From: Agromyces fucosus
GTDB lineage: Bacteria; Actinomycetota; Actinomycetes; Actinomycetales; Microbacteriaceae
Direction: 5' to 3'
NCBI RefSeq assembly: GCF_004134865.1
Contig: NZ_SDPO01000001.1
Location: forward strand, 744,001-808,000
DNA: 64,000 bases
The notes under the pieces were generated by a model, which ran no database searches, had not been told where the DNA came from, and worked only from the letters and a program-made list of their open reading frames with translations. Position numbers and translations under genes: made by a program. This document shows positions 1 to 64,000 of the stretch, in pieces (within the stretch, counting starts at the first letter, position 1; each line of letters opens with the position of its first letter).

Positions 1-569
1 TCGACGTTGACGCCCATGAGCTGCGCGCCGGTCGGATCGAGGGCGATCGCGCGCATGGCCCGCCCCTGCCGCGTGCGCTCCACGATGTGGGCGAGCACGA
101 GCATGAGCACGGCGGCGATGACGACGAGCACGATCTGCGACGCGGTGACGCGCATGCCGAGCACGTCGAAGCCGCTCGACTCCAGGCGGATGGGAAACGC
201 CTCGGGGTTCGGGCCGAAGATCTGGCGCACGCCGTACTCGAGGGTGAACGAGACGCCGATCGCCGTGATCAGCACGGCCAGCCGGGGGCTCCGCCGCAGC
301 GGCCGATAGGCGATGCGCTCGATGCCCACGCCGATGAGGCCGGTGGTCACCATCGAGAGCAGGAGCACGACGAGCAGGAGCGGGATCGAGGTCTCGTTCG
401 AGATGCCGAACGCCGAGAGTGTGAAGAACCCGACGAACGCGCCGAGCATGTAGATGTCGCCGTGCGCGAAGTTCAGCAGCTTGATGATCCCGTAGACCAT
501 GCTGTAGCCGAGCGCGACGAGGGCGTAGAACGATCCGACGATGAGACCGTTCCAGATGAGCTGCATCAT
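1..569 (-). CDS. livH: Branched-chain amino acid ABC transporter permease (LivH type), 3' end missing
   Basis: Inner-membrane permease of a high-affinity branched-chain amino acid/amide ABC importer. It starts at ATG 569 and runs off the left edge, so about 189 N-terminal residues are visible. The LivH signatures are present: an opening MMQLIWNGLIVGSFYALVAL helix, the GYSMVYGIIKLLNFAHGD segment that is the family hallmark, and later hydrophobic helices. AAGGA lies about 10 nt upstream of the start. It follows the binding-lipoprotein gene by 55 nt in the same operon; livM, livG and livF are expected further left. The substrate cannot be read from sequence: relatives transport Leu/Ile/Val, amides or urea. 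A second in-frame ATG at 566 is equally possible. Confidence 0.9.
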   Translation of the reverse strand, partial: MMQLIWNGLIVGSFYALVALGYSMVYGIIKLLNFAHGDIYMLGAFVGFFTLSAFGISNETSIPLLLVVLLLSMVTTGLIGVGIERIAYRPLRRSPRLAVLITAIGVSFTLEYGVRQIFGPNPEAFPIRLESSGFDVLGMRVTASQIVLVVIAAVLMLVLAHIVERTRQGRAMRAIALDPTGAQLMGVNV

Positions 570-593
570 TGCAGAGGAATCCTTCCGACGAGT

Positions 594-619
594 CGGGGCG
601 GGGCCGGAGCCCCGCCCCG
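594..619 (-). promoter_or_regulatory. GC-rich hairpin between binding-protein and permease genes
   Basis: A perfect 11-bp inverted repeat (594-604 pairs with 609-619) with a 4-nt loop lies just after the stop codon of the binding-protein gene. It has no T-run, so it is not a canonical intrinsic terminator. In ABC importers such hairpins often stabilise the upstream message or cause partial termination, giving more binding protein than permease. That role is inferred. Confidence 0.6.
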
Positions 620-624
620 CTGCG

Positions 625-1806
625 TCAACCCTGCAGGTCGTCCTTGAGGACGAACGCGCCGGTCGCGGGGTCGATGGAGACGATCACGAAGCCGCCGCCC
701 GACAGGGTGTGGGTGTCGGTGAACGTGAGGGGCCCGGCGAAGGTGTCGAAGTCCTTGAGTCCCTCGAGCCCGGCCACGACGTTGTCGAACTCCGTGTCGC
801 CGGCGTCTTCGATGGCCTGCGCCATCACGCGGACCGCGTCGTACGCCTGGGTCGAGTACGGTCCGGGCGGGTCTCCGGCGAGCTCCTCGTAGTCGGCGAT
901 CCACTGGTCGGCGCCTTCGATCATGTCGGGCGTCTGCGTGAAGGTGCCGACGACGTTCTCGGTGTACCCCTCGCCCGCGATCTCTGCGAACTTCGCGTCG
1001 ACCGATCCGTCGGCGACGAGGAACACGCCGTCGAATCCGGCATCCTGCGCCTGGCGGGCGATGAGACCGCCCTCCTGGTAGTAGCCGGTCCAGTAGACGA
1101 GCGCGGGCTGCTCGGTCGCGAGGGTCGTCGCGACCGCGGAGTAGTCGTTCTCACCCGGGGTGATGGTCTCGCTCACCGCGACGTCGAGCCCGGCGGCGGT
1201 CGCCTGCTCGGTGAACGCGCCGGCGAGGTCGGCCGAGTAGCTCGTCGCGTCGTCGACGACCGCGACGTTCGTCGCACCGATCTGCTTCGCATACGTCACC
1301 GCCGCCTCGGCCTGCTGGTCGCCGGTGCCGTTGATGAGGAAGACGCCGGGCAGGCCCTGGTCGACGAGTTCGTTCGAGTTCGCGGCCGGAATCACCATGG
1401 GGATGCCGGCCTCGTCGAAGATCGGCAGCGTCGGGAGCGTCGCGCCCGAGCAGTAGCCGCCGACCGAGGCGACGATGCCGTCGGTGACGAGCTTGTTGGC
1501 GCCCGAGACCGCCGTCGTGGCGTCGCACGCGTCGTCTTCGACGAGCAGCTCGAGGTCGCGTCCGAGCACGCCGCCGTCGGCGTTGATCTCGTTCACGGCG
1601 AGCTGCGCGCCGTTCTGCATGTACTCGCCGAACGCCGACTCGCTGCCCGAGAAGGGCGCGAGCATGCCGATCTTGATCGGTCCGTCGGCGGCGTCTTCCG
1701 ACCCTCCACCGGTGAGGCCGCTCGAGCACCCCGCGGTCAGTGCGAGCACGCCGGCTGCTGCGGCGATGTGGAGGAGGCGCTTGCGACGCCGAGATCCGAA
1801 CTGCAT
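625..1806 (-). CDS. ABC transporter substrate-binding lipoprotein, branched-chain amino acid type
   Basis: Extracytoplasmic binding protein (393 aa, LivK/periplasmic-binding fold I) that delivers substrate to the LivH permease encoded downstream. The N-terminus has a lipoprotein signal: basic RRRKRLL, a hydrophobic AAAAGVLALTAG stretch and the lipobox LTAGC, so the mature protein is lipid-anchored at Cys. The mature part opens with the family pattern IKIGMLAPFSGSESAFGEYM. I chose ATG 1806 because AAGGAGAG lies directly upstream and the signal peptide begins there; a longer in-frame reading to 1959 would put charged sequence ahead of the signal. Expression is probably controlled by the GntR-type gene next door through the palindrome at 1851-1863. 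Confidence 0.92.
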   Translation of the reverse strand: MQFGSRRRKRLLHIAAAAGVLALTAGCSSGLTGGGSEDAADGPIKIGMLAPFSGSESAFGEYMQNGAQLAVNEINADGGVLGRDLELLVEDDACDATTAVSGANKLVTDGIVASVGGYCSGATLPTLPIFDEAGIPMVIPAANSNELVDQGLPGVFLINGTGDQQAEAAVTYAKQIGATNVAVVDDATSYSADLAGAFTEQATAAGLDVAVSETITPGENDYSAVATTLATEQPALVYWTGYYQEGGLIARQAQDAGFDGVFLVADGSVDAKFAEIAGEGYTENVVGTFTQTPDMIEGADQWIADYEELAGDPPGPYSTQAYDAVRVMAQAIEDAGDTEFDNVVAGLEGLKDFDTFAGPLTFTDTHTLSGGGFVIVSIDPATGAFVLKDDLQG

Positions 1807-1850
1807 GTGACTCTCCTTCGAGTACGACAGTGCCTCATCGCCGGATGGCG

Positions 1851-1887
1851 ATATGTGACATATTACTGCCGCGAAGGCATCGCGCAA
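1851..1887 (-). promoter_or_regulatory. Promoter with GntR-type operator for the ABC uptake operon
   Basis: ATATGT-G-ACATAT (1851-1863) is a perfect palindrome around one central base. It fits the T..GT.AC..A type of site bound by FadR/FCD-class GntR regulators, and such a regulator is encoded immediately upstream. On the minus strand a -35-like TTGCGC (1882-1887), a 16-nt spacer and a -10-like TAATAT (1860-1865) precede the lipoprotein gene. The palindrome overlaps the -10, as expected for repression. It is the only AT-rich patch in the interval 1807-1977. Confidence 0.65.
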
Positions 1888-1977
1888 GTCGCCGACGACG
1901 AACGGCGCGGGAGCACGACGAATGGCCGGCGCCCACCACCGCGGATGTCGCGCCGTCACGCCGCCGGAAGGTCGGCG

Positions 1978-2640
1978 TCAGTCCTCGTGCTCGCCGCTCC
2001 AGATGCCGCCGACGTGGCCGATGTGGCGACGCATCAGGGCGGTCGCCGCGTCGGCCTCGCCGTCGAGGAGGAGCTGCACGAGTTCGGCGTGCTCGAGCGC
2101 CGACTCGGTCAGGGCGCCCTGCTCCGCGAGCTCGACGAGCCCCGTCAACCGCGTCTGCTGACGCAGCTCGCCGACGAGCGACACCAGGAACTGGTTGCCG
2201 GTCAGTCCGAGCAGCGTCAGGTGGAAGGTCGTGTCGGCCTCGAGGTAGTCCTGGAACCGGCCCTCATCGCCGGCGCGAACGATCTCGGCGGCGAGTTCGC
2301 GGAGCCGCACGGCCGCCTCCTCGGACACCTGTCCGGCGAGCTGGCGCATCGGCGGGACCTCGAGCAGCAGTCGCACCTCGCGGAGCTGCCGGAGCTCTTC
2401 GAGCGACACCTCGGTCACCCGGAACCCCCGATTGCGCATCGGCGCGAGGAATCCGCGCCGGGCGAGGTTCAGCATCGCTTCGCGCACGGGCGTCGCGCTG
2501 ACGCCGAATTCGGCGGCCATCGTGGGAACGGTGAGCACCGCACCGGGCTCGTACTCGCCGGCGACGATGCGCGACGACATGGCGCGCTCCACCTGCTCGC
2601 GCAGGCTCACGACCTGCGCGAGCAGCGTCGAGTCAGTCAT
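1978..2640 (-). CDS. GntR family transcriptional regulator (FadR/FCD subfamily)
   Basis: A 220-aa DNA-binding regulator. Residues about 15-80 form the winged helix-turn-helix, with the typical recognition stretch FGVSATPVREAMLNLARRGF. Residues about 95-210 match the all-helical FCD effector domain, with regularly spaced metal/ligand-type residues (EADTTFHLTLL, ALEHAELVQLL, MRRHIGHV). FCD regulators usually sense small carboxylates or amino-acid-derived acids and repress neighbouring genes. It is divergent in function from the ligase gene on its right and lies 171 nt upstream of the ABC lipoprotein gene, the likely target. The start ATG 2640 has AGGAG at good spacing. The effector is not deducible. 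Confidence 0.88.
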   Translation of the reverse strand: MTDSTLLAQVVSLREQVERAMSSRIVAGEYEPGAVLTVPTMAAEFGVSATPVREAMLNLARRGFLAPMRNRGFRVTEVSLEELRQLREVRLLLEVPPMRQLAGQVSEEAAVRLRELAAEIVRAGDEGRFQDYLEADTTFHLTLLGLTGNQFLVSLVGELRQQTRLTGLVELAEQGALTESALEHAELVQLLLDGEADAATALMRRHIGHVGGIWSGEHED

Positions 2641-2669
2641 GGCGGCTCTCCTGGTACGTCATGCACCAC

Positions 2670-2675
2670 AGCGTA
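2670..2675 (-). promoter_or_regulatory. -10 box of the GntR regulator gene
   Basis: TACGCT on the minus strand, about 30 nt upstream of the GntR start, fits the actinobacterial TANNNT -10. It leaves room for a short leader carrying the AGGAG ribosome-binding site. No convincing -35 is visible. The rest of 2641-2784 also holds the promoter of the divergent ligase gene; CATGAT near 2740 is a possible -10. Confidence 0.45.
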
Positions 2676-2784
2676 GTCGCGGGCGCCCTCCGAGATGGCG
2701 CTCCGTGACCCGCGCGCCACGGCGCACGCGCCCCCTCGTGGCATGATGTCCCTGCGCCGGCCGGCGCGGAACGGGGGTGCTCGC

Positions 2785-3963
2785 ATGGCGATCGAGTTCG
2801 CACGATCGGCGCGGTCCACCGTCGGGCTCGAGTGGGAGATCGCGATCGTCGATCGCGCGACCGGCGAACTCGCGTCCGTCGCCGGCCAGGTGCTCGATGC
2901 GCTCGATGCGGGCAGCGAGGGCGAGCATCATCCGTTCATCACCTCCGAGCTCCTGACGAACACCGTCGAGCTCGTCAGCGGTGTGCACGAGACGGTCGCC
3001 GGCGCCGTCGCCGACCTCGAGCACCAACTGGGCGAGGTCCGCACCGTCATTGACGACATCGGCGAGTACGACCTGATCTGCGCCGGGTCCCACCCGTTCA
3101 GCCAGTGGTACGACCAGCACCTCACCGACAAGCCGAGGTACCACAAGCTCATCGAGCGCACGCGCTGGTGGGGTCGCAACATGATGATCTGGGGCGTGCA
3201 CGTGCACGTCGGCATCGACGACCGCGACAAGGCGCTGCCGATCCTCGACGGCTTGCTCGCCTACCTCCCGCACCTGCAGGCGCTTTCGGCATCAAGCCCG
3301 TTCTGGGCGGGGGTCGACACCGGCTACGCCTCGAACCGCGCGCTCATGTTCCAGCAACTGCCGACGGCCGGACTCCCCTACCCGCTCGCCGACTGGCCCG
3401 CCTACGAGCGCTATGTCGACGACCTCGTGCGCACGGGCGTCATCGAGGACCACAGCGAGGTGCGCTGGGACATCCGGCCGTCGCCGAAGTGGGGAACGGT
3501 CGAGGTACGCGTCTGCGACGGCCTCTCGTCCGCCGCGGAGATCGCCGCGATCGGCGCCCTCGTGCAGTGCCTCGTGGAGTGGATGAGCACCCGGCTCGAC
3601 GAGGGCGACACCCTCACGGTGCTGCAACCCTGGTACGTGCGCGAGAACAAGTGGCGAGCGGCGCGCTACGGCCTCGAGGCCGAGGTGATCACGGATGTCG
3701 CGGGCACCGAGCGGCCCGTCGCCGACGACCTGCGCGAGCTGCTGACGACCCTGGCGCCGATCGCCGACCGCCTCGGCTGCGGCGTCGAGTTGCAGCAGGT
3801 GCGCGCCATGCTCGACTCCGGGGCGAGCTACGCCCGGCAGTTGCGGGTCGCCGAGGCGGCCGGCGGCGACCTCAAGGCCGTGGTCGCCCACCTCGCCCGC
3901 GAGCTGCGCAACGGCATCGAGACCCAGTCGCCCGCGGCATCCGCCTCACCCGACGTCGACTAG
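2785..3963 (+). CDS. Carboxylate-amine ligase, YbdK / glutamate-cysteine ligase 2 family
   Basis: ATP-dependent ligase of the GCS2/YbdK family (392 aa; the usual length is 370-380). It joins a carboxylate to an amine; E. coli YbdK has weak gamma-glutamylcysteine synthetase activity. Family signatures are the N-terminal [11 protein letters not shown] (substrate/Mg site), the conserved WGVHVHVGI and the later [11 protein letters not shown] chose ATG 2785, where homology begins; upstream in-frame codons encode only low-complexity Arg/Ala sequence. Actinobacteria use mycothiol rather than glutathione, so the physiological amine is uncertain. The gene converges on the GH1 gene and the two overlap by four bases at their stop codons. 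Confidence 0.85.
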
Positions 3964-5393
3964 CCGGGCAGTCGCCGGGTGCGGATCAGCTCCGCGTACC
4001 AGAGCGCGCTGTCCTTCGGCAGCCGCTCGAAGGTGTCGTAGTCGACGCGCACGATGCCGAAGCGCTTGGAGTAGCCGTACCCCCACTCGAAGTTGTCCAT
4101 GAGCGACCAGACCTGGTAGCCGCGCAGGTCGACGCCACGCTCCATGGCGCGGTGCGCCGCGGTGAAGTGCCGCCGCAGGTAGTCGATGCGATCGGTGTCG
4201 TGCACGGCGGGACCGTCGGGGCCCTCGACGACGACATCGGGGAAGGCCGCGCCGTTCTCGGTCACCATGAGCGGCAGCTCGGGGTAGCGCTCGCTGAGCG
4301 AGACGAGCAGGTCTTCGAGGCCGGAGGGGTCGATGTTCCAGCCCATGTCGGTGTACGGGCCCGGCTGCACGAGGAACTCGACGTGCTCGGATCCCGGCCA
4401 CGGCGTACCGCCCATGTCCTTATGGCCGTCGGCGTTCACGCGCGGCGAGACGCCGTCCCACATGTCGACCGTGACCGTGGAGTAGTAGTTCACTCCGAGC
4501 AGGTCGAGGGGCTGGGCGATGAGCTCGGTGTCGCCCGGCAGCACGAACGACCAGTCGGTGACCGACGCGGTGTCGGCGATCACGTCGGCGGGGTACCCCC
4601 CACCCAGCAGCGGTTCGAGGAACACCCGGTTCGCGAGTCCGTCGATGCGGCGGGCGGCTTCGGCGCCGCCGTCTCCCGACGGCCGGATCACGTGGAGGTT
4701 CAGGGTGATCGAATACCCGGGGTCGTTCGTGACGACGCCGCGGAGCGCGGCGACCGCGAGCCCGTGCGCGAGGTTCAGGTGGTGCACCGCGGCGAGTGCC
4801 TTCGCGCCGTCCATGAGCCCCGGAGCGTGCGCACCCGAACCGTAGCCGAGGTACGCGCTGCACCACGGCTCGTTGAGCGTCGTCCACACCGCCACCCGGT
4901 CGCCGAGCCGCTCGCCGACGATGCGGGCGTAGCCGGCGAAGGCGTACGCCGTGGCGCGGTTCGCCCACCCGCCCTCGTCTTCGAGCGCCTGCGGCAGGTC
5001 CCAGTGGTAGAGCGTCGCGATCGGGCGGATGCCGCGGGCGACGAGCCCGTCGACGAGGCGTTCGTAGAATGCCAGGCCCGCCTCGTTGGCCGCTCCCCTG
5101 CCGGTCGGCTGGATGCGCGGCCACGCGATCGAGAACCGGTACGCGTCGAGACCGAGCTCGACCATGAGATCGAGGTCCTCGTCGAGGCGGTGGTAGTGGT
5201 CGCAGGCCCGGTCACCCGTGTCGCCGTTCCAGACCTTGCCCGGCGTGTGGCTGAAGGTGTCCCAGATCGACGGGCCCCGGCCGTCTTCGTGCACGGCTCC
5301 CTCGATCTGATACGAAGCCGTGGCGGAACCGAACAGGAAGTCCTCGCCGAATTCGAGCCCGCTGTCTCGGTAGTCGGGGGTGCCGATGGCCAT
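3960..5393 (-). CDS. GH1 family beta-glucosidase
   Basis: Retaining glycoside hydrolase family 1 enzyme (477 aa, typical length), probably cytoplasmic because no signal peptide is visible. It hydrolyses beta-glucosides/cellobiose or related beta-glycosides. The N-terminus shows the GH1 pattern [15 protein letters not shown]. The acid/base Glu is in TTLNEPW and the nucleophile Glu in VTENGAAF. The C-terminal [23 protein letters not shown] is also diagnostic. The start could be ATG 5408 (MEHRT ahead of MAIGTPDY) or ATG 5393; I prefer 5393 because GGAG lies 9 nt upstream of it but only 1 nt upstream of the other. An operator-like inverted repeat sits over its promoter, so regulation by a sugar-responsive repressor is likely. 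Its stop shares the CTAG at 3960-3963 with the convergent gene. Confidence 0.93.
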
Positions 5394-5435
5394 CGTCCTG
5401 TGCTCCATTCTCCGCCGCGAGTGCGCCGCGATCTC

Positions 5436-5468
5436 ACTGTATCGCCCTGCGCTTACACGGCTGTAAGC
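5436..5468 (-). promoter_or_regulatory. Promoter and inverted-repeat operator of the GH1 gene
   Basis: GCTTACA (5451-5457) and TGTAAGC (5462-5468) form a perfect 7-bp inverted repeat around CGGC. A -10-like TACAGT reads on the minus strand at 5436-5441, so the repeat covers the spacer and -35 region of the beta-glucosidase promoter, a classic repressor position. LacI- or TetR-type binding is plausible; no regulator gene is adjacent, so the binding protein is unknown. Confidence 0.55.
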
Positions 5469-5519
5469 AACGCATGCGAGCGCATCGCCCGCTCGCCAGG
5501 GCGGAGTGGCCGAATCGCC

Positions 5520-5525
5520 TAGGGT
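5520..5525 (+). promoter_or_regulatory. -10 box, probable leaderless promoter
   Basis: TAGGGT ends 6 nt before the ATG at 5532. That spacing puts the transcription start at or next to the start codon, so the message is probably leaderless. The intervening CGAGGA could also act as a weak ribosome-binding site if transcription starts earlier. Confidence 0.5.
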
Positions 5526-5531
5526 CGAGGA

Positions 5532-6335
5532 ATGGAGACTCCGCCGATCCTCGAGACCGCCGCCTTTCGAGCTGAGCTCCAGCCCGATCGAGGCACCAAC
5601 GGCGGCTACTCCCTCGTCATCGACGACGTCACCCAATCGCACGTCAACCCCGACGACCCGCGCGACCTGCAACTGCCGTACGTGCGCCGCATCGCCGCGG
5701 TGCTCGCGACGCTTCCGGGCGAGTCGCCTGCGGTGCTGCACCTCGGCGCGGGCGCCCTCACGCTCCCCCGGTACATGCACGCGCTGCACCCGGCGAGCCG
5801 TCAGCGCGTCGTCGAGCTGTATCCCGAGCTGCTGGCGTTCGTGACGACGCACGTGCCGCTGCCCCCCGACGCTCCGATCGAGCTCGCGATCGGCGACGCC
5901 CGCGACGAGGTGCAGCGCCTTGCCGGTGACGGCGACGACCAGTGGGACCTCGTGCTCGTCGACGTCTTCTCGGGCGGCGCCGTGCCCCGCCACGTCACGA
6001 CCATCGAGTTCTTCACGGAACTCGTGTCGCTCCTGTCGCCGGGCGGCGTGCTCATCGTCAACTGCCTGAACGGAGCCGAGCCGCAGGTGACGGGCGACAC
6101 GCTCGCGGCCGTGCTCGAGCTGCTGCCCGAGGTGCTCGTGATCGGCTCGGAGGCCGTGCTCAGGCGAGTGGCGCCCGGCAACACGATCATCGTGGCGTCG
6201 CGGCATCCGCTCGACCCCGAATCGGTCGCGCAGTGGCTCTCGACCGACCCGCTGTCGGTGGCGACCGGCGCGACCGTCGTCGACGGCCCTGCCCTCGAAG
6301 AGCTCGCGGGAACCGTCCGTCACGACCCCCGCTAG
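5532..6335 (+). CDS. Spermidine synthase-like, SAM-dependent methyltransferase-fold protein
   Basis: A 267-aa soluble Rossmann-fold protein of the spermidine/spermine synthase superfamily. Motif I is [15 protein letters not shown], the acidic residue ending strand 2 lies in VVELYPELL, and [11 protein letters not shown] holds the Asp region that in true aminopropyltransferases binds decarboxylated SAM and polyamine. Actinobacterial stand-alone members of this family (fused-SpeE-like) are mostly uncharacterised, so a methyltransferase or aminopropyltransferase role cannot be decided. No polyamine gene is adjacent. The start ATG 5532 is supported by the leaderless -10 upstream and by homology beginning within about 20 residues. 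Confidence 0.72.
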
Positions 6336-6388
6336 GCACATGCGACGCTCGGCACGCGCGACGCACCGGAACGCCCGCATTCGCACGG

Positions 6389-6949
6389 TCAGCCGGGTGG
6401 GCGCCTCGACCGCTCCTCGCGGAGCACGGCCGCGAGCTTGATCCGGTAGACCGCGAGCACCGCGAAGAACGCGTTCAGGTCGACCTTCTCGGAGGTCGGA
6501 TCCTCGAGCTCCTTGAGCCGGATCGGACGGATCTTCGCGGCCTCGGCGATCTGCTTGTGCGTCGCAGCGCCACGACTCTTGACGAGGAAGTCCGCGAGCG
6601 CCGCCCGGTCGCCGAGGACCCGATGCGTCTCGGTGGCGAGGTCGATGCGGCTGTGGCCGATGTGAAGATGGCCGCAGTGCTGGCAGGTGTACCAGCTCGT
6701 CGACGGGTCGTCGCGGAGCTTGCCCGGGATCTCGAGCTCGCTCCGATACCGGCGCTTGAACTCCCACCGGCCGCCCCGCTCGGTCTTGCACTCCCGGGGG
6801 GCGTTCGCGGCATCGAGCACCAGCTCTGCCATGCCGGCGCACCGCGGCGTGCAATAGAGCCCCTGGTACACCGGTACCCCGGGGCCGCCGAGCTTCTGCG
6901 CGCACTTCCTGCAGCGCTGCCGCTCGGGGAAGCGCTTCTCCTGAACCAC
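6389..6949 (-). CDS. Conserved zinc-ribbon protein with helix-turn-helix-like C-terminus, unknown function
   Basis: A 186-aa protein I cannot assign to a characterised family. Three Cys pairs are visible: CRKC near residue 13, CTPRC near 33 and [11 protein letters not shown] near 90. Together they look like two zinc ribbons. Residues about 120-165 contain [23 protein letters not shown], which resembles a Cro-type helix-turn-helix. The C-terminus is basic. DNA or RNA binding is therefore possible. The start is 10 nt short of the ffh stop on the plus coordinate, so it is the gene downstream of ffh in the same direction and may be co-transcribed with it. Confidence 0.65.
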
Positions 6950-6958
6950 CGCGCCGAG

Positions 6959-8536
6959 CTAGCGGCGGAGCATCTTCTGCAGGGCCGCGAGCTCTTCCTC
7001 GCTCGGTGCGGCCTTGGCCCCACCGCCGCCCAGGCCGAAGCCCGAGCCGGTCGGCGCCGGCGCAGCGCCGGGCGTCGCGCCCGAGGCGATCGCCGCGTTC
7101 TCCGCGGCGCGCTTCGCTGGGTTGCCCGACCGCGACGAGTTCGACTTCTTGCCCTTGCCGCCCTGGCGCTTGCCGCCGCCGTGGCTGCCGCCGCCGGGCA
7201 GCGGACCCATGCCGGGGATCTGCGGCACGCCGCCGCGAGCGACGGTCTTCATCATCTTCGCGGCCTGCTCGAACCGGGCGACGAGCTGGTTCACGTCGGT
7301 GACGGTCATGCCCGAGCCCTTGGCGATCCGGAGGCGCCGCGAGCCGTTCAGGAGCTTCGTGTTCTCGCGCTCGGCGGGCGTCATCGACTGGATGATCGCC
7401 TCGGTGCGCACGATCTCGCGCTCGTCGAAGTTCTCGAGCTGCTGCTTCATGCCGCCCGCGCCCGGCAGCATGCCGAGCATCTTCTTGATCGAGCCTGCAC
7501 CGCGGAGCTGCTGCATCTGGCCGAGGAAGTCGTTCAGCGTGAACGTGTCGGTCGCGAACTTCTCGGCGACCTTCATCGCCTCTTCCTCGTCGAACGCCGA
7601 CTGCGCCTGCTCGATCAGGGTGAGGATGTCACCGAGGTCGAGGATGCGGCTCGCCATGCGGTCGGGGTGGAACGGCTCGAAGTCGTCGAGGCCCTCACCG
7701 GTCGACGCGAAGATGATGGGGCGACCAGTGACGGAGGCCACGCTGAGCGCAGCACCACCGCGTGCGTCGCCGTCGAGCTTGGTGAGCACGACGCCCGTGA
7801 AGTCGACGCCCTCCTGGAAGGCCTTCGCGGTGTTGACGGCGTCTTGACCGATCATCGCGTCGATGACGAAGAGCACCTCGTCGGGGTTCGTCGCCTTGCG
7901 GATGTTCGACGCCTGCTTCATGAGCTCGGCGTCGACGCCGAGTCGGCCGGCCGTGTCGATGATCACGACGTCGTGCAGCGCGCGCTCGGCGTGCTTCACG
8001 GCGTCCTTCGCGACCTTGACCGGGTCGCCGGAGCCGTTGCCGGGCTCGGGGGCGAAGACCGGCACACCGGCCTGGCCTCCCACGACCTGCAGCTGGTTCA
8101 CGGCGTTCGGGCGCTGGAGGTCGGCCGCGACGAGGAGGGGCGTGTGCCCCTCCTTCGCGAGCCACTTCGCGAGCTTGCCCGCGAGGGTGGTCTTACCGGC
8201 GCCCTGGAGGCCAGCGAGCATGATGACCGTCGGCGGGTTCTTCGCGAACTGCAGTCGACGCTGCTCGCCGCCGAGGATGCGGACGAGCTCCTCGTTGACG
8301 ATCTGCACGACCTGCTGCGCCGGGTTCAGCGCCTTGTTGACCTCGTCGCCGAGCGCGCGCTCGCGCACGTGCGCCGTGAACTCCTTGACGACGTCGAGCG
8401 AGACATCGGCGTCGAGCAGCGCGCGACGGATCTCGCGAACGGTGCCGTCGACGTCGGACGCGGAGAGCTTGCCCTTGGTGCGGAGATTCTTGAAGGTCTC
8501 GGCGAGGCGGTCAGACAGGTTTCCGAAGGTAGCCAT
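6959..8536 (-). CDS. ffh: Signal recognition particle protein Ffh (SRP54)
   Basis: GTPase of the signal recognition particle (525 aa). It binds 4.5S RNA and signal peptides and, with FtsY, directs membrane proteins to the Sec translocon. In order: N-domain helices (1-90), G-domain P-loop [33 protein letters not shown], then the methionine-rich M domain (about 300-440; [23 protein letters not shown]). The last ~70 residues are Gly/Lys/Ala-rich, longer than in E. coli but common in actinobacteria. Start ATG 8536; a TAGACT -10 ends about 9 nt upstream, so the leader is very short. ftsY lies upstream on the same strand. Confidence 0.97.
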
Positions 8537-8585
8537 GGTTCGCCAAGTCTAATTGAGGTCGGATGCCGCCTCTGCCGCGCCGCTC

Positions 8586-8606
8586 GCCGGTCACGCGTCG
8601 ACCGGC
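8586..8606 (-). terminator. Hairpin after the ftsY-downstream gene
   Basis: GCCGGTC (8586-8592) and GACCGGC (8600-8606) form a perfect 7-bp stem with a 7-nt loop directly downstream of the stop codon at 8616. No T-run follows, which is usual for high-GC terminators. It separates the ftsY transcript from ffh, which has its own -10 at about 8546-8551. Confidence 0.5.
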
Positions 8607-8615
8607 TCCGCGTGC

Positions 8616-9098
8616 TCAGGCGTCGAAGCGGAGGTCGACCATGTCGCGCTGGATGTCGATCGACGCCACGAGCCGCGAGTCGATGTCTTCGGGCGCGAGC
8701 CCGAACTCGAACTCGGCGAAGGTCTCGCCGTCGCCGTCGGCGTCGGGCCGCAGGTCGACGCGCACGAGACTCAGTGAGCGCAGGGCGTCGATGTCGCGGT
8801 CACCCGAGTCGCGGGTGATCGCGTCGGCCGCGGCATCCGCCTCGTCGCCGTTCAGCACGGAGCGGAGGAACAGCGAGACCGGGCTCGAGCCCGAGTCGAG
8901 CTGACCGACGAAGACGCCGCGCAGCTCGTCGTCGATGAGCTCGAGTTCGCCGACCATCGTCGCCGCCGCGTCGAGCGATGCGGTCGAGACGTCGTCGGAG
9001 TCGGCGTCGAGCACGACCTCGACGTCTTGGTCGCCGTATTCCTTGCGCTCCGACCAGTAGTCGCCGATGAGGCCGAAGTAGTCGTGTTCGATCGCCAT
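8616..9098 (-). CDS. Conserved acidic protein between ftsY and ffh, unknown function
   Basis: A 160-aa soluble, strongly acidic protein (many Asp/Glu; EVVLDADSDDVSTASLDA). No catalytic motif, signal peptide or membrane helix is visible. It resembles small actinobacterial DUF2004-type proteins, a match I can suggest only from the opening DYFG pattern and length. AAGGAG lies just before ATG 9098, only 13 nt after the ftsY stop, so translation from an ftsY message is very likely. Its C-terminus (RLVASIDIQRDMVDLRFDA) looks like alternating beta-strands. Confidence 0.65.
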   Translation of the reverse strand: MAIEHDYFGLIGDYWSERKEYGDQDVEVVLDADSDDVSTASLDAAATMVGELELIDDELRGVFVGQLDSGSSPVSLFLRSVLNGDEADAAADAITRDSGDRDIDALRSLSLVRVDLRPDADGDGETFAEFEFGLAPEDIDSRLVASIDIQRDMVDLRFDA

Positions 9099-9111
9099 GT
9101 CGTTCTCCTTC

Positions 9112-9987
9112 TCAGCCGACGAGCTTCTGCGCGAAGACGTGCGGCGTGAATCCCGTGAGGTCGCCGATGCCCTCGCCCTGACCGATGAGCTTGATGGGCA
9201 GGCCGGTCCTCTCCTGCACCGCGAGCACGAATCCGCCCTTGGCGCTGCCGTCGAGCTTCGTGAGCACGAGGCCGGTGACCCCGCCGTGCTCGATGAAGGC
9301 CTCTGCCTGCGCGAGGCCGTTCTGGCCTGTGGTCGCGTCGAGCACGAGCAGCACTTCGCTGATCGGCGCCTGCTTCTCGACGACGCGCTTGATCTTGCCG
9401 AGCTCGTCCATGAGCCCGCCCTTGGTGTGCAGGCGGCCGGCCGTGTCGATGATGACGATCTCGGTGCCGTCGCGCTTGGCCTGTTCGACGGTCTGGAAGG
9501 CGACGGACGCCGGGTCCTGTCCCTCGCGCTCGGGGCGCACGATGCCGACGCCGGCGCGTTCGGCCCACGTCGCGAGCTGGTCGACCGCTGCCGCACGGAA
9601 GGTATCGGCGGCGCCGACCACGACGGTGCGGTCGAAGGTGCGCAGGAACCGTGCGAACTTGCCGATGGTGGTCGTCTTGCCGACGCCGTTCACGCCGACG
9701 ACCAGCACGACGGCCGGCCGCTCGGTGAGCTTCAACGTGGGGTCGTACTTCGAGAGCCGCTCCTCGACGATCTCGCGGAGCATCCGCTGCACGTCTTTCG
9801 GGTCGGTGGTCTTGTACCGCTCGACCTGCGCGCGGATCTGCCCGACGATCTCCTCGGTGACGGAGGGTCCGAAGTCGGCCCGGATCAGTGCGGACTCGAG
9901 GTCGTCCCACGTGTCCTCGTCGATCGTCTTCGCGCCGAAGACCCCGCGGAGGGCCGCGCCGAGCGACCAGGATGCGCGTTCTGCCAT
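9112..9987 (-). CDS. ftsY: SRP receptor GTPase FtsY
   Basis: Signal recognition particle receptor (291 aa) that docks Ffh-ribosome complexes at the membrane. It is a short form: the acidic A domain of E. coli FtsY is absent and the protein is essentially N plus G domains. Motifs are VGVNGVGKTTTIGKFA (P-loop), AADTFRAAAVDQL (insertion box), DTAGRLHTKGGLMDEL, TKLDGSAKGG and the closing GEGIGDLTGFTPHVFAQKLVG. TAGGCT on the minus strand ends 6 nt before ATG 9987, so the mRNA may be leaderless; GGAGG also lies in that gap. It is followed by the small acidic protein gene after 13 nt. Confidence 0.97.
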   Translation of the reverse strand: MAERASWSLGAALRGVFGAKTIDEDTWDDLESALIRADFGPSVTEEIVGQIRAQVERYKTTDPKDVQRMLREIVEERLSKYDPTLKLTERPAVVLVVGVNGVGKTTTIGKFARFLRTFDRTVVVGAADTFRAAAVDQLATWAERAGVGIVRPEREGQDPASVAFQTVEQAKRDGTEIVIIDTAGRLHTKGGLMDELGKIKRVVEKQAPISEVLLVLDATTGQNGLAQAEAFIEHGGVTGLVLTKLDGSAKGGFVLAVQERTGLPIKLIGQGEGIGDLTGFTPHVFAQKLVG

Positions 9988-10094
9988 GCCTCCAGCCTAG
10001 AGCGCGTGCGGGCTACACCGATCCAGCCCGCCCCCGCAAGGGGTTGTCCGTGGCGATCGGGAACGCGAGCCTCGGAGGAACGGAAGGAGTGCGG

Positions 10095-11063
10095 ATGACG
10101 ACCGTGGGATTCCACGCCTCGCACGAACAACTCCCGCCGAGCCGCCTGCTCGAGGCGGTCCGGCTCGCCGAGCAGGCGGGCTTCGATGCCGCCATGTGCA
10201 GCGACCACTTCGAACCCTGGAGCGTCCGGCAGGGCCACTCCGGCTACGCGTGGAGCTGGCTCGCCGCGGCGCTCGAGGCCACCCGGTTCTCGCTCGGCGT
10301 CGTCACGGCACCAGGGCAGCGCTACCACCCGGCGGTCGCTGCGCAGAAGGTCGCGACCCTCGCCGAGATGTACCCGGGACGGTTCTGGGCGGCGATCGGC
10401 AGCGGCGAGGCGATCAACGAGCACATCACGGGCGACCGGTGGCCCGAGAAGGACGAGCGCGATGCACGGCTCGTCGAGACCGTCGACGTCATGCGTCGAC
10501 TGCTCGCGGGCGAACAGGTCTCCGCCGACGGGCGCATCCGGGTCGACCGAGCGCGCATCTGGAGCCTGCCCGACTCGCCCGCTCCCCTGTTCGCAGCTGC
10601 GGTGAGCACCGAGACGGCGCGCGAGGCGGCCGCCTGGGCCGACGGCGTCATCACGGTCGACCAGTCGCCCGATGAGCTGCGAGCGTTCATCGACGCGTAT
10701 CGCGATGCCGGCGGGCGCGGACCCGTCTCGGTGCAGGTCCATCTCAGCTGGGCGCCGACCGAGGATGAGGCGCTGGCGATCGCACACGAGCAATGGCGAC
10801 AGAGCCTTGTTCCCGCGCACCTCGCCTGGGAGCTCGACACGCCGGAGGCCTTCGACGAGCGCACCGCGGAGGTCTCGGCAGAGCAGGTCGCCGAGACCCT
10901 GCCGGTCTTCGCCGACCCGGGCCGGCATCTCGAGCACCTGGTCGCCATCGCCGAACTCGGGGTCGACCGGATCTACCTCCACCACGTCGGCACCGAGCAG
11001 GCCGCCTTCATCGACGCGTTCGGCGAGCACGTGCTGCCCGCGCTCAAGGAGGTCGAACGATGA
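10095..11063 (+). CDS. LLM-class flavin-dependent oxidoreductase
   Basis: Luciferase-like monooxygenase-fold (TIM barrel) oxidoreductase of 322 aa. Seen: MTTVGFHASHEQLPPS at the start, CSDHFEPW in the flavin region, LGVVTAPGQRYHPAVAAQKVATL and the GSGEAINEHITGDRWP active-site loop typical of F420-like LLM enzymes. It resembles the TIGR03885-type branch thought to use FMN rather than F420; that assignment is from memory and tentative. AAGGAG lies 5 nt before ATG 10095. The stop overlaps the start of the GH13 gene (ATGA at 11060-11063), so the two are translationally coupled and probably work on one pathway, although the substrate is unknown. Confidence 0.8.
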   Translation: MTTVGFHASHEQLPPSRLLEAVRLAEQAGFDAAMCSDHFEPWSVRQGHSGYAWSWLAAALEATRFSLGVVTAPGQRYHPAVAAQKVATLAEMYPGRFWAAIGSGEAINEHITGDRWPEKDERDARLVETVDVMRRLLAGEQVSADGRIRVDRARIWSLPDSPAPLFAAAVSTETAREAAAWADGVITVDQSPDELRAFIDAYRDAGGRGPVSVQVHLSWAPTEDEALAIAHEQWRQSLVPAHLAWELDTPEAFDERTAEVSAEQVAETLPVFADPGRHLEHLVAIAELGVDRIYLHHVGTEQAAFIDAFGEHVLPALKEVER

Positions 11064-12724
11064 GGATCACCGATCGGAGCGACCTGTGGTGGAAGACCGC
11101 GGTCGTGTACTGCCTCGACGTCGAGACCTACATGGACTGGAACGACGACGGCTTCGGCGACTTCGAGGGTCTCGCGCACCGCCTCGACCACCTCGCCGAG
11201 CTCGGCGTCACGTGCATCTGGCTCATGCCCTTCCAGCCGACTCCCGACCGGGACGACGGGTACGACATCACGGACTTCACCGGCGTCGATCCTCGGCTCG
11301 GCGCGCTCGGCGATGTCGGCGAATTCACCCGTACGGCCCGGGACCGCGGCATGCGCGTCATCATCGACTTCGTCATGAACCACACCTCCGACCGGCATCC
11401 GTGGTTCACCGCGGCACGACGCAGCCGCAACTCCCCCTATCGCGACTACTACGTGTGGCGTGATGAACCACCCGCGAAGCAGCCCGCGACCGTGTTCCCC
11501 GGCGAGGAGGACAGCGTCTGGGAGCTCGACGAGCGCACGGGCCAGTACTACCTGCACAGCTTCTACCGGCACCAGCCCGACCTGAACATCGCAAACAGCG
11601 CCGTTCGCGACGAGATCGCGAAGACCCTCGGATACTGGCTCGAGCTCGGGATCTCGGGGTTCCGGGTCGATGCCGTGCCGTTCCTGATCGAGCCGCCGGA
11701 GGGCGTCGACATCGGCGACCCGCACGAGTTCCTCCGCGACATCCGCCGTTTCCTGCAGCGCCGTTCCAGCGACGCCGTCCTCCTAGGCGAGGTGAACCTG
11801 CCGTACGACCAGCAGCTCGAGTTCTTCGGCCGACCCGGTGACCCACCCGAACTGACGATGCAGTTCGACTTCCTCGGCATGCAGGCCCTGTACCTGTCAC
11901 TCGCGCGCGAGGACGCGCGCCCCCTCGCGGAGTCGCTCGCGAAGCGGCCCGTGCTCGAGCCAGAGGCGCAGTGGGCGAACTTCGTGCGCAACCACGACGA
12001 GCTCACCCTCGACAAGTTGAGCGACGCCGAGCGCCAGGAGGTCTTCGACGCGTTCGCGCCCGAGGAGTGGATGCGAGTGTACGACCGGGGCATCGCGCGC
12101 CGGCTCCCGCCCATGCTTGACGGCGACCCGCGCCGCATCCGCATGGTCTACAGCCTGCTGTTCTCGCTGCCGGGCACGCCGGTGCTCTTCTACGGCGAGG
12201 AGATCGGCATGGGCGAGAACCGTGACGAGGGCGGCCGGATGACCGTGCGCACGCCGATGCAGTGGACCGACGAGAAGAACGGCGGCTTCTCGCGCGCTAC
12301 TCCGCGCCGACTCGCTGCTGCGCCGCCCACGGATGGCTACGCGCCCGAGCACGTGAACGTCGAGGCGCAGATGCACGACCCCGACTCGCTGCTCAGTGTC
12401 ATCCGCAGCTTCGCCGTGCGCTTCCGCAGCTCCCCCGAGATCGGCTGGGGCCGCCCTGAGGTGCTCCCGAGCGGGCAGGACGCGGTGCTTGCGCATCGCA
12501 TCACCGCGGATGTCGGGCGGTTCGTGGCGGTGCACAACTTCGCGCCGAGGCCGACGGTCGTCTCGCTCGAGCTCGGACCAGTGCCACCCGATTCGGTGCT
12601 CTCCGACCTGTTCGCCGTCGACACGTTCGAGCTCGACGAGCGCGGGCGCATCGACGTGCACCTCGATGCCTACGGGTACCGCTGGTTCCGCATCGTCGAA
12701 CCGGACGACCGTCGCCTCACCTGA
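11060..12724 (+). CDS. GH13 alpha-amylase family enzyme, trehalose synthase-like
   Basis: A 554-aa cytoplasmic GH13 enzyme, related to trehalose synthase (maltose to trehalose isomerase) and oligo-1,6-glucosidase. It opens WWKTAVVYCLDVETYMDWN, close to TreS. Catalytic residues: nucleophile Asp in GFRVDAV (about residue 205), acid/base Glu in LLGEVN (about 245), and the third Asp in RNHDELT (about 313). The C-terminal beta-domain (from about 480) ends in YGYRWFRIV. True TreS proteins are usually longer and often fused to or paired with maltokinase, which is absent here, so exact activity is uncertain. It overlaps the LLM gene by 4 nt and converges on smc. Confidence 0.85.
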   Translation: MRITDRSDLWWKTAVVYCLDVETYMDWNDDGFGDFEGLAHRLDHLAELGVTCIWLMPFQPTPDRDDGYDITDFTGVDPRLGALGDVGEFTRTARDRGMRVIIDFVMNHTSDRHPWFTAARRSRNSPYRDYYVWRDEPPAKQPATVFPGEEDSVWELDERTGQYYLHSFYRHQPDLNIANSAVRDEIAKTLGYWLELGISGFRVDAVPFLIEPPEGVDIGDPHEFLRDIRRFLQRRSSDAVLLGEVNLPYDQQLEFFGRPGDPPELTMQFDFLGMQALYLSLAREDARPLAESLAKRPVLEPEAQWANFVRNHDELTLDKLSDAERQEVFDAFAPEEWMRVYDRGIARRLPPMLDGDPRRIRMVYSLLFSLPGTPVLFYGEEIGMGENRDEGGRMTVRTPMQWTDEKNGGFSRATPRRLAAAPPTDGYAPEHVNVEAQMHDPDSLLSVIRSFAVRFRSSPEIGWGRPEVLPSGQDAVLAHRITADVGRFVAVHNFAPRPTVVSLELGPVPPDSVLSDLFAVDTFELDERGRIDVHLDAYGYRWFRIVEPDDRRLT

Positions 12725-12745
12725 GACGGGCGACATCACGCGAAG

Positions 12746-12763
12746 CGGATGCCGCGGCATCCG
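12746..12763. terminator. Perfect 18-bp palindrome between convergent GH13 and smc genes
   Basis: CGGATGCC and GGCATCCG meet head-to-head around GC, giving a perfect palindrome in the 64-bp gap between two convergent stops. It could form a bidirectional terminator hairpin. It is also the palindromic form of the GCGGATGCCGC word that recurs in coding sequence through the window. Confidence 0.5.
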
Positions 12764-12788
12764 TTCGGTTCGGACCACGGACCAGCCG

Positions 12789-15700
12789 TCAGCTCGCCTT
12801 CGCCTCGCGCTCCTCGCGGACGCGCTGCCCGACGACCGCCGACACGCCGTCCTGCCGCATCGAGACGCCGTAGAGGGCGTCGGCGATCTCCATCGTGCGC
12901 TTCTGGTGGGTGATCACGATGAGCTGGGAGTCGTCGCGCAGGGACTCCATGGTCGTGAGCAGGCGCCCGAGGTTGGCGTCGTCGAGCGCCGCCTCGACCT
13001 CGTCCATGATGTAGAACGGGCTCGGGCGGGCCTTGAAGATCGCGATGAGCAGGGCGACCGCGGCGAGAGAACGCTCACCGCCCGAGAGCAGCGAGAGCCG
13101 CTCGATCTTCTTGCCCGCGGGCTTCACGCTGACCTCGATGCCGGTCGTGAGCATGTTCTCGGGGTCGGTGAGGGTGATGCTGCCGACGCCGCCCGGGAAG
13201 AGGACGGGGAAGACCTCGGCGAACGCCGCCTGCGTGTCATCGAAGGCGCTGCGGAAGATCGACTCCATCTTGCCGTCGATCTCCTCGATGATCGTCAGCA
13301 GGTCCTTGCGCGTGTTGGCGAGGTCGGTGAGCTGCTCGGTGAGGAAGAGGTGACGCTGCTCGAGCGCCGCGAACTCCTCGAGTGCGAGCGGGTTCACGCG
13401 GCCGAGCTGCGCGAACTTGCGCTCCGCCTGCGCGAGCCTGCGCTGCTGCTCCTCGCGGCGGAAGGGCCGGGGCTCGCCCTCCTCGTCTTCGGCGGGAATG
13501 AGCTGGTCGGGGCCGTACTCGTCGACGAGCACGTCTTCCGTGAGGCCGAGCTCCGACTCGGCACGCTCGACGAGTCCGCCGACGTGGAGCTTCTTCTCGT
13601 AGATGCGGAGCTCGAGGCCGTGCACGTCTTCGGTGACCGACTGCAGCCGTTCGCGCACGGCGGCCTCTTCGCGGCGCACCGCCTGCAGCTCCTCGTTGCG
13701 GCTCGCGCGTTCGGCTTCGGCGCGCCCGAGCGCCACGCGAGCCTCGGAGACGGATGCATCGACCGACGCGAGTGCCTCGGGCAGCACGTCGGCGACCCGC
13801 GTGGCCGCCTCGAGCTGCGCGCGACGGATCACGGCGCGCCGCGCGGCATCCGCTGCGGCCTGTCGCTCCGCCTCGAACTGGGCCTCCATGGCGCGGATGC
13901 GGGCCTCTTCGGCGCGCACGCGCTCCTTCGCCGTCTCGAGCCGCAGCTTCGCCTCGACCTCGGCCTCGCGGGCCGCCTCGAGCGCGGCGAGCGCGCCGTC
14001 GCGGGCGGCCGTCTCGAGCACGGGCCGCGGCTCGGCACGCGCCGCCTCGAGCGCGGTCTTCGCGGCGGTCGCGAGCTGCTCGGCCTCGGCGACGCGTTCC
14101 TCGGCGAGCGCGGCGGCCTGCCGCAGTCGCTCTGAGTCGGCGTCGGCGGCCTCGGCCTGCACGCGCGCGCGGTTCAGTCGCTCCGTGCGCTGCGCGAGCT
14201 GCGCGTCGAACTCGCGGAGCGCCGCGAGCGCGCGCTTCGACTGCTCCTTCGACTGCTCCACGATCTGGCGCTGCTCGGTGAGCTCGAACCGGGCGCGCTC
14301 GATCTCGGAGCGCACCTCCTCGAGTCGGGCGGCGGCGCGATCGCGTTCGGCGATGAGCTCGATGCGGCTCTGCTTGCGACCGGAGCCGCCGCGCAACACG
14401 TAGCGGCCGACGACGGTGCCGTCCTTCGTGATGACCGTGGCCGGGGTCGCTCGCTTCGCGAGCGCAGCCTCGGCGTCACGAGCGGCTGCGAGGTCATCGG
14501 CGATGAGCACCTCTGCGAGGAGGCCGAGCACGCCGGCGGGGGCGATGACGACCTCGGATGCCGCGGTGAGCCCCGCCACCGGTGCCGCTGCAGCGGGCGC
14601 GGTGCCGGCATCGGCGAGTGCCAGGGCGACGCGGCCGAGTTCGCCGCGTTCGGCGTGCTCGAGCGCGCGGAAGGCGGCGGCCCGGTCGTCGACGAGCACC
14701 GCGTCGCTCAGCGAACCGAGAGCCGCGGCGATCGCCGGTTCGTACCCGGGCTCGACCTGCAGCGCCTCGGCGAGGAGACCCCGAACCCCGCTCAGGCCGG
14801 CCTTCGCGAGCGCCGCCGAGCCGTCCTTCTGGTCGAGGGCGAGGGAGAGCGCCTGGGTGCGGGCGCCGAGGGCGCCGTGTTCGCGCTCACGGCCGTGCAG
14901 CTCCTCGCGGATGCGCTCGATCTCGGCCTCGGCCTCGAAGACCGCGCCCTGGGCGAGTTCGTACGCCTCGTCGAGGTCGGTCTCGGCGGTCTCGCCGTTG
15001 TCGGCCTCCGCCTCGGCTGCGGCGAGCGCGGTGGCCGCCGAGGCGCGGCGCTCGGCCGACGCCTCGAGGGCGTTCTCGTGGCGCAGCACTTCGCCTCGTA
15101 CGGCGGCGAGCTTCGACGCCGCCGAGTCGGCCTGCCCCGTGAGCTTGGAGAGTTCGAGGTCGTAGGCCGAGACGAGCGCGCTCTGGCGGGCGATGCCCTC
15201 GTCGACCGTATCGAGCTCGGCGCGGCGGCGCATGGTCGCCTCGTGCGCGTCGTCGAGAGCGGATGCCGCGGTGCCGACGCCGTCTCGGATGCCGGTGAGC
15301 TCCGTCACCGCCTCGTCGATCATCGCGCGGGTCACGCTCGGCGAGACATCCGTCTGCTCTGCTGCACTGCCGAGCAGGGCGATGCGCTGCCGGGCGAGCG
15401 AGTCGAGCGAGCGGAGGCTCCCCTGCGCCTGTTCGAGCGCGAAGGTCGTCGATCGCGCACGGTCGACGGCATCGCCGACCTGCGCCTGCTCGAGGCGGGT
15501 CACCTTCGCCTGGTGCTGTTCCAACTGGTCTTGGAGGACGAGCCGTTCGGCGTGGCGCTCGTGTTCGCTCTTGCCGTGCTCGTCGAGGGCGCGGCGGAGG
15601 CCGACGACCTCGTCGGCGAGCAGTCGCGCCTTGGCGTCGCGCACGACGGCGGCGATCGTCGCGGCCTCGCGAGCGACCTCGGCCTGGCGGCCGAGCGGCT

Positions 15701-16307
15701 TCAACTGCCGCCGGATCTCGCCCGCGAGGTCGGAGAGACGGGTGAGGTTCGCCTGCATGGCGTCGAGCTTGCGGAGCGTCTTCTCTTTCCGGCGACGGTG
15801 CTTCAGGATGCCGGCAGCCTCCTCGATGAAGCCGCGGCGGTCTTCGGGAGTCGCCCGCAGCACCTGGTCGAGCTGGCCCTGGCCGACGATGACGTGCATC
15901 TCACGGCCGAGGCCCGAATCACTGAGCAGCTCCTGCACGTCGAGCAGTCGGCAGTTGTCGCCGTTGATCGCGTATTCGCTCGCACCGTTGCGGAAGAGCG
16001 TGCGGGAGATCGTCACCTCGGTGTACTCGATCGGCAGCGCCCCGTCGCTGTTGTCGATCGTGAGGCTCACCTCGGCGCGGCCGAGCGGCCCGCGGGTCGA
16101 GGTGCCCGCGAAGATGACGTCCTCCATCTTTCCGCCGCGGAGGGTCTTCGCGCCCTGTTCGCCCATCACCCAGGCGAGGGCGTCGACGACGTTGGACTTG
16201 CCGGAGCCGTTGGGACCGACGATGCAGGTGACGCCCGGTTCGAACGCGAACGTCGTCGGCTGTGCGAAGGACTTGAAGCCCTTGAGCGTCAGGCTCTTCA
16301 GGTACAC
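12789..16307 (-). CDS. smc: Chromosome segregation protein SMC
   Basis: A 1172-aa SMC ATPase that forms the ring of the SMC-ScpAB condensin, compacting and separating chromosomes. N-terminal head: Walker A GPNGSGKSNVVDALAWVMGEQG. The hinge lies near residues 500-640 (around GSLSDAVLVDDRAAAFRALE), flanked by two long Ala/Glu/Arg-rich coiled coils. The C-terminal head has the signature LSGGERSLAAVALL and Walker B FYIMDEVEAALDD. I set the start at GTG 16307 (VYLKSLTLKGFKSF), where the family begins and AGGAGAGGG lies upstream; the reading frame continues to 16421 without homology. Its place between mutM and ftsY matches other actinobacteria, with accessory genes inserted on both sides. Confidence 0.97.
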   Translation of the reverse strand: MYLKSLTLKGFKSFAQPTTFAFEPGVTCIVGPNGSGKSNVVDALAWVMGEQGAKTLRGGKMEDVIFAGTSTRGPLGRAEVSLTIDNSDGALPIEYTEVTISRTLFRNGASEYAINGDNCRLLDVQELLSDSGLGREMHVIVGQGQLDQVLRATPEDRRGFIEEAAGILKHRRRKEKTLRKLDAMQANLTRLSDLAGEIRRQLKPLGRQAEVAREAATIAAVVRDAKARLLADEVVGLRRALDEHGKSEHERHAERLVLQDQLEQHQAKVTRLEQAQVGDAVDRARSTTFALEQAQGSLRSLDSLARQRIALLGSAAEQTDVSPSVTRAMIDEAVTELTGIRDGVGTAASALDDAHEATMRRRAELDTVDEGIARQSALVSAYDLELSKLTGQADSAASKLAAVRGEVLRHENALEASAERRASAATALAAAEAEADNGETAETDLDEAYELAQGAVFEAEAEIERIREELHGREREHGALGARTQALSLALDQKDGSAALAKAGLSGVRGLLAEALQVEPGYEPAIAAALGSLSDAVLVDDRAAAFRALEHAERGELGRVALALADAGTAPAAAAPVAGLTAASEVVIAPAGVLGLLAEVLIADDLAAARDAEAALAKRATPATVITKDGTVVGRYVLRGGSGRKQSRIELIAERDRAAARLEEVRSEIERARFELTEQRQIVEQSKEQSKRALAALREFDAQLAQRTERLNRARVQAEAADADSERLRQAAALAEERVAEAEQLATAAKTALEAARAEPRPVLETAARDGALAALEAAREAEVEAKLRLETAKERVRAEEARIRAMEAQFEAERQAAADAARRAVIRRAQLEAATRVADVLPEALASVDASVSEARVALGRAEAERASRNEELQAVRREEAAVRERLQSVTEDVHGLELRIYEKKLHVGGLVERAESELGLTEDVLVDEYGPDQLIPAEDEEGEPRPFRREEQQRRLAQAERKFAQLGRVNPLALEEFAALEQRHLFLTEQLTDLANTRKDLLTIIEEIDGKMESIFRSAFDDTQAAFAEVFPVLFPGGVGSITLTDPENMLTTGIEVSVKPAGKKIERLSLLSGGERSLAAVALLIAIFKARPSPFYIMDEVEAALDDANLGRLLTTMESLRDDSQLIVITHQKRTMEIADALYGVSMRQDGVSAVVGQRVREEREAKAS

Positions 16308-16404
16308 GTCCCACCCTCTCCTGGTCGCGAGAACGCTGGGGTCTACGGTATCCGAGGTTGGGCCGCCCGCCGCGCACGCGCGCCGCCCGCCGAGCGATCC
16401 GATC

Positions 16405-16433
16405 TTGTCGCCGCGGGACACTGCCGATATCCT
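16405..16433 (+). promoter_or_regulatory. Promoter of the tandem GNAT gene
   Basis: TTGTCG (16405-16410), a 17-nt spacer and TATCCT (16428-16433) form a good -35/-10 pair. The ATG lies 37 nt downstream of the -10, and GAGGAGG acts as ribosome-binding site. The divergent smc promoter must lie in the remaining 16308-16400; TACCGT on the minus strand is a possible -10. Confidence 0.55.
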
Positions 16434-16469
16434 GATCGGCTGCCTGCGGGGCGGCGAGGAGGCTCATCC

Positions 16470-17552
16470 ATGACGATCGACGTTCGACCGGTCGCGGTCC
16501 CCGAGCGACTCGGCACTCCCGCGGCCGCCGAGTTCGAGGCGTACGTCGAGCTGACGGCGCAGATCGACGAGTCGGTCTGGGGGCACCGGCGCTTCTCCTA
16601 CGACGCACCGGAACTGCTGCCCGAGTTCCTCGACGACCGGTACACCGGGCGCCGGGCGTTCGCCGCCTGGGACGGAGAGCGATGCGTCGGCCGTGCCGAA
16701 CTGCAATGGGAGCGCAGCGAGGGCGCGCGCGCAGCTGAGATCACCGTCGGTGTCGTCGTCGACCTGCGTCGGCAGGGCATCGGCAGCGAGCTGCTGCGCC
16801 GGGCCGAGAGCCACGCGCGATCCATCGGCCGCCAGGTGTTCGCCGGGTTCTCGGATGTCGCGCTCGTCGGCCTCGAACTCGCCGGCCCCCGCCTCGAGGC
16901 GCCCGACGGCACCGGCTCGATCCCGGCAGCCGATCCCGGAGCCGCGTTCGCGTCCCGTCACGGATATCGCCTCGGTCAGCTCGAACGCATGAGCGGGCTC
17001 ACCGTGACGGGCAGATCGGCGGAGTTCCGGTCGCTGCTCGACGACCGCCTCGCCGAACGCGACGCCCACGCTTCGGGCTATCGGCTCGTTGCATGGACCG
17101 ACCGGGCACCCGAGGAGCTGCTCGACTCCCTCGCCGTGGCCCACGCCTCGATGGCGACGGATCCGCCCGCCGGCGGCATCTTGTACGACGAGGAGGTGTG
17201 GGATGCCAAGCGGGTGCGGGCCGGCGAGACCCGGGCGCTCGCCGGCGGTCGCACGACGCTCGTGCAGGCCGCCATCGCGCCCGATGGGTCGGTGGCAGGC
17301 TACACCGAGCTCTCGCTGCCGTCGGACTCGCTGGCGGTGTTCCAGTGGGACACGATCGTGCTCGGGCCGCACCGCGGCCATCGCCTCGGCATGCTGATGA
17401 AGCTCGGCAACCTCGTGCGCCTCGCCGAGACCGCGCCGGAGCGCACCGACGTCTACACGTGGAACGCCGACGAGAACGACCACATGCTCGCGATCAACAT
17501 CGCGCTCGGCTTCACCCTTCGCGGGATGAGCGCGGAGTGGCAGCGGGCCTGA
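16470..17552 (+). CDS. Tandem-domain GNAT family N-acetyltransferase
   Basis: A 360-aa cytoplasmic acetyltransferase with two GNAT folds in tandem. The first half has the acetyl-CoA loop VGVVVDLRRQGIGSELLRRAE (about residues 90-110); the second has LGPHRGHRLGMLMKLGNLVR (about 295-315) and an N-terminal half-motif AIAPDGSVAGYTEL. This is the mycothiol synthase-like layout, but MshD key context is not evident and the acceptor is unknown. The start ATG 16470 has GAGGAGG 8 nt upstream. Its last 41 bases overlap the 3' end of the convergent TetR gene. Confidence 0.82.
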   Translation: MTIDVRPVAVPERLGTPAAAEFEAYVELTAQIDESVWGHRRFSYDAPELLPEFLDDRYTGRRAFAAWDGERCVGRAELQWERSEGARAAEITVGVVVDLRRQGIGSELLRRAESHARSIGRQVFAGFSDVALVGLELAGPRLEAPDGTGSIPAADPGAAFASRHGYRLGQLERMSGLTVTGRSAEFRSLLDDRLAERDAHASGYRLVAWTDRAPEELLDSLAVAHASMATDPPAGGILYDEEVWDAKRVRAGETRALAGGRTTLVQAAIAPDGSVAGYTELSLPSDSLAVFQWDTIVLGPHRGHRLGMLMKLGNLVRLAETAPERTDVYTWNADENDHMLAINIALGFTLRGMSAEWQRA

Positions 17553-18177
17553 TCCGACCTGCGCCGAACCGCGCGACGATGGTTCGCACGGCTTCGTCCA
17601 CCACGTTGCGCGTCTCGTCCTCACTGAGCGACCAACCGCCGTGGATGAGGCGAGGCCAGAAGACGACGGTCGCGATCATGCCGAGGAACTGGGCTGCCAC
17701 GGCATCCGGGTCATCCATGTGCGCGGTTCCCGCGGCGGCCTCGGCCCGCAGATAGCGCCCGAGTGCCGCGAAGACGGGCAACGTGCCGAAGTCGAAGGTT
17801 CGCTCGCGGAGCTCGGGAAACCGCTGGGACTCGCCGATCAGGATGCGGAGCAGCTGCTCCATGCGGGGGCGGTTCAACAACTCCACATACGCGTTGCCCA
17901 GCGCCGTCAATCCCCCGCTGAAGTCCCCGATCGGCGGGTCGACGACCTCTCCAGCAGGCGCGTCACCGGCCGCGAGCACCATCGCCTCGAACAGTTCGGC
18001 TTTCGTCGGGAACTGCTTGAACAGGGTGGCCTTGGAGACCCCTGCGCCCTCGGCGACGCGCGTGAGCGAGGTGCGGTCGTACCCGTGCTCGAGAAACAGC
18101 GCGGTGGCCGCGGCGATGATGGCCGCACGGTTGGCTGCGGCGATCTGACGATGGTATGCGGAGAGCTCACGGGCCAT
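17512..18177 (-). CDS. TetR/AcrR family transcriptional regulator
   Basis: A 221-aa repressor. Residues about 15-60 carry the TetR helix-turn-helix (AIIAAATALFLEHGYDRTSLTRVAEGAGVSKATLFKQFPTK, read in two parts); the rest is the helical ligand/dimer domain with a DUF/TetR_C-like end. It is divergently transcribed from the DHFR-like gene, and the 102-bp gap between them holds two matching inverted repeats, so autoregulation and control of the reductase gene are very likely. A CATACT box ends 6 nt before ATG 18177, suggesting a leaderless message. The ligand is unknown. Its 3' end runs 41 nt into the convergent GNAT gene. Confidence 0.88.
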   Translation of the reverse strand: MARELSAYHRQIAAANRAAIIAAATALFLEHGYDRTSLTRVAEGAGVSKATLFKQFPTKAELFEAMVLAAGDAPAGEVVDPPIGDFSGGLTALGNAYVELLNRPRMEQLLRILIGESQRFPELRERTFDFGTLPVFAALGRYLRAEAAAGTAHMDDPDAVAAQFLGMIATVVFWPRLIHGGWSLSEDETRNVVDEAVRTIVARFGAGRIRPAATPRSSREG

Positions 18178-18195
18178 GCGCCAAGTATGCCAGAG

Positions 18196-18217
18196 AGGTG
18201 AGTCGCTTGACTCATGA
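18196..18217. promoter_or_regulatory. TetR operator copy 1
   Basis: AGGTGAGTCG followed by TTGACTCA makes an imperfect inverted repeat. It contains the -35 (TTGACT, 18207-18212) of the rightward promoter. It matches operator copy 2 at 16 of 22 positions, starting exactly 45 bp away. Confidence 0.65.
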
Positions 18218-18235
18218 CTCGGGGGTTGCTAGCTT
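18207..18235 (+). promoter_or_regulatory. Promoter of the DHFR-like reductase gene
   Basis: TTGACT (18207-18212), a 17-nt spacer and TAGCTT (18230-18235) form one of the best -35/-10 pairs in the window. The predicted start site, around 18242, lies at the edge of operator copy 2. A repressor bound to both repeats would block RNA polymerase. Confidence 0.65.
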
Positions 18236-18240
18236 GCCAA

Positions 18241-18262
18241 AGGTGAGCCGATCGACTCACCT
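18241..18262. promoter_or_regulatory. TetR operator copy 2
   Basis: A 22-bp inverted repeat, AGGTGAG...CTCACCT, palindromic at all but one base pair. It lies just downstream of the predicted transcription start and 18 bp before the DHFR-like start codon. The half-site GGTGAG(T/C)CG is shared with copy 1. It is the probable binding site of the divergently encoded TetR protein. Confidence 0.7.
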
Positions 18263-18279
18263 CAAGCAAAGGAGCTGCA

Positions 18280-18837
18280 ATGGGCAAGCTCATCTATTCG
18301 ATGATCACCTCGCTCGACGGGTATGCCGAAGCGGCCGAGGGCGACCTCGGCAACGGAGCCGAAGACGAAGAGGTGCACACGTTCATCGGCAATGCCTTTC
18401 GCAACGTCGGCACCTTCCTCTACGGCCGGCGCATGTACGAGACCATGGTCTTCTGGGAGACCGTCGACGCCCAGCCGGACGTACCGAAGTACATCTTGGA
18501 GTACGCCGACGAGTGGAAGGCCGCGCAGAAGATCGTGTACTCCACGACGCTGGAGTCGGTGTCGAGCGAAAAGACCCGCATCGAGCGCGCATTCGACGCC
18601 GATGCGGTTCGCGAGCTCAAGGCCGAGTCCGATCACGACCTCAGCGTCGACGGGCCGAACCTCGCGGCCCAGGCGATCGCGGCGGGGCTCGTGGACGAGT
18701 ACCACCTCTTCATCACCACGAGCGTCGTCGGCGGCGGCACCCGGTTCTTCCCCGACGGCGTGCGACTCGATCTCGACCTGGTCGAAGAGCGCGCCTTCGA
18801 CAACGGGCTCATGTACGCGCGCTACCACACCCGCTGA
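18280..18837 (+). CDS. Dihydrofolate reductase-like protein (RibD C-terminal family)
   Basis: A 185-aa NADPH-dependent reductase fold, DHFR/RibD_C superfamily. Seen: GKLIYSMITSLDGYAE at the N-terminus, TFLYGRRMYETM (nucleotide-binding region), DLSVDGPNLAAQAIAAGLVDEYHLFITTSVVGGGTRFF (C-terminal strand and loop, read in parts). Stand-alone members are widespread in actinobacteria, are usually not true folate enzymes, and often sit under a TetR repressor, as here. A detoxifying reductase role is an inference. AAAGGAG lies 7 nt before ATG 18280. Confidence 0.83.
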   Translation: MGKLIYSMITSLDGYAEAAEGDLGNGAEDEEVHTFIGNAFRNVGTFLYGRRMYETMVFWETVDAQPDVPKYILEYADEWKAAQKIVYSTTLESVSSEKTRIERAFDADAVRELKAESDHDLSVDGPNLAAQAIAAGLVDEYHLFITTSVVGGGTRFFPDGVRLDLDLVEERAFDNGLMYARYHTR

Positions 18838-18867
18838 CCGTCGCGCCGGGCGGCGATCACGGCGTAC

Positions 18868-19806
18868 TCATCGCACCCGCTGGCACCTCGGGCAGAAATG
18901 CGAACCCCGGTTCATGAACGCCTCGCGCACCATCGGCGTGCCGCAGCGAGGGCAGGGCTTGCCCGCTCGCCCGTAGGCGTTCAGGGAATGCTCGAAGTAG
19001 CCGGATGCCCCGTTGACGTTCACGTATTGCGCATCGAAGCTCGTGCCGCCCTCGGCGAGGGCCTTGCCGAGCACCTCGCGCACCGCGCCGAGGAGTTCGC
19101 GGGCACGCCGCCTCGACAGCGACGACGCGGGCTGCTCGCCGTGCAGCCGCACCGCCCACAGCGACTCGTCGGCGTAGATGTTGCCGATGCCGCTCACGAC
19201 GCCCTGATCGAGCAGCACGCGCTTGATCGCCGTGCCGCGCTTGGCGAGCGCCGCGAAGAAGGCCCGCTCCGAGAACGCCGGGTCGAGGGGATCCCGCGCG
19301 ATGTGGGCGACCTGGGCGGGCACCTGGCGCGCCCACTCCCCCGTGACGCCGTCGGAGAAGCCCGCGATCTCGCCGTCGGCCGTCGGCACGAGCCGGTCGA
19401 TCGCGAGGGATCCGAAGATGCGCTGGTCGACGAAGTCCACGCGCAGCTCGCCGTGCTCGGGGTGTTCCAGGTGCAGTCGCACCCGGGCATGCGCGTCGTC
19501 GCCGGGATGGTCGGGCGTGCGCAGCAGCATCTGCCCGCTCATGCCGAGGTGGCCGACGAGGGCCCGGCCGTCGCGCCGCTCGTCGCCGCGACGTTCATCA
19601 GCGGAGAGGGGCAACCACAGGAACTTGCCGCGGCGCACGGCCGCGTCGATGCGGGCGCCCGTCAGCAGGGACTCGAAACCTCCGGATGCCGCGTCGTGCC
19701 GCTTCAGCGAACGAGGCTCGAGCACCTCGACGGCCGAGACGATCGCGCCGGTGACCGCTGGTGCCAGTCCGGCCCGCACCACTTCGACCTCGGGCAGCTC
19801 GGGCAC
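18868..19806 (-). CDS. mutM: Formamidopyrimidine-DNA glycosylase Fpg/MutM
   Basis: A bifunctional DNA glycosylase/AP lyase of 312 aa that removes 8-oxoguanine and ring-opened purines. The start codon is GTG, followed directly by PELPEVEVVRAGL, which carries the catalytic Pro2 and Glu3. The helix-two-turn-helix includes QGVVSGIGNIYADE. The C-terminal zinc finger is CPRC...CPRC (PCPRCGTPM to HFCPRCQR) and is intact. A 10-residue basic insert (ADERRGDERRDGR) near residue 75 makes it slightly longer than E. coli Fpg. One base separates it from the rnc stop, so the two are co-translated. Confidence 0.97.
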   Translation of the reverse strand: MPELPEVEVVRAGLAPAVTGAIVSAVEVLEPRSLKRHDAASGGFESLLTGARIDAAVRRGKFLWLPLSADERRGDERRDGRALVGHLGMSGQMLLRTPDHPGDDAHARVRLHLEHPEHGELRVDFVDQRIFGSLAIDRLVPTADGEIAGFSDGVTGEWARQVPAQVAHIARDPLDPAFSERAFFAALAKRGTAIKRVLLDQGVVSGIGNIYADESLWAVRLHGEQPASSLSRRRARELLGAVREVLGKALAEGGTSFDAQYVNVNGASGYFEHSLNAYGRAGKPCPRCGTPMVREAFMNRGSHFCPRCQRVR

Positions 19807-19807
19807 G

Positions 19808-20518
19808 TCAGCGCGAGTCGAGCCTGGTCCAGGCCTCGAGTGCCGCAGCCATCTCGGCCTGCTTCTTGCTCGAACCCTCGCCCGACGCCTCGACGAGGTC
19901 GCCGACGGTCACCGTGGCGACGAAGTGCTTGTTGTGGTCGGGTCCACTCTCGGCGACCGTGTAGACGGGTGCCGTCGCGCCGCGACGAGCCGCGATCTCC
20001 TGCAGGCTGGTCTTCGGATCCATGGCCGCACCGAAACGTGCAGGGTCTTTCATGAGCGGCGCGACGAGTCGCAGCACGAGCGCCGTGGCGGTGTCACCGC
20101 CGGCGTCGAGGTAGACGGCGCCGATGATGGCTTCGACCGTGTCGGCGAGGATCGACGGCTTGTCTGCGCCACCGGTCATGGTCTCGCCCCGGCCGAGTCG
20201 GATGAACCGACCGACGCCGATCGCGCGACCGACTTCTGCGAGCGCCACGCTCGAGACGAGGCTCGCCCGCCGCTTCGCGAGCTCCCCCTCATCGAGATCG
20301 GGGTGGTCGCGGAACAGCTTGACCGTCACGGCTTGCCCGAGGATCGAATCGCCGAGGAACTCGAGACGCTCGTTGGTCGGGATGCCGCCGTTCTCGTACG
20401 CGAATGACCGGTGCGTGAGCGCGAGCTGGAGCAGGGCGGGATCGATCGAGATCTGCAGGCGTTGCTGCAGCTCCTCGATCGTCTGATCCACTGCCCCGTT
20501 GAGCTCCGTTCGCGTCAC
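19808..20518 (-). CDS. rnc: Ribonuclease III
   Basis: A double-stranded RNA endonuclease of 236 aa that matures rRNA and processes mRNA hairpins. The RNase III signature ERLEFLGDSILGQ is present, as is the second catalytic acid block DTVEAIIGAVYLDAGG. The C-terminal dsRNA-binding domain spans about 165-235 (DPKTSLQEIAARRGATAPVY). I chose GTG 20518 (VTRTELNGAVDQ) since upstream in-frame sequence is unlike the family; the ribosome-binding site is weak and coupling to rpmF is likely. It sits in the conserved order yceD-rpmF-rnc-mutM. Confidence 0.95.
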   Translation of the reverse strand: MTRTELNGAVDQTIEELQQRLQISIDPALLQLALTHRSFAYENGGIPTNERLEFLGDSILGQAVTVKLFRDHPDLDEGELAKRRASLVSSVALAEVGRAIGVGRFIRLGRGETMTGGADKPSILADTVEAIIGAVYLDAGGDTATALVLRLVAPLMKDPARFGAAMDPKTSLQEIAARRGATAPVYTVAESGPDHNKHFVATVTVGDLVEASGEGSSKKQAEMAAALEAWTRLDSR

Positions 20519-20546
20519 GACCGGTCGTTCGGGTATCGGGGGCCGA

Positions 20547-20750
20547 CTAGACGTCGGCGACCTTGCGGCCCTTGTACTCGAGGAAGAGCGGGGTGCCCGC
20601 CGAGTCCTCGACGACCTTGGCACGGTGAGGAAGGCTGTAGGTGACCTTGCCGTTCTCGACCGTCTTGACCAGGGTGGGGACCTCGGCCTTCCACTGCGCG
20701 CGGCGCATGTGGGTTCGGGCGCGTGACTTCTTCCGCTTCGGAACAGCCAT
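20547..20750 (-). CDS. rpmF: 50S ribosomal protein L32
   Basis: A small basic ribosomal protein (67 aa) starting MAVPKRKKSRARTHMRRAQW, diagnostic of bL32. It is the form without the Cys4 zinc motif: no cysteines are present. Such C-minus paralogues are usually either the only copy or the zinc-starvation copy; this one is in the normal yceD-rpmF housekeeping position, so it is probably the main copy. It starts 2 nt after the yceD stop. Confidence 0.97.
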   Translation of the reverse strand: MAVPKRKKSRARTHMRRAQWKAEVPTLVKTVENGKVTYSLPHRAKVVEDSAGTPLFLEYKGRKVADV

Positions 20751-20752
20751 GA

Positions 20753-21322
20753 CTATCTCTCTTCTCTCTGCTGGTCGGCGCCGGATGCGTCATCCGGGCC
20801 GCTGTCTTCGGAAGCCTGGAACCCTGCGAGCGCGGACCATCGTGGATCGCTGTGCTCAGGGGTGACGAGTTCCGGATGATCGGCCAGTCGGAGCCCGGTC
20901 TCGAGGTCGAGTCCCGGGCAATCCGGTCGGCACACCGGCTGGAACGGCAGTGCCAGCACTACCGCATCTCGGATGAGTGGTTCAAGATCCACGTGGTCGT
21001 CTTGAACCTCATACTCGATGGCTTCCCCAGAATGATACCCGAAGAGTTCTTGGAACTCGACTTCGACGGGCAGCGCGATGTCGATGAGGCATCTGCCGCA
21101 CTCCCCTTCGGCCACCGCGTCGACCTCTGCGGTGACGAGGATGCCCTCGTGCACCGACTCGAGCCGAACGTCGATGTCGAGCTCGGAACCGGCGCGGACG
21201 GCGACCAGCCCCTCGCCCATCTGGTCGCCTGCGGCGACGGAGAAGGGGTGCTCGCGCATCTCGCCGGGACGGTTGACGAGGTCGCGGACGTTCACACGGA
21301 ACGGGGAATACTTGATGGCCAC
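20753..21322 (-). CDS. YceD/DUF177 family metal-binding protein
   Basis: A 189-aa protein of the DUF177 family, which almost always precedes rpmF in bacteria and is linked to 23S rRNA/ribosome maturation. Cysteine pairs CGRC (ECGRCLIDIALPVEVEF) and CRPDC (QPVCRPDCPGL) probably bind zinc. The start is GTG 21322 (VAIKYSPFRVNVRDL). A TAGACT box (21331-21336) within the end of the preceding transglutaminase gene ends 8 nt upstream, so yceD-rpmF-rnc-mutM likely has its own, nearly leaderless, promoter as well as read-through. Confidence 0.9.
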   Translation of the reverse strand: MAIKYSPFRVNVRDLVNRPGEMREHPFSVAAGDQMGEGLVAVRAGSELDIDVRLESVHEGILVTAEVDAVAEGECGRCLIDIALPVEVEFQELFGYHSGEAIEYEVQDDHVDLEPLIRDAVVLALPFQPVCRPDCPGLDLETGLRLADHPELVTPEHSDPRWSALAGFQASEDSGPDDASGADQQREER

Positions 21323-21333
21323 GATCGACGAGT

Positions 21334-23661
21334 CTACGCGCCGACGGATGGGCGTTCGCCGAACGCCCGCCGTGCGGTGTCGAACAGCGATCGCGGCGCG
21401 AGCATCGCCCTCGCACGCACCACCGGTGCTGCGTCGGCCAGGAGTGCCGCCCGGACATCGGCGAGCTGCCCGTGCAGAACCGGGTCCGCGACGTCGACGA
21501 TATCGTCGGGTCCGTACCGCTCGCGTTCGACGGCGTCACGGAGCCCGAACAGCGCTGCCCTCGCCTCGGCTCCCTGGAATGCCGCTCGCTCGGAGACCGT
21601 GGCTGCGAAGGCCCGGGCCGTCTCGGCGTCGTCGCCACCGGCGCCGAGATCGCGGGCGGTCGCGATCACCTCGTCCCACGCGGTATCCGCGGGTCGCTCG
21701 CCCTTCGCGATGCGCCGGCGACGCGTCCAACGCTGTCCGACGCGGAGCATCGCCGGGAGGAGCAGCAGGAGCACGGCGAGGAGCACCACCGGCACCCCGC
21801 GCTGCCACCAGGTGTTCGCCGTCGAGGCACCGCCGGCCTGCCCGGCGAGGCCCCGATCGGGATCGAGCTCGGGACGGCCACTCGCTCCCGGGCTCACCGG
21901 CGCCGTGCTCGGGGCGGCGGCGCCGGTGCCGTCGCCCGCGCCGGGCCTCGAGTACCCGGGCACCGTGCCTCGACCCGGGGTCGGTTCGAACGGCACCCAC
22001 CCGACACCCTCGAAGTACAGTTCGGGCCACGAGTGCAGGTCGTGCGAGTCGACCTCGACCCGCTGCACGCCGTCGACGCGCTCCTGCGTCGGAGAACCCT
22101 GCGTGTAGCCCAGCGAGATGCGCGAGGGGATTCCGATCTCCCGCGCGAGGACCGCCATCGTCGAGGCGAAGTGGACGCAGTACCCCGACTTGGCCTCGAG
22201 GAACTGCGCGATGACATCGAAGCCGCCGCCGTCGTACCCCTCGGCGACCGGCGCTTCGGTGGAGTAGTCGAACTGGGAGGAACGGAGGTAGGACTGGATC
22301 GCCACCGCCGCGTCGTAGCGGGAGGTGGTGCCCGCGGTGACCGCCGCAGCCGTCTCGGCGATGATCGGCGGCATCTCCTCGGGCAGCGCGAGGTTCGGCT
22401 CGATTTCGGCCGGCACGTCGGTGCTCGCGTCGCGCAACTGCGCGACCGTGGGCTCCACCTCGAGGCGGGTGGCCCGGTAGCGCTGCCCGCCCGTGTTCGT
22501 GTCGACGCTGCGCACCGACAGCGAGCCAGCCTCCCAGAACCAGGAACCGCTGAGGCCCTCGATGCGAGAGGTCGGGTAGGGCACGGGGAGCCACGTCGTA
22601 CGCACCTCGTCGACGATCACCTCGATCGGATGCTCCGTGGTCACGACCTCGTCGGAGAGGCCGTCGGGCCTCGGCATCGCATCGACCGTGTTGTCGCCGT
22701 CGACGGCCTCGTTGCCGGCGCCCCACACCTCGCCCTCGAACTCGTCGAGGGTGAGCAGGGAGAAGTACGGGCGGTCGGCGTCTCGCGCGAAGTAGTGGAA
22801 CGCCGGGCGCGGCTCGGGACGACGGAGATCCCGTCCGAGGTCGATGAAGGGGCTCACCCCGCGCCCGAACAGCGTGCCCTGGCTCGGCGACCCGAGCAGG
22901 AGGCTCGATGAGATGCTCGGCGTCGACGCCGCCAGGATCGACGCGGTCAGAAGGCCGACCGCGGCGAGGCCGAGCGAGGCGCCGAGCGTCGACACGATGG
23001 GCACCCGGTTCGGCGGCACGATCGTCGCGGCATCCTCGCCCTCGGCCCCGGCGGCGAGGCGCGCCCGTCGTCGCACACGCACGTCGACCCTCAGCAGCAG
23101 CAGGTACGCCGCTGCCGTGAGCACGAGCGCCGGCGCCTCGGCACCCGCCTCGATGATGAAGCCGGGCACCACGACGGGCACGAGCGCCGGCACCGCCGCG
23201 AGCGCGGGCACCCGGAGCGTCTGGACGAGCACGTCCACGACGAACGCGAGCAGCCCGATGCCGAGCGCGAGCGCGAACAGGAGCGGCGGCACGGGGATGG
23301 CCGGCACCGACTGCTGTTCGATCGTGCGCTGCGCACCCGACATGAGCTCGCCGAAGGCCTCGAAGGTGCCTTGCGTCGGGATCACGAGCGCGATGCTCGT
23401 GGCTCCGCCGAACACGAGTGTCAGGAGCAGCAGGAGCACGACGAGTTCGAGCACCGGCACGAGCGAGGCCGGCGTTCGCAGGGCTCGCAGGCCCGTGCCC
23501 GCGAACAGCACCCCGCCCGCGATGAACGCGCACAGCCACCACCATCCGCTGCCAGCGATGAGCGGGCCGAGGGCCATCGCGGCGGTCGCGAGCAGCAGGA
23601 AGGATGCAGCGGTGAGGGCGAGCCGCTGGGCTCGTGAGAGGGGAGCGGGATCAGGACGCAT
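21334..23661 (-). CDS. Membrane transglutaminase-like protein (TgpA type), catalytic residues intact
   Basis: A 775-aa membrane protein with several N-terminal transmembrane helices (about residues 12-260), an extracytoplasmic transglutaminase-core domain (about 400-570), another helix near 620 and a cytoplasmic C-terminal tail (DUF4129-like). The catalytic Cys495 is in SGYCVHFASTMAVLAREIGIPSR and His543 in DLHSWPELYFEGVGWVPFEPTP. Together with the adjacent MoxR ATPase and DUF58 protein it forms the standard three-gene set whose exact role is unsettled; protein maturation at the envelope is the usual proposal. ATG 23661 overlaps the DUF58 gene by 11 nt. Contrast with the degenerate paralogue at 41010-43556. 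Confidence 0.88.
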   Translation of the reverse strand: MRPDPAPLSRAQRLALTAASFLLLATAAMALGPLIAGSGWWWLCAFIAGGVLFAGTGLRALRTPASLVPVLELVVLLLLLTLVFGGATSIALVIPTQGTFEAFGELMSGAQRTIEQQSVPAIPVPPLLFALALGIGLLAFVVDVLVQTLRVPALAAVPALVPVVVPGFIIEAGAEAPALVLTAAAYLLLLRVDVRVRRRARLAAGAEGEDAATIVPPNRVPIVSTLGASLGLAAVGLLTASILAASTPSISSSLLLGSPSQGTLFGRGVSPFIDLGRDLRRPEPRPAFHYFARDADRPYFSLLTLDEFEGEVWGAGNEAVDGDNTVDAMPRPDGLSDEVVTTEHPIEVIVDEVRTTWLPVPYPTSRIEGLSGSWFWEAGSLSVRSVDTNTGGQRYRATRLEVEPTVAQLRDASTDVPAEIEPNLALPEEMPPIIAETAAAVTAGTTSRYDAAVAIQSYLRSSQFDYSTEAPVAEGYDGGGFDVIAQFLEAKSGYCVHFASTMAVLAREIGIPSRISLGYTQGSPTQERVDGVQRVEVDSHDLHSWPELYFEGVGWVPFEPTPGRGTVPGYSRPGAGDGTGAAAPSTAPVSPGASGRPELDPDRGLAGQAGGASTANTWWQRGVPVVLLAVLLLLLPAMLRVGQRWTRRRRIAKGERPADTAWDEVIATARDLGAGGDDAETARAFAATVSERAAFQGAEARAALFGLRDAVERERYGPDDIVDVADPVLHGQLADVRAALLADAAPVVRARAMLAPRSLFDTARRAFGERPSVGA

Positions 23662-25030
23662 CGGGCACTCCGGGTGCCACCGGGCGGCGGGCGGGCGGGC
23701 GACTCGGCGCAACGGGCTGGGGTCGGGTCGTGCCCGACCACGCCGACGCGATCTCGGCCGCGCGGCGCACGCGCACCACTCGCCAATCGGCCTTCTCGAG
23801 CAGGTCGACGATGCCCCCTGCCACCCCCTCGGTCGCGAAGACCACGGCCGGCTCGATGCTCGATCGCAGCGCGACGAGGGAGCGGGCGTCGTGCTCGTCG
23901 GGGTCGACGAGCACGGCGAACCCCGGCATGCGGGCGTCCCGTCCGCGAGAGCCCGCTGAGTGGGTCCCGGCAGCCGACTGCGTGCGGGCGCCGGCCGCTC
24001 CGGCGGGGCCGTCGAGCCGCGCGAGGTCTTCGAGCAGCAGTCGATCGCCGCCGGGCAGACGGTAGCCGGCACCCGACTCGCCCGAGGCGAGACCCCGCTC
24101 GGGATCGTCGAGGCGATCGCAGCGCACCCGGTATCCGTGTTCGAGCAGGTGCATGCCGATCGACGCCGCGACCTCGACGCCGAGTTCGAAGCCGAAGTGC
24201 GGGCTGTCGTCGGCGTCACGGCGATGACCCGCCTGCCGCGCGCGCCCTGCGAGCGCGGTGTCGAGGATGATGCGAGCCTCGGGGTCGCCCCGCTGCTCCT
24301 CCTCGCGCACCATGAGCTCGCCGCGGCGGGCGGTCGCCGCCCAGTTCACCCGCCGCAACGGGTCGCCGTAGCGGTACTCGCGGGCGATGAGCTCGTCGGA
24401 GTTCGGATGCGTGCGGAGTTGCAGGCCGTTGAGCACGCCGTCGACGCTCGCTGCCGAGCCGAGTGCCGTGTCGAGCGGAGTCACGCGCGGGGTGACCACG
24501 ACCTCGTGGGCGGTGCCGACGTCACGGTCGACCCTCGCGAGACCGAACGGGTCGGCGATGCCGACGCGCAGCGGTCCGATGGGGTAGACGCCGCGCCGCG
24601 GCATCCGCAACCGGTACTCGACGCGCACCGTGTCGTCGCCCGAGGGCAGCATCGATTCGTAGGGGCCCATCGCCGGCAGGATCGCTTCGGGTGCTGCCGT
24701 CAGCGTCGTCGGCACCCCGTCTCGCCAGTGCGCCCCGTCGAAGGTGCGGCGGGAGCGGTTCTTGATGACGAGCGCCACCAGAGTCGAGCCGCCCGCCTCG
24801 GCGACCGGTGGGGCGAACCTCCGCGTGACCGCGAGGCTCGGCTTGCGCAGGGCCACGAAGAGCGCGGCCACGGCCGGCATGGCGATGCCGACGAAGGCGA
24901 GCACGAGCACGTCGCGAGAGTCGAACCAGAGCGACACGGCGAACAGCAGCACCCCGACGATGACGAGCGTGGCACCCCGGCGCGTGAGTCGCGGCCAGGT
25001 CGCGACTCGAACGGAACGGGGGTGCCACAT
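23651..25030 (-). CDS. DUF58 domain membrane protein
   Basis: A 459-aa protein with two N-terminal transmembrane segments (about 18-60: TLVIVGVLLFAVSLWF and DVLVLAFVGIAMPAVAALFVAL) followed by a cytoplasmic domain with the DUF58 core motif YRYGDPLRRVNWAATARRG and a VWA-like fold. DUF58 proteins accompany MoxR ATPases and are thought to be their partners. ATG 25030 is preceded by AAGGAAC and starts 1 nt after the moxR stop, so the genes are coupled. The C-terminal half is rich in Asp/Arg/Gly, with an apparently flexible stretch around residues 340-380. Confidence 0.85.
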   Translation of the reverse strand: MWHPRSVRVATWPRLTRRGATLVIVGVLLFAVSLWFDSRDVLVLAFVGIAMPAVAALFVALRKPSLAVTRRFAPPVAEAGGSTLVALVIKNRSRRTFDGAHWRDGVPTTLTAAPEAILPAMGPYESMLPSGDDTVRVEYRLRMPRRGVYPIGPLRVGIADPFGLARVDRDVGTAHEVVVTPRVTPLDTALGSAASVDGVLNGLQLRTHPNSDELIAREYRYGDPLRRVNWAATARRGELMVREEEQRGDPEARIILDTALAGRARQAGHRRDADDSPHFGFELGVEVAASIGMHLLEHGYRVRCDRLDDPERGLASGESGAGYRLPGGDRLLLEDLARLDGPAGAAGARTQSAAGTHSAGSRGRDARMPGFAVLVDPDEHDARSLVALRSSIEPAVVFATEGVAGGIVDLLEKADWRVVRVRRAAEIASAWSGTTRPQPVAPSRPPARRPVAPGVPDAS

Positions 25031-25031
25031 G

Positions 25032-26036
25032 TCAGTTCCTTCGCGCGCTGCCGACCGGAATCGGCGTCTCCCCCACGATTCGGCGCACGATGGCGTCGAT
25101 GAGCGGCCCGCTATCGCGGTCGTGCGCTCCGACCGCACGACTCGTGGGCACGAGCCGGTGCGCGAGCACGGGCACGGCGAGTGCGTCGACGTCGTCGGGC
25201 AGGACGAAGTCTCGGCCGTGCATCGCCGCGTGCGCCTTCGCCGCCCGGATCAGCTGCAGCGTGGCTCGCGGGCTCGCGCCGAGGCGCAGTTGCCGGTCTT
25301 CACGCGTCGCCCGGGCGAGGTCGACGGCGTACTCCTTGACCGGCTGCGACGTGAACACGTGCTGCACGGCCTCGATCATGCCGCGCAGCTCGGTGAGGCT
25401 CACGACCGGCTCGAGCGCATCGAGCGGGCTCGACGTCTCGCGCGTCGACAGCATCGCCAGCTCGTCGGCCGACGAGGGATAGCCCATGGAGATGCGCGCC
25501 ATGAAGCGGTCGCGCTGCGCCTCGGGCAACGGGTACGTACCCTCCATCTCGACAGGGTTCTGCGTGGCCACAACGGTGAACGGCGGCTCGAGCCGGTAGG
25601 TCGTGCCGTCAGCGGTGACCTGGCGCTCTTCCATGCACTCGAGCAGCGCCGACTGCGTCTTCGGGCTCGCGCGGTTGATCTCGTCGCCGATCACGATGTT
25701 CGCGAACACCGGCCCGTGCTTGAACTCGAAACGCCGACTCGCCTGGTCGAACACCGAGACGCCGGTGACATCGCTCGGCAGCAGGTCGGGGGTGAACTGG
25801 ATGCGGCTGACCGTCGCGTCGACCGATCGGGCGAGCGTCTTGGCGAGCATCGTCTTGCCGACGCCGGGTACGTCTTCGATGAGGAGGTGGCCCTCGGCGA
25901 GCAGCACGGTGAGCGCGCTCGTGACGGCCTCGCGCTTGCCGGCGATGACCGCCTCGACGTTCTGCACGATGGATGCCGCGCGCGCACCGACCTCGTCGAT
26001 GCCCATCTGCGCCGCGACAGCCGTCTGGTCGGTCAT
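25032..26036 (-). CDS. MoxR family AAA+ ATPase (operon 1)
   Basis: A 334-aa AAA+ chaperone-like ATPase. Walker [17 protein letters not shown], Walker B with [24 protein letters not shown], sensor [23 protein letters not shown] and the C-terminal lid. MoxR proteins help mature or activate partner complexes, typically acting on VWA/DUF58 proteins. ATG 26036 overlaps the coaD stop (ATGA), so it is translationally coupled to coaD; this places a non-essential-looking MoxR-DUF58-TgpA set inside a housekeeping operon. It is a paralogue of the MoxR at 44917-45885. Confidence 0.93.
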
Positions 26037-26524
26037 GGCGTCATCGCCGCCTGGAGGTACTCGGACACCGCGGTCGGCACGTATGGGGCGACGTCGCCGC
26101 CGAGCGCCGACACCTGGCGCACGAGGGAGCTCGACACGTGCGCGTTCGCCGGATCGGGGAGGAGGAAGACCGTCTCGACGCCCGCGAGGTGACGGTTGAC
26201 GATCGCCATGGGCGTCTCGTAGGCGACGTCGAGCTGCGAGCGCACGCCCTTCACGAGCACCGAGGCGCCGACATCGGTGCAGTAGTCGACGAGGAGGCCC
26301 ATGCTCCACGACGCCACGACGATGCGGCCCCGGATGCCGGCCTCGGCGATCGACCGCTCGATGAGCGAGACCCGCTGGGCGATCGGCAGCAGCGCGGACT
26401 TGTCGGGATTGTGCACGACGACGACGTGCAACTCGTCGTACAGCCCCGCGGCCCGCTCGATGACGTCGAGGTGACCGAGCGTGACGGGGTCGAACGATCC
26501 TGGGACGACGGCGATCCGCTGCAT
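26033..26524 (-). CDS. coaD: Phosphopantetheine adenylyltransferase
   Basis: The fourth step of coenzyme A synthesis: 4'-phosphopantetheine + ATP to dephospho-CoA. At 163 aa it has the standard length. Nucleotidyltransferase signature [17 protein letters not shown] (T/HxGH motif), [20 protein letters not shown] and the C-terminal [26 protein letters not shown] ends 7 nt before ATG 26524, so I prefer this start to the in-frame GTG at 26530 and expect a leaderless mRNA. It is followed by the MoxR gene with a 4-nt overlap. Confidence 0.96.
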
Positions 26525-26575
26525 ACGCACCAGCGTACTGCCCGCGCGGCCGCGCGCGAGGGGCTGTGGAGAGTC

Positions 26576-28828
26576 TCAGCCCTTGCTCAGGTACCCGCTC
26601 GTCTCCTCGTCGAGGCGACGGCGCACCGCCGCCGCGAGGGCTGGGTGCGACGCGAGTCCGCCGCCGGCCTCGAGCACCTCCTGCGCCATCTCCCGCGCCT
26701 CGGCGATGAGGTCGCCGTCGCGCGCGACCTTCAGCAGCTTGAGCGACGAACGCCCGCCCGATTGCACCGCGCCCAGTACGTCGCCCTCCTGCCGCAGCTC
26801 GAGGTCGGCCTGCGCGAGCTCGAAGCCGTCGAGCGTCGCGGCGACGGCCTCGACCCGCTGCAGGGCGAGCGATCCGGGCACCGCCGACGTGACGAGCAGG
26901 CAGAGCCCGGGCACGGACCCGCGGCCGACCCTGCCGCGCAGCTGGTGCAGTTGCGAGACGCCGAACCGATCGGCGTCGACGACGACCATGGCGCTCGCGT
27001 TCGGCACATCGACGCCGACCTCGATGACGGTGGTCGCGACGAGCACGTCGATCTCGCCGGCCGAGAAGGCGCGCATCGCCGCGTCCTTCTCGTCGGCCGA
27101 CATTCGGCCATGCAGGGGCGTGATGCGCGTCTCGGCGAACCGCGGGTGGTCGCGGAGCTCCGCCAGCACGGCGACGACGGATGCCACGGGGGCCGCGGCA
27201 TCCGCTCGGCCCTCGCCGTCGGTCGCAGCGGCCGAGGCCGCGCCCGCGGGACCCTCGTCTTCGACGACCTTCGCCTCGATGGCGGGGCAGACGACGAACG
27301 CCTGCCGGCCGAGCGCGAGCTCCTCGGCGAGGCGTTCCCAGATGCGCGGACGCCAGGTCGGCCGGATCGCGAGCGGGACGACCTGGGACGTGATGCCGGC
27401 ACGCCCGGCCGGGAGTTCGCGGATCGTCGACACGTCGAGGTCGCCGAACACCGTCATCGCGACCGTGCGGGGAATCGGCGTGGCCGTGAGCACGAGCACG
27501 TGCGGCGGGCTCTGCCCCTTCAGCCGCAGCGCCTCGCGCTGCTCGACGCCGAAGCGGTGCTGCTCGTCGACGACGACGAGCCCGAGGTCGGCGAACGAGA
27601 CGTTGTCGCCGAGCAGGGCGTGCGTGCCGACGACGATGCGCGACTGACCCGCTGCGGCGCGCAGGAGCGCCTTCTTGCGCTCGGCGACGGGAAGCTGGCC
27701 CGTGAGCAGGGTCGGCATGAGCTCGGCCGCGAGATCGGGGCCGAGCATCTTCGCGATCGAGCGCAGATGCTGGCCCGCGAGCACCTCGGTGGGCGCGAGG
27801 AGCGCCGACTGGCCGCCCGAATCGGCGACGGCGAGCATCGCGCGAAGCGCCACGACGGTCTTGCCCGAGCCGACCTCGCCCTGCACGAGGCGGTTCATCG
27901 GCACGGGCTCGCCCAGGTCGCGCGCGATCTCGCCGCTGACCTCGAGCTGGTCGCCCGTGAGCGTGAAGGGCAGCGCCGCGTCGAACCGCTCGAGGAGCCC
28001 GCCGGGCACGGGCTCGCGCGCGACGGTCGTGTGCGTGCGCAGCTCGGCCCGACGTTCGAGGAGCGCCGCCTGCAGCACGAACGCCTCGGTGAAGCGGAGC
28101 GTGCCGCGAGCGCGCTTCCAATCGCCGTCGCGCTCAGGCCGGTGCACGAGCTCGAGCGCTTCGCGGTGGCCGAGGAGCGACTTCGCCGCGCGCACCGACG
28201 CCGGGAGCGGATCGTCGAGCGGGGCGAGCCCGTCGAGCACGAGCTCGACGGCCTTGGCGATCTGCCAGCTCGCGAGCGTGCTCGTCGCCGGGTAGATCGG
28301 GATCGGCGCCTCGGCCCAGCGCTTGGCCGCCGCGTCGCCGGCCTCGAGCGGCGCGGCGTCGTCGAACAGCTCGTAGTCGGGGTGCGCGAGTTGGCGCTGC
28401 CCCTTGTAGTCGCTCACCTTGCCGGCGAAGATGCCGCGCCGGCCGGGCCGCAGGTCTGCGGCCCGCCAGCGCTGGTTGAAGAACGTGAGGGTCAGCACGC
28501 CCGTGCCGTCGGTGATCTTCGCCTCGACGATCGAGCCGCGGCGAGCACGCATCGACCGCTCGCCGACCGCGATCACCTCGGCGATGATCGTGATGTTCTC
28601 GTCGAGCGGCAGGGTCGCGAGCGCGGTCAGCTCGCCGCGCATGGCGTAGCGCCGCGGGTAGTGCGCGAGCAGGTCGCCGACGGTGCGATGCCCGAACCCG
28701 CGCTCGAACGCCTGCGCGGTGCGCCCGCCGAGCGCCCCAGACAGCCGGGAGTCGAGGGTGAACGAGCCCGGCGCGATCTCGCCGGCCGTCGTCGCGCCGC
28801 GCCCTTCGGTGTCGCGCCCCTCGGTCAT
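26576..28828 (-). CDS. recG: ATP-dependent DNA helicase RecG
   Basis: A branch-migrating helicase that reverses stalled forks and processes Holliday junctions (750 aa). An N-terminal wedge/OB domain (about 60-160), the helicase core with Walker A GEVGSGKTVVALRAML, motif II VVDEQHRFGVEQR, motif III TATPIPRT, and C-terminal motifs IV-VI (TTVIEVGVDVPNASAMVV, QLHQLRGRVGRG). A short Ala/Gly-rich insert (GPAGAASAAATDGEGRADAA) near residue 520 is not typical. ATG 28828 overlaps the upstream TPR gene stop (ATGA). Confidence 0.97.
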   Translation of the reverse strand: MTEGRDTEGRGATTAGEIAPGSFTLDSRLSGALGGRTAQAFERGFGHRTVGDLLAHYPRRYAMRGELTALATLPLDENITIIAEVIAVGERSMRARRGSIVEAKITDGTGVLTLTFFNQRWRAADLRPGRRGIFAGKVSDYKGQRQLAHPDYELFDDAAPLEAGDAAAKRWAEAPIPIYPATSTLASWQIAKAVELVLDGLAPLDDPLPASVRAAKSLLGHREALELVHRPERDGDWKRARGTLRFTEAFVLQAALLERRAELRTHTTVAREPVPGGLLERFDAALPFTLTGDQLEVSGEIARDLGEPVPMNRLVQGEVGSGKTVVALRAMLAVADSGGQSALLAPTEVLAGQHLRSIAKMLGPDLAAELMPTLLTGQLPVAERKKALLRAAAGQSRIVVGTHALLGDNVSFADLGLVVVDEQHRFGVEQREALRLKGQSPPHVLVLTATPIPRTVAMTVFGDLDVSTIRELPAGRAGITSQVVPLAIRPTWRPRIWERLAEELALGRQAFVVCPAIEAKVVEDEGPAGAASAAATDGEGRADAAAPVASVVAVLAELRDHPRFAETRITPLHGRMSADEKDAAMRAFSAGEIDVLVATTVIEVGVDVPNASAMVVVDADRFGVSQLHQLRGRVGRGSVPGLCLLVTSAVPGSLALQRVEAVAATLDGFELAQADLELRQEGDVLGAVQSGGRSSLKLLKVARDGDLIAEAREMAQEVLEAGGGLASHPALAAAVRRRLDEETSGYLSKG

Positions 28829-29631
28829 GGCTCGATCGTAGGCGGCGCCTCCGTCAGCGCGGCGAGCTCCGCCTGCACGTACGGGTCTTCGGGTCGGGCC
28901 GCTGCGAGCTCCCGCTGCAACGCGAGCGCCTCGTCGGTGCGACCGAGGCTGCGCAGGCACCGGGCGACCGACCATCGGGCGACGTGGCGCTGCTCGGCAG
29001 TGCCGTATCGGTCGGCGGCCTCGACCGCCTGCTCGAAGTGCGTGAGGGCCGCCTCGGCCCTGCCCGCGTCGTGCATGGTCCATCCGAGGTTGTTGTGCAG
29101 GGCGACGCCCCAGCGACGCAAACGGGCGTCGCGCACACCGTCGAGCACGTCGAACCCCTCGGCCGCCCACTCCTCCTCGTGGCCGGCGTCGTTCAGCGCC
29201 AGCATGTGCAGGGCGTCGAGCACGAGGAACGTCGACCCGGCGAGCGCGGCCTCGCGAACGCCGCGGGTCAGTTCGGGCACCGCATCGGCGGGGCGCCCAG
29301 CGGATGCCGCGAGCCGCCCTCGCTCGATCGCCACCCGAGCCCGGAGCTCAGCGGCATCCGCCCCGCCGTCGCCGGCGGGAACGTCTGCTGCGACGCTCTC
29401 GAGCACCGCGAGCGCCTCGTCGACGCGGCCCTGGATTCCGAGAGCTCGGGCGAGCTGCGTCGTCATCACGGCGCGGAGGTGGGCGGAGTTGCCGTCGTCG
29501 TCAGCGGCCTCCCTGAATCGCTCCTCGCTCGCCGCCGGGTTCCCGAAATCCCAGAGTCGGTCGATCATCTGCTGTTCGGCGCCGCGGTGTCGGGACGGTT
29601 CGGCGGGCACCTGGTCGGTCGAGTCATCCAC
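28825..29631 (-). CDS. Tetratricopeptide-repeat protein upstream of recG
   Basis: A 268-aa all-helical soluble protein with TPR-like repeats, e.g. RALGIQGRVDEALAVLESVA, GRLAASAGRPADAVPEL, TMHDAGRAEAALTHFEQAVE and RSLGRTDEALALQRELAAA. No enzymatic domain. The start is taken as GTG 29631: a CATTAT -10 box ends 6 nt upstream, which fits a leaderless message and explains why GGGAGG abuts the start. It is coupled to recG by a 4-nt overlap, but no functional link is known. An alternative start is ATG 29568. Confidence 0.75.
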   Translation of the reverse strand: MDDSTDQVPAEPSRHRGAEQQMIDRLWDFGNPAASEERFREAADDDGNSAHLRAVMTTQLARALGIQGRVDEALAVLESVAADVPAGDGGADAAELRARVAIERGRLAASAGRPADAVPELTRGVREAALAGSTFLVLDALHMLALNDAGHEEEWAAEGFDVLDGVRDARLRRWGVALHNNLGWTMHDAGRAEAALTHFEQAVEAADRYGTAEQRHVARWSVARCLRSLGRTDEALALQRELAAARPEDPYVQAELAALTEAPPTIEP

Positions 29632-29702
29632 CCTCCCATAATGGCAGCAGCTCGGTCGCCTCATGGCAGCGGCGAGAGGTCGCCCGTTATGCTCGCCTGA
29701 GC

Positions 29703-30296
29703 ATGACCCGCATCATCGCCGGATTCGCCGGCTCCCTCACCCTCCGAGTGCCGCGCTCCGGCACCCGTCCCACGAGCGACCGTGTGCGCGAGGCGATCTT
29801 CTCCGCCCTCGAGGCGCGAGACGCCCTCGAGGGCGCCCGGGTGCTCGACCTCTACGCGGGGTCGGGCGCATTGGGCCTCGAGGCGGCCAGCCGCGGTGCC
29901 ACCGATGTCGTGCTCGTCGAGCGAGCCAAGCCTGCGGCGGAGGTGTGCCGCAGCAACGCCGATGCCCTGCTGAAGGCCGCGAAGGGCGTCACCCGGCCGC
30001 ACATCCGCGTTGCCGTGCGTCCCGTGGCCGCGTACCTCGAGACCGCCGCCGCCGGCGTCGACCTCGCCTTCATCGACCCGCCGTACGAGCTCGACGAGGC
30101 AGCGCTGGCGCGCGACCTCGAGCTGCTCGCGCCCCTGCTGGCGCCCGACGCCGTCGTGATGGTCGAACGCAGCTCCCGCTCCCCCGAACCCGAATGGCCC
30201 GCCGGCATCGAGCCCGAACGTCGCCGCGACTACGGCGAGACGACGCTCTGGTGGGCGACCACGGCTCAGCCTGCGCGGCCGTCCCAGCCCGAGTAG
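29703..30296 (+). CDS. rsmD: 16S rRNA (guanine966-N2)-methyltransferase
   Basis: Rossmann-fold SAM methyltransferase of 197 aa that modifies G966 of 16S rRNA. N-terminal MTRIIAGFAGSLTLRVP and GTRPTSDRVREAIFSAL are family signatures, VLDLYAGSGALGLEAASRGA is motif I, and DLAFIDPPYEL is the catalytic N6/N2 DPPY motif. TATGCT ends 9 nt before ATG 29703, so the leader is very short. The last 31 bases overlap the convergent thiL gene. Confidence 0.95.
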   Translation: MTRIIAGFAGSLTLRVPRSGTRPTSDRVREAIFSALEARDALEGARVLDLYAGSGALGLEAASRGATDVVLVERAKPAAEVCRSNADALLKAAKGVTRPHIRVAVRPVAAYLETAAAGVDLAFIDPPYELDEAALARDLELLAPLLAPDAVVMVERSSRSPEPEWPAGIEPERRRDYGETTLWWATTAQPARPSQPE

Positions 30297-31270
30297 GGGT
30301 CCCATCCGGCGGAGTCGATCGCGACGCCGTCGACGAAGAGCCGCCCTGGCGCGTCCGTCACGAGCCCGATGGGTTCGAACGGCTCGGGCAGCGCCGTGCC
30401 GGGCGGGAACGTCGCGAGCAGGCCGTGGTCCTCGCCGCCGGCCAGGGCGAGCCGCACGTCGGGGCCGAGCGCTGCGGCCGAGAAGTCGATGCCGACACCA
30501 CTCGCCTGGGCGACGCGGCGTGCGTCTCGAGCGAGGCCGTCGGAGACGTCGAGCATCGACGTCGCGCCACCCGCCGCAGCCGCGACCCCGGCGCCGACGG
30601 GCGGTGACGGCGCCAGCTGAGCGACGATCAGGTCGGGGTGGCGGTCGCGCAGCACGTCGACGGCAGCGGAGTCGGGTTCGCCCGAGGCATCCGTCGCCTC
30701 GTCGAAGAGCAGGGCGAGGCCGCGGGCAGCGTCCCCGCGAGCGCCGGCGTGCGCGACGACGTCGCCGGGGCGTGCCCCGCTGCGGGTCACGGGCGGGCGG
30801 CCCTCGAGATCGCCGAACGCCGTCACCGCGATCGTCAGCACCGATGACGCCGTGAGGTCGCCGCCCACCACGCCTGCGCCGGGGGCGAGCGCAGCGAGGC
30901 ATTCACGGAGTCCATCGGCGATGCCCTCGAGCACCGAGGCGTCGAGCGACGACGGCGCGGCGATCGCCACGACGAGTGCCGTCGGGCGGGCTCCCATCGC
31001 CGCGACATCCGTGAGGTTCGTCGCCGCCGCCTTCCAGCCGAGCTCGAACGGCGTCGACCAGGCGAGGCGGAAGTCGGGGCCGTGCACCATGAGGTCGGTG
31101 GTCACGACGAAGCGTCCATCGGCGGCGGCGACCACGGCGGCATCGTCGCCGGGGCCGAGAAGCGCGGCATCAGCCGGCCGGAGCCGCGGCAGGATGCGCG
31201 CCAGTGCGGCGTCTTCGCCGAGCTCGCCGACGGTTCGGGGCTGGGCCGCTTGGTCCGCGCGCTCGTGCAT
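30266..31270 (-). CDS. thiL: Thiamine-monophosphate kinase
   Basis: ATP-dependent phosphorylation of thiamine phosphate to thiamine diphosphate (334 aa, PurM/AIR synthase-like fold). N-terminal LLGPGDDAAVVAAADGRFVVTTDLMVHGPDFR carries the Asp residues binding Mg-ATP (read in parts); TDVAAMGARPTALVVAIA and VVGGDLTASSVLTIAVTAFG follow, and MLDVSDGLARDARR is the glycine/Asp-rich ATP motif. ATG 31270 is preceded by the -10 TAGCGT ending 7 nt away, inside the 12-bp palindrome CACGCTAGCGTG (31277-31288). No thiamine riboswitch is visible. Confidence 0.95.
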   Translation of the reverse strand: MHERADQAAQPRTVGELGEDAALARILPRLRPADAALLGPGDDAAVVAAADGRFVVTTDLMVHGPDFRLAWSTPFELGWKAAATNLTDVAAMGARPTALVVAIAAPSSLDASVLEGIADGLRECLAALAPGAGVVGGDLTASSVLTIAVTAFGDLEGRPPVTRSGARPGDVVAHAGARGDAARGLALLFDEATDASGEPDSAAVDVLRDRHPDLIVAQLAPSPPVGAGVAAAAGGATSMLDVSDGLARDARRVAQASGVGIDFSAAALGPDVRLALAGGEDHGLLATFPPGTALPEPFEPIGLVTDAPGRLFVDGVAIDSAGWDPYSGWDGRAG

Positions 31271-31276
31271 GCCCTT

Positions 31277-31288
31277 CACGCTAGCGTG
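31277..31288 (-). promoter_or_regulatory. Palindromic -10 region of thiL
   Basis: CACGCTAGCGTG is a perfect 12-bp palindrome. Read on the minus strand it contains TAGCGT, a TANNNT -10 box, followed after 7 nt by the thiL ATG, which suggests a leaderless transcript. The palindrome may be incidental or a small operator. Confidence 0.45.
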
Positions 31289-31344
31289 CGCCGCATGCCG
31301 GCGTGTGCGGCCACCCGGCCGGAGCCGCCCGCGCCCCGGCGTCG

Positions 31345-33078
31345 TCAGCAGTTGGGTCGGCAGGCGCGCTGCGACAGTGCGTCGGTGAGCACCACGGTCA
31401 GGTCCTCGGGCCGTGCCGCGGAATAGGCGGCACCGCCCGTCGCCTCCGCGATGCGCCGCATGGCGTCGAGATCGGTGTCGGGCCCGATTCCGACGAGCGT
31501 CACCGGCACGGGCCGCGCCGGATCGTCCAGCGCCGCGAGCTCGGCGAGCAACTGTTCTCCCGAGATGCCGTTCTCGTCCTCGTTCCGGCCGTCGGTCAGC
31601 AGCAGCACCGAGTTGACCTTCTCGGGATCGTACTGCTCGCGCACGCTCTGCACGGCCGCGAGCGTGGTGTCGTAGAGACCGGTGGCACCGCCGAGACGGG
31701 CAGGCAGCGAGCCGATCACGTCGGTCACGAGCTGCTTGTGCGAATCGTTCGAGAGTCGGTCGATCGGTGCGAGCCACTCCCAGTCCTGCTCGCCGGCGCG
31801 CAGCGTGGAGAAGCCCCAGACGCCGAGGTCGACCTGGCCCGAGAACTGCGCGAGCGTCGTCGCCGCGGCCTGTTGCAGCACGTCGATGCGCCGCTGCCCC
31901 GACACAGTCGGCTCCTCCATGGAGCCCGAGAGGTCGATCACCGTCAGGATGCGCGAGCGCACGCTGACGAGACCCCAGGTGCGCAGGATCGCGACCTGAG
32001 CGGATGCCGCGGCAGAACTCACCTCGACGGGCGCCTCGACCACGCCGTCCTGTTCGAGCTCGCCGCCGCCTCGGCCGTCGCGGAAGCCGTCGGTGGCGAA
32101 GCGGTCCTTCGCGTTCCAGAGGGCGATCTTCAGTGCGTCGAGCTCGTGGGCCCGACGCACGAGCTCGATCGCCTCGGGGTCGGACTCGTCCGCCTGCTCG
32201 CCGTCGCGCAGGTGCTTCGCGAGCTCGCTCTCGTCGAGCAGGCGCAGGAACGGATAGCTGAGGGCGAGGCTGCCGTCGCTCGGGTAGAGGGCGAGCAGCG
32301 GCTCGGCGCCCGCCTTCCGGTTGTGCAGGGCCAGCTGCTGCTCGCTCGCGATCGCCACGGTGCCCGGGGCGCTCACGCTGAGCGCGGCGAACGCGGCATC
32401 CGCATTCGACGGCACCTCGCCGTTCAACCGGACCATCGCGTTCTGGAACTGCCTCGGCTGGGTGATCTCGACGCGGCTCTCGAGCGACTGGAGCGCGTTC
32501 AGGCTCGCCGAGGAGGCTTCGGGGTCGGGCAGCAGCGCGGGGAACTCGGCACCCAGCAGCCCCTTCCAGCTCAGCTCACGACCGGCGAACTCCTCGGCCC
32601 GGCTCACGGGCGCCGCGAAGACGACCGGGCTCGTCGCGATCGAGCGTTCGAGGGCGATGTCGGGCACCGGGCGGCCGAGGGATCGCGCCATGCTCGACAT
32701 GCGCACGAGCCAGACCGGGGAGTCGGGGATCCAGGCGTCGACCTCCGTCGCGTTGCCCGAAGCCAGTACTGCGGCCGTGTCCGCAGACTCCTGGGCGAGC
32801 ACCTCGGTGTGCGAGCACGCCGACTCGCCGGCGTCGTACTCGGTCGCCACGGCCTGCACCGTCGCCGCGATCGCCCGATCGGCGACGACCGTCAACTCGA
32901 CGGGCACGGTGCACTCCGGAACCGGGTCGATCCAGTCGTCGAGACCGCCCGTCGCCCAGGCCGTGCCGACGGCACCGGCACTGCCGACGAGCACCGCCGT
33001 GACGATCGCGGCCGCGATGATCGAGCTCGTCCGACGACGGCGTTTCCGACTCTGCTCGCGTTCGCTTCGACGACTCAT
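31345..33078 (-). CDS. Membrane-anchored fusion of solute-binding-protein-like and VWA domains
   Basis: A 577-aa exported protein. A basic N-terminus (RRSEREQSRKRRRRT) leads into one hydrophobic helix (SIIAAAIVTAVLVGSAGAVG), so it is an N-terminal anchor or signal. Residues about 55-340 resemble a type 2 extracellular solute-binding domain (VPVELTVVADRAIAATVQAVATEY; YPFLRLL). Residues about 385-570 form a von Willebrand A domain with MIDAS motif DLSGSMEEPTVSG and later Thr/Asp positions (LLTDGRNEDENG). No transporter genes flank it. Function unknown; calcium/magnesium-dependent adhesion or envelope sensing is a guess. Confidence 0.8.
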   Translation of the reverse strand: MSRRSEREQSRKRRRRTSSIIAAAIVTAVLVGSAGAVGTAWATGGLDDWIDPVPECTVPVELTVVADRAIAATVQAVATEYDAGESACSHTEVLAQESADTAAVLASGNATEVDAWIPDSPVWLVRMSSMARSLGRPVPDIALERSIATSPVVFAAPVSRAEEFAGRELSWKGLLGAEFPALLPDPEASSASLNALQSLESRVEITQPRQFQNAMVRLNGEVPSNADAAFAALSVSAPGTVAIASEQQLALHNRKAGAEPLLALYPSDGSLALSYPFLRLLDESELAKHLRDGEQADESDPEAIELVRRAHELDALKIALWNAKDRFATDGFRDGRGGGELEQDGVVEAPVEVSSAAASAQVAILRTWGLVSVRSRILTVIDLSGSMEEPTVSGQRRIDVLQQAAATTLAQFSGQVDLGVWGFSTLRAGEQDWEWLAPIDRLSNDSHKQLVTDVIGSLPARLGGATGLYDTTLAAVQSVREQYDPEKVNSVLLLTDGRNEDENGISGEQLLAELAALDDPARPVPVTLVGIGPDTDLDAMRRIAEATGGAAYSAARPEDLTVVLTDALSQRACRPNC

Positions 33079-33170
33079 CGTGCTCCATTGCTCGGCGGTG
33101 AGCGGCCTTGATCAGCGCTCGGATGCTTGCAGCGATGCTCGTCTCGGGGACGACGGCGGGGGCACCGCGT

Positions 33171-33197
33171 GCATTGGTAAGCAATCATTACATTCAG
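33171..33197 (-). promoter_or_regulatory. AT-rich imperfect palindrome in the VWA/DUF3515 divergent region
   Basis: A short AT-rich island in otherwise very GC-rich DNA. GGTAA (33176-33180) and TTACA (33188-33192) form an imperfect inverted repeat around 7 bases. It lies about 95 bp upstream of the VWA gene and is the best candidate for its promoter/operator. No clear -35/-10 pair can be assigned. The rest of 33079-33299 shows nothing further except the DUF3515 -10 box. Confidence 0.4.
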
Positions 33198-33286
33198 CGG
33201 CGCCGATTGCACTCTCTGCACGCAGCCGGCGGGACGGGCGGCCCGGCCGGGCGGCCCACGCCCAGCTCGGCGCGCCCCGCTCGCGA

Positions 33287-33292
33287 TAGCCT
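33287..33292 (+). promoter_or_regulatory. -10 box of the DUF3515 lipoprotein gene, leaderless type
   Basis: TAGCCT ends 7 nt before ATG 33300. The same TAGCCTGAA string is found 6 nt before the leucine leader-peptide start at 40408. There is no usable Shine-Dalgarno sequence in the gap. Confidence 0.5.
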
Positions 33293-33299
33293 GAACGGG

Positions 33300-33833
33300 A
33301 TGTCCGAATCATCCCCCTCAGCTCCTTCGCGCGGCACCGCGCTCCGCCGGTTCGCCGCGACCGCCGTCGTCGCCGCCGCCATGCTCGTGTTCACCGGTTG
33401 CAGCCAGGCCGTGCCGATCGAATCGGCGCCGCTCGCGAGCGATCCCGACTGCGCGGCCGTCGTCGTGCGCCTGCCCGACGCGCTCGCGAAGGACACCGAG
33501 GCCGAGCAGCAGCAGCGCGAGACCAACGCGCAGGGCACCGGTGCGTGGGGCGAACCGGCATCCGTGGTCCTGCGCTGCGGGGCCGAGGCGCCCGGCCCGA
33601 CGACCGATCGCTGCGTCAGCGTCAACGGCGTCGACTGGGTCATCGACGAATCGGACGCACCGAACTACCTGTTCACCACATACGGGCGCACGCCCGCCGT
33701 CGAGGTGCTCGTCGACAACGACGTCGTCTCGGGCACCACCGTCATCAGCGAACTCTCCTCGGCGGTCTCCGTCATCCCCGCCGACGGTGGCTGCACGACG
33801 ATCGACGAGTCCTTCGGCGAGACCTCGGGCTGA
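33300..33833 (+). CDS. DUF3515 family lipoprotein
   Basis: A 177-aa secreted lipoprotein of actinobacterial family DUF3515, usually found next to ddl and thiL as here. Signal peptide: TALRRFAATAVVAAAMLVFTG then the lipobox Cys in VFTGCSQ. The mature domain has Cys at CAAVVVRLP, RCGAE, RCVSV and GCTTIDE, likely forming disulfides. Function unknown; the neighbourhood suggests cell-envelope work. The start ATG 33300 fits a leaderless transcript. Confidence 0.85.
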   Translation: MSESSPSAPSRGTALRRFAATAVVAAAMLVFTGCSQAVPIESAPLASDPDCAAVVVRLPDALAKDTEAEQQQRETNAQGTGAWGEPASVVLRCGAEAPGPTTDRCVSVNGVDWVIDESDAPNYLFTTYGRTPAVEVLVDNDVVSGTTVISELSSAVSVIPADGGCTTIDESFGETSG

Positions 33834-33844
33834 GCATCCTGCTG

Positions 33845-33916
33845 GTTGAGCCTGCCGAACCCTCAGCCTGCCGAACCCCGGTCTCGACCGGCTCGACCGA
33901 GAGAGGCAGGCTCAAC
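33845..33916. repeat. REP-like extragenic palindrome between DUF3515 and ddl
   Basis: GTTGAGCCTGCC (33845-33856) and GGCAGGCTCAAC (33905-33916) are perfect 12-bp inverted arms. Between them are a second AGCCTGCCGAACCC copy and a nested GGTCTCGACCGGCTCGACC dyad, so the 72-bp element folds into one long hairpin. I recognise the GGTTGAGCCTG...CAGGCTCAACC theme as a dispersed palindromic repeat of Micrococcales genomes. It lies between convergent genes and could also end both transcripts. Confidence 0.65.
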
Positions 33917-33927
33917 TCGCAGGCGTG

Positions 33928-35016
33928 TCAGCGACTGCCGCGCGCGTACCCGCCGTCGATGAGTTCGGCGATCAGGTCGGGGTAGGCGAGGCCCGACTGC
34001 TGCCAGCACGTCGGGAACATCGAGATGGGCGTGAAGCCCGGCATCGTGTTGATCTCGTTGACGACGAAGCCCTCGTCGGTCAGGAACACGTCGACACGCG
34101 CGAGCCCCTCGCCGCCGATCGCCTCGAACGCGTGGCGTGCGACGCGCTGCAGCTCGAAGAGCTCGCCGTCGCCGAGATCGGCCGGGCAGATCAGTTCGAC
34201 GCCGGGAGCGTCGAGGTACTTCGCCTCGAAGTCGTAGAAGTCGCGGCCGGTGACGACGACCTCGCCGGCGACGCTCACGCGAACGGATGACCCGGCGCCG
34301 CCGAGCACTCCGCACTCGATCTCGCGGCCCGTGACCGCCGCCTCGACGAGCACGCTGCCGTCTTCGGCGAACGCGGTGTCGAGGGCCGCGTCGAGCTCCG
34401 ACCAATCGGCGACCCTCGTGACGCCGACCGAGGAGCCCGCGCGCGCGGGCTTGACGAACACCGGCAATCCGAGCGCCTTGGTGCGACGTTCCCAGAGCTC
34501 GCGGTTCTCGTCGAGCGAGGCTCGCGTCAGGGTCACCCACGGTGCCACGGCGATGCCGGCGCCCTCGAGCACGGTCTTCGTGAAGTGCTTGTCCATGCCG
34601 ATCGACGAGGCGAGCACGCCGTTGCCGACGTAGGGCAGGCCGACGAGCTCGAGCAGTCCCTGGATCGTGCCGTCTTCGCCGAAGCGGCCGTGCAGGATCG
34701 GGAAGACCACGTCGACATCGCCGAGCGAGCGCTCGCCCGATGCATCCGTGACTCGAAGCTCGCGCGACGACGCGCTCTCGGGCCAGCGCACCCGGCTGCC
34801 GTTGTCGACGACCTCGGGCAGGTGCGCCGGGTCGAGGGCGAAGCGGTCGGCGTCGTCGGACTCGAGCACGAACGCGCCGTCGCGAGTGATCCCGACGGGG
34901 ATCACCTCGTAGCGGCTACGGTCGATCGCCCGGAGCACCCCGCCCGCCGTTGCGCAGCTGATCGAATGCTCGCTGGAACGCCCTCCGAACAGCAGAACCA
35001 CTCTGAGCTTGTCCAT
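33928..35016 (-). CDS. ddl: D-alanine--D-alanine ligase
   Basis: ATP-grasp ligase making D-Ala-D-Ala for peptidoglycan (362 aa). N-terminal LRVVLLFGGRSSEHSISCATA, FPILHGRFGEDGTIQGLLEL, FVKPARAGSSVGVTRV (ATP-grasp lysine/serine loop) and the C-terminal DVFLTDEGFVVNEINTMPGFT with the Mg-binding Glu/Asn. AAAGGA lies 7 nt before ATG 35016, so the start is firm even though it lies 101 nt inside the 3' end of gpsA. It is the last gene of the plsC-gpsA-ddl run and ends near the REP-like element. Confidence 0.96.
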   Translation of the reverse strand: MDKLRVVLLFGGRSSEHSISCATAGGVLRAIDRSRYEVIPVGITRDGAFVLESDDADRFALDPAHLPEVVDNGSRVRWPESASSRELRVTDASGERSLGDVDVVFPILHGRFGEDGTIQGLLELVGLPYVGNGVLASSIGMDKHFTKTVLEGAGIAVAPWVTLTRASLDENRELWERRTKALGLPVFVKPARAGSSVGVTRVADWSELDAALDTAFAEDGSVLVEAAVTGREIECGVLGGAGSSVRVSVAGEVVVTGRDFYDFEAKYLDAPGVELICPADLGDGELFELQRVARHAFEAIGGEGLARVDVFLTDEGFVVNEINTMPGFTPISMFPTCWQQSGLAYPDLIAELIDGGYARGSR

Positions 35017-36055
35017 CGATCGTCCTTTCGCCCTGCGGCTCGTCGTCTGTCGTGAGGTGGGGCGCGATGTCCTTCGGATCGAGGGTGCCCGCGAGCACCT
35101 GCCGAACCTGTTCGACGATGGGCATGTCGACGCCCATCGCTCGCGCCAGTTCGAGGATCGGCCCGACCGATGCGAGCCCCTCTGTGGTCTGCTGCATCTG
35201 ATTGACGACGTCGTTCAGGTGATAGCCCTGGCCGAGCAGTCGGCCCGCGGTGTTGTTGCGCGAGAGGGGCGACTGGCTCGTCGCGATGAGGTCGCCGAGA
35301 CCCGCGAGGCCGGCGAGGGTCTCGGGATGCGCGCCGTAGGCGACCGCGAAGTCGGTCATCTCGACGAGGCCGCGCGTGATGATCGAGGCCTTCGTGTTCT
35401 CGCCGTAGCCGACGCCGTCGACGATGCCGATCGCGACGGCGATGAGGTTCTTCAGCACGCCGCCGAACTCGGTGCCGATCACGTCGGTGTTCACGAACGA
35501 GCGGAAGTAGCGGTTGCGGGCGACGGATGCCACGGCCTGGGCCGTCTCGAGGCTCGTCGACGACACGACGGCCGCGGTCGGCTGCTCCTTGGCGATCTCG
35601 AGCGCGAGGTTCGGCCCCGAGATCACCGCGATCTGCGCGGGGTCGATGCGCAGCACCTCGGCGATGACCTCGCTCATGCGCTTGCCCGTCGACTTCTCGA
35701 CGCCCTTCATGAGCGAGACGACGGATGCCTGCGCGTGCAGGTGCGGCGCGATGATCGCGAGGTTCTCGCGCAGCGACTGGCTCGGCACCGAGATGTAGAC
35801 CTGCTCGGCGCCCGCGAGTGCGAGGTCGAGGCGGCTCGTGGCCCTGAGGCCGAGCGGCAGGTTCACGCCCGGGAGGTAGTCGCTGTTGCGCTTGGCCTCC
35901 TGGATCTCGCGGGCCAGCTCGGGGCGACGGGCCCACAGCACGACATCGGCGCCGCCGTCGGCGAGGATCTTCGCGAACGTGGTGCCCCAGCTGCCGGCGC
36001 CGAGCACGGCGACGCGCTTGCCCGGGCCCTTCTTGGCGGGGGTTCTAGTCTTCAA
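34916..36055 (-). CDS. gpsA: Glycerol-3-phosphate dehydrogenase [NAD(P)+]
   Basis: Reduces dihydroxyacetone phosphate to sn-glycerol 3-phosphate for phospholipid synthesis. N-terminal RVAVLGAGSWGTTFAKILAD is the NAD(P)-binding motif; SLMKGVE, VISGPNLALEIA and GFGVLKNLIAVAIGIVDG-like sequences (here GGVLKNLIAVAIGIVDGVG) are conserved. At 379 aa it is about 35-40 residues longer than most GpsA proteins; the extra C-terminal tail (AVRRAFQRAFDQLRNGGRG) is encoded in the 101 nt that overlap the start of ddl in another frame. ATG 36055 overlaps plsC by 11 nt. Confidence 0.95.
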   Translation of the reverse strand: MKTRTPAKKGPGKRVAVLGAGSWGTTFAKILADGGADVVLWARRPELAREIQEAKRNSDYLPGVNLPLGLRATSRLDLALAGAEQVYISVPSQSLRENLAIIAPHLHAQASVVSLMKGVEKSTGKRMSEVIAEVLRIDPAQIAVISGPNLALEIAKEQPTAAVVSSTSLETAQAVASVARNRYFRSFVNTDVIGTEFGGVLKNLIAVAIGIVDGVGYGENTKASIITRGLVEMTDFAVAYGAHPETLAGLAGLGDLIATSQSPLSRNNTAGRLLGQGYHLNDVVNQMQQTTEGLASVGPILELARAMGVDMPIVEQVRQVLAGTLDPKDIAPHLTTDDEPQGERTIDGQAQSGSAVRRAFQRAFDQLRNGGRGAPGDRP

Positions 36056-36821
36056 GGCGCCCCGTCTCCTTCTGGCCGTGCTGCGTCGGATCCCAGCGCT
36101 CGGCCGGTGCCGGCTCGTCGCGCAGTTCCGCGAGCAACTCGGCGATCGCCTTCATGAGCTGATCGGTCGCCTCGAGCAGGCTGCTCTGGGTGAGCGGCTT
36201 GCCCCGATACTCGCTGAGGTCGAGCGGCTCGCCCACGATGACGTCGATGGTCTTGCGCGGGAAGGGGTGGATCTTCTTGCCGTAACGCGGCATGAGCTCC
36301 TGCGTGCCCCAGTGCGCCGAGGGGATGATCGGGATGTCCCGCTCGAGCGCGATGCGCACGGCACCCGTCTTGCCCCGCATCGGCCAGAGGTCGGGGTCGC
36401 GCGTGAGTGAACCCTCGGGGTACACGACGACCATGCGCCCCTTCTCGACGAGCTCCTCCGCTGCGCGCAGCGCCCGGTGGCTCTTGCTGCCCGCGCGCTC
36501 GACCGGGATCTGCCCTGAGGTGCGCAGGAGCCAGCCCAGCACGGGGTTCTTGAAGAGCGAGGCCTTCGCGAGGAATCTCGGTGCACGACCGAGCTTCCAG
36601 ACGGCCGCGCCGATCACGAGCGGATCGATCTCGCTGTAGTGGTTCGGCGCGAGCACGAAGGCACCCGACTGGGGCATGCGCTCACGGTGGTGGAACCGGT
36701 AGCGGACCGCGAGGCCGAGCGGCGGGAGGGCGATGGCGGCGAGGAGCCAGAAGAACGACGGTCGGCGGGTCTCCGAACGCGGCTTCATGGAGCTCGTCGA
36801 GGGTGTGTCGTCGTGTGGCAC
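36045..36821 (-). CDS. plsC: 1-acyl-sn-glycerol-3-phosphate acyltransferase (PlsC family)
   Basis: Lysophosphatidic acid acyltransferase family enzyme, 258 aa, using glycerol phosphate from the GpsA encoded next. One hydrophobic segment near residues 22-40 (PSFFWLLAAIALPPLGLAV). Block I is APNHYSEIDPL (NHx4D catalytic), block III VVYPEGSLTRD, block IV IPIIPSAHWG. The C-terminal tail is Asp/Glu-rich. The start is GTG 36821: a GATAAT -10 box (36828-36833) ends 6 nt upstream, overlapping the murA stop, and GGGGGA may also serve as a ribosome-binding site. An alternative start is the internal ATG in SSMKPRSE. Confidence 0.88.
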   Translation of the reverse strand: MPHDDTPSTSSMKPRSETRRPSFFWLLAAIALPPLGLAVRYRFHHRERMPQSGAFVLAPNHYSEIDPLVIGAAVWKLGRAPRFLAKASLFKNPVLGWLLRTSGQIPVERAGSKSHRALRAAEELVEKGRMVVVYPEGSLTRDPDLWPMRGKTGAVRIALERDIPIIPSAHWGTQELMPRYGKKIHPFPRKTIDVIVGEPLDLSEYRGKPLTQSSLLEATDQLMKAIAELLAELRDEPAPAERWDPTQHGQKETGRLED

Positions 36822-36828
36822 TCCCCCA

Positions 36829-38196
36829 TTATCCTTCGAGTTCGAAGTCCGCCCCGAGGAGCTCCAGCTTCGTGATGAAGTTCTCGTATCCGCGAGCGAT
36901 GATGCCGACGTTCGAGACGGTCGAGCGGCCGTCGGCCGAGAGCGCCGCGATGAGGTGGCTGAAGCCGCCCCGCAGGTCGGGAACCTCGATGTCGGCGCCC
37001 GTGAGCTTCGTGGGCCCCGAGATCACCGCGGAGTGCTTGAAGTTGCGCTGACCGAACCGGCACGCGCGACCGCCGAGGCACTCCTTGTGCACCTCGATCG
37101 ACGCGCCCATCTCGACGAGGGCGTCGACGAACCCGAAACGCTGCTCGTAGACCGTCTCGTGCACGATCGAGACGCCCTTCGCCTTCGTGAGCGCGATCAC
37201 GAGCGGCTGCTGCCAGTCGGTCATGAAGCCGGGGTGCACGTCGGTCTCGATGATGACGGGCGAGAGCTCGCCGCCCGGGTGGAAGAACCGGATGCCGTCT
37301 TCCTGGATCTCGAAGTCGCCGCCGACCTTGCGGAAGACGTTGAGGAACGTGAGCATCTCGGCCTGGCGCGCTCCGCCGACGAAGATGTCGCCGTCGGTCG
37401 CGAGGGCCGCAGCGGCCCAGCTCGCGGCCTCGTTGCGGTCGAAGAGCGCCCGGTGGGTGTAGCCTTCGAGCTTCTCGACGCCCTCGATGCGGATGACCCG
37501 GTCGGTGTCGACCGTGATGATGGCGCCCATCTTCTGCAGGATGTTGATGAGATCCATGATCTCGGGCTCGATCGCCGCGCCCGAGAGCTCGGTGATGCCG
37601 TCGGCGAGCACGGCCGTCAGGAGTACCTGCTCGGTGGCGCCGACGCTCGGGTAGGGCAGCGACACCTTCGCGCCGTGCAGGCCGCCGGGTGCCGACATGC
37701 GGATGCCGCTCGGCAGCTTCTCGACGATCGCACCGAAGTTGCGCAGCACCTCGAGGTGGTAGTCGATCGGACGGTCGCCGATGCGGCAGCCGCCGAGGTC
37801 GGGGATGAACGCCTCGCCGAGGCGGTGCAGCAGCGGGCCGCAGAAGAGGATCGGGATCCGGCTGGAGCCCGCGTGCGCGTCGATGTCGGCCATGTGCGCC
37901 GTCTCGACCGCCGACGGGTCGAGGATGAGCTCGCCCTCGATGCCCTGCGTCACGCTCACGCCGTGCACCTCGAGGAGGCCTCGGACGATCCGGACGTCGC
38001 TGATGTTCGGGACGTCCTTCAGCACGCTCGGAGTGTCACCGAGGATGGCCGCGACCATCGCCTTCGTGACGAGGTTCTTCGCGCCCTTCAACTCGATGCG
38101 ACCGCGGAGCGGCTTGCCACCGTTGATCGTGATCTTGTCGACGTTCAACCCGACTGCCGTTCCATGGTTCTTGGCATCCTGCCCGAGTGTGTTCAC
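36829..38196 (-). CDS. murA: UDP-N-acetylglucosamine 1-carboxyvinyltransferase
   Basis: First committed step of peptidoglycan synthesis: enolpyruvyl transfer from PEP to UDP-GlcNAc (455 aa). N-terminal [27 protein letters not shown] contains the catalytic Lys/Asn (read in parts). [16 protein letters not shown] carries the active-site Cys that fosfomycin attacks, so the enzyme is predicted fosfomycin-sensitive (many mycobacteria have Asp here). I set the start at GTG 38196, with GGGAG upstream and a 4-nt overlap (GTGA) with the leuD stop; the frame is open further but unlike the family. Confidence 0.96.
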
Positions 38197-38813
38197 AGAC
38201 TCCCTGATTCCGCCGGCTCCCTGATGGGGAGCGTCTTCGGCCGCCACGACTCTCGATGAGACTCGAACTCGGCAATTGCTGCTTCATCTCTGAGGGTGAG
38301 CCCGATGTCATCGAGTCCCTCCAGAAGCCTCCACCGAGTGTAGTCATCGATCTCGAACGGCACCTTCAGCGACCCTACGGTCACTGTTCGCTCAACCAGA
38401 TCGACCGTCACCGCTATTCCCGGGTCGGCCTCGACGACCTCCCAGAGCCGCTCGACGTCTTCGTAGGCGACCTGTGCTGCGAGGAGTCCCTGCTTGCCCG
38501 AGTTGCCGCGGAAGATGTCGCCGAAGCGCGAGCTGATGACGACGTCGAAGCCGAAGTCGCGCAGCGCCCAGACGGCGTGTTCACGGCTCGAACCGGTGCC
38601 GAAATCGGGTCCGGCGATCAGCACCTTCACGCCCTGGTACTCGGGGCGGTTCAGGACGAAGTCGGGGTCCTGGCGCCAGGCGTAGAAGAGCGCGTCGTCG
38701 AATCCGGTCTTCGTGACGCGCTTCAGGAAGACGGCGGGGATGATCTGGTCGGTGTCGACGTTCGAACGGCGCAGCGGCGCCGCGGTGCCCGTGACGGTGG
38801 TGATCTTCTCCAT
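38193..38813 (-). CDS. leuD: 3-isopropylmalate dehydratase small subunit
   Basis: Swivelling small subunit (206 aa) of isopropylmalate isomerase in leucine synthesis. Starts [32 protein letters not shown]; contains [21 protein letters not shown] (substrate-binding Ser/Arg) and [17 protein letters not shown]. It is encoded 2 nt after the leuC stop and overlaps murA by 4 nt, which links leucine synthesis with cell-wall genes in one transcript. Control is presumably by the leader upstream of leuC. Confidence 0.97.
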
Positions 38814-38815
38814 GG

Positions 38816-40294
38816 TCAGCGCTCCTCCCCTTCGGCCTGCAGATCCCACGGGCTCGACAGCGTGCCGCGGATCGCGGTCGCGGCGGCCACCAGCGGTGAC
38901 ACGAGGTGCGTGCGGCCGCCCTTGCCCTGGCGTCCCTCGAAGTTGCGGTTCGAGGTCGACGCGCAGCGTTCGCCCGGCGCCAGCTGGTCGGGGTTCATGC
39001 CGAGGCACATCGAGCAGCCGGCGAAGCGCCACTCGGCGCCGAAGTCGGTGAAGACCTTGTCGAGGCCCTCGGCCTCGGCCTCGAGCCGCACTCGAGCCGA
39101 CCCCGGCACGACCATGACGCGCACGCCGTCGGCCTTCTGCTTGCCCTTGATGATCGAAGCGAAGGCCCGCAGGTCTTCGATGCGGCTGTTGGTGCAGGAG
39201 CCCATGAAGACGGCGTCGACCGCGATGTCCTTCAGCGGCGTGCCGGGCTCGAGCGCCATGTACTCGAGCGCACGCTCGGCCGCGGCGCGCTCGTGCTGGT
39301 CGTCGATCGATGCGGGGTCGGGCACCGTGTCGGAGAGCGAGACGCCCTGCCCCGGATTCGTGCCCCACGTGACGAAGGGTTCGAGCGTGTCGGCGTCGAT
39401 GAAGACCTCGGCGTCGAACTCGGCGCCCTCGTCGGTCGCGAGGGTCTTCCAGTAGGCGACGGCGGCGTCCCAGTCGGCACCGGATGGCGCGTGGTCGCGG
39501 CCCTCGAGGTAGGCGTACGTCGTGGCATCCGGTGCCACCATGCCGGCGCGTGCGCCGGCCTCGATGGACATGTTGCAGATCGTCATGCGACCGTCCATCG
39601 ACAGGGCCCGGATCGCGCTGCCGCGGTACTCGAGCACGTAGCCCTGGCCACCGCCGGTGCCGATCTTCGCGATCACCGCGAGGATGATGTCCTTCGCGGT
39701 GACACCGGGACGGAGCGTCCCCTCGACGTTGATCGCCATGGTCTTGAAGGGCTTCAGCGGCAGGGTCTGCGTGGCGAGCACGTGCTCGACCTCGCTCGTG
39801 CCGATGCCGAAGGCCATCGCGCCGAATGCGCCGTGCGTCGAGGTGTGCGAATCGCCGCAGACCACCGTGATGCCGGGCTGCGTCAGGCCGAGCTGCGGGC
39901 CGACGACGTGCACGATGCCCTGCTCCTTGTCGCCGAGCGAGTGCAACCGGATGCCGAACTCGGCGGCGTTGCGACGCAGCGTCTCGATCTGCGTGCGGCT
40001 CGTCAGGTCGGCGATGGGCTTGTCGATGTCGAGGGTCGGCGTGTTGTGGTCTTCGGTCGCGATCGTCAGGTCGGGCCGGCGCACCGGGCGACCTGCCATG
40101 CGAAGGCCGTCGAAGGCCTGCGGACTCGTCACCTCGTGCACGAGGTGCAGGTCGATGTAGATCAGGTCGGGAGTGCCGTCTTCGCCCTTCGCCACCAGGT
40201 GGGCGTTCCACACCTTCTCGGCCAGTGTGCGCGGGCGTTCAGTCGCCGGGACGGCGTCTTCGGCGGGCGCGGCGTTCGTGGATGTTGCGTTCAT
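38816..40294 (-). CDS. leuC: 3-isopropylmalate dehydratase large subunit
   Basis: Aconitase-family subunit (492 aa) isomerising 2- to 3-isopropylmalate. [17 protein letters not shown] near the N-terminus, [33 protein letters not shown], and the 4Fe-4S ligands: Cys in [14 protein letters not shown] and the pair in [13 protein letters not shown]. The first ~22 residues ([21 protein letters not shown]) are a low-complexity extension; an internal start is possible, but ATG 40294 has GAGGA upstream and the leader structure is built around it. Confidence 0.97.
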
Positions 40295-40299
40295 GCGTT

Positions 40300-40408
40300 C
40301 GTCTTCCTCAGGTCCAGGGGTCAGCCGACGACAGACTCCGCGGCGGGGAAGGCCTCAGAACGAAGCCCCGCCGCGGCAACGAAGGAGAAGACGTCGTCGT
40401 GCGCGCAC
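40300..40408 (-). promoter_or_regulatory. Leucine-responsive leader/attenuator of leuCD
   Basis: The transcribed leader contains a 17-codon peptide with three consecutive Leu codons, a strong stem (40366-40376 with 40338-40348, 11 perfect GC-rich pairs, 17-nt loop) and a second, outer pairing between the Leu-codon region (40387-40393, CGUCUUC) and the sequence overlapping the leuC ribosome-binding site (40300-40306, GAAGACG). The outer pairing nests around the inner stem, so the whole leader can fold into one long hairpin that hides the leuC ribosome-binding site. A ribosome stalled on Leu codons would prevent the outer pairing. The mechanism is inferred; the pairings are visible. Confidence 0.65.
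40355..40408 (-). CDS. leuL: Leucine leader peptide, MRARRRLLLRCRGGASF
   Basis: A 17-residue reading frame, GTG 40408 to TGA 40355. Codons 7-9 are CTT CTC CTT, three leucines in a row, using CTT, which is otherwise scarce in this genome. The -10 box TAGCCT (40415-40420) ends 6 nt before the GTG, so the peptide is probably translated from the very 5' end of a leaderless mRNA, as known for actinobacterial amino-acid leader peptides. It lies 61 nt upstream of leuC. Its 3' part forms the 5' arm of the leader hairpin. Confidence 0.7.
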   Translation of the reverse strand: MRARRRLLLRCRGGASF

Positions 40409-40414
40409 AACTTC

Positions 40415-40420
40415 AGGCTA
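40415..40420 (-). promoter_or_regulatory. -10 box of the leuL-leuCD promoter
   Basis: TAGCCT on the minus strand, TANNNT type, followed after 6 nt by the leader-peptide GTG. I find no good -35. The interval 40421-40461 up to the FHA stop contains nothing else recognisable. Confidence 0.5.
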
Positions 40421-40461
40421 ACACCTCGGAAACGTCGACCCGGCCAGATGACACCGGGCGT

Positions 40462-40965
40462 TCAGGCCCGCTCGACGCGCATCGCGAAGGTGCCGAGCTC
40501 GACCCGGTCGCCCGGCGAGAGCACGACGCGCTCGCCCGGAGCGAGGTCGTGCTCGGCGCCCTGCGCGTCGGTCACGAGCACGCCGTTCGTCGAGTGCAGG
40601 TCGGTGATCGAGAGTTCGGCGCCCTCGAGATCGATGATCGCGTGGGTCTTCGACACCGACTTCGCAGCGTCGACGACGGGCACGAGCACCGCGTGCGGGC
40701 GAACCGGCACCGGTGCGGGGTCGCGGCCGATCACGAGCGACCCGCCGACCTGGAACCGCTGCCCGTCATCGAGCGAGAGGATCCAGGGTCCGTGCGGCGC
40801 CGCCTCGGCCTCGGGCACGACCGGCGCCGGTGGAGGGGAGGGAGCCGTGACCGGCGTGAATGTCGGGAAGGCGGCCGGCGCCACGGCGGGCGCGGGCCGC
40901 GGCGGCGCCTCGACGGTGTCTGGGATCAACCCCGGAGGCGGAACGATGAACCCCTCGTGCTCCAC
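40462..40965 (-). CDS. FHA domain protein
   Basis: A 167-aa cytoplasmic protein. Residues 1-60 are Pro/Ala-rich and flexible (PPRPAPAVAPAAFPTFTP). Residues about 70-165 are a forkhead-associated phosphothreonine-binding domain: VIGRDPAPVPV, SVSKTHAIIDLEG and ITDLHSTNGVLV supply the conserved Gly-Arg, Ser-His and Asn-Gly residues. It is the last gene of the cluster that starts with a Ser/Thr kinase, so it likely binds a phosphothreonine made by that kinase. The start is GTG 40965, with TAGAGT ending 6 nt upstream: probably its own leaderless promoter. Confidence 0.85.
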   Translation of the reverse strand: MEHEGFIVPPPGLIPDTVEAPPRPAPAVAPAAFPTFTPVTAPSPPPAPVVPEAEAAPHGPWILSLDDGQRFQVGGSLVIGRDPAPVPVRPHAVLVPVVDAAKSVSKTHAIIDLEGAELSITDLHSTNGVLVTDAQGAEHDLAPGERVVLSPGDRVELGTFAMRVERA

Positions 40966-40971
40966 GGCTCC

Positions 40972-40977
40972 ACTCTA
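40972..40977 (-). promoter_or_regulatory. -10 box of the FHA gene, leaderless type
   Basis: TAGAGT on the minus strand ends 6 nt before GTG 40965. Together with the hairpin at 40998-41030 it suggests that the FHA gene can be transcribed independently of the large upstream operon. Confidence 0.5.
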
Positions 40978-40997
40978 GGCGAGCTTGCGACGGGGTC

Positions 40998-41030
40998 GCA
41001 GCCCCCGCGTCATCCTGCTGCGGGGGCTGC
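40998..41030 (-). terminator. Strong hairpin at the end of the transglutaminase-like gene
   Basis: GCAGCCCCCGC (40998-41008) and GCGGGGGCTGC (41020-41030) form a perfect 11-bp stem with an 11-nt loop. The loop contains most of the stop codon at 41010-41012. No T-run follows. It probably ends or attenuates the long transcript before the FHA gene. Confidence 0.6.
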
Positions 41031-43556
41031 GGCCTCGGCACCGCCGGGTTCGGTCGGTTTCGACGGCCTGGAGGGCTTGGGGGGCTTCGCCGGCTTGGCG
41101 GGCTTCGCCGACTTGGACGACTTGGCGCCGGAGATGTCCACCTGGCCCCAGTCCCGCTTCGAACGGATGCGGAAACGGCTGAAGAGACGTCGAAGTCGAC
41201 CGGATGCCGCGCGCGCGAGCCCGACGGATTCGAGCGCCGTGTCCCAGCTCTCGTCGACGACGGACTGCTCGATCTCCTGTCCGCCGAAGACCGCCCGGTC
41301 GGTGGCATCGGCCAACGGCATCACACGGATCCCGCTCGCCGGCCCGTCGGCGCGGACGATCCGTACCGGACCGGTGTCCGTGCGGCCTCCGCGGGCATCT
41401 CCGAGACCCTGCTGGTGCAGCTGCCGTTCGATCACCGCCGCCACCTGACGGCGACTTCCGACCCTCGGCACGTCGAAGCCGAGCTCTGCGAACTCGTCGG
41501 TCATCTCGTCCCAGGCCCCGGCGACGCGGCGGTCCCCGGATCCACGGTTCCGACGCCGATTGCGGCGGCGCGCCTTGATCGCGGCGACCACGAGCATCGC
41601 TCCGAAGACGAGGAGCAGCGGAATGCCGATCACGCCCGCCGTGACCCATGCCCACAGCGGGATGGCGAACGGCTGGTTCTTCTTCTCGTCGTCGCTGTCG
41701 TCGATCTCGACCGCGGTGAGCAGGTCTTCGTCCTCGTTGTCGCTGCGCGGCGGCTGGCGCACCTGGGGCTGCGGCTCCGACTTCGGCTTCGGGGTCTGGT
41801 CCTGGGGGATGTCGGTCTCATCCGGAGTCGGGTGGAAGGCGACCCAGCCGACGTCCTCGAAGGCGACCTCGACCCATGCCGTGACGTCGTCGCCGACGAC
41901 CTCGACGGAGTCGGCATCCTCCCCGACCTCCGGCGCGAAGCCCATGACGACTCGCGCCGGGTATCCGAGGTACCTCGCCATGAGCGCCATCGCCGAGGCG
42001 TACTGCTCCTCGTCGCCGACCATCTGGCTCCGCGTGAACAACTCGATCATGCGGTCGGCGCCGTGGCCGGCACGCGACGGGACGGAATCGGACGCGAGCC
42101 CGTGACTCAGGAACCCCTGCGTCTTCAGTGCCGTCTCGATCGCGCGCAACTGCTCGATGGGGCTCTCGGCGCCGCCGGCGAACTCCTGCGCCTTCGCGAC
42201 GACGACGTCGGGCGTGTTCTCCACGGGAGCCAGGTCGATCTGCGCCGCCGGGGTGTCGATGAGATCGTCGTCATCGACGCCCTTCTGCAGGGTCGCGTCG
42301 ATCGTGTACCGGTACTCCTCTTCGACCCCGCTCGTCAGCACGGCGGTGCCGGTCGACGAGTTGTATCGCAGGTCGCCCGCGCTCGCCACGCTTTCGGCGT
42401 CGTCGAAGCGGAGCCGCGTCGGGTACCCGACGCCTGGAAGCCAGACGTCGTCGTATCCCGCGATCTCGATCTCCGCGGTGCGCTCGCCGCCCGGGCGCAT
42501 GAGGCCTGGCAGCGGCAAGGTCTCGCCGACGAGTTCGAAGCCGCCGTCGGACGACGCCATGTCGTCGGGGCCTGCGACGTTCCAGAGGCGCCCGTCATAG
42601 GAGTCCATGCTCGCGAGCCGGATCACATCGCCCGGCTCCAGGCCGGTCGCCGTGAAGAGCGTCGTCTCGGAGAGGTCCTTCGTGTAGGAGCGGAATCCGG
42701 CCAACGGGCTCGGGAACGCCAGCGGGTCGAACGGCGGCGTGATCTCCTCGCGCAGCACGAACCGATCGGGCTGCGTCGGAGCGAGCGCCGTGCCCGCGAG
42801 CGCACCCACGAGGACCGCGCCGGTGACCAGCATCCCCGTGCCGGCGAGCTTGCGCCGCTGCAGTCGACTCGCACCCGAATCGCTCGCCGCAGGCGCGGCG
42901 TTGCGTCGCCACCCGAGCCAGATGAGCGCGATCGCGGCGAACGCGACACCGCGAACGCCCGCGAAGTAGGTCTCGTCGGTGCCGAGCAGGATCCCGGAGA
43001 GGAAGAGCAGCACCGGGCCGATGAGCAGCACGCTCGACCTCAGGGGCGAGCGGCGCACGACGAGCCAGCGGCTTGCGAGCATCGTTCCGACGAGCGCGAC
43101 CAGCCACGTCGCGAAATAGGGCACCACGGGGATGTAGTACGGGGCCTCCACCGGGGTCTGGAGGGTCACGATGTCGGTCCAGCCCCAGACGGCGCCGAGG
43201 GCGAGCCCTGCGAGCGTCTCGAGGCTCGGAATCACGCCGAAGATCGATTGGGCGGGCATCGTGAGCGCGCTGCCGAAGAGGAAGTAGCCGAGGAGCGCTA
43301 CGAGCACGTTCGTGACGACGCCGAGCCGGAGCACGTAGCCGAGCACGCCGAATCCGGTACCGACGACGAGGCCGCCGATGCCCGCGACCAGGAAGTTGTA
43401 GTCGCCGAAGGAGGTCTCGTAGCCGATCACGCCGAGGAGCGAGAGCACCGAGATGATCGCGACGTCGGGCCATGCCCGCGCAGGGAACGGACGGAAGGCG
43501 GAGGGTGCGGCTGGGTCCGCGGGGACGGGCTGCACCGGGGTCGAGGAGTCGGTCAC
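41010..43556 (-). CDS. TgpA-like transglutaminase-fold membrane protein with degenerate active site
   Basis: An 848-aa membrane protein with about seven N-terminal transmembrane helices (residues 28-260), an external transglutaminase-core region (about 430-580), a helix near 615-640 and a Lys/Pro-rich cytoplasmic tail (AKPAKPAKPPKPSRPSKP). The catalytic dyad is missing: where the paralogue at 21334-23661 has SGYCVHFAS, this protein has GDEEQYASAM (Glu516 at the Cys position), and where that has LHSWPEL this has VTAWVEV (Thr559 at the His position). The fold motifs around them (YLGYPARVVMGF, DVGWVAFHPTPD) are kept. So it is likely a non-enzymatic binding or scaffold partner. GTG 43556 overlaps DUF58 by 4 nt. 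Confidence 0.85.
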   Translation of the reverse strand: MTDSSTPVQPVPADPAAPSAFRPFPARAWPDVAIISVLSLLGVIGYETSFGDYNFLVAGIGGLVVGTGFGVLGYVLRLGVVTNVLVALLGYFLFGSALTMPAQSIFGVIPSLETLAGLALGAVWGWTDIVTLQTPVEAPYYIPVVPYFATWLVALVGTMLASRWLVVRRSPLRSSVLLIGPVLLFLSGILLGTDETYFAGVRGVAFAAIALIWLGWRRNAAPAASDSGASRLQRRKLAGTGMLVTGAVLVGALAGTALAPTQPDRFVLREEITPPFDPLAFPSPLAGFRSYTKDLSETTLFTATGLEPGDVIRLASMDSYDGRLWNVAGPDDMASSDGGFELVGETLPLPGLMRPGGERTAEIEIAGYDDVWLPGVGYPTRLRFDDAESVASAGDLRYNSSTGTAVLTSGVEEEYRYTIDATLQKGVDDDDLIDTPAAQIDLAPVENTPDVVVAKAQEFAGGAESPIEQLRAIETALKTQGFLSHGLASDSVPSRAGHGADRMIELFTRSQMVGDEEQYASAMALMARYLGYPARVVMGFAPEVGEDADSVEVVGDDVTAWVEVAFEDVGWVAFHPTPDETDIPQDQTPKPKSEPQPQVRQPPRSDNEDEDLLTAVEIDDSDDEKKNQPFAIPLWAWVTAGVIGIPLLLVFGAMLVVAAIKARRRNRRRNRGSGDRRVAGAWDEMTDEFAELGFDVPRVGSRRQVAAVIERQLHQQGLGDARGGRTDTGPVRIVRADGPASGIRVMPLADATDRAVFGGQEIEQSVVDESWDTALESVGLARAASGRLRRLFSRFRIRSKRDWGQVDISGAKSSKSAKPAKPAKPPKPSRPSKPTEPGGAEAAAPAAG

Positions 43557-44920
43557 GGTCGCACCCGCCGCATCACACGTGGGAGGTCGCCGATCGCACC
43601 GATCGTCACGACCGTGAGGCCGGACACCTTCGCGATGCGCGAGGCCGCACCGAACTCGGCGCGGAAGCCGATGGTCTGGGTGTCGAGGCCGAAGACGGTC
43701 TCGGCGGCGCGGAAGTCCGCCAGTGGCACCTGCGATCCCCCGACGATCATCACGACACTCGGCGGAGGCAGTCGCTTGGTCGCGTCCCTCGCGAAGTCGC
43801 GCAGGTTCGCGTGATCGCCGGATGTCTCGACCAGGCGCGAGGTGTCGTCGAGCAGCGACGTCGGAGTGGCGGTGGAGAGCGGCATCCGCTCGCTCACGAT
43901 GCTCATCCTCGTGCCGTCGCGCACGACCTGCACGCCGATCGAGGCCGTGATGGAGATCGCGAGCTCGAACTCGTCCTCGGAGGCGTAGGCGTCGCGGTCG
44001 GTCGTGTGCACGATCGTGAGCTGCGAACGGCGGGTCTCCTCGAACTGGCGCACCATGAGCTGGCCGGTGCGCGCCGACGTGCGCCAGTGCACGTTCCGGA
44101 GCGCGTCGCCCGGCTCGTAGGAGCGCAGGGCGTGGAAGGAGATGTCGTCGTTCGTGATCGTCTTCGTGACCTCGCCCTCGAGGTCGCGCACCAGGCCGGA
44201 CGCGCTCGGGGCCAGTCGGGCCGTCACGGGATGCACGAAGAGCTCGACCTCATCGGTCCACTTCACGGTGCGGCGCAGCAGCCCGAGCTGGTCGCCGCGG
44301 ACCGTGATCGCCGGCCCTGCCACGATGACGGCGCGGCGATGCGTCGGGACGGCGAAGAGTTCGTCGTGCTCGGCGCCCGGCGCGAGCACCGGAACCACGA
44401 ACTCCGCGACGGCACCGCCGACCGGCAGTTCCATGCGCGACGGGATCGACGGCTTCGCGGCGATGTTCGTCACGAGCATGCGCCCGAGCGCGCGCTCACC
44501 GGCGACGACGCGGTGCGGGTTCAGCTCGATGTGCACGCTGAAGTTGGCCCGGCCGAACACGAACGCGACCGCCACGAGGAGCGCGGCGGCGAGCGTCGCG
44601 CCGACGAAACCGAACTCGATCCAGCCGAAGACGCGGCTCAGCGCGAAGGCCACCACCGCGCCCGCGAGCACGATCCAGCCGAGCGGCGAGATGACGCTCG
44701 TCACCGGCGCTGCGAACCCGAAGACACGGCCGAGGGCCTGCCCCGACAGTCGCACTGCGTTCCTCAGGCCGCCCACGATGGATCGCCAGAGGCCCCGCAG
44801 CGCGATGGCGGTCTGCGAGGGCACGCGCGGGGCGGTCTCCGGGCGTTCGGGCGTGGCGGTGCTCGTCATGCCGCCGCGCGAGGGCGCTGCCGGGCGTTCG
44901 GGTGCCGTGGACCTGGTCAT
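43553..44920 (-). CDS. DUF58 domain membrane protein (giant-protein cluster)
   Basis: A 455-aa protein with two transmembrane segments at about residues 72-120 (VTSVISPLGWIVLAGAVVAF; GFVGATLAAALLVAVAFVF) and a C-terminal domain carrying the DUF58 motif YEPGDALRNVHWRTSARTGQLMVRQFEE (read in parts). The N-terminus shows an in-frame 51-nt tandem duplication: MTRSTAPERP is followed 17 residues later by MTSTATPERP, so translation may begin at 44920 or 44869. Overlaps with moxR (ATGA) and with the transglutaminase-like gene (GTGA) show tight coupling. Confidence 0.85.
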   Translation of the reverse strand: MTRSTAPERPAAPSRGGMTSTATPERPETAPRVPSQTAIALRGLWRSIVGGLRNAVRLSGQALGRVFGFAAPVTSVISPLGWIVLAGAVVAFALSRVFGWIEFGFVGATLAAALLVAVAFVFGRANFSVHIELNPHRVVAGERALGRMLVTNIAAKPSIPSRMELPVGGAVAEFVVPVLAPGAEHDELFAVPTHRRAVIVAGPAITVRGDQLGLLRRTVKWTDEVELFVHPVTARLAPSASGLVRDLEGEVTKTITNDDISFHALRSYEPGDALRNVHWRTSARTGQLMVRQFEETRRSQLTIVHTTDRDAYASEDEFELAISITASIGVQVVRDGTRMSIVSERMPLSTATPTSLLDDTSRLVETSGDHANLRDFARDATKRLPPPSVVMIVGGSQVPLADFRAAETVFGLDTQTIGFRAEFGAASRIAKVSGLTVVTIGAIGDLPRVMRRVRP

Positions 44921-45885
44921 GCCGCGCGGTACGCGGGCGGTTCGATGTCGACCAGCACTCGGCTCACGATGTCTTCGGCGGTGACGCCGGCGAAGTCCGA
45001 CTCGGGGTCGACGATGATGCGGTGCGCGAGCACCGGCACCGCCAGCTCGCGCACGTCGTCGGGCGTCACGTAGGTGCGGCCCTGTGACAGCGCCCACGTC
45101 TTGACGGCACGCGCGAGTGCGAGCGCACCGCGCATGCTGACGCCGAGGGTCGAGTCCTTGTGCGAGCGGGTCGCGGTCACGATGTGGTTGAGGTACGCGA
45201 GCACGGATGCATCGACGAACACCTCGGAGGCCAGCTGGGCCATCGCCGCCACCGAGCCGGGGGCGATGATCGGCGAGACCTTCGACGCACGGGCGCGGTT
45301 CGAGGAGTCGAGGAGCAGCGCGACCGCGGTGTTGTGGTCGGGGTAGCCGAGCGACGTCTTGATAAGGAAGCGGTCGAGCTGCGCCTCGGGCAGCGTGTAG
45401 GTGCCCGCCTGCTCGACGGGGTTCTGCGTCGCGATGACCATGAACGGACGACCGACGTCGTGGCTCACGCCGTCGACGGTGACGCGGCCTTCCTCCATGA
45501 CCTCGAGGAGGGCGGACTGCGTCTTCGGGCTCGCACGGTTGATCTCGTCGGCCAGCACGATCGAGGCGAAGATCGGGCCCTTGTGGAACTCGAAGACGCC
45601 CTTGCCCTGGTCGTAGATCGTCACGCCCGTGACATCCGACGGCAGCAGGTCGGGGGTGAACTGGATGCGCGAGTTCGAGCCGTCGAGCGTGTTCGCGAGC
45701 GCCTTGGCGAGCACCGTCTTACCGGTTCCCGGAACGTCTTCGAGCAGCACGTGGCCGTCGCTGAGGAGCGCGGTCACGACGAGCCTGATCACCTCGCGCT
45801 TGCCGAGGATCGCCTGGTCGACGTTGTCGACGAGCTTCGCGAAGGCGTCGGAGAACCAGTCCGCCTGTTCCTGTGTCACTGCCAT
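44917..45885 (-). CDS. MoxR family AAA+ ATPase (giant-protein cluster)
   Basis: A 322-aa AAA+ ATPase. Walker A EDVPGTGKTVLAKALA, Walker B/arginine region [24 protein letters not shown], sensor 1 IATQNPVEQAGTYTLPEAQLDRF. GAGGAG lies 8 nt before ATG 45885. The gene lies 43 nt downstream of giant protein 1 in the same direction and overlaps the DUF58 gene. MoxR-type ATPases act on VWA/DUF58 partners, so here it probably helps assemble or export-mature the surface proteins encoded just upstream; that link is by position only. Confidence 0.93.
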   Translation of the reverse strand: MAVTQEQADWFSDAFAKLVDNVDQAILGKREVIRLVVTALLSDGHVLLEDVPGTGKTVLAKALANTLDGSNSRIQFTPDLLPSDVTGVTIYDQGKGVFEFHKGPIFASIVLADEINRASPKTQSALLEVMEEGRVTVDGVSHDVGRPFMVIATQNPVEQAGTYTLPEAQLDRFLIKTSLGYPDHNTAVALLLDSSNRARASKVSPIIAPGSVAAMAQLASEVFVDASVLAYLNHIVTATRSHKDSTLGVSMRGALALARAVKTWALSQGRTYVTPDDVRELAVPVLAHRIIVDPESDFAGVTAEDIVSRVLVDIEPPAYRAA

Positions 45886-45928
45886 GTCTGCTCCTCTGAT
45901 GATTGCGGGCGCTGCCGGGTGCTTGCGG

Positions 45929-48900
45929 TCACCACGTGTCGTACCTGATGTTGTTCCACTGGCTTCCGCTGATTCCGCCCAGCGTTCGCGACGTGCCGCC
46001 GCTGACGTTCTCGAATCGCACGGCGATCGTCTCGCCTGCCTGTCGGATGCCGAGGTGGTTCTGGAGCTGCAGTCGGCCGCTCGCACCGATGTCGATGGTC
46101 TGCTGGTAGCCGCAGCAGGCACCGCCGCTGATGGTCGCGAAGACCCTGTAGGTTCCCGGGTCCATGTTGGCCCACGTGATGCGCACCTCGGCGCATCCGC
46201 CGCCGCCCGACTGGCATCCCATGCTCGCACCCTTGCCGATCGAGCCCGAGGGCTGCGGGGGCGGCGGGTCGTTGACGACCACGGAATCGCTCGCGATCGG
46301 GCCGGGCTTGCCGCTGCCGTTGTTGACCGCCCTCACGTCGACGGTCCAGGTGCCGGCACCGGCGCCGCCTGACGAGGCAGACGTCGCGTTCGTGTTCTGC
46401 CAGTTGCCGTTGTTCAGTCGCCATTCATAGCGGATGGCGCCGCCGCCCGTGACGGATGGTGCGTTCCAGTCGATCGAGAGGGTCGTCGGTGCATCCCCGC
46501 CCGCTCGGATCGTGACGTTCCTGGGCGCGCTCGGCGTGCCGTAGGGCGTAACGGTCGGGCTCGGTGCCGACGAGGTGCTGCCGATGTCGTTCGTCGCGAT
46601 CACGGTGAAGGCGTATCCCTGGCCGTTGGTCAGGCCGGTGATCGTCTGGGGCGTTCCTGCTGCGCCTGCGCCGAAGGGCTTCTCACCCCCGGCCCACTTC
46701 ACCAGGTACCCGGTGATCGGGGAATTGTTCGACGCTGGAGCCCGCCAGGTCACCACGGCTGAGGCATCCCCGGCGGATGCCGACGGCGCGGCGGGCGCGT
46801 CCGGCGCGGCGCGCACGATCACCGTCACGCGGCCCTGCACCTCGCGAGCCGGATCCTTGGTGCCGTCCTGCACGCGATAGACGATACTCAGCGTGCCGGT
46901 GAACGTCGGGCCGGTCTTCGCAGTGATGCCCGTCGAGGTGAACGTCACGCTCGCCGAACTGCCGACCGAGGCCTGATCGATCTGCGCGTCGATGACTCGG
47001 AGCGGGGTTCCCTCGGCCTCGAAGGGGTTGAGGTCGTTGGCGAGCACGTCGATCGTCTTCGACTGGCTGCGCAGCATCTCGATCGGCCCGTCGTCCCGCG
47101 GCACGGCCTTAGGCCGGGAGGAGCTCACGACCTCGACGTCGATCGAGCCGGGCACCGAGAACTCCTTGTAGTCGACGGTGAAGGTCAACGTGGTCTTCGT
47201 GCCGGGCTGCACGCCGAGCGGCGAGCTCACTGTGAGCATCGAACCGCTGATGCCGGCGGAGAAGTCAGCGCTCTGACCGCTGAGCCCGTTGTACGAGAGC
47301 TCCTGCAGCACCTTGTCGCTCGGGTGCCCGCTCGACTGCCGCAGGTCGATCTCCTGGGGAGCCTCGCCTGCCTCGATCTTCATCGTGCGAGGAGTGAAGG
47401 TCGGCGGCACGTCCTCGAAGTTCGGGTCGCCGACGGTGACGGGGATCGTCAGGAACGCCTTGCGGCCCTTCGGATCGCTCGCGCTCTCGCCGTCGGTGAC
47501 CTCGAAGGTCACCGCGGATTGGCCGCGGAAGTCCTTGGCCGGCTTGTAGGTCAGCGTGGAGGCGTCGGTCATCGGCGACGAGCCGTCGCCGTTCGTCGAC
47601 GTCGCGGAGAGGATGCGTGCGGGCTTGCCGGACGGCACGATCACGATGTCGCCCACGCTCCACGAGATCGTGCCGTTCATCCGGACGATCTGCGGACCGA
47701 GCTCGGCGAGATATGGCGGGGGGAAGGTCTCTTCCTCCTCCTTCTTCTCCGCATCGTCGGGATCGGTACTCGGCGGCACGATGACGAACGCCATCGCCGT
47801 GAGCTCGTCGACCTCGTTCGTGAGCCGGTAGGCGATCGCCTGTCGCTTCGAGGTCGGCTTGACCTTGACGGTGCCGTCGGTCATGACCTCGGCGTTCTCG
47901 GAGTTCGGCCCCTCGACCGTTACCACGAGGTCCTCGACGAGCCCACCGGGGTTCTGGGCGTCCTTCAGCGGGTCGACCGTCACGGTGCTCTTGTCGGCCA
48001 CTTGCTTGGGCTCGATCACCTGGTCGCGCGCGGTCGGCGGCTCGATCTTCGCGTCTTCGGTCACGAGCACCTGGATGAATGCGCCATCGGCGCCGCCGTG
48101 GCCGTTCGTGATCTCGTAGCGCACCGAGTTGCCGCCCTCGGCGTCGGGTGCCTCGACGAGCACGCGGTTGTTCTTCACGCTCGCCGTAAGCCCTTCGCCC
48201 ACCTCGGGCAGCTTCTTCTGCACCTTGATCGGGTAGCCGCTCGGGTCGGAGTCGTTCGCGAGCACGTCGATCGCGGCCCGGCGACCCGGCCGCAGTTCGA
48301 CGACATCGTCGACCGCGTTCGGCGGCAGCGCCTCGGTGGGGCGCGGGATCACGCCGATGCGGATCGTGCCGGTCGCCGATTTGCCGGCGGTGTCGGCCAC
48401 CTCGTACGTGAAGGACTCGGTGCCGGCCGACCCCGCGTAGGCCTCGTAGCTGATGTGGGTGCTGCCGATGTCGACGATCTTGCCGAGCGAGGGCGGCGTG
48501 GTGATGCCGACGAGCGTCACCGAGTCGCCATCGGGATCGATGCCGTCGAGCGGCACGTCGATCTTGACCGCGGTGCCCTCGAACGTGCGGGAGGTCAGTG
48601 GCAGCGGCAACGGCGCGCGGTTGCCCTTCGCGTCGGGACCGACGACCGTGAAGCGCACGACGGCAGAGGCGGACTGCTCGTAGTCGTCGAAGATCTTGTA
48701 GGTGGCCGTGTAGACGCCGGGTTCACTCGGCGCCTGATAGCGCACGGTGTCGTCGGCGGTGAAGACGAGGCCGCCGGCTCCGCTGACGTCCACGAGCTCG
48801 GAATCGAGCGTGAGCGGCGCGGCATCGGGGTGGTAGTCGTTCTCGAGCACCGGCACGGTGACGATGTCGCCGGCGCGCACGGTCACCGCGTCATCGGTCG

Positions 48901-51244
48901 CGACCGGCGGCTGGTGCTTGACGAGCGGCGGCACGGGCACGACGGTGACCGTGCTCGTCGAACTCGCGATGCCGTCGGAGACGGTGTACTCGAACTGCAA
49001 CTGCTGGGTGATCGCCTCGGACGCCGTGATGCGCGCCACGGTGTTGTTCAGCACCTCGACCGAGAGCAGGTCGCCGGATGCCTCGGTGTCGACCGTCTGC
49101 ACCGCGAGCACGCGCCCGCTCGGCGAGACGTCATTGGTGAGCAGCGCGAGCGTCGTCGGCTCCCCTGGCCGAAGGTATGCCGTGTCCTTCACTGCGATCG
49201 GCGGCGGCGACTCCCCGGGAGGGTCCTTCACATCGACCCGGACGAGCCCCACGCTCGTCGCCGCACCGGCGCCGAGGTTGTAGATGAAGATGTGGGTGCC
49301 GACCTGGTCGGAGGAGAAGGCGATCGCCCCGCGGTCGAGGTTCGGCGTGATCGTCGCGGAGGTGGAGGCGTTCTCGACGCCGAGCAGCGCCAACGGCTCG
49401 CCTGACGGAGTCAGGTCGTTCACGAGAGGTTGGATCAGCGTGGTCTCGCCGGCGAACACCTCGGCGAAGTCGGGCGTGCCGACCGGGTTCAGGGCCCCGG
49501 GCTCCTTGACGTCGACCGTGAGCACCCCGGCAGTCGTGAGTGTGCCGTCGGAGACGACGTACTGCACCTCCTTCGTGCCGAGCTCGCCGGTCTTGTGCTC
49601 GAACGTGACGTAGCCGTCGGGTGCGAACCGCACCGAGTCGCCGCTCGTCGGCGAGGCGCTCACGAGGAAGACGTCATCGCCGTCGGGGTCGACCCAGTCG
49701 GCGAGCACGTTGTAGCCCATCGACTTGCCCTGCTCGACGCTGATCGCGCCAGACCGGATCGCGACCGGGGCGTTGTTCTCGGCCGTCGGCCGGATGGTGA
49801 GGTCGACGTGGGCCTGAGCCACGCCCAACCTGCCGTCGTCGGCGGTGTACTGGAACGAGACGGTCCCCGCGGCATCCGGCGAAGGAGTGAACTGCAGGGC
49901 GCGCCCGCCGTCGATGACCTCGAGACGGCCCGACTGCTCGGCGATCTCGCTGATGTTCGTCGCGGTGAGCACGTCGCCGTCGGGGTCGGTGTCGTTCTCG
50001 AGGATCTCGAGCACGGTGGTGCGGCCGGGCCGCACCCCGAACGTGTCGTCGCGCGCGGTCGGCGGCCGGTTCGTCTCGCTGCGCTCGGCGAGGGTGTCTT
50101 CGAACGTCTGCTGCGAGGCCTTCTCCTCGCCCTCTTCCGCGTCGCTCTCCTCGGGCGGAGTGACCTCGTCCCAGTTGTCGACGAGTCGCATGTTCGCGTC
50201 GACGAGCCAGACGTTGCCGTTCGTCAGGTTGTTGAGCGCGATGACGCTGCGATTGACCCGGAACTCGAGTCGTGAGCCCGTCGTGACCTGATCGATCGAC
50301 TGCACCTCGGGCTTCTGCCCGTCGCACGCGCTGACGTATCGACCGACGCCCGCCCACGCCCCGTGCGCGCACCCGTCGAGCCAGACGGGGCTCGCGACCG
50401 CTGCCGAATCGGCGGGTGCGTCGATGTCGGCGTCGATGACGTTCACGTCGCCGCCGGCGAGCGGCACTTGGAGCAGCGAGTCACCCGTCGCGAGCAGCAC
50501 TGAATCGTTCTCAGCGCCGACCTGCTGGATCTTGAGCGCCCGCTCGTCGAGTTCCCTCGCGGCGCCGTCGATGATGACCGCGTTCTGCTTCGTGTCGAGG
50601 ATGACGGGCTCGTCGCCGACGACGGAGAGCTGGTGCTCGCCGATCGCGGGCAGCGCGCTCGCCTCGGGCTCGGCACCGGGCTCGGCGATCTTCACGAGCT
50701 CGTCATGTTCGGGGGACGTGGCGTAGACCACCCCCTCCTTCGACACCGCGACGCGGGAGTCCGAGCCGAGCTGCGAGATCGGCTCGGTGTCGGCCGGGTT
50801 CAGCTGCAGCTCTCCGGCAGCACTCGTGACCCAGAGTTCCCCCTTCGGCGACAGGATTGCGAGCGTCTCGCCGCCGTGGGCGACCTCGGAACCGGGAGGG
50901 GCAGCGACACCCTGACCGAGGGTCGTGAAGGCGGGGTCGATGCGCTCGATCGAGCCGAGGCTCTTGTCATAGAGGAAGACGTCTTCGCCGTCCTGCAGCA
51001 CGTCGAACGCGTTCGAGGCGGTGTTCACGGCGGCGTCGAGCTCCTCGATCTGCCGGTTGAGACGACCCGCCAGCAGTTCCTTGCCGTTGGTCACCCACAC
51101 CTCGCGTGCGGCGAGGTCGACATCCGTGACGGGGAAGCCCTGATGGAGCACCGCGAAGGTCAGCGGAACCCCGGCGAGGAGCGTGATCGCGACGGTGGAG
51201 GCTGCGACCTTTCGCGCGCGCACCCACGACGTGAAGGCACCCAC
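45929..51244 (-). CDS. Giant membrane-anchored surface protein 1: propeller-like domain, Ig-like array, FN3, unique tip
   Basis: 1771 aa. A short basic N-terminus and one helix (VAASTVAITLLAGVPLTFAV) anchor it, so the chain projects outward. Residues about 45-385 look like a beta-propeller (REVWVTNGKELLAGRLNRQI). From about 390 to 1480 come about eleven Ig/cadherin-like (Big_9-type) domains with Ca-site motifs such as ENDTDPDGD, DWVDPDGDD and GIDPDGDSV; then two FN3 domains (about 1485-1660). The tip (about 1660-1771) is unique: GCQSGGGGC and GGACCGY, ending in RYDTW. No LPXTG motif. GTG 51244 has GGGGAG 6 nt upstream. Strongly similar to protein 2 except for the last FN3 and tip. Confidence 0.85.
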   Translation of the reverse strand: MGAFTSWVRARKVAASTVAITLLAGVPLTFAVLHQGFPVTDVDLAAREVWVTNGKELLAGRLNRQIEELDAAVNTASNAFDVLQDGEDVFLYDKSLGSIERIDPAFTTLGQGVAAPPGSEVAHGGETLAILSPKGELWVTSAAGELQLNPADTEPISQLGSDSRVAVSKEGVVYATSPEHDELVKIAEPGAEPEASALPAIGEHQLSVVGDEPVILDTKQNAVIIDGAARELDERALKIQQVGAENDSVLLATGDSLLQVPLAGGDVNVIDADIDAPADSAAVASPVWLDGCAHGAWAGVGRYVSACDGQKPEVQSIDQVTTGSRLEFRVNRSVIALNNLTNGNVWLVDANMRLVDNWDEVTPPEESDAEEGEEKASQQTFEDTLAERSETNRPPTARDDTFGVRPGRTTVLEILENDTDPDGDVLTATNISEIAEQSGRLEVIDGGRALQFTPSPDAAGTVSFQYTADDGRLGVAQAHVDLTIRPTAENNAPVAIRSGAISVEQGKSMGYNVLADWVDPDGDDVFLVSASPTSGDSVRFAPDGYVTFEHKTGELGTKEVQYVVSDGTLTTAGVLTVDVKEPGALNPVGTPDFAEVFAGETTLIQPLVNDLTPSGEPLALLGVENASTSATITPNLDRGAIAFSSDQVGTHIFIYNLGAGAATSVGLVRVDVKDPPGESPPPIAVKDTAYLRPGEPTTLALLTNDVSPSGRVLAVQTVDTEASGDLLSVEVLNNTVARITASEAITQQLQFEYTVSDGIASSTSTVTVVPVPPLVKHQPPVATDDAVTVRAGDIVTVPVLENDYHPDAAPLTLDSELVDVSGAGGLVFTADDTVRYQAPSEPGVYTATYKIFDDYEQSASAVVRFTVVGPDAKGNRAPLPLPLTSRTFEGTAVKIDVPLDGIDPDGDSVTLVGITTPPSLGKIVDIGSTHISYEAYAGSAGTESFTYEVADTAGKSATGTIRIGVIPRPTEALPPNAVDDVVELRPGRRAAIDVLANDSDPSGYPIKVQKKLPEVGEGLTASVKNNRVLVEAPDAEGGNSVRYEITNGHGGADGAFIQVLVTEDAKIEPPTARDQVIEPKQVADKSTVTVDPLKDAQNPGGLVEDLVVTVEGPNSENAEVMTDGTVKVKPTSKRQAIAYRLTNEVDELTAMAFVIVPPSTDPDDAEKKEEEETFPPPYLAELGPQIVRMNGTISWSVGDIVIVPSGKPARILSATSTNGDGSSPMTDASTLTYKPAKDFRGQSAVTFEVTDGESASDPKGRKAFLTIPVTVGDPNFEDVPPTFTPRTMKIEAGEAPQEIDLRQSSGHPSDKVLQELSYNGLSGQSADFSAGISGSMLTVSSPLGVQPGTKTTLTFTVDYKEFSVPGSIDVEVVSSSRPKAVPRDDGPIEMLRSQSKTIDVLANDLNPFEAEGTPLRVIDAQIDQASVGSSASVTFTSTGITAKTGPTFTGTLSIVYRVQDGTKDPAREVQGRVTVIVRAAPDAPAAPSASAGDASAVVTWRAPASNNSPITGYLVKWAGGEKPFGAGAAGTPQTITGLTNGQGYAFTVIATNDIGSTSSAPSPTVTPYGTPSAPRNVTIRAGGDAPTTLSIDWNAPSVTGGGAIRYEWRLNNGNWQNTNATSASSGGAGAGTWTVDVRAVNNGSGKPGPIASDSVVVNDPPPPQPSGSIGKGASMGCQSGGGGCAEVRITWANMDPGTYRVFATISGGACCGYQQTIDIGASGRLQLQNHLGIRQAGETIAVRFENVSGGTSRTLGGISGSQWNNIRYDTW
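50469..50578. repeat. 110-bp tract identical to 55870-55979 (copy in giant gene 1)
   Basis: Every base from 50469 to 50578 matches 55870-55979 in the paralogous gene, including third codon positions, while the flanking sequence differs every few codons. This looks like a gene-conversion tract. It lies in the propeller-like domain. Confidence 0.7.
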
Positions 51245-51312
51245 TCGTCACTCCCCTGATCGCGATTCGAAGCTCGACATGGCGTCGAAGCCGAACCCCC
51301 ACACCGGGGTAC

Positions 51313-51357
51313 ACGCTAACACGATCACTGGGCGCCGCGGCATGGGGAGGACTCCCC
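51313..51357 (-). promoter_or_regulatory. Promoter of giant gene 1 with upstream palindrome
   Basis: Read on the minus strand: palindrome GGGGAG-TC-CTCCCC (51344-51357), exactly 25 bp, then -10 box TAGCGT (51313-51318) and the conserved extension GTAC. The start codon lies about 62 nt beyond the expected transcription start. The same arrangement precedes giant gene 2, with the 25-bp spacer diverged in sequence. The palindrome lies just upstream of where -35 would be, an activator-type position. Confidence 0.6.
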
Positions 51358-51383
51358 ACGCAATCGCTCGCCTGCTGTACGCC

Positions 51384-54300
51384 CTATCCCCTGAAGTCCA
51401 CGTGATTGCTCTCATGGCCGCCCACTGTCACGTAGGCGTCCGACCACCCGCAGTAGCCGCTCGACGCAGCCCAACTCCCACGGAAGGAGCCCCTGCCGTC
51501 GGCACCGATCGACATCGTCATCGTGCGGAAGGGACCGTTGCAGTACGTCTGGAGCGTCTGGGTCGTGTTCGGCGGGAACCACTCGACATCGACGTTGTAG
51601 TAGAAGCCGCCGCTTTGGGGGGTGCCCCGGGACAACGTCACCTTGGGTGCCGGTTGCGTGGCGGTCGCCGTGTCGGAGAGCGTCCACTCGCCGCAACCGC
51701 CTGCGTTGCAGGCCTGGACCTTGAAGTTGTGCGCATACCCGATGCCGGCGTTTCCCGGCGCGCTCAGCCCCGACGTCGAGCCCGACTTCGTGCTGTTCAG
51801 CACGAACTGCCAGTTGTACGAGGTGATCGGGCTGCCGTTGGCCGACGCAGCGCCCCACGTCAGCCTGATCTCGCCGGAACCGTCGCTCGAGGCCCAGAGG
51901 TCCGCCCACGGCGGAGCGCTGGGCTTGCCGAACGGGATGACCGGATCGCTCGCGGCCGAGGCCTGCGAAGTGCCGGTGTCGTTCGTCGCCGTCACGGTGA
52001 ACTTGTAGCTCGTGCCGTTCGAGAGGCCGGTGATGGTCTGCGCGCTGCCGGCAGCCGATGCACCGAACGAGTCGCTTCCGCCGGCCCAGCTGACGGTGTA
52101 CCCCGTGATGGGATCGTTGTTGCTCGCGGGAGCGTTCCAACGCACGGTCGCCGACTGGTCGCCAACGGTCGCCGTCGGCTTGCCCGGCGCATCGGGCGGA
52201 GCACGCACGATGACGGTGGCCCGACCGGCGACCTCACGGGTCGGATCCTTCGTGCCGTCCTGCACGCGATACACGACGCTCAGAGTGCCCGTGAACGTCG
52301 GCCCGGTCGTCACGGAGATGTCGGTCGCCGTGAAGCTGACGCTCGCGGCCGAACCCACCGATTGCTGATCGATCTCCGCCTCGATGATGCGAAGCGGCGT
52401 GCCTTCGGCAGCGAACGGGTTGATGTCGTTGGCGAGCACGTTGATCTTCTTCGTCTGCGAGCGCAGCATCTCGACCGGCCCGTCGTTACGCGCCTGCGCC
52501 TCCGGCCGCGACGAGGTCACGACCTCGACCTCGATCGACCCGGGAACCGAGAACTCCTTGTAGTCGACCGTGAACGTGAGCGTCGTCGTCGAGCCCGGCT
52601 GCACGCCGAGGGGTGCGCCGACCGTCAGGTTCGACCCGCTGATGCTCGCCGTGAAGTCGGCGTTCTGCCCCTCGAGTCCGTTGTACGTGAGCTCCTGCAG
52701 CACCTTGTCGCTCGGGTGCCCGCTCGACTGGCGGAGATCGACCGTCTGCGGCTTCTCCCCCGCCTCGAGCTTGATGCTGCGCGGGGTGAAGGTGGGCGGC
52801 GCGTCCTCGAAGTTCGGGTCGCCGACCGTGACGGGGATCGTCAGGAACGCCTTCTTCCCCTTCGGATCATCCGCGCTCTCGCCGTCGGTCACCTCGAAGG
52901 TCACCGTCGCCTGACCGCGGAAGTCCTTCGCCGGCTTGAACGTGAGCGTCGACGCATCCGTCATCGGTGACGACCCGTCGCTGTTCGATGCCGTCGCGGA
53001 GAGGATGCGGGCAGGCTTGCCCGACGGCACGATCACGATGTCGCCGACGTTCCACGAGATCGTGCCGTTCATGCGCACGATCTGCGGACCGAGTTCAGCG
53101 AGGTACGGCGGGGGGAAGGTCTTCTCCTCTTCCTCGTCATCCTTCTTCTCCGCCTCGTCGGGGTCGACCTTCGGCGGCACGATGACGAACGCCATCGCCG
53201 TGAGCTCGTCGACCTCGTTCGTGAGTCGATAGGCGATCGCCTGGCGCTTCGAGGTGGGCCGCACCTTCAGGGTGCCGTCGGTCATCACCTCGGCATTGTC
53301 CGCGTTCGGTCCCTCGACCGAGACCACGAGGTCCTCGACGAGCCCGCCGGGATTCTGCGCGTCCTTGAGCGGGTCCACCGTGACGGAGTTCTCGTCGGCG
53401 ACCTGCTTCGGCTCGATCACCTGGTCGTGCGCCGTCGGCGGCTCGATCTTCGCGTCCTTCGCGACGAGCACCTGGATGAACGCGCCGTCGGCGCCGCCAT
53501 GCCCGTTCGTGATCTCGTAGCGGACCGAATTGCCGCCCTCGAAGTCGGGAGCCTCGACGAGCACGCGGTTGTTCTTCACGCTCGCGGTGAGGCCTTCGCC
53601 GACCTCGGGCAGTTTCTTCTGCACCTTGATGGGGTAACCGCTCGGGTCGGAGTCGTTCGCGAGCACGTCGATCGCCGCCCGGCGACCGGGGCGAAGCTCG
53701 ACGACGTCGTCGACGGCGTTCGGGGGAAGCGCCTCGGTGGGTCGCGGGATGACGCCGATGCGGATGGTGCCCGTGGCCGTCTTGCCGGCCGTGTCGGCGA
53801 CCTCGTACGTGAACGATTCCGTGCCGGCGGATCCTGCGAACGCCTCGTAGCTGAGGCTCGTGCTGCCGTTCTCGATGACGCGACCGAGGGATGGCGGGGT
53901 CGTGATGCCGACGAGCGTGACGGAGTCGCCGTCGGGATCGATGCCGTCGAGCGGCACGTCGATCTCCACCGCCGTGCCCTCGAAGGTGCGCGAGGTGAGC
54001 GGCAGGGGCAGCGGTGGCCGGTTCGACTTCGCGTCGGGGCCGACGACCGTGAAGCGCACCGTCGCGGTCGCCGTCTGCTCGAAGTCGTCGAGCACTCGGT
54101 AGGCGACGGTGTACACGCCGGGCTCCTGCGGCGCCTGATACCGCACCGTGTCGTCGGCGACGAACACGAGCCCACCGGCGGCCGAGACGTCCACGAGCTC
54201 GCGATCGAGCGTGAGCGGCGCAGCATCCGGGTGGTAGTCGTTCTCGAGGACGGACGCCGTCGCGATGTCGCCGGCGCGCACCGTCACCGCGTCATCGACC

Positions 54301-56645
54301 GCGACCGGTGGCTGATGCTTCACGAGCGGCGGCACGGGCACCACCGTGACGGTGCTCGTCGAACTGGCGAGGCCGTCGGAGACCGTGTACGCGAACTGCA
54401 ACTGCTCGGTGATCGCCTCCGACGCCGTGATGCGGGTCACCGTGTTGTTCAGCACCTCGACCGAGAGCAGGTCGCCGGATGCCTCGGTGTCGACCGTCTG
54501 CACTGCGAGCACGCGCCCGCTCGGGGACACGTCGTTGGCGAGCACCGAGAGCGTCGTCGGCTCACCGGGACGCAGATAGGCGGTGTCCTTCACCGCGATC
54601 GGCGGCGGCGACTCCCCCGGCACCTCTTTCACGTCGACCCGGATGAGCCCGACGCTCGTCGCGGCACCCGCGCCGAGGTTGTAGAGGAAGATGTGGCTGC
54701 CGACCTGATCGGACGTGAAGGTGATCGCGCCGCGTTCGAGGTTCGGCGTCACGGATGCGCTGCTCGGCGCATCCTCGACGCCGAGCAGCGCCAGCGGCTC
54801 GCCGGATGGGCTGAGGTCGTTGACGAGAGGCTGGATCAGCGTGGTCTCGCCGACGAAGACCTCGGCGAAGTCGGGCGTGCCGACCGGGTTCAGCGCTCCC
54901 GGCTCCGTGACCTCGACGGTGAGGATGCCGGTCGAGGTGACCATGCCGTCGGAGACGACGAACTGCACCTCCTTCGTGCCGAGCTCGCCCGTCTTGTGTT
55001 CGAAGGTGACGAAGCCGTCGGGCGCGAACCGCACCGAGTCGCCGCTCGTCGGCGACGCGCTCACGAGGAAGACATCGTCGCCGTCGGGGTCGAGCCAGTC
55101 GCTGAGCACGTTGTAGCCCATCGACTTGCCCAGCTCGACGCTGATGGCGCCGTCACGCACCGCGACCGGCGCCGAGTTCTCGGCCGTCGGTCGGATGGTC
55201 AGGTCGACGCTGGCCTGAGCGACGCCAAGACGACCATCGTCGGCGGTGTACTGGAACGAGACCGTTCCGGACGCGCCGAAAGCCGGGGTGAACTGCAGTG
55301 CGCGGCCGCCGTCGATCAGTTCGAGGCGGCCGGACTGCTCGGCGATCTCGCTGACATTCGTCACGGTGAGCACGTCGCCGTCGGGATCGGTGTCGTTCTC
55401 GAGGACCTCGAGGAGCGTCGTGCGCTCAGGGCGGACGCCCAGTGCATCATCGCGAGCGGTCGGCGGCCGGTTGGTCTCACTTCGTTCCGCCAGGGTGTCC
55501 TCGAAGGTCTGCTTCGAAGCCTTCTCGTCACCCTCTTCGGCGTCGCTCTCGTCGGGCGGCGTCACTTCGTCCCAGTTGTCGACGAGCCGGAGGTTCGAGT
55601 CGACGAGCCAGACGTCGCCGTTCGACAGGTTGTTCAGGGCGATGACGCTGCGATTCACCCGGAACTCGAGTCGCGAACCCTTCGTGACCTGATCGATCGT
55701 CTGCAGCGAGGGCTCCACGCCGTCGCACGCATTGAGGTATCGGCCGACCGAGGCCCACGCGCCGTGCGCGCATCCGTCGAGCCAGACCGGGCTCGCGACC
55801 TCGCCGGCCGCGGCCGGCGCATCGACGTCGGCGTCGATGACCTTCACGTCGCCGCCGGCGAGCGGCACCTGGAGCAGCGAGTCACCCGTCGCGAGCAGCA
55901 CTGAATCGTTCTCAGCGCCGACCTGCTGGATCTTGAGCGCCCGCTCGTCGAGTTCCCTCGCGGCGCCGTCGATGATGACGGCGTTCTCCTCGGTGTCCAG
56001 CACCACCGGCTCGTCGCCGACGACCGAGAGCTGGTGCTCGCCGAACGCGGGCAGCGCGCTGACCTCGGGCTCGGCGCCCGGCAACGCGATCGTCACGAGT
56101 TCGTCGTCTGCTGCGGAACTCGCGAAGACCACGCCGGCTTTCGACACCGCCAGGTGCGAACCCGCGCCGAGGCTCACGGTCGGCTCGGTGTCGGCCGGAT
56201 TCAGCTGCAGCTCACCGGCCGCACTCGTGACCCAGAGCTCACCCTTCGGCGAGAGGATCGCGAGCGTCTCGCCGCCATGGGCGACCTCGGAACCCGGAGG
56301 GGCCGCGACACCCTGGCCGAGGGTCGTGAAGGCGGGGTCGATGCGCTCGATCGAGCCGAGGCTCTCGTCGTAGAGGAAGACGTCCTCGCCGTCCTGCAGC
56401 ACGTCGAACGCGTTCGACGCCGTGTTCACCGCGGCATCGAGCTCCTCGATCTGGCGGTTGAGACGACCCGCCAGCAGTTCCTTGCCATTGGTCACCCACA
56501 CCTCGCGTGCGGCCAGGTCGACATCCGTGACGGGGAAGCCCTGGTGGAGCACCGCGAACGTCAGCGGAACACCCGCGAGGAGCGTGATCGCGACGGTGGA
56601 GGCTGCGACCTTCCGCCCGCGCACCCACGACGTGAAGGCACCCAC
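51384..56645 (-). CDS. Giant membrane-anchored surface protein 2: same scaffold, different tip
   Basis: 1753 aa, the close paralogue of protein 1: same N-terminal anchor, propeller-like region (45-385), eleven Ig/cadherin-like domains (390-1490) and two FN3 domains. From about residue 1665 it diverges completely: the tip contains TYCNGPFRTMTMS and SSGYCGWSDAYVTVGGHES, with two cysteines. An extra acidic linker EAEKKDDEEEEKTFPP sits between Ig-like domains 8 and 9. GTG 56645. The gene ends 139 nt before giant gene 1; the gap holds that gene's promoter. Confidence 0.85.
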   Translation of the reverse strand: MGAFTSWVRGRKVAASTVAITLLAGVPLTFAVLHQGFPVTDVDLAAREVWVTNGKELLAGRLNRQIEELDAAVNTASNAFDVLQDGEDVFLYDESLGSIERIDPAFTTLGQGVAAPPGSEVAHGGETLAILSPKGELWVTSAAGELQLNPADTEPTVSLGAGSHLAVSKAGVVFASSAADDELVTIALPGAEPEVSALPAFGEHQLSVVGDEPVVLDTEENAVIIDGAARELDERALKIQQVGAENDSVLLATGDSLLQVPLAGGDVKVIDADVDAPAAAGEVASPVWLDGCAHGAWASVGRYLNACDGVEPSLQTIDQVTKGSRLEFRVNRSVIALNNLSNGDVWLVDSNLRLVDNWDEVTPPDESDAEEGDEKASKQTFEDTLAERSETNRPPTARDDALGVRPERTTLLEVLENDTDPDGDVLTVTNVSEIAEQSGRLELIDGGRALQFTPAFGASGTVSFQYTADDGRLGVAQASVDLTIRPTAENSAPVAVRDGAISVELGKSMGYNVLSDWLDPDGDDVFLVSASPTSGDSVRFAPDGFVTFEHKTGELGTKEVQFVVSDGMVTSTGILTVEVTEPGALNPVGTPDFAEVFVGETTLIQPLVNDLSPSGEPLALLGVEDAPSSASVTPNLERGAITFTSDQVGSHIFLYNLGAGAATSVGLIRVDVKEVPGESPPPIAVKDTAYLRPGEPTTLSVLANDVSPSGRVLAVQTVDTEASGDLLSVEVLNNTVTRITASEAITEQLQFAYTVSDGLASSTSTVTVVPVPPLVKHQPPVAVDDAVTVRAGDIATASVLENDYHPDAAPLTLDRELVDVSAAGGLVFVADDTVRYQAPQEPGVYTVAYRVLDDFEQTATATVRFTVVGPDAKSNRPPLPLPLTSRTFEGTAVEIDVPLDGIDPDGDSVTLVGITTPPSLGRVIENGSTSLSYEAFAGSAGTESFTYEVADTAGKTATGTIRIGVIPRPTEALPPNAVDDVVELRPGRRAAIDVLANDSDPSGYPIKVQKKLPEVGEGLTASVKNNRVLVEAPDFEGGNSVRYEITNGHGGADGAFIQVLVAKDAKIEPPTAHDQVIEPKQVADENSVTVDPLKDAQNPGGLVEDLVVSVEGPNADNAEVMTDGTLKVRPTSKRQAIAYRLTNEVDELTAMAFVIVPPKVDPDEAEKKDDEEEEKTFPPPYLAELGPQIVRMNGTISWNVGDIVIVPSGKPARILSATASNSDGSSPMTDASTLTFKPAKDFRGQATVTFEVTDGESADDPKGKKAFLTIPVTVGDPNFEDAPPTFTPRSIKLEAGEKPQTVDLRQSSGHPSDKVLQELTYNGLEGQNADFTASISGSNLTVGAPLGVQPGSTTTLTFTVDYKEFSVPGSIEVEVVTSSRPEAQARNDGPVEMLRSQTKKINVLANDINPFAAEGTPLRIIEAEIDQQSVGSAASVSFTATDISVTTGPTFTGTLSVVYRVQDGTKDPTREVAGRATVIVRAPPDAPGKPTATVGDQSATVRWNAPASNNDPITGYTVSWAGGSDSFGASAAGSAQTITGLSNGTSYKFTVTATNDTGTSQASAASDPVIPFGKPSAPPWADLWASSDGSGEIRLTWGAASANGSPITSYNWQFVLNSTKSGSTSGLSAPGNAGIGYAHNFKVQACNAGGCGEWTLSDTATATQPAPKVTLSRGTPQSGGFYYNVDVEWFPPNTTQTLQTYCNGPFRTMTMSIGADGRGSFRGSWAASSGYCGWSDAYVTVGGHESNHVDFRG
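55870..55979. repeat. 110-bp tract identical to 50469-50578 (copy in giant gene 2)
   Basis: The second member of the identical pair described for giant gene 1. The two copies are 5401 bp apart in direct orientation, so homologous recombination between them could delete one giant gene or swap tips. Confidence 0.7.
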
Positions 56646-56709
56646 TCGTCACACCTCTGCTCTGCTCGACCCCGGATCGGAGCCGAGCCAGACCCCCGCA
56701 CCGGCGTAC

Positions 56710-56754
56710 ACGGTAACACGCGGGCCGCGAACGTCGACATGGGGAGGACTCCCC
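56710..56754 (-). promoter_or_regulatory. Promoter of giant gene 2 with upstream palindrome
   Basis: Palindrome GGGGAG-TC-CTCCCC (56741-56754 on the minus strand), 25 bp, then -10 box TACCGT (56710-56715) and GTAC. The palindrome is base-for-base the same as before giant gene 1, including the following ATG triplet. Giant gene 3 lacks this element because its start overlaps the preceding gene. Confidence 0.6.
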
Positions 56755-56794
56755 GCTCGGCACCGTGCGCGGCACCGAGGCGAAGGGTCGGTGC

Positions 56795-59700
56795 TCAGCA
56801 ATCCGGCACGGTGCGTGCGCCACGGTTCGTATGCGCGGCGAGCACGAACCATCCGTTGTAGACGCCGCTCGCCTGCGCCATGTAGAAGTAGCTCTCGCCC
56901 CAGCGCTGCGACCGGCAGACGGCGTCGATGACCGTGCCGGCCGGGATCATGCCGGCGGAGTTCATCGTGCACCCCCGCTCGGCGTTCGTCGGCGGGTTCG
57001 TGTACGTCGAGTCGGGTTCCGGGCAGGTGCTCTGCGTCACCGTGGTGCCGTTGGCCGGCACCCACGGCGCGGTCGGCGTCGCCGTGCCCGACATGGCGCG
57101 GGGGCCGCAGCCGGCGACGTTGCACGCCGCGACGAAGTATCGAGAGCCCGCCCCGTTCGCGCCGGTGGCCGTCGCCGCCGTACCGGTCGCCGTGCCCGAT
57201 CCCCCCGGTGTGCCCTCGAACGTCCATTCGTATCGCGTGATGCCGCGACCGCCGTTGTCGGACGGAGGCGCCCAACTGAGCGAGAGTCGCGCGTCTCCTG
57301 AAGCCGAGGCGACGAGGTTCGCGCTCGCAGGCGCTCCCGGCAGGCCGAACGGCGTTCCGGAGGCACTCGACGGCGAGGCGCCTGACGTGCCGATGCCGTT
57401 CGTCGCCTCGACCTGGAACCGATAGGCCGTGCCGTTCGCGAGTCCCGAGATGGTGTGCGCAATCCCTGCGGCGTCGGCGGCGAAGTCGGCGCTGCCGCCG
57501 TTCCACGAGAGGCGATATCCCGAGATCGCCGAGTTGTTGTCGGGTGGAGCCGACCATCGGACGCTCACCGACCCGTTCTGCTCCGAGACGATGAGGGGCG
57601 CCTTCGGCACGTCGGGCCGGTCGCGAACCGTCACCATGACCCGGCCCTGCGTCTCGCGCGCGGCATCCTTCGTGGCATCCTGGACGCGGTAGATCACGCT
57701 GAGCGTTCCCGTGAACGAGGCACCGGTCCGTACCGTGATCCCCGTCGCCGTGTGCGACACCGCTGCGCTCGACCCGACGTCGGTCTGGTCGATCTCCGCG
57801 CCGATGACCCGCAGTGCAGTGCCGGGGAACGGATTGACGTCGTTGGCGAGCACGTCGAAGGTCGCCGAGTCGCTTCGCAGCATCTCGAACGGCCCGTCGT
57901 CGAGCGCCTGGGGCTTCGCGCGGGTCGACGACACGACCGTGACGTCGACGTGGCCGGGCACCGTGAACTCGCCGAGCACGACGTCGAACGAGAGTCGCGT
58001 CGTCGTTCCCGTCGGGACGCCGAGCGGAGCCGAGACGGTCAGGATGCCGCCGGCCGCCGTCGCCGCGATGTCGGCCGTGGCCCCTCGGAGGTTCGTGTAG
58101 TCGACCCGCGCGAGCATCTCCGGGTTCGGGTGGGAGGTCGATGACCGCAGATCGAGCGAAAGCGGCGCCTCGCCGGCCTCGATGGTCTCGGCTCGCGGTG
58201 TGAACACGGGTGGCGTGTCGGCGAACTCGGGGTCACCGACGAACACCGGGATGGTGAGGAACACGCTGCGTCGATCACCGGATCTCGCGTCGGCCCGATC
58301 GGTGACCTCGAAGGTGACCGACGCCTCGCCCCGGTAGTCGCGCTTCGGCACGTACTGCAGCGTCTGCTCGTCGACGAACGACGGCTCCGCCCAATTCGTG
58401 CTCGTCGCGCTCAGGGCGCGCGCCGGACGACCCGACGGTGCGATGACGATGTCCGGGATCTCCCACGAAATCCGCCCGTTCATGGGTACGACGATGCGGC
58501 CGAGATCGGCGAGGTACGGGTCCGCGGCATCCTCACCGGCTGCAGGAACCACGATGAACGCCATGGCATCGAGTTCGTCGAGCTCATTCGTCAGCCGGAA
58601 CGCGACCGCGAATCGGCGCGAGCTCGGCCGCACCTCGATGCTGCCGTTGTCGAGCACCGTGGCGCGATCGGCGTTCGGTCCCTCGACTCGCACCGCGAGC
58701 TCGTCGACGAGGCCGCCCGGATTCGAGGCATCGCGCAGGGGGTCGACCAGCACCGCCTCGTCGCCCACGACCTCGGTCGGCTCGATCACCTGGTCGGACG
58801 CGGTCGGCGGCAGGATCACGGCATCGCGCTTGACGAGGATCTGCACGAACGCGGTATCGGCCCCGCCCCGGCCGTTGGACACCTCGTAGCGAAGCGTGAA
58901 CGCGCCCTCCCGGTCGGGAGCCGTGACGACCACGCGACGGCGATCGCGGATCTCGGCCTCGATGGCGTCGTCGACCTGCGGCAGGTCGACCACGCTGAGG
59001 GCGCGCCCGCTCGGATCGGAGTCGTTCAGGAGCACCTCGACCGATGCACGGCGACCCGGCCTCATCTCGATCGCGTCGTCGACCGCGTTCGGCGGCGGCG
59101 AGGTCTCGGGCGGTGGGATCACGCCGATCCGGATCGAACCGGTCGCCCGTTCGCCGAGCGCGTCGTGCACCTCGTAGGTGATCGTGTCGGTACCGCTGGA
59201 GCCGGCGAACGCCTCGTAGGTGATCGACGTGCTCGTCTGGCCGGCGACCCGCCCGAGCATCGCCCCGCCGAGCACTCCCGTCAGCGCGAGCGAGTCGCCA
59301 TCGGGGTCGAGCCCGTCGAGCGGGATGTCGATCGTTACCGCGGAGCCGGCGAACGTGCGCGAGGTGAGGGGCGGCAACGTCGGCGCCGTGTTGCCGCCGT
59401 CGTCGCGTGCGACGACGGTGAAGCCGATGCTCGCGCGAGCCGTCTGCTCGAAGTCGTCGGCGACCGTGTACACCGCGGTGTAGGTCCCCGGTTCGTCGGG
59501 GGCCTGGAACCGCACACGCGAGCGGTCGACGAAGGCGACGCCGCCGCCGAGCACGGGCGAGGCCAGCTCCGGCAGCACATGCATCGCCGCGGCATCCGGG
59601 TGGTAGTCGTTCTCGAGGACCGCCACCGTCGCGATGTCGCCGGCGCGAACCTTCACGACGTCGTCGAGCGCGACGGGCGGCTGGTGCTTCACGAGCGGCG

Positions 59701-62020
59701 GCACGGGAACGATAGTCACCGTGGCACTCGAGACGCCGGTGCCGTCGGAGATGGTGTACCGCAGTTGCAACTGGCGATCGAGCGCCTCGGTCGCGGTGAT
59801 CCGCAGGGCGGTGTTCGTCAGCACCTCGACCGAGACGAGGCCGTCGATCCCGGCGGTGTCGACGGACTGCACCGCGAGCACCCGGCCCGACGGGGAGACG
59901 TCGTTCGCCAGCACCGGTACGGTGGTCGGCTCCCCCGGTCGCAGGTAGGCGATATCGACGACGGCGATGGGCGGCGGGTCCTCCGCCGGTCGCTCGACGA
60001 TGCGCACGCGGATGAGGCCGACGCTGACGGATGCCCCTGCGCCGAGGTCGTAGAGCACGGTGAAGTCGCCCGGCTCGGGTGACGAGAACGCGATCGTCCC
60101 CCGCTCGAGATCGGTCGTGGCGGTGAGCGCACCAGGGGTCTCCTCGAGGCCGAGCAGGGCCAGCGGTGCCCCCGACGGGCTGAGGTCGTTCACCAGCGGC
60201 TCGAGCATGACGGGCTCGCCGGCGAAACCCTGCGCGAAGTCCGGCGTGCCGACGGGGTTGAGCGCTCCGACGGCCTGCACGTCGACCGTCAGCGTGCCGG
60301 CAGCCGACGTCTGGCCGTCGGAGACCGTGTACGCGACCTCCTTCAGCCCGAGCTCGCCGCTCCGATGCTCGAAGGCGACGTGCCCGTCGGGACTGAACCG
60401 CACGGCGTCGCCGCCAGTGGGCGATGCGTTCACGAGGAACACGTCGTCGCCGTCGGGATCGGTCCAGTCGGCCAGGACGTTGTAGCCGATCTGCTGGCCC
60501 TGTTCGACGCCGACGGCTGCTTCCCGCGCCGCCGAAGGCGCCGTGTTCTCGCCGATCGGGACGATCCGGACGTTCACCGCCGCCTCGGCGACGCCCGAGC
60601 GCCCATCGTCGACGGCGTAGCGGAACGACACCGTTCCTGCTGCGTCGGCGGCGGGCGTGAACTGGAGCGCGCGGCCGTCGTCGATCACCTCCAGCCTCCC
60701 GAGGGACGCCGCGACGTCGGACACAGAACCGATCGTGAGCACGTCGCCGTCGGGATCGGTGTCGTTCTGGAGCACCTCGAGCAACGTCGTGCGGTCGGGC
60801 CGCACGCCGAGTTCGTCGTCGCGCGCCGTCGGCGGACGATTGGATTCGGTCCGTTCCGCGAGCGTGTCCTCGAACACCTGCTGGGCGCTCTTCTCGTCGC
60901 CCTCGAGCTCATCGGACTCCTCGGGCGGCGTGACCTCCTCCCAGTTGTCCACGAGCCGGAGGTTCGCATCGACGAGCCACGCGTTGCCCGAGGTCAGGTC
61001 GTTCAGTGCGACCACGTCGCGATTCACGCGGAATTCGAGTCGGGCGCCGAGCGTCGATGGCTCGATCCGCGACTGCAGCGGCTTCGACGCATCGCACAGC
61101 GAGAGGTAGGACGCCGAGTTCGCCCACGCCGCGTGCACGCACCCGTCGACGAACACGGGTGCGGCGACCTCGTCGCCCGACTGAGCAGGCGCCGACGCCG
61201 CGGCATCCGCGTCGAACTCTCGCACCGTCCCTCCGGCCAACGGCACCTCGAACAGCGAAGCGGCACCCGCGACGTACGCCGACTCGTGCCCCGCTCCGGA
61301 CTGCTGCAAGCGCAGGCCATCACCCGGCAGCTCGATCTCGCGCCCGTCGACGAGCAGCACGTCGCGGTCGGTGTCGAGGATGACGGCGTGCTCGCCGACC
61401 ACGGCCAACTGATGCGCACCGAGCTCCGGCAGCTCTGTGGAGAGCGTCGCGCCCCCGTCGCCGTCGAGCCGGTGCAACTCGCGCGCACCGGGCTCCGACA
61501 CGAAGGTCGCGCCGTCGACTCCGACCGCGAGCTCGGCATCGGCCCCCACCTCGAGTACCGGCTTCGTCGCGCCGGCGTCGAATGACAGCTCGCCGCCGGC
61601 GGGGATCGTCCAGACCTCGCCACGCGGCGACAGCACCGCGAGCACCTCGCCGCCGTACGCCACTCGCGAGCCGATCGGCACCTCGACGCGCTCCGTCAGC
61701 GTGGTGAAGGCAGGGTCGATGCGCTCGATCGAGCCGGCGTCGCGATCGTAGAGGAAGACGTCGGCGCCGTCTTGGAGCACGTCGGTGCTGTTCGACTGGG
61801 TGGCGACGGCCGCATCGAGTTCCTCGATCTGCCGGTTGAGCCTGCCGGCGAGGAGATCGTCGCCATTGGTGACCCAGACCTCGCGGGCCCGCAGGTCGGG
61901 GTCCGTGACGGGGAATCCGCGGTGCAGGGCCGCGACCGTGACCCCGCCCACCGCCATGAGCGACAGCACGACCACCGACGCGAGACCCCTGCGCGCCCGG
62001 AACGACGGGAAGCGCCTCAC
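56795..62020 (-). CDS. Giant membrane-anchored surface protein 3: diverged scaffold, SH3b-like cysteine tip
   Basis: 1741 aa, clearly homologous to proteins 1 and 2 along the whole scaffold but more distant (for example EVWVTNGDDLLAGRLNRQIEE is shared in substance while most loops differ). Anchor helix GLASVVVLSLMAVGGVTVAAL; propeller-like domain to about 380; Ig-like array; FN3 domains from about 1473; tip from about 1653 with four Cys (STCPEP, ERGCTM, DAVCRS, VPDC). The tip segment GTVIDAVCRS...YNGWFVLAAHT resembles a bacterial SH3 fold. The start is GTG 62020, overlapping the FHA/HTH gene stop (GTGA), so expression is coupled to the regulator genes. Confidence 0.83.
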   Translation of the reverse strand: MRRFPSFRARRGLASVVVLSLMAVGGVTVAALHRGFPVTDPDLRAREVWVTNGDDLLAGRLNRQIEELDAAVATQSNSTDVLQDGADVFLYDRDAGSIERIDPAFTTLTERVEVPIGSRVAYGGEVLAVLSPRGEVWTIPAGGELSFDAGATKPVLEVGADAELAVGVDGATFVSEPGARELHRLDGDGGATLSTELPELGAHQLAVVGEHAVILDTDRDVLLVDGREIELPGDGLRLQQSGAGHESAYVAGAASLFEVPLAGGTVREFDADAAASAPAQSGDEVAAPVFVDGCVHAAWANSASYLSLCDASKPLQSRIEPSTLGARLEFRVNRDVVALNDLTSGNAWLVDANLRLVDNWEEVTPPEESDELEGDEKSAQQVFEDTLAERTESNRPPTARDDELGVRPDRTTLLEVLQNDTDPDGDVLTIGSVSDVAASLGRLEVIDDGRALQFTPAADAAGTVSFRYAVDDGRSGVAEAAVNVRIVPIGENTAPSAAREAAVGVEQGQQIGYNVLADWTDPDGDDVFLVNASPTGGDAVRFSPDGHVAFEHRSGELGLKEVAYTVSDGQTSAAGTLTVDVQAVGALNPVGTPDFAQGFAGEPVMLEPLVNDLSPSGAPLALLGLEETPGALTATTDLERGTIAFSSPEPGDFTVLYDLGAGASVSVGLIRVRIVERPAEDPPPIAVVDIAYLRPGEPTTVPVLANDVSPSGRVLAVQSVDTAGIDGLVSVEVLTNTALRITATEALDRQLQLRYTISDGTGVSSATVTIVPVPPLVKHQPPVALDDVVKVRAGDIATVAVLENDYHPDAAAMHVLPELASPVLGGGVAFVDRSRVRFQAPDEPGTYTAVYTVADDFEQTARASIGFTVVARDDGGNTAPTLPPLTSRTFAGSAVTIDIPLDGLDPDGDSLALTGVLGGAMLGRVAGQTSTSITYEAFAGSSGTDTITYEVHDALGERATGSIRIGVIPPPETSPPPNAVDDAIEMRPGRRASVEVLLNDSDPSGRALSVVDLPQVDDAIEAEIRDRRRVVVTAPDREGAFTLRYEVSNGRGGADTAFVQILVKRDAVILPPTASDQVIEPTEVVGDEAVLVDPLRDASNPGGLVDELAVRVEGPNADRATVLDNGSIEVRPSSRRFAVAFRLTNELDELDAMAFIVVPAAGEDAADPYLADLGRIVVPMNGRISWEIPDIVIAPSGRPARALSATSTNWAEPSFVDEQTLQYVPKRDYRGEASVTFEVTDRADARSGDRRSVFLTIPVFVGDPEFADTPPVFTPRAETIEAGEAPLSLDLRSSTSHPNPEMLARVDYTNLRGATADIAATAAGGILTVSAPLGVPTGTTTRLSFDVVLGEFTVPGHVDVTVVSSTRAKPQALDDGPFEMLRSDSATFDVLANDVNPFPGTALRVIGAEIDQTDVGSSAAVSHTATGITVRTGASFTGTLSVIYRVQDATKDAARETQGRVMVTVRDRPDVPKAPLIVSEQNGSVSVRWSAPPDNNSAISGYRLSWNGGSADFAADAAGIAHTISGLANGTAYRFQVEATNGIGTSGASPSSASGTPFGLPGAPASANLVASASGDARLSLSWAPPSDNGGRGITRYEWTFEGTPGGSGTATGTAATATGANGAGSRYFVAACNVAGCGPRAMSGTATPTAPWVPANGTTVTQSTCPEPDSTYTNPPTNAERGCTMNSAGMIPAGTVIDAVCRSQRWGESYFYMAQASGVYNGWFVLAAHTNRGARTVPDC

Positions 62021-62709
62021 TCGGTCGCCGCGTCGAGCAACGGCAGGTCGTCGATGCTCACGAGGCGTGTCGCGACCGCGTACTCCACGAGTCGAGCGCG
62101 ACGGTTCGTCGCCAGCTTGCCCCGGCCGCCGCGCAGACCGTCGACGCCGATGCGGTCGAGCTTCTCGCAGACGTTGTCGAGCTTGCGGTTGAAGGTCGTC
62201 ATGCTCCAGCCCAGACGGGCCGCGGCCTCGGCCGAGCTCGGCACGAGCGCCCGCCCGCCGGCCGGCTGCGCGAGGACGTTCTCGGCCAGCGAGACCACGA
62301 GCAGGCGCTGGCTGGAGGTGAGCGTCACCGGCAGGATCGTCGTGCCGCCATCGGTGGGGGCAGCGGTGAGGGAGGTGTTGTAGAAGTCCTCTTCGGCGTG
62401 CACCGTGAAGTCGTAGGTCGTCGCACCGGCGCTGAACATCACGTGCACGGTCTGGAAGACGAGCGGGAGCTTCGCGCCCGGCGCGAGCCACGCCTGCACG
62501 CTGCCCGTCGCGTCGGAGATCGTCGCGGAGAGGATCTGCCCGACGTTGGAGAGCCACCACAGCCCGTACTCCGACGACAGCGTGAGGAACGTCCGGTGCA
62601 GGTAGGGGTTGTCGTCGATCGTGAGGTCGGACTCCCGACCGATGGTGAACGGCTCGCCGACCTCGACGGTGTACGACTCACCGCAGTATTCGACGCGGAG
62701 CGGCCTCAC
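62017..62709 (-). CDS. FHA-like domain fused to a DNA-binding-like domain
   Basis: A 230-aa cytoplasmic protein. Residues about 5-115 resemble an FHA beta-sandwich: EPFTIGRESDLTIDDNPYLHRTFLTL has the Gly-Arg-Glu and Asn-Pro-x-x-His pattern. Residues about 130-225 are helical with LTSSQRLLVVSLAENV, SAEAAARLGWSMTTFNRKLDNV and LATNRRARLVEYA, looking like a winged-helix/LuxR-type DNA-binding region. It lies between the kinase gene (GTGA overlap) and giant gene 3 (GTGA overlap), so it may be a phospho-regulated transcription factor for the cluster. That role is inference; the FHA match is partial. Confidence 0.7.
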   Translation of the reverse strand: MRPLRVEYCGESYTVEVGEPFTIGRESDLTIDDNPYLHRTFLTLSSEYGLWWLSNVGQILSATISDATGSVQAWLAPGAKLPLVFQTVHVMFSAGATTYDFTVHAEEDFYNTSLTAAPTDGGTTILPVTLTSSQRLLVVSLAENVLAQPAGGRALVPSSAEAAARLGWSMTTFNRKLDNVCEKLDRIGVDGLRGGRGKLATNRRARLVEYAVATRLVSIDDLPLLDAATE

Positions 62710-64000
62710 GGCGTGCACCCCGTCTTCGCCTCGGACACCTTGCTCCCGCGCTGCACCTGCACCTCGATGCACGTGCGGTTGCCCGCGGACGTTCCCTCGA
62801 CGGTGATCGTCGGACCCTTCGACACCTGCTTCTCGCCGGAGCCGTCGGACCGCCACCACCGGTAGAGGTCGTCGTCTTCAGGGTCGGAGTGGGACACCTC
62901 GAACGTGACGCTCGACCCGTCGGCGCTCGCGACGCCGGTGGAGACCACGGGAGCCGGCACCGCCCCCGTGACGACGGCGTTCTCGCCGCCGGGCTTCGCG
63001 GTCTCGACCGCGGGCGACTCGGCCAACGTGCCGGACATCGCGATCGCGATGCCGATCACGGCGGCGACGACGGCACCGGCGACGATGCCGATGACGAGTC
63101 CGACTCGGCTGCGTCGAGGTGCGGATGTCTCGGCTGCACGCGACGCCGCGACCGGCTCGCCGTGCACCCCAGGTCGTGCCGGGCGCACGATCGTCGAATC
63201 CGGTGCGGTCATCACGTCCACCGACGGCGCACCGCCGCCGGGGGAACGCACGATCGTGGCATCCGACATCTCGACCGCCGCGGGCCGGCGCACGACGGTG
63301 CCGTCGTCGACCGGGCCGACGACGGACGCGGCGGGTGCCTGCGCCTGGATCTGCTGCGGCGAACGTGCCCGAGTGGCGTCGTCATCGGCCTGGACGGCGC
63401 GAGGCGCCTGCGCGTCGACCGTGCGCACCGACCGAGCGCGGGTCGCATCGTCGTCGTCGGGCTCCGCCTCCTCGCGTGCGCTCGCGAGGTTCGGAACCTC
63501 GATGCTCGTGGCCGCGTAGCCGAGCTCGAGCTCGACGCGCTGCAGCGCTCGAGCGAACTCGACGGCACTCGGGTAGCGGTCGTCGCGCCGGCTGGCCATG
63601 CCCTTCGCGAGCACGGCGACGAGGCTGCGCGGTACGTCGGGACGGTCCATCGGCGTGATGGCTCCGCGCTCGATGCGCCCGATGAGGTCGAGCGACCCGT
63701 TCGAGCGGCCGGGGATCTCGAACGGGGTGCGCCCGGCGATGAGCGTGTGCACGGTCGCCGCGAGCGAGAACACGTCGCTGCGGGTGTCGGGCCGCGGGTC
63801 GTCTTCGAACATCTCGGGAGGCGACCACGGCACGCTCATGCCGACGGCTGACGGGCCGGATGCGGTGCCCGAGGCGAGTTCGCTCGCCGTCACGGTGTGC
63901 ACCGGCAGTTCGCCCTCGAGGTTCGATGAGATGCCGAAATCTGTGAGCGCAGGCCAGCCGTAGTCGTTCGTGAGCACGTTCGCCGGCTTGATGTCGCGAT
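62706..64000 (-). CDS. Transmembrane Ser/Thr protein kinase, N-terminal part beyond the window
   Basis: At least 430 C-terminal residues of a Hanks-type kinase. The window edge begins in the catalytic loop (RDIKPANVL), followed by TDFGISS, SVPWSPPE in place of APE, and DVFSLAATVHTLIAGRTPF. A linker of about 140 residues holds repeated Thr motifs (DATRARS twice; DGTVVRRP, DATIVRSP, DSTIVRPA). One transmembrane helix (VGLVIGIVAGAVVAAVIGIAIA) leads to an external domain of about 110 residues with two Cys (RTCIEVQ, KTGCTP) and no PASTA repeats. It heads the giant-protein cluster and probably phosphorylates proteins read by the two FHA proteins. Confidence 0.9.
   Translation of the reverse strand, partial: RDIKPANVLTNDYGWPALTDFGISSNLEGELPVHTVTASELASGTASGPSAVGMSVPWSPPEMFEDDPRPDTRSDVFSLAATVHTLIAGRTPFEIPGRSNGSLDLIGRIERGAITPMDRPDVPRSLVAVLAKGMASRRDDRYPSAVEFARALQRVELELGYAATSIEVPNLASAREEAEPDDDDATRARSVRTVDAQAPRAVQADDDATRARSPQQIQAQAPAASVVGPVDDGTVVRRPAAVEMSDATIVRSPGGGAPSVDVMTAPDSTIVRPARPGVHGEPVAASRAAETSAPRRSRVGLVIGIVAGAVVAAVIGIAIAMSGTLAESPAVETAKPGGENAVVTGAVPAPVVSTGVASADGSSVTFEVSHSDPEDDDLYRWWRSDGSGEKQVSKGPTITVEGTSAGNRTCIEVQVQRGSKVSEAKTGCTP

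What the first reader, a model, noticed from the sequence alone, without database searches (positions are those of the whole stretch)
45929..62020. Three tandem giant surface proteins share one scaffold but carry unrelated C-terminal tips
The three genes encode 1741-1771-residue proteins with the same order: N-terminal membrane anchor, propeller-like domain, about eleven Ig/cadherin-like domains with DPDGD-type calcium motifs, and two FN3 domains. Similarity stops near residue 1650-1665 in all three, and each ends in a different cysteine-containing module of about 90-110 residues. With an N-terminal anchor the tip is the most distal part, so this looks like fibres with interchangeable heads (adhesion, receptor or sensing diversity). 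Domain boundaries are read by eye.
Basis: partly seen in the sequence, partly recalled or inferred. Interest (0 to 1): 0.85.

Follow-up and report, generated by a model that had tools for sequence, protein, structure and literature searches.

The report
Giant surface fibres with swapped heads
A soil bacterium of the genus Agromyces carries three neighbouring genes for giant cell-surface proteins with the same long stalk but different ends, and comparison with related species suggests that this end piece is exchanged like a cassette while the stalk and the neighbouring genes stay put.

Summary
Three tandem minus-strand genes encode 1741-1771 aa proteins with one scaffold: N-terminal anchor, Ig/cadherin-like repeats, two FN3 domains and a ~90-110 aa head. 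They lie in a complete PFNA-type operon (PP2C, FHA, Ser/Thr kinase, a regulator-like gene, fn3 x3, MoxR, DUF58, transglutaminase), described in print as exclusive to bifidobacteria. Corrections: similarity already falls in the second FN3 domain, and the Ig1 and Ig2 heads are distant relatives; only the Ig3 head is unrelated. Head interchange between species is nevertheless well supported. On a tree of 83 scaffolds head class changes 35 times (shuffled 46). Head distance barely follows scaffold distance (r 0.17; segments of residues 40-1468: 0.76-0.90). Species pairs with 93-95% identical scaffolds carry heads 22-27% identical, and DNA identity is back above 0.9 from 100 nt past the stop codon. 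A paralogous operon in 24 Agromyces genomes shows no such decoupling. Unexpectedly, the promoter dyad ahead of Ig1 and Ig2 recurs in Agromyces ahead of type VII secretion (WXG100) and toxin/immunity-type genes. What the heads bind, the mechanism of exchange and the type VII link are inferred, not shown.

The parts
45929..51244 (-). fn3 gene Ig1 (1771 aa), class A head; next to moxR
51384..56645 (-). fn3 gene Ig2 (1753 aa), class B head
56795..62020 (-). fn3 gene Ig3 (1741 aa), class C head; its GTG start overlaps the stop codon of the gene before it (GTGA)
45932..46264 (-). Ig1 head with linker, 111 aa, predicted beta sandwich
51387..51653 (-). Ig2 head with linker, 89 aa, distant relative of the Ig1 head
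56798..57070 (-). Ig3 head, 91 aa, unrelated to the other two; fold not identified
46265..46546 (-). second FN3 domain of Ig1
51654..51935 (-). second FN3 domain of Ig2
57071..57352 (-). second FN3 domain of Ig3
44917..45885 (-). MoxR-type AAA ATPase
43553..44920 (-). DUF58 protein (start approximate)
41010..43556 (-). membrane transglutaminase-like protein
62017..62705 (-). regulator-like protein called FHA-like/HTH here by eye; no Pfam family at cut-off (best HTH_8, E 0.055); start not determined
62706..64000 (-). Ser/Thr kinase with one outer domain (565 aa; runs past the window end, whole in L006:707-2404); FHA and PP2C genes follow outside the window
51344..51357 (-). promoter dyad GGGGAGTCCTCCCC ahead of Ig1
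56741..56754 (-). promoter dyad GGGGAGTCCTCCCC ahead of Ig2

Best explanation
These are cell-surface fibres of a PFNA-type signalling and assembly operon whose C-terminal head (alone, or with the second FN3 domain) is an exchangeable cassette. SHOWN by sequence: heads fall into recurring classes; the class differs between closely related species, while scaffold, MoxR, DUF58 and the DNA past the stop codon stay alike. INFERRED: replacement is by homologous recombination, with the scaffold as 5' arm and the region from the stop codon into moxR as 3' arm, from incoming DNA or through a tandem-copy intermediate like the one in this window, where recombination between two scaffolds joins one 5' part to another head. 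INFERRED: the protein is N-anchored, so the head is distal and is the binding end; kinase, phosphatase and FHA proteins control it and MoxR/DUF58/transglutaminase help to assemble or fix it. The head decides which ligand or partner is bound.
For: 83 scaffolds: 35 class changes, shuffled 46.4 +- 1.9. Distance profile of 54 rows: r 0.76-0.90 for segments of residues 40-1468, 0.41 FN3-1, 0.50 FN3-2, 0.17 head. 51 genomes: head r 0.11-0.20 with scaffold, DUF58, MoxR, kinase and the regulator-like gene, which have r 0.46-0.85 among themselves. Seven species pairs: DNA identity 0.38-0.64 over the last 300 nt, 0.91-0.98 at 100-200 nt past the stop. The Ig1 head is 88% identical to that of G043 although the scaffolds are 65% identical, while G007, with a scaffold 90% identical to G043 over residues 1-1283, has a class B head. 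The paralogous operon's C-terminus does not decouple. Class A profile: 24 of 24 matches in 150 family genomes sit beside the scaffold.
Against: Some phylogenetic signal remains: 35 is below all 300 shuffles (smallest 39); for the 56-row set 20 against 24.1 +- 1.7, smallest 19. No recent transfer between distant scaffolds was caught: in the 25 pairs shown, third positions of shared codons agree in 0.46-0.66 for heads and 0.50-0.60 for scaffolds. FN3-1 is also partly decoupled. No strains of one species were compared. No other head copy was found in the own genome. Binding by the head and the surface topology are untested.
Confidence: 0.7

Rival explanations
1. Birth and death of tandem paralogues: ancestors held several fn3 copies with different heads, gene conversion kept scaffolds alike within a genome, and lineages lost different copies, so no head moved between genomes.
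For: The window holds A, B and C heads side by side; Ig1 groups with the class A gene of A. subbeticus and Ig2, less surely, with class B genes of G018 and G037; the first 120 residues of Ig1 and Ig2 are 98% identical; 11 other Agromyces genomes have two intact or usable copies in the stretches read.
Against: 40 of the 52 other Agromyces genomes with this operon show one copy, and many classes would have had to coexist again and again. Heads of class A are alike on scaffolds that are only 57-65% identical.
Confidence: 0.2
2. Fast sequence divergence of the head under positive selection, without exchange, as proposed for the PFNA genes of bifidobacteria (PMC6803598, abstract and passages).
For: That paper reports episodic positive selection and found no recombination in the trimmed alignments of 43 species and subspecies.
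Against: Heads recur as classes on distant scaffolds, and identity recovers past the stop codon. Continuous drift would not give these patterns.
Confidence: 0.06
3. The heads are cytokine-binding modules, as claimed for FN3 of Bifidobacterium longum.
For: Same operon layout, and two FN3 domains followed by a C-terminal domain (PMC8430577 and PMC10688814, abstracts and passages).
Against: The operon occurs in Agromyces, Cryobacterium, Glaciibacter, Leifsonia, Okibacterium, Lacisediminihabitans and Amnibacterium, mostly environmental genera (recalled), so an animal cytokine is an unlikely general ligand.
Confidence: 0.03

Closest known systems
PFNA operon of Bifidobacterium (pkb2, fn3, aaa-atp, duf58, tgm; in some species prpC and fha)
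   Same: The five core genes in the same order and direction, a PP2C and an FHA gene beside them, and a membrane-anchored fn3 product with two FN3 domains and a C-terminal domain.
   Different: Agromyces has up to three fn3 genes in tandem, an extra regulator-like gene before them and exchanged heads; the bifidobacterial study found no recombination in trimmed alignments, and in the passages seen it is the Pkb2 outer region that is called highly variable, whereas here the kinase outer domain looks like one conserved module.
Polymorphic toxins with exchanged C-termini (CdiA-CT, Rhs; recalled)
   Same: Conserved long N-terminal part, C-terminal module replaced as a cassette.
   Different: No immunity gene follows the head; moxR or the next fn3 gene follows directly, and the heads look like binding domains (beta sandwich for class A), not known toxins.
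Mycobacterial moxR1 operon
   Same: MoxR next to a DUF58 gene; a review notes the resemblance to PFNA (PMC12067865, passages).
   Different: The passages seen name no giant fn3 fibre and no exchanged head there.

Membership tests
PFNA operon | kinase, fn3, MoxR, DUF58 and transglutaminase genes in this order on one strand | tested here: met
   Own genome. Relatives. A regulator-like gene lies between kinase and fn3.
PFNA operon | fn3 product with N-terminal membrane segment, two FN3 domains and a C-terminal domain | tested here: met
PFNA operon | optional prpC (PP2C) and fha genes | tested here: met
   PP2C_2 E 1.1e-10 and FHA E 6.7e-8 beside the kinase
PFNA operon | sequence relationship to a named bifidobacterial fn3 protein | tested here: inconclusive
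   Three genomes of an unnamed family (f4) have kinase, fn3, MoxR and DUF58 in order, one with the transglutaminase in the stretch read; their names are not known.
PFNA operon | cytokine binding by the fn3 protein (claimed for B. longum) | not testable with these tools
   needs protein work
polymorphic toxin with exchanged C-terminus | C-terminal toxin followed by an immunity gene | tested here: not met
   No Pfam match for the three heads at E up to 10; moxR or fn3 follows
type VII secretion regulon (dyad) | same dyad ahead of fn3 and of WXG100 genes | tested here: met
   WXG100 by Pfam
type VII secretion regulon (dyad) | one regulator binds these sites and the fibre acts with secretion | not testable with these tools
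   only a shared DNA element was seen
diversity-generating retroelement target | template repeat and reverse transcriptase nearby | not tested
   no search was made

The most novel reading that the evidence does not exclude
The swapped-head fibre is the recognition arm of a type VII secretion, contact-dependent interaction system: one dyad-binding regulator switches on the fibre, WXG100 proteins, Tdi1-like immunity genes and lipoproteins, and exchange of heads changes which neighbouring cells are contacted.
Probability: 0.25. Interest if true: 0.92.

Novelty: new variant of a known kind. Interest (0 to 1): 0.76.

Why it matters
The operon has been read as a bifidobacterial device for sensing human cytokines. 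Finding it intact across Agromyces, Cryobacterium and other Microbacteriaceae, with a head that is replaced as a cassette, implies an older and more general job in recognising variable partners, and makes that testable by asking what each head class binds. The shared promoter dyad is a concrete lead on when the fibre is made and ties it to type VII secretion and toxin/immunity-type genes.

Tried and rejected
Silent head cassettes in the own genome: none found with the FN3-2 plus head profiles; two weaker places on contig C3 lie in other genes with FN3-like segments. Covariation of the kinase outer domain with head class: not pursued, because by eye that domain is one conserved FN3-like module in the Agromyces loci read. 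Heads on other proteins: the class A profile matched 23 of 150 family genomes, 24 places, each beside the scaffold; the class C profile matched 1 of 150, the own genome (few Agromyces were drawn); class B was not searched in this way. PDB sequence searches: best E 0.91 for the Ig3 head and 0.029 for the Ig1 head, an engineered protein. Pfam on whole FN3-2 plus head pieces gave fn3-type and Ig-type families; where in each member they lie was not resolved. Rfam on 40000-64000: none. The first paralogue control used wrong frames for four rows and was replaced. Before trimming the linker, class A against FN3-2 gave 6.1% and A against B 97.7%; class B against D is weak after trimming (29.7%).

Rows dropped: one search gave 129 matching frames; one search skipped three and merged duplicates to 94; one search left out nine rows (paralogous-operon and order-level loci) and kept 85 heads; the tree used 83 (without L116 and L136), the full alignment 82 (also without L068), the distance profile 54 and the operon comparison 51.

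Full report
WHAT IS THERE. The window is part of a 4.0 Mb, six-contig genome whose genus group contains records named Agromyces. Three minus-strand genes at 45929-51244, 51384-56645 and 56795-62020 encode proteins of 1771, 1753 and 1741 aa. In 60-column blocks up to column 1380, Ig1 and Ig2 are 78-100% identical (mean 88%), Ig1 and Ig3 38-75% (mean 60%). Each has one hydrophobic segment near the N-terminus, no LPxTG motif and four DPDGD-type motifs, Big_9 repeats and one FN3 domain above the Pfam cut-off. The second FN3 domain is seen by profile comparison and structure prediction. The propeller claim could not be tested.

CORRECTIONS. Similarity is lost earlier than stated: between Ig1 and Ig2 it falls from 88% (residues 1-1283) to 64% in FN3-1, 24% in FN3-2 and 20% in the head. 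The heads are not three unrelated modules. Profiles of the Ig1 type (class A) and the Ig2 type (class B), with the proline-rich linker removed, align at 96.0% probability, E 4e-9, over 62 columns, while each head type against seven control domains gives at most 3.4%. The Ig3 type (class C) matches neither. The Ig1 head is predicted with high confidence as a beta sandwich (mean pLDDT 93.9 for FN3-2 plus head); the Ig3 piece less surely (81.2, with a stretch below 50 in the head).

THE OPERON. All on the minus strand lie PP2C, FHA, Ser/Thr kinase, a regulator-like gene (FHA-like/HTH by eye only), the three fn3 genes, MoxR, DUF58 and a transglutaminase. [quoted passage not shown] abstracts and passages seen). 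PMC10688814 states that it is found only in bifidobacteria. Here the main fn3 gene is present in 52 of 59 other Agromyces genomes (counting matches with E below 1e-190), and the operon in named records of Cryobacterium, Glaciibacter, Leifsonia, Okibacterium, Amnibacterium and Lacisediminihabitans. Forty of the 52 show one copy, eleven two in tandem (one of these shortened), one a second copy after the transglutaminase gene; the own genome is the only one with three. Three genomes of an unnamed family (f4) have kinase, fn3, MoxR and DUF58 in that order, one of them with the transglutaminase inside the stretch read; whether they are bifidobacteria is not known.

HEAD EXCHANGE. I collected 85 distinct heads: class A 32, B 21, C 11, D 6, E 3, F 2, G 2 and eight singletons. 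On a tree of 83 scaffolds (FastTree) the class changes 35 times; shuffled labels give 46.4 +- 1.9, smallest 39, so some phylogenetic signal remains. For the 56 rows from G-numbered genomes without class C (one of them from a neighbouring genus) the number is 20, shuffled 24.1 +- 1.7, smallest 19, minimum possible 5. Of 28 two-row clades of that tree 12 join different classes (counted by hand). Over 54 Agromyces rows the distance in each ~100-aa segment from residue 40 to 1468 follows the rest of the scaffold (r 0.76-0.90); residues 1-39 (0.47), FN3-1 (0.41) and FN3-2 (0.50) do so less, and the head hardly (0.17). Over 51 genomes the head has r 0.11-0.20 with scaffold, DUF58, MoxR, kinase and the regulator-like gene, which have r 0.46-0.85 among themselves. 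A. lapidis (G013) and A. italicus (G029) have scaffolds 95% identical (residues 1-1283) and heads 27% identical; C. cryoconiti and C. breve 94%, with FN3-2 at 93% and heads at 22%. At DNA level, in seven between-species pairs with different heads, identity is 0.38-0.64 in the last three 100-nt bins, 0.41-0.91 in the three bins before (high only in the Cryobacterium pair and in parts of one other), 0.59-0.95 in the first 100 nt after the stop and 0.91-0.98 in the next 100 nt, inside moxR. A conserved left arm, an exchanged end and a conserved right arm are what cassette replacement predicts.

CONTROL. The same genome has a second, paralogous operon (G000:C4, L069). In 24 Agromyces genomes (23 of which also have the main operon) the C-terminal segment of its fn3 keeps r 0.69 and 63% mean identity, the lowest r of 19 segments but close to the others (0.71-0.87); the C-terminus looks the same in 23 of 24 rows, by eye. 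So the decoupling belongs to the main operon's head, not to giant proteins or to the method.

LIMITS. Third positions of shared codons are hardly more alike in shared heads than in scaffolds (0.46-0.66 against 0.50-0.60 in the 25 pairs shown), so no recent transfer between distant lineages was caught. Classes come from single linkage at 45% identity. No two strains of one species could be compared. Loss of different tandem copies could explain part of the pattern; the window, with A, B and C heads side by side, may show the intermediate.

PROMOTER DYAD. Ahead of Ig1 and Ig2, about 100 nt from the start, lies GGGGAGTCCTCCCC, found at exactly these two places in the own genome. GGGGA-N4-TCCCC occurs in 37 of 79 regions upstream of fn3 genes (mononucleotide shuffles: mean 0.15, largest 2), followed by a -10-like box seen by eye; the ten Agromyces class C copies whose upstream regions were read, Ig3 among them, lack it. 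TGGGGA-N4-TCCCCAT occurs in 42 of 60 Agromyces genomes, the reversed control in none of the 60. I read 53 loci around such sites: 3 of the own genome, 30 chosen by the tool and 20 chosen by me to avoid fn3 sites. Of 55 distinct sites in them 23 precede relatives of four WXG100 query proteins, 7 other proteins of ESX size, 10 relatives of a T6SS_Tdi1-type protein, 5 lipoproteins, 5 fn3, 1 moxR, 1 a DUF2510 protein, 1 a TNT-domain protein and 2 nothing recognised. The queries came from some of these sites, so the grouping is partly circular. The independent support is Pfam: all four WXG100 query types score above the WXG100 cut-off, as do the Tdi1-type, DUF2510 and TNT proteins; the ESX-size proteins do not. 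That the fibre belongs to a type VII regulon is an inference from a shared element.

LITERATURE. Searches combining Agromyces or Microbacteriaceae with FN3, Ig-like or type VII terms, and type VII with FN3 and MoxR, found no paper. PFNA terms found 11 listed papers, of which I saw passages of four; I also saw passages of PMC7159879 on MoxR-vWA conflict systems, a different arrangement without DUF58. The library holds open-licence papers only, so absence from it is weak evidence.

SCORING. Interest 0.76: the exchange is clear and the type VII lead surprising, but no function is shown. New variant of a known kind: a PFNA-type operon with exchangeable heads.

Noticed in passing
window 51344-51357 and 56741-56754; L211, L213, L215, L217-L266: A promoter dyad shared by fn3 genes and WXG100, Tdi1-type immunity, lipoprotein and TNT-domain genes across Agromyces: a possible type VII secretion regulon.
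   Followed up: partly
L069 (G000:C4:216000-232000): A second, paralogous PFNA-type operon (FHA, PP2C, kinase, fn3, MoxR, DUF58, transglutaminase) with a conserved fn3 C-terminus, also in other Agromyces genomes.
   Followed up: yes
window 50885-51244 and 56286-56645: The first 120 residues of Ig1 and Ig2 are 98% identical, more than most of the scaffold, which may reflect gene conversion between the copies.
   Followed up: no
L086 (G029), L068 (G006), L136 (Pseudolysinimonas kribbensis): fn3 copies that are shortened or split into two frames: the upstream copy in G029, and the genes in G006 and L136. Described only.
   Followed up: no
L084 (G019): A further fn3 copy lies after the transglutaminase gene instead of in tandem, and has its own dyad.
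   Followed up: no
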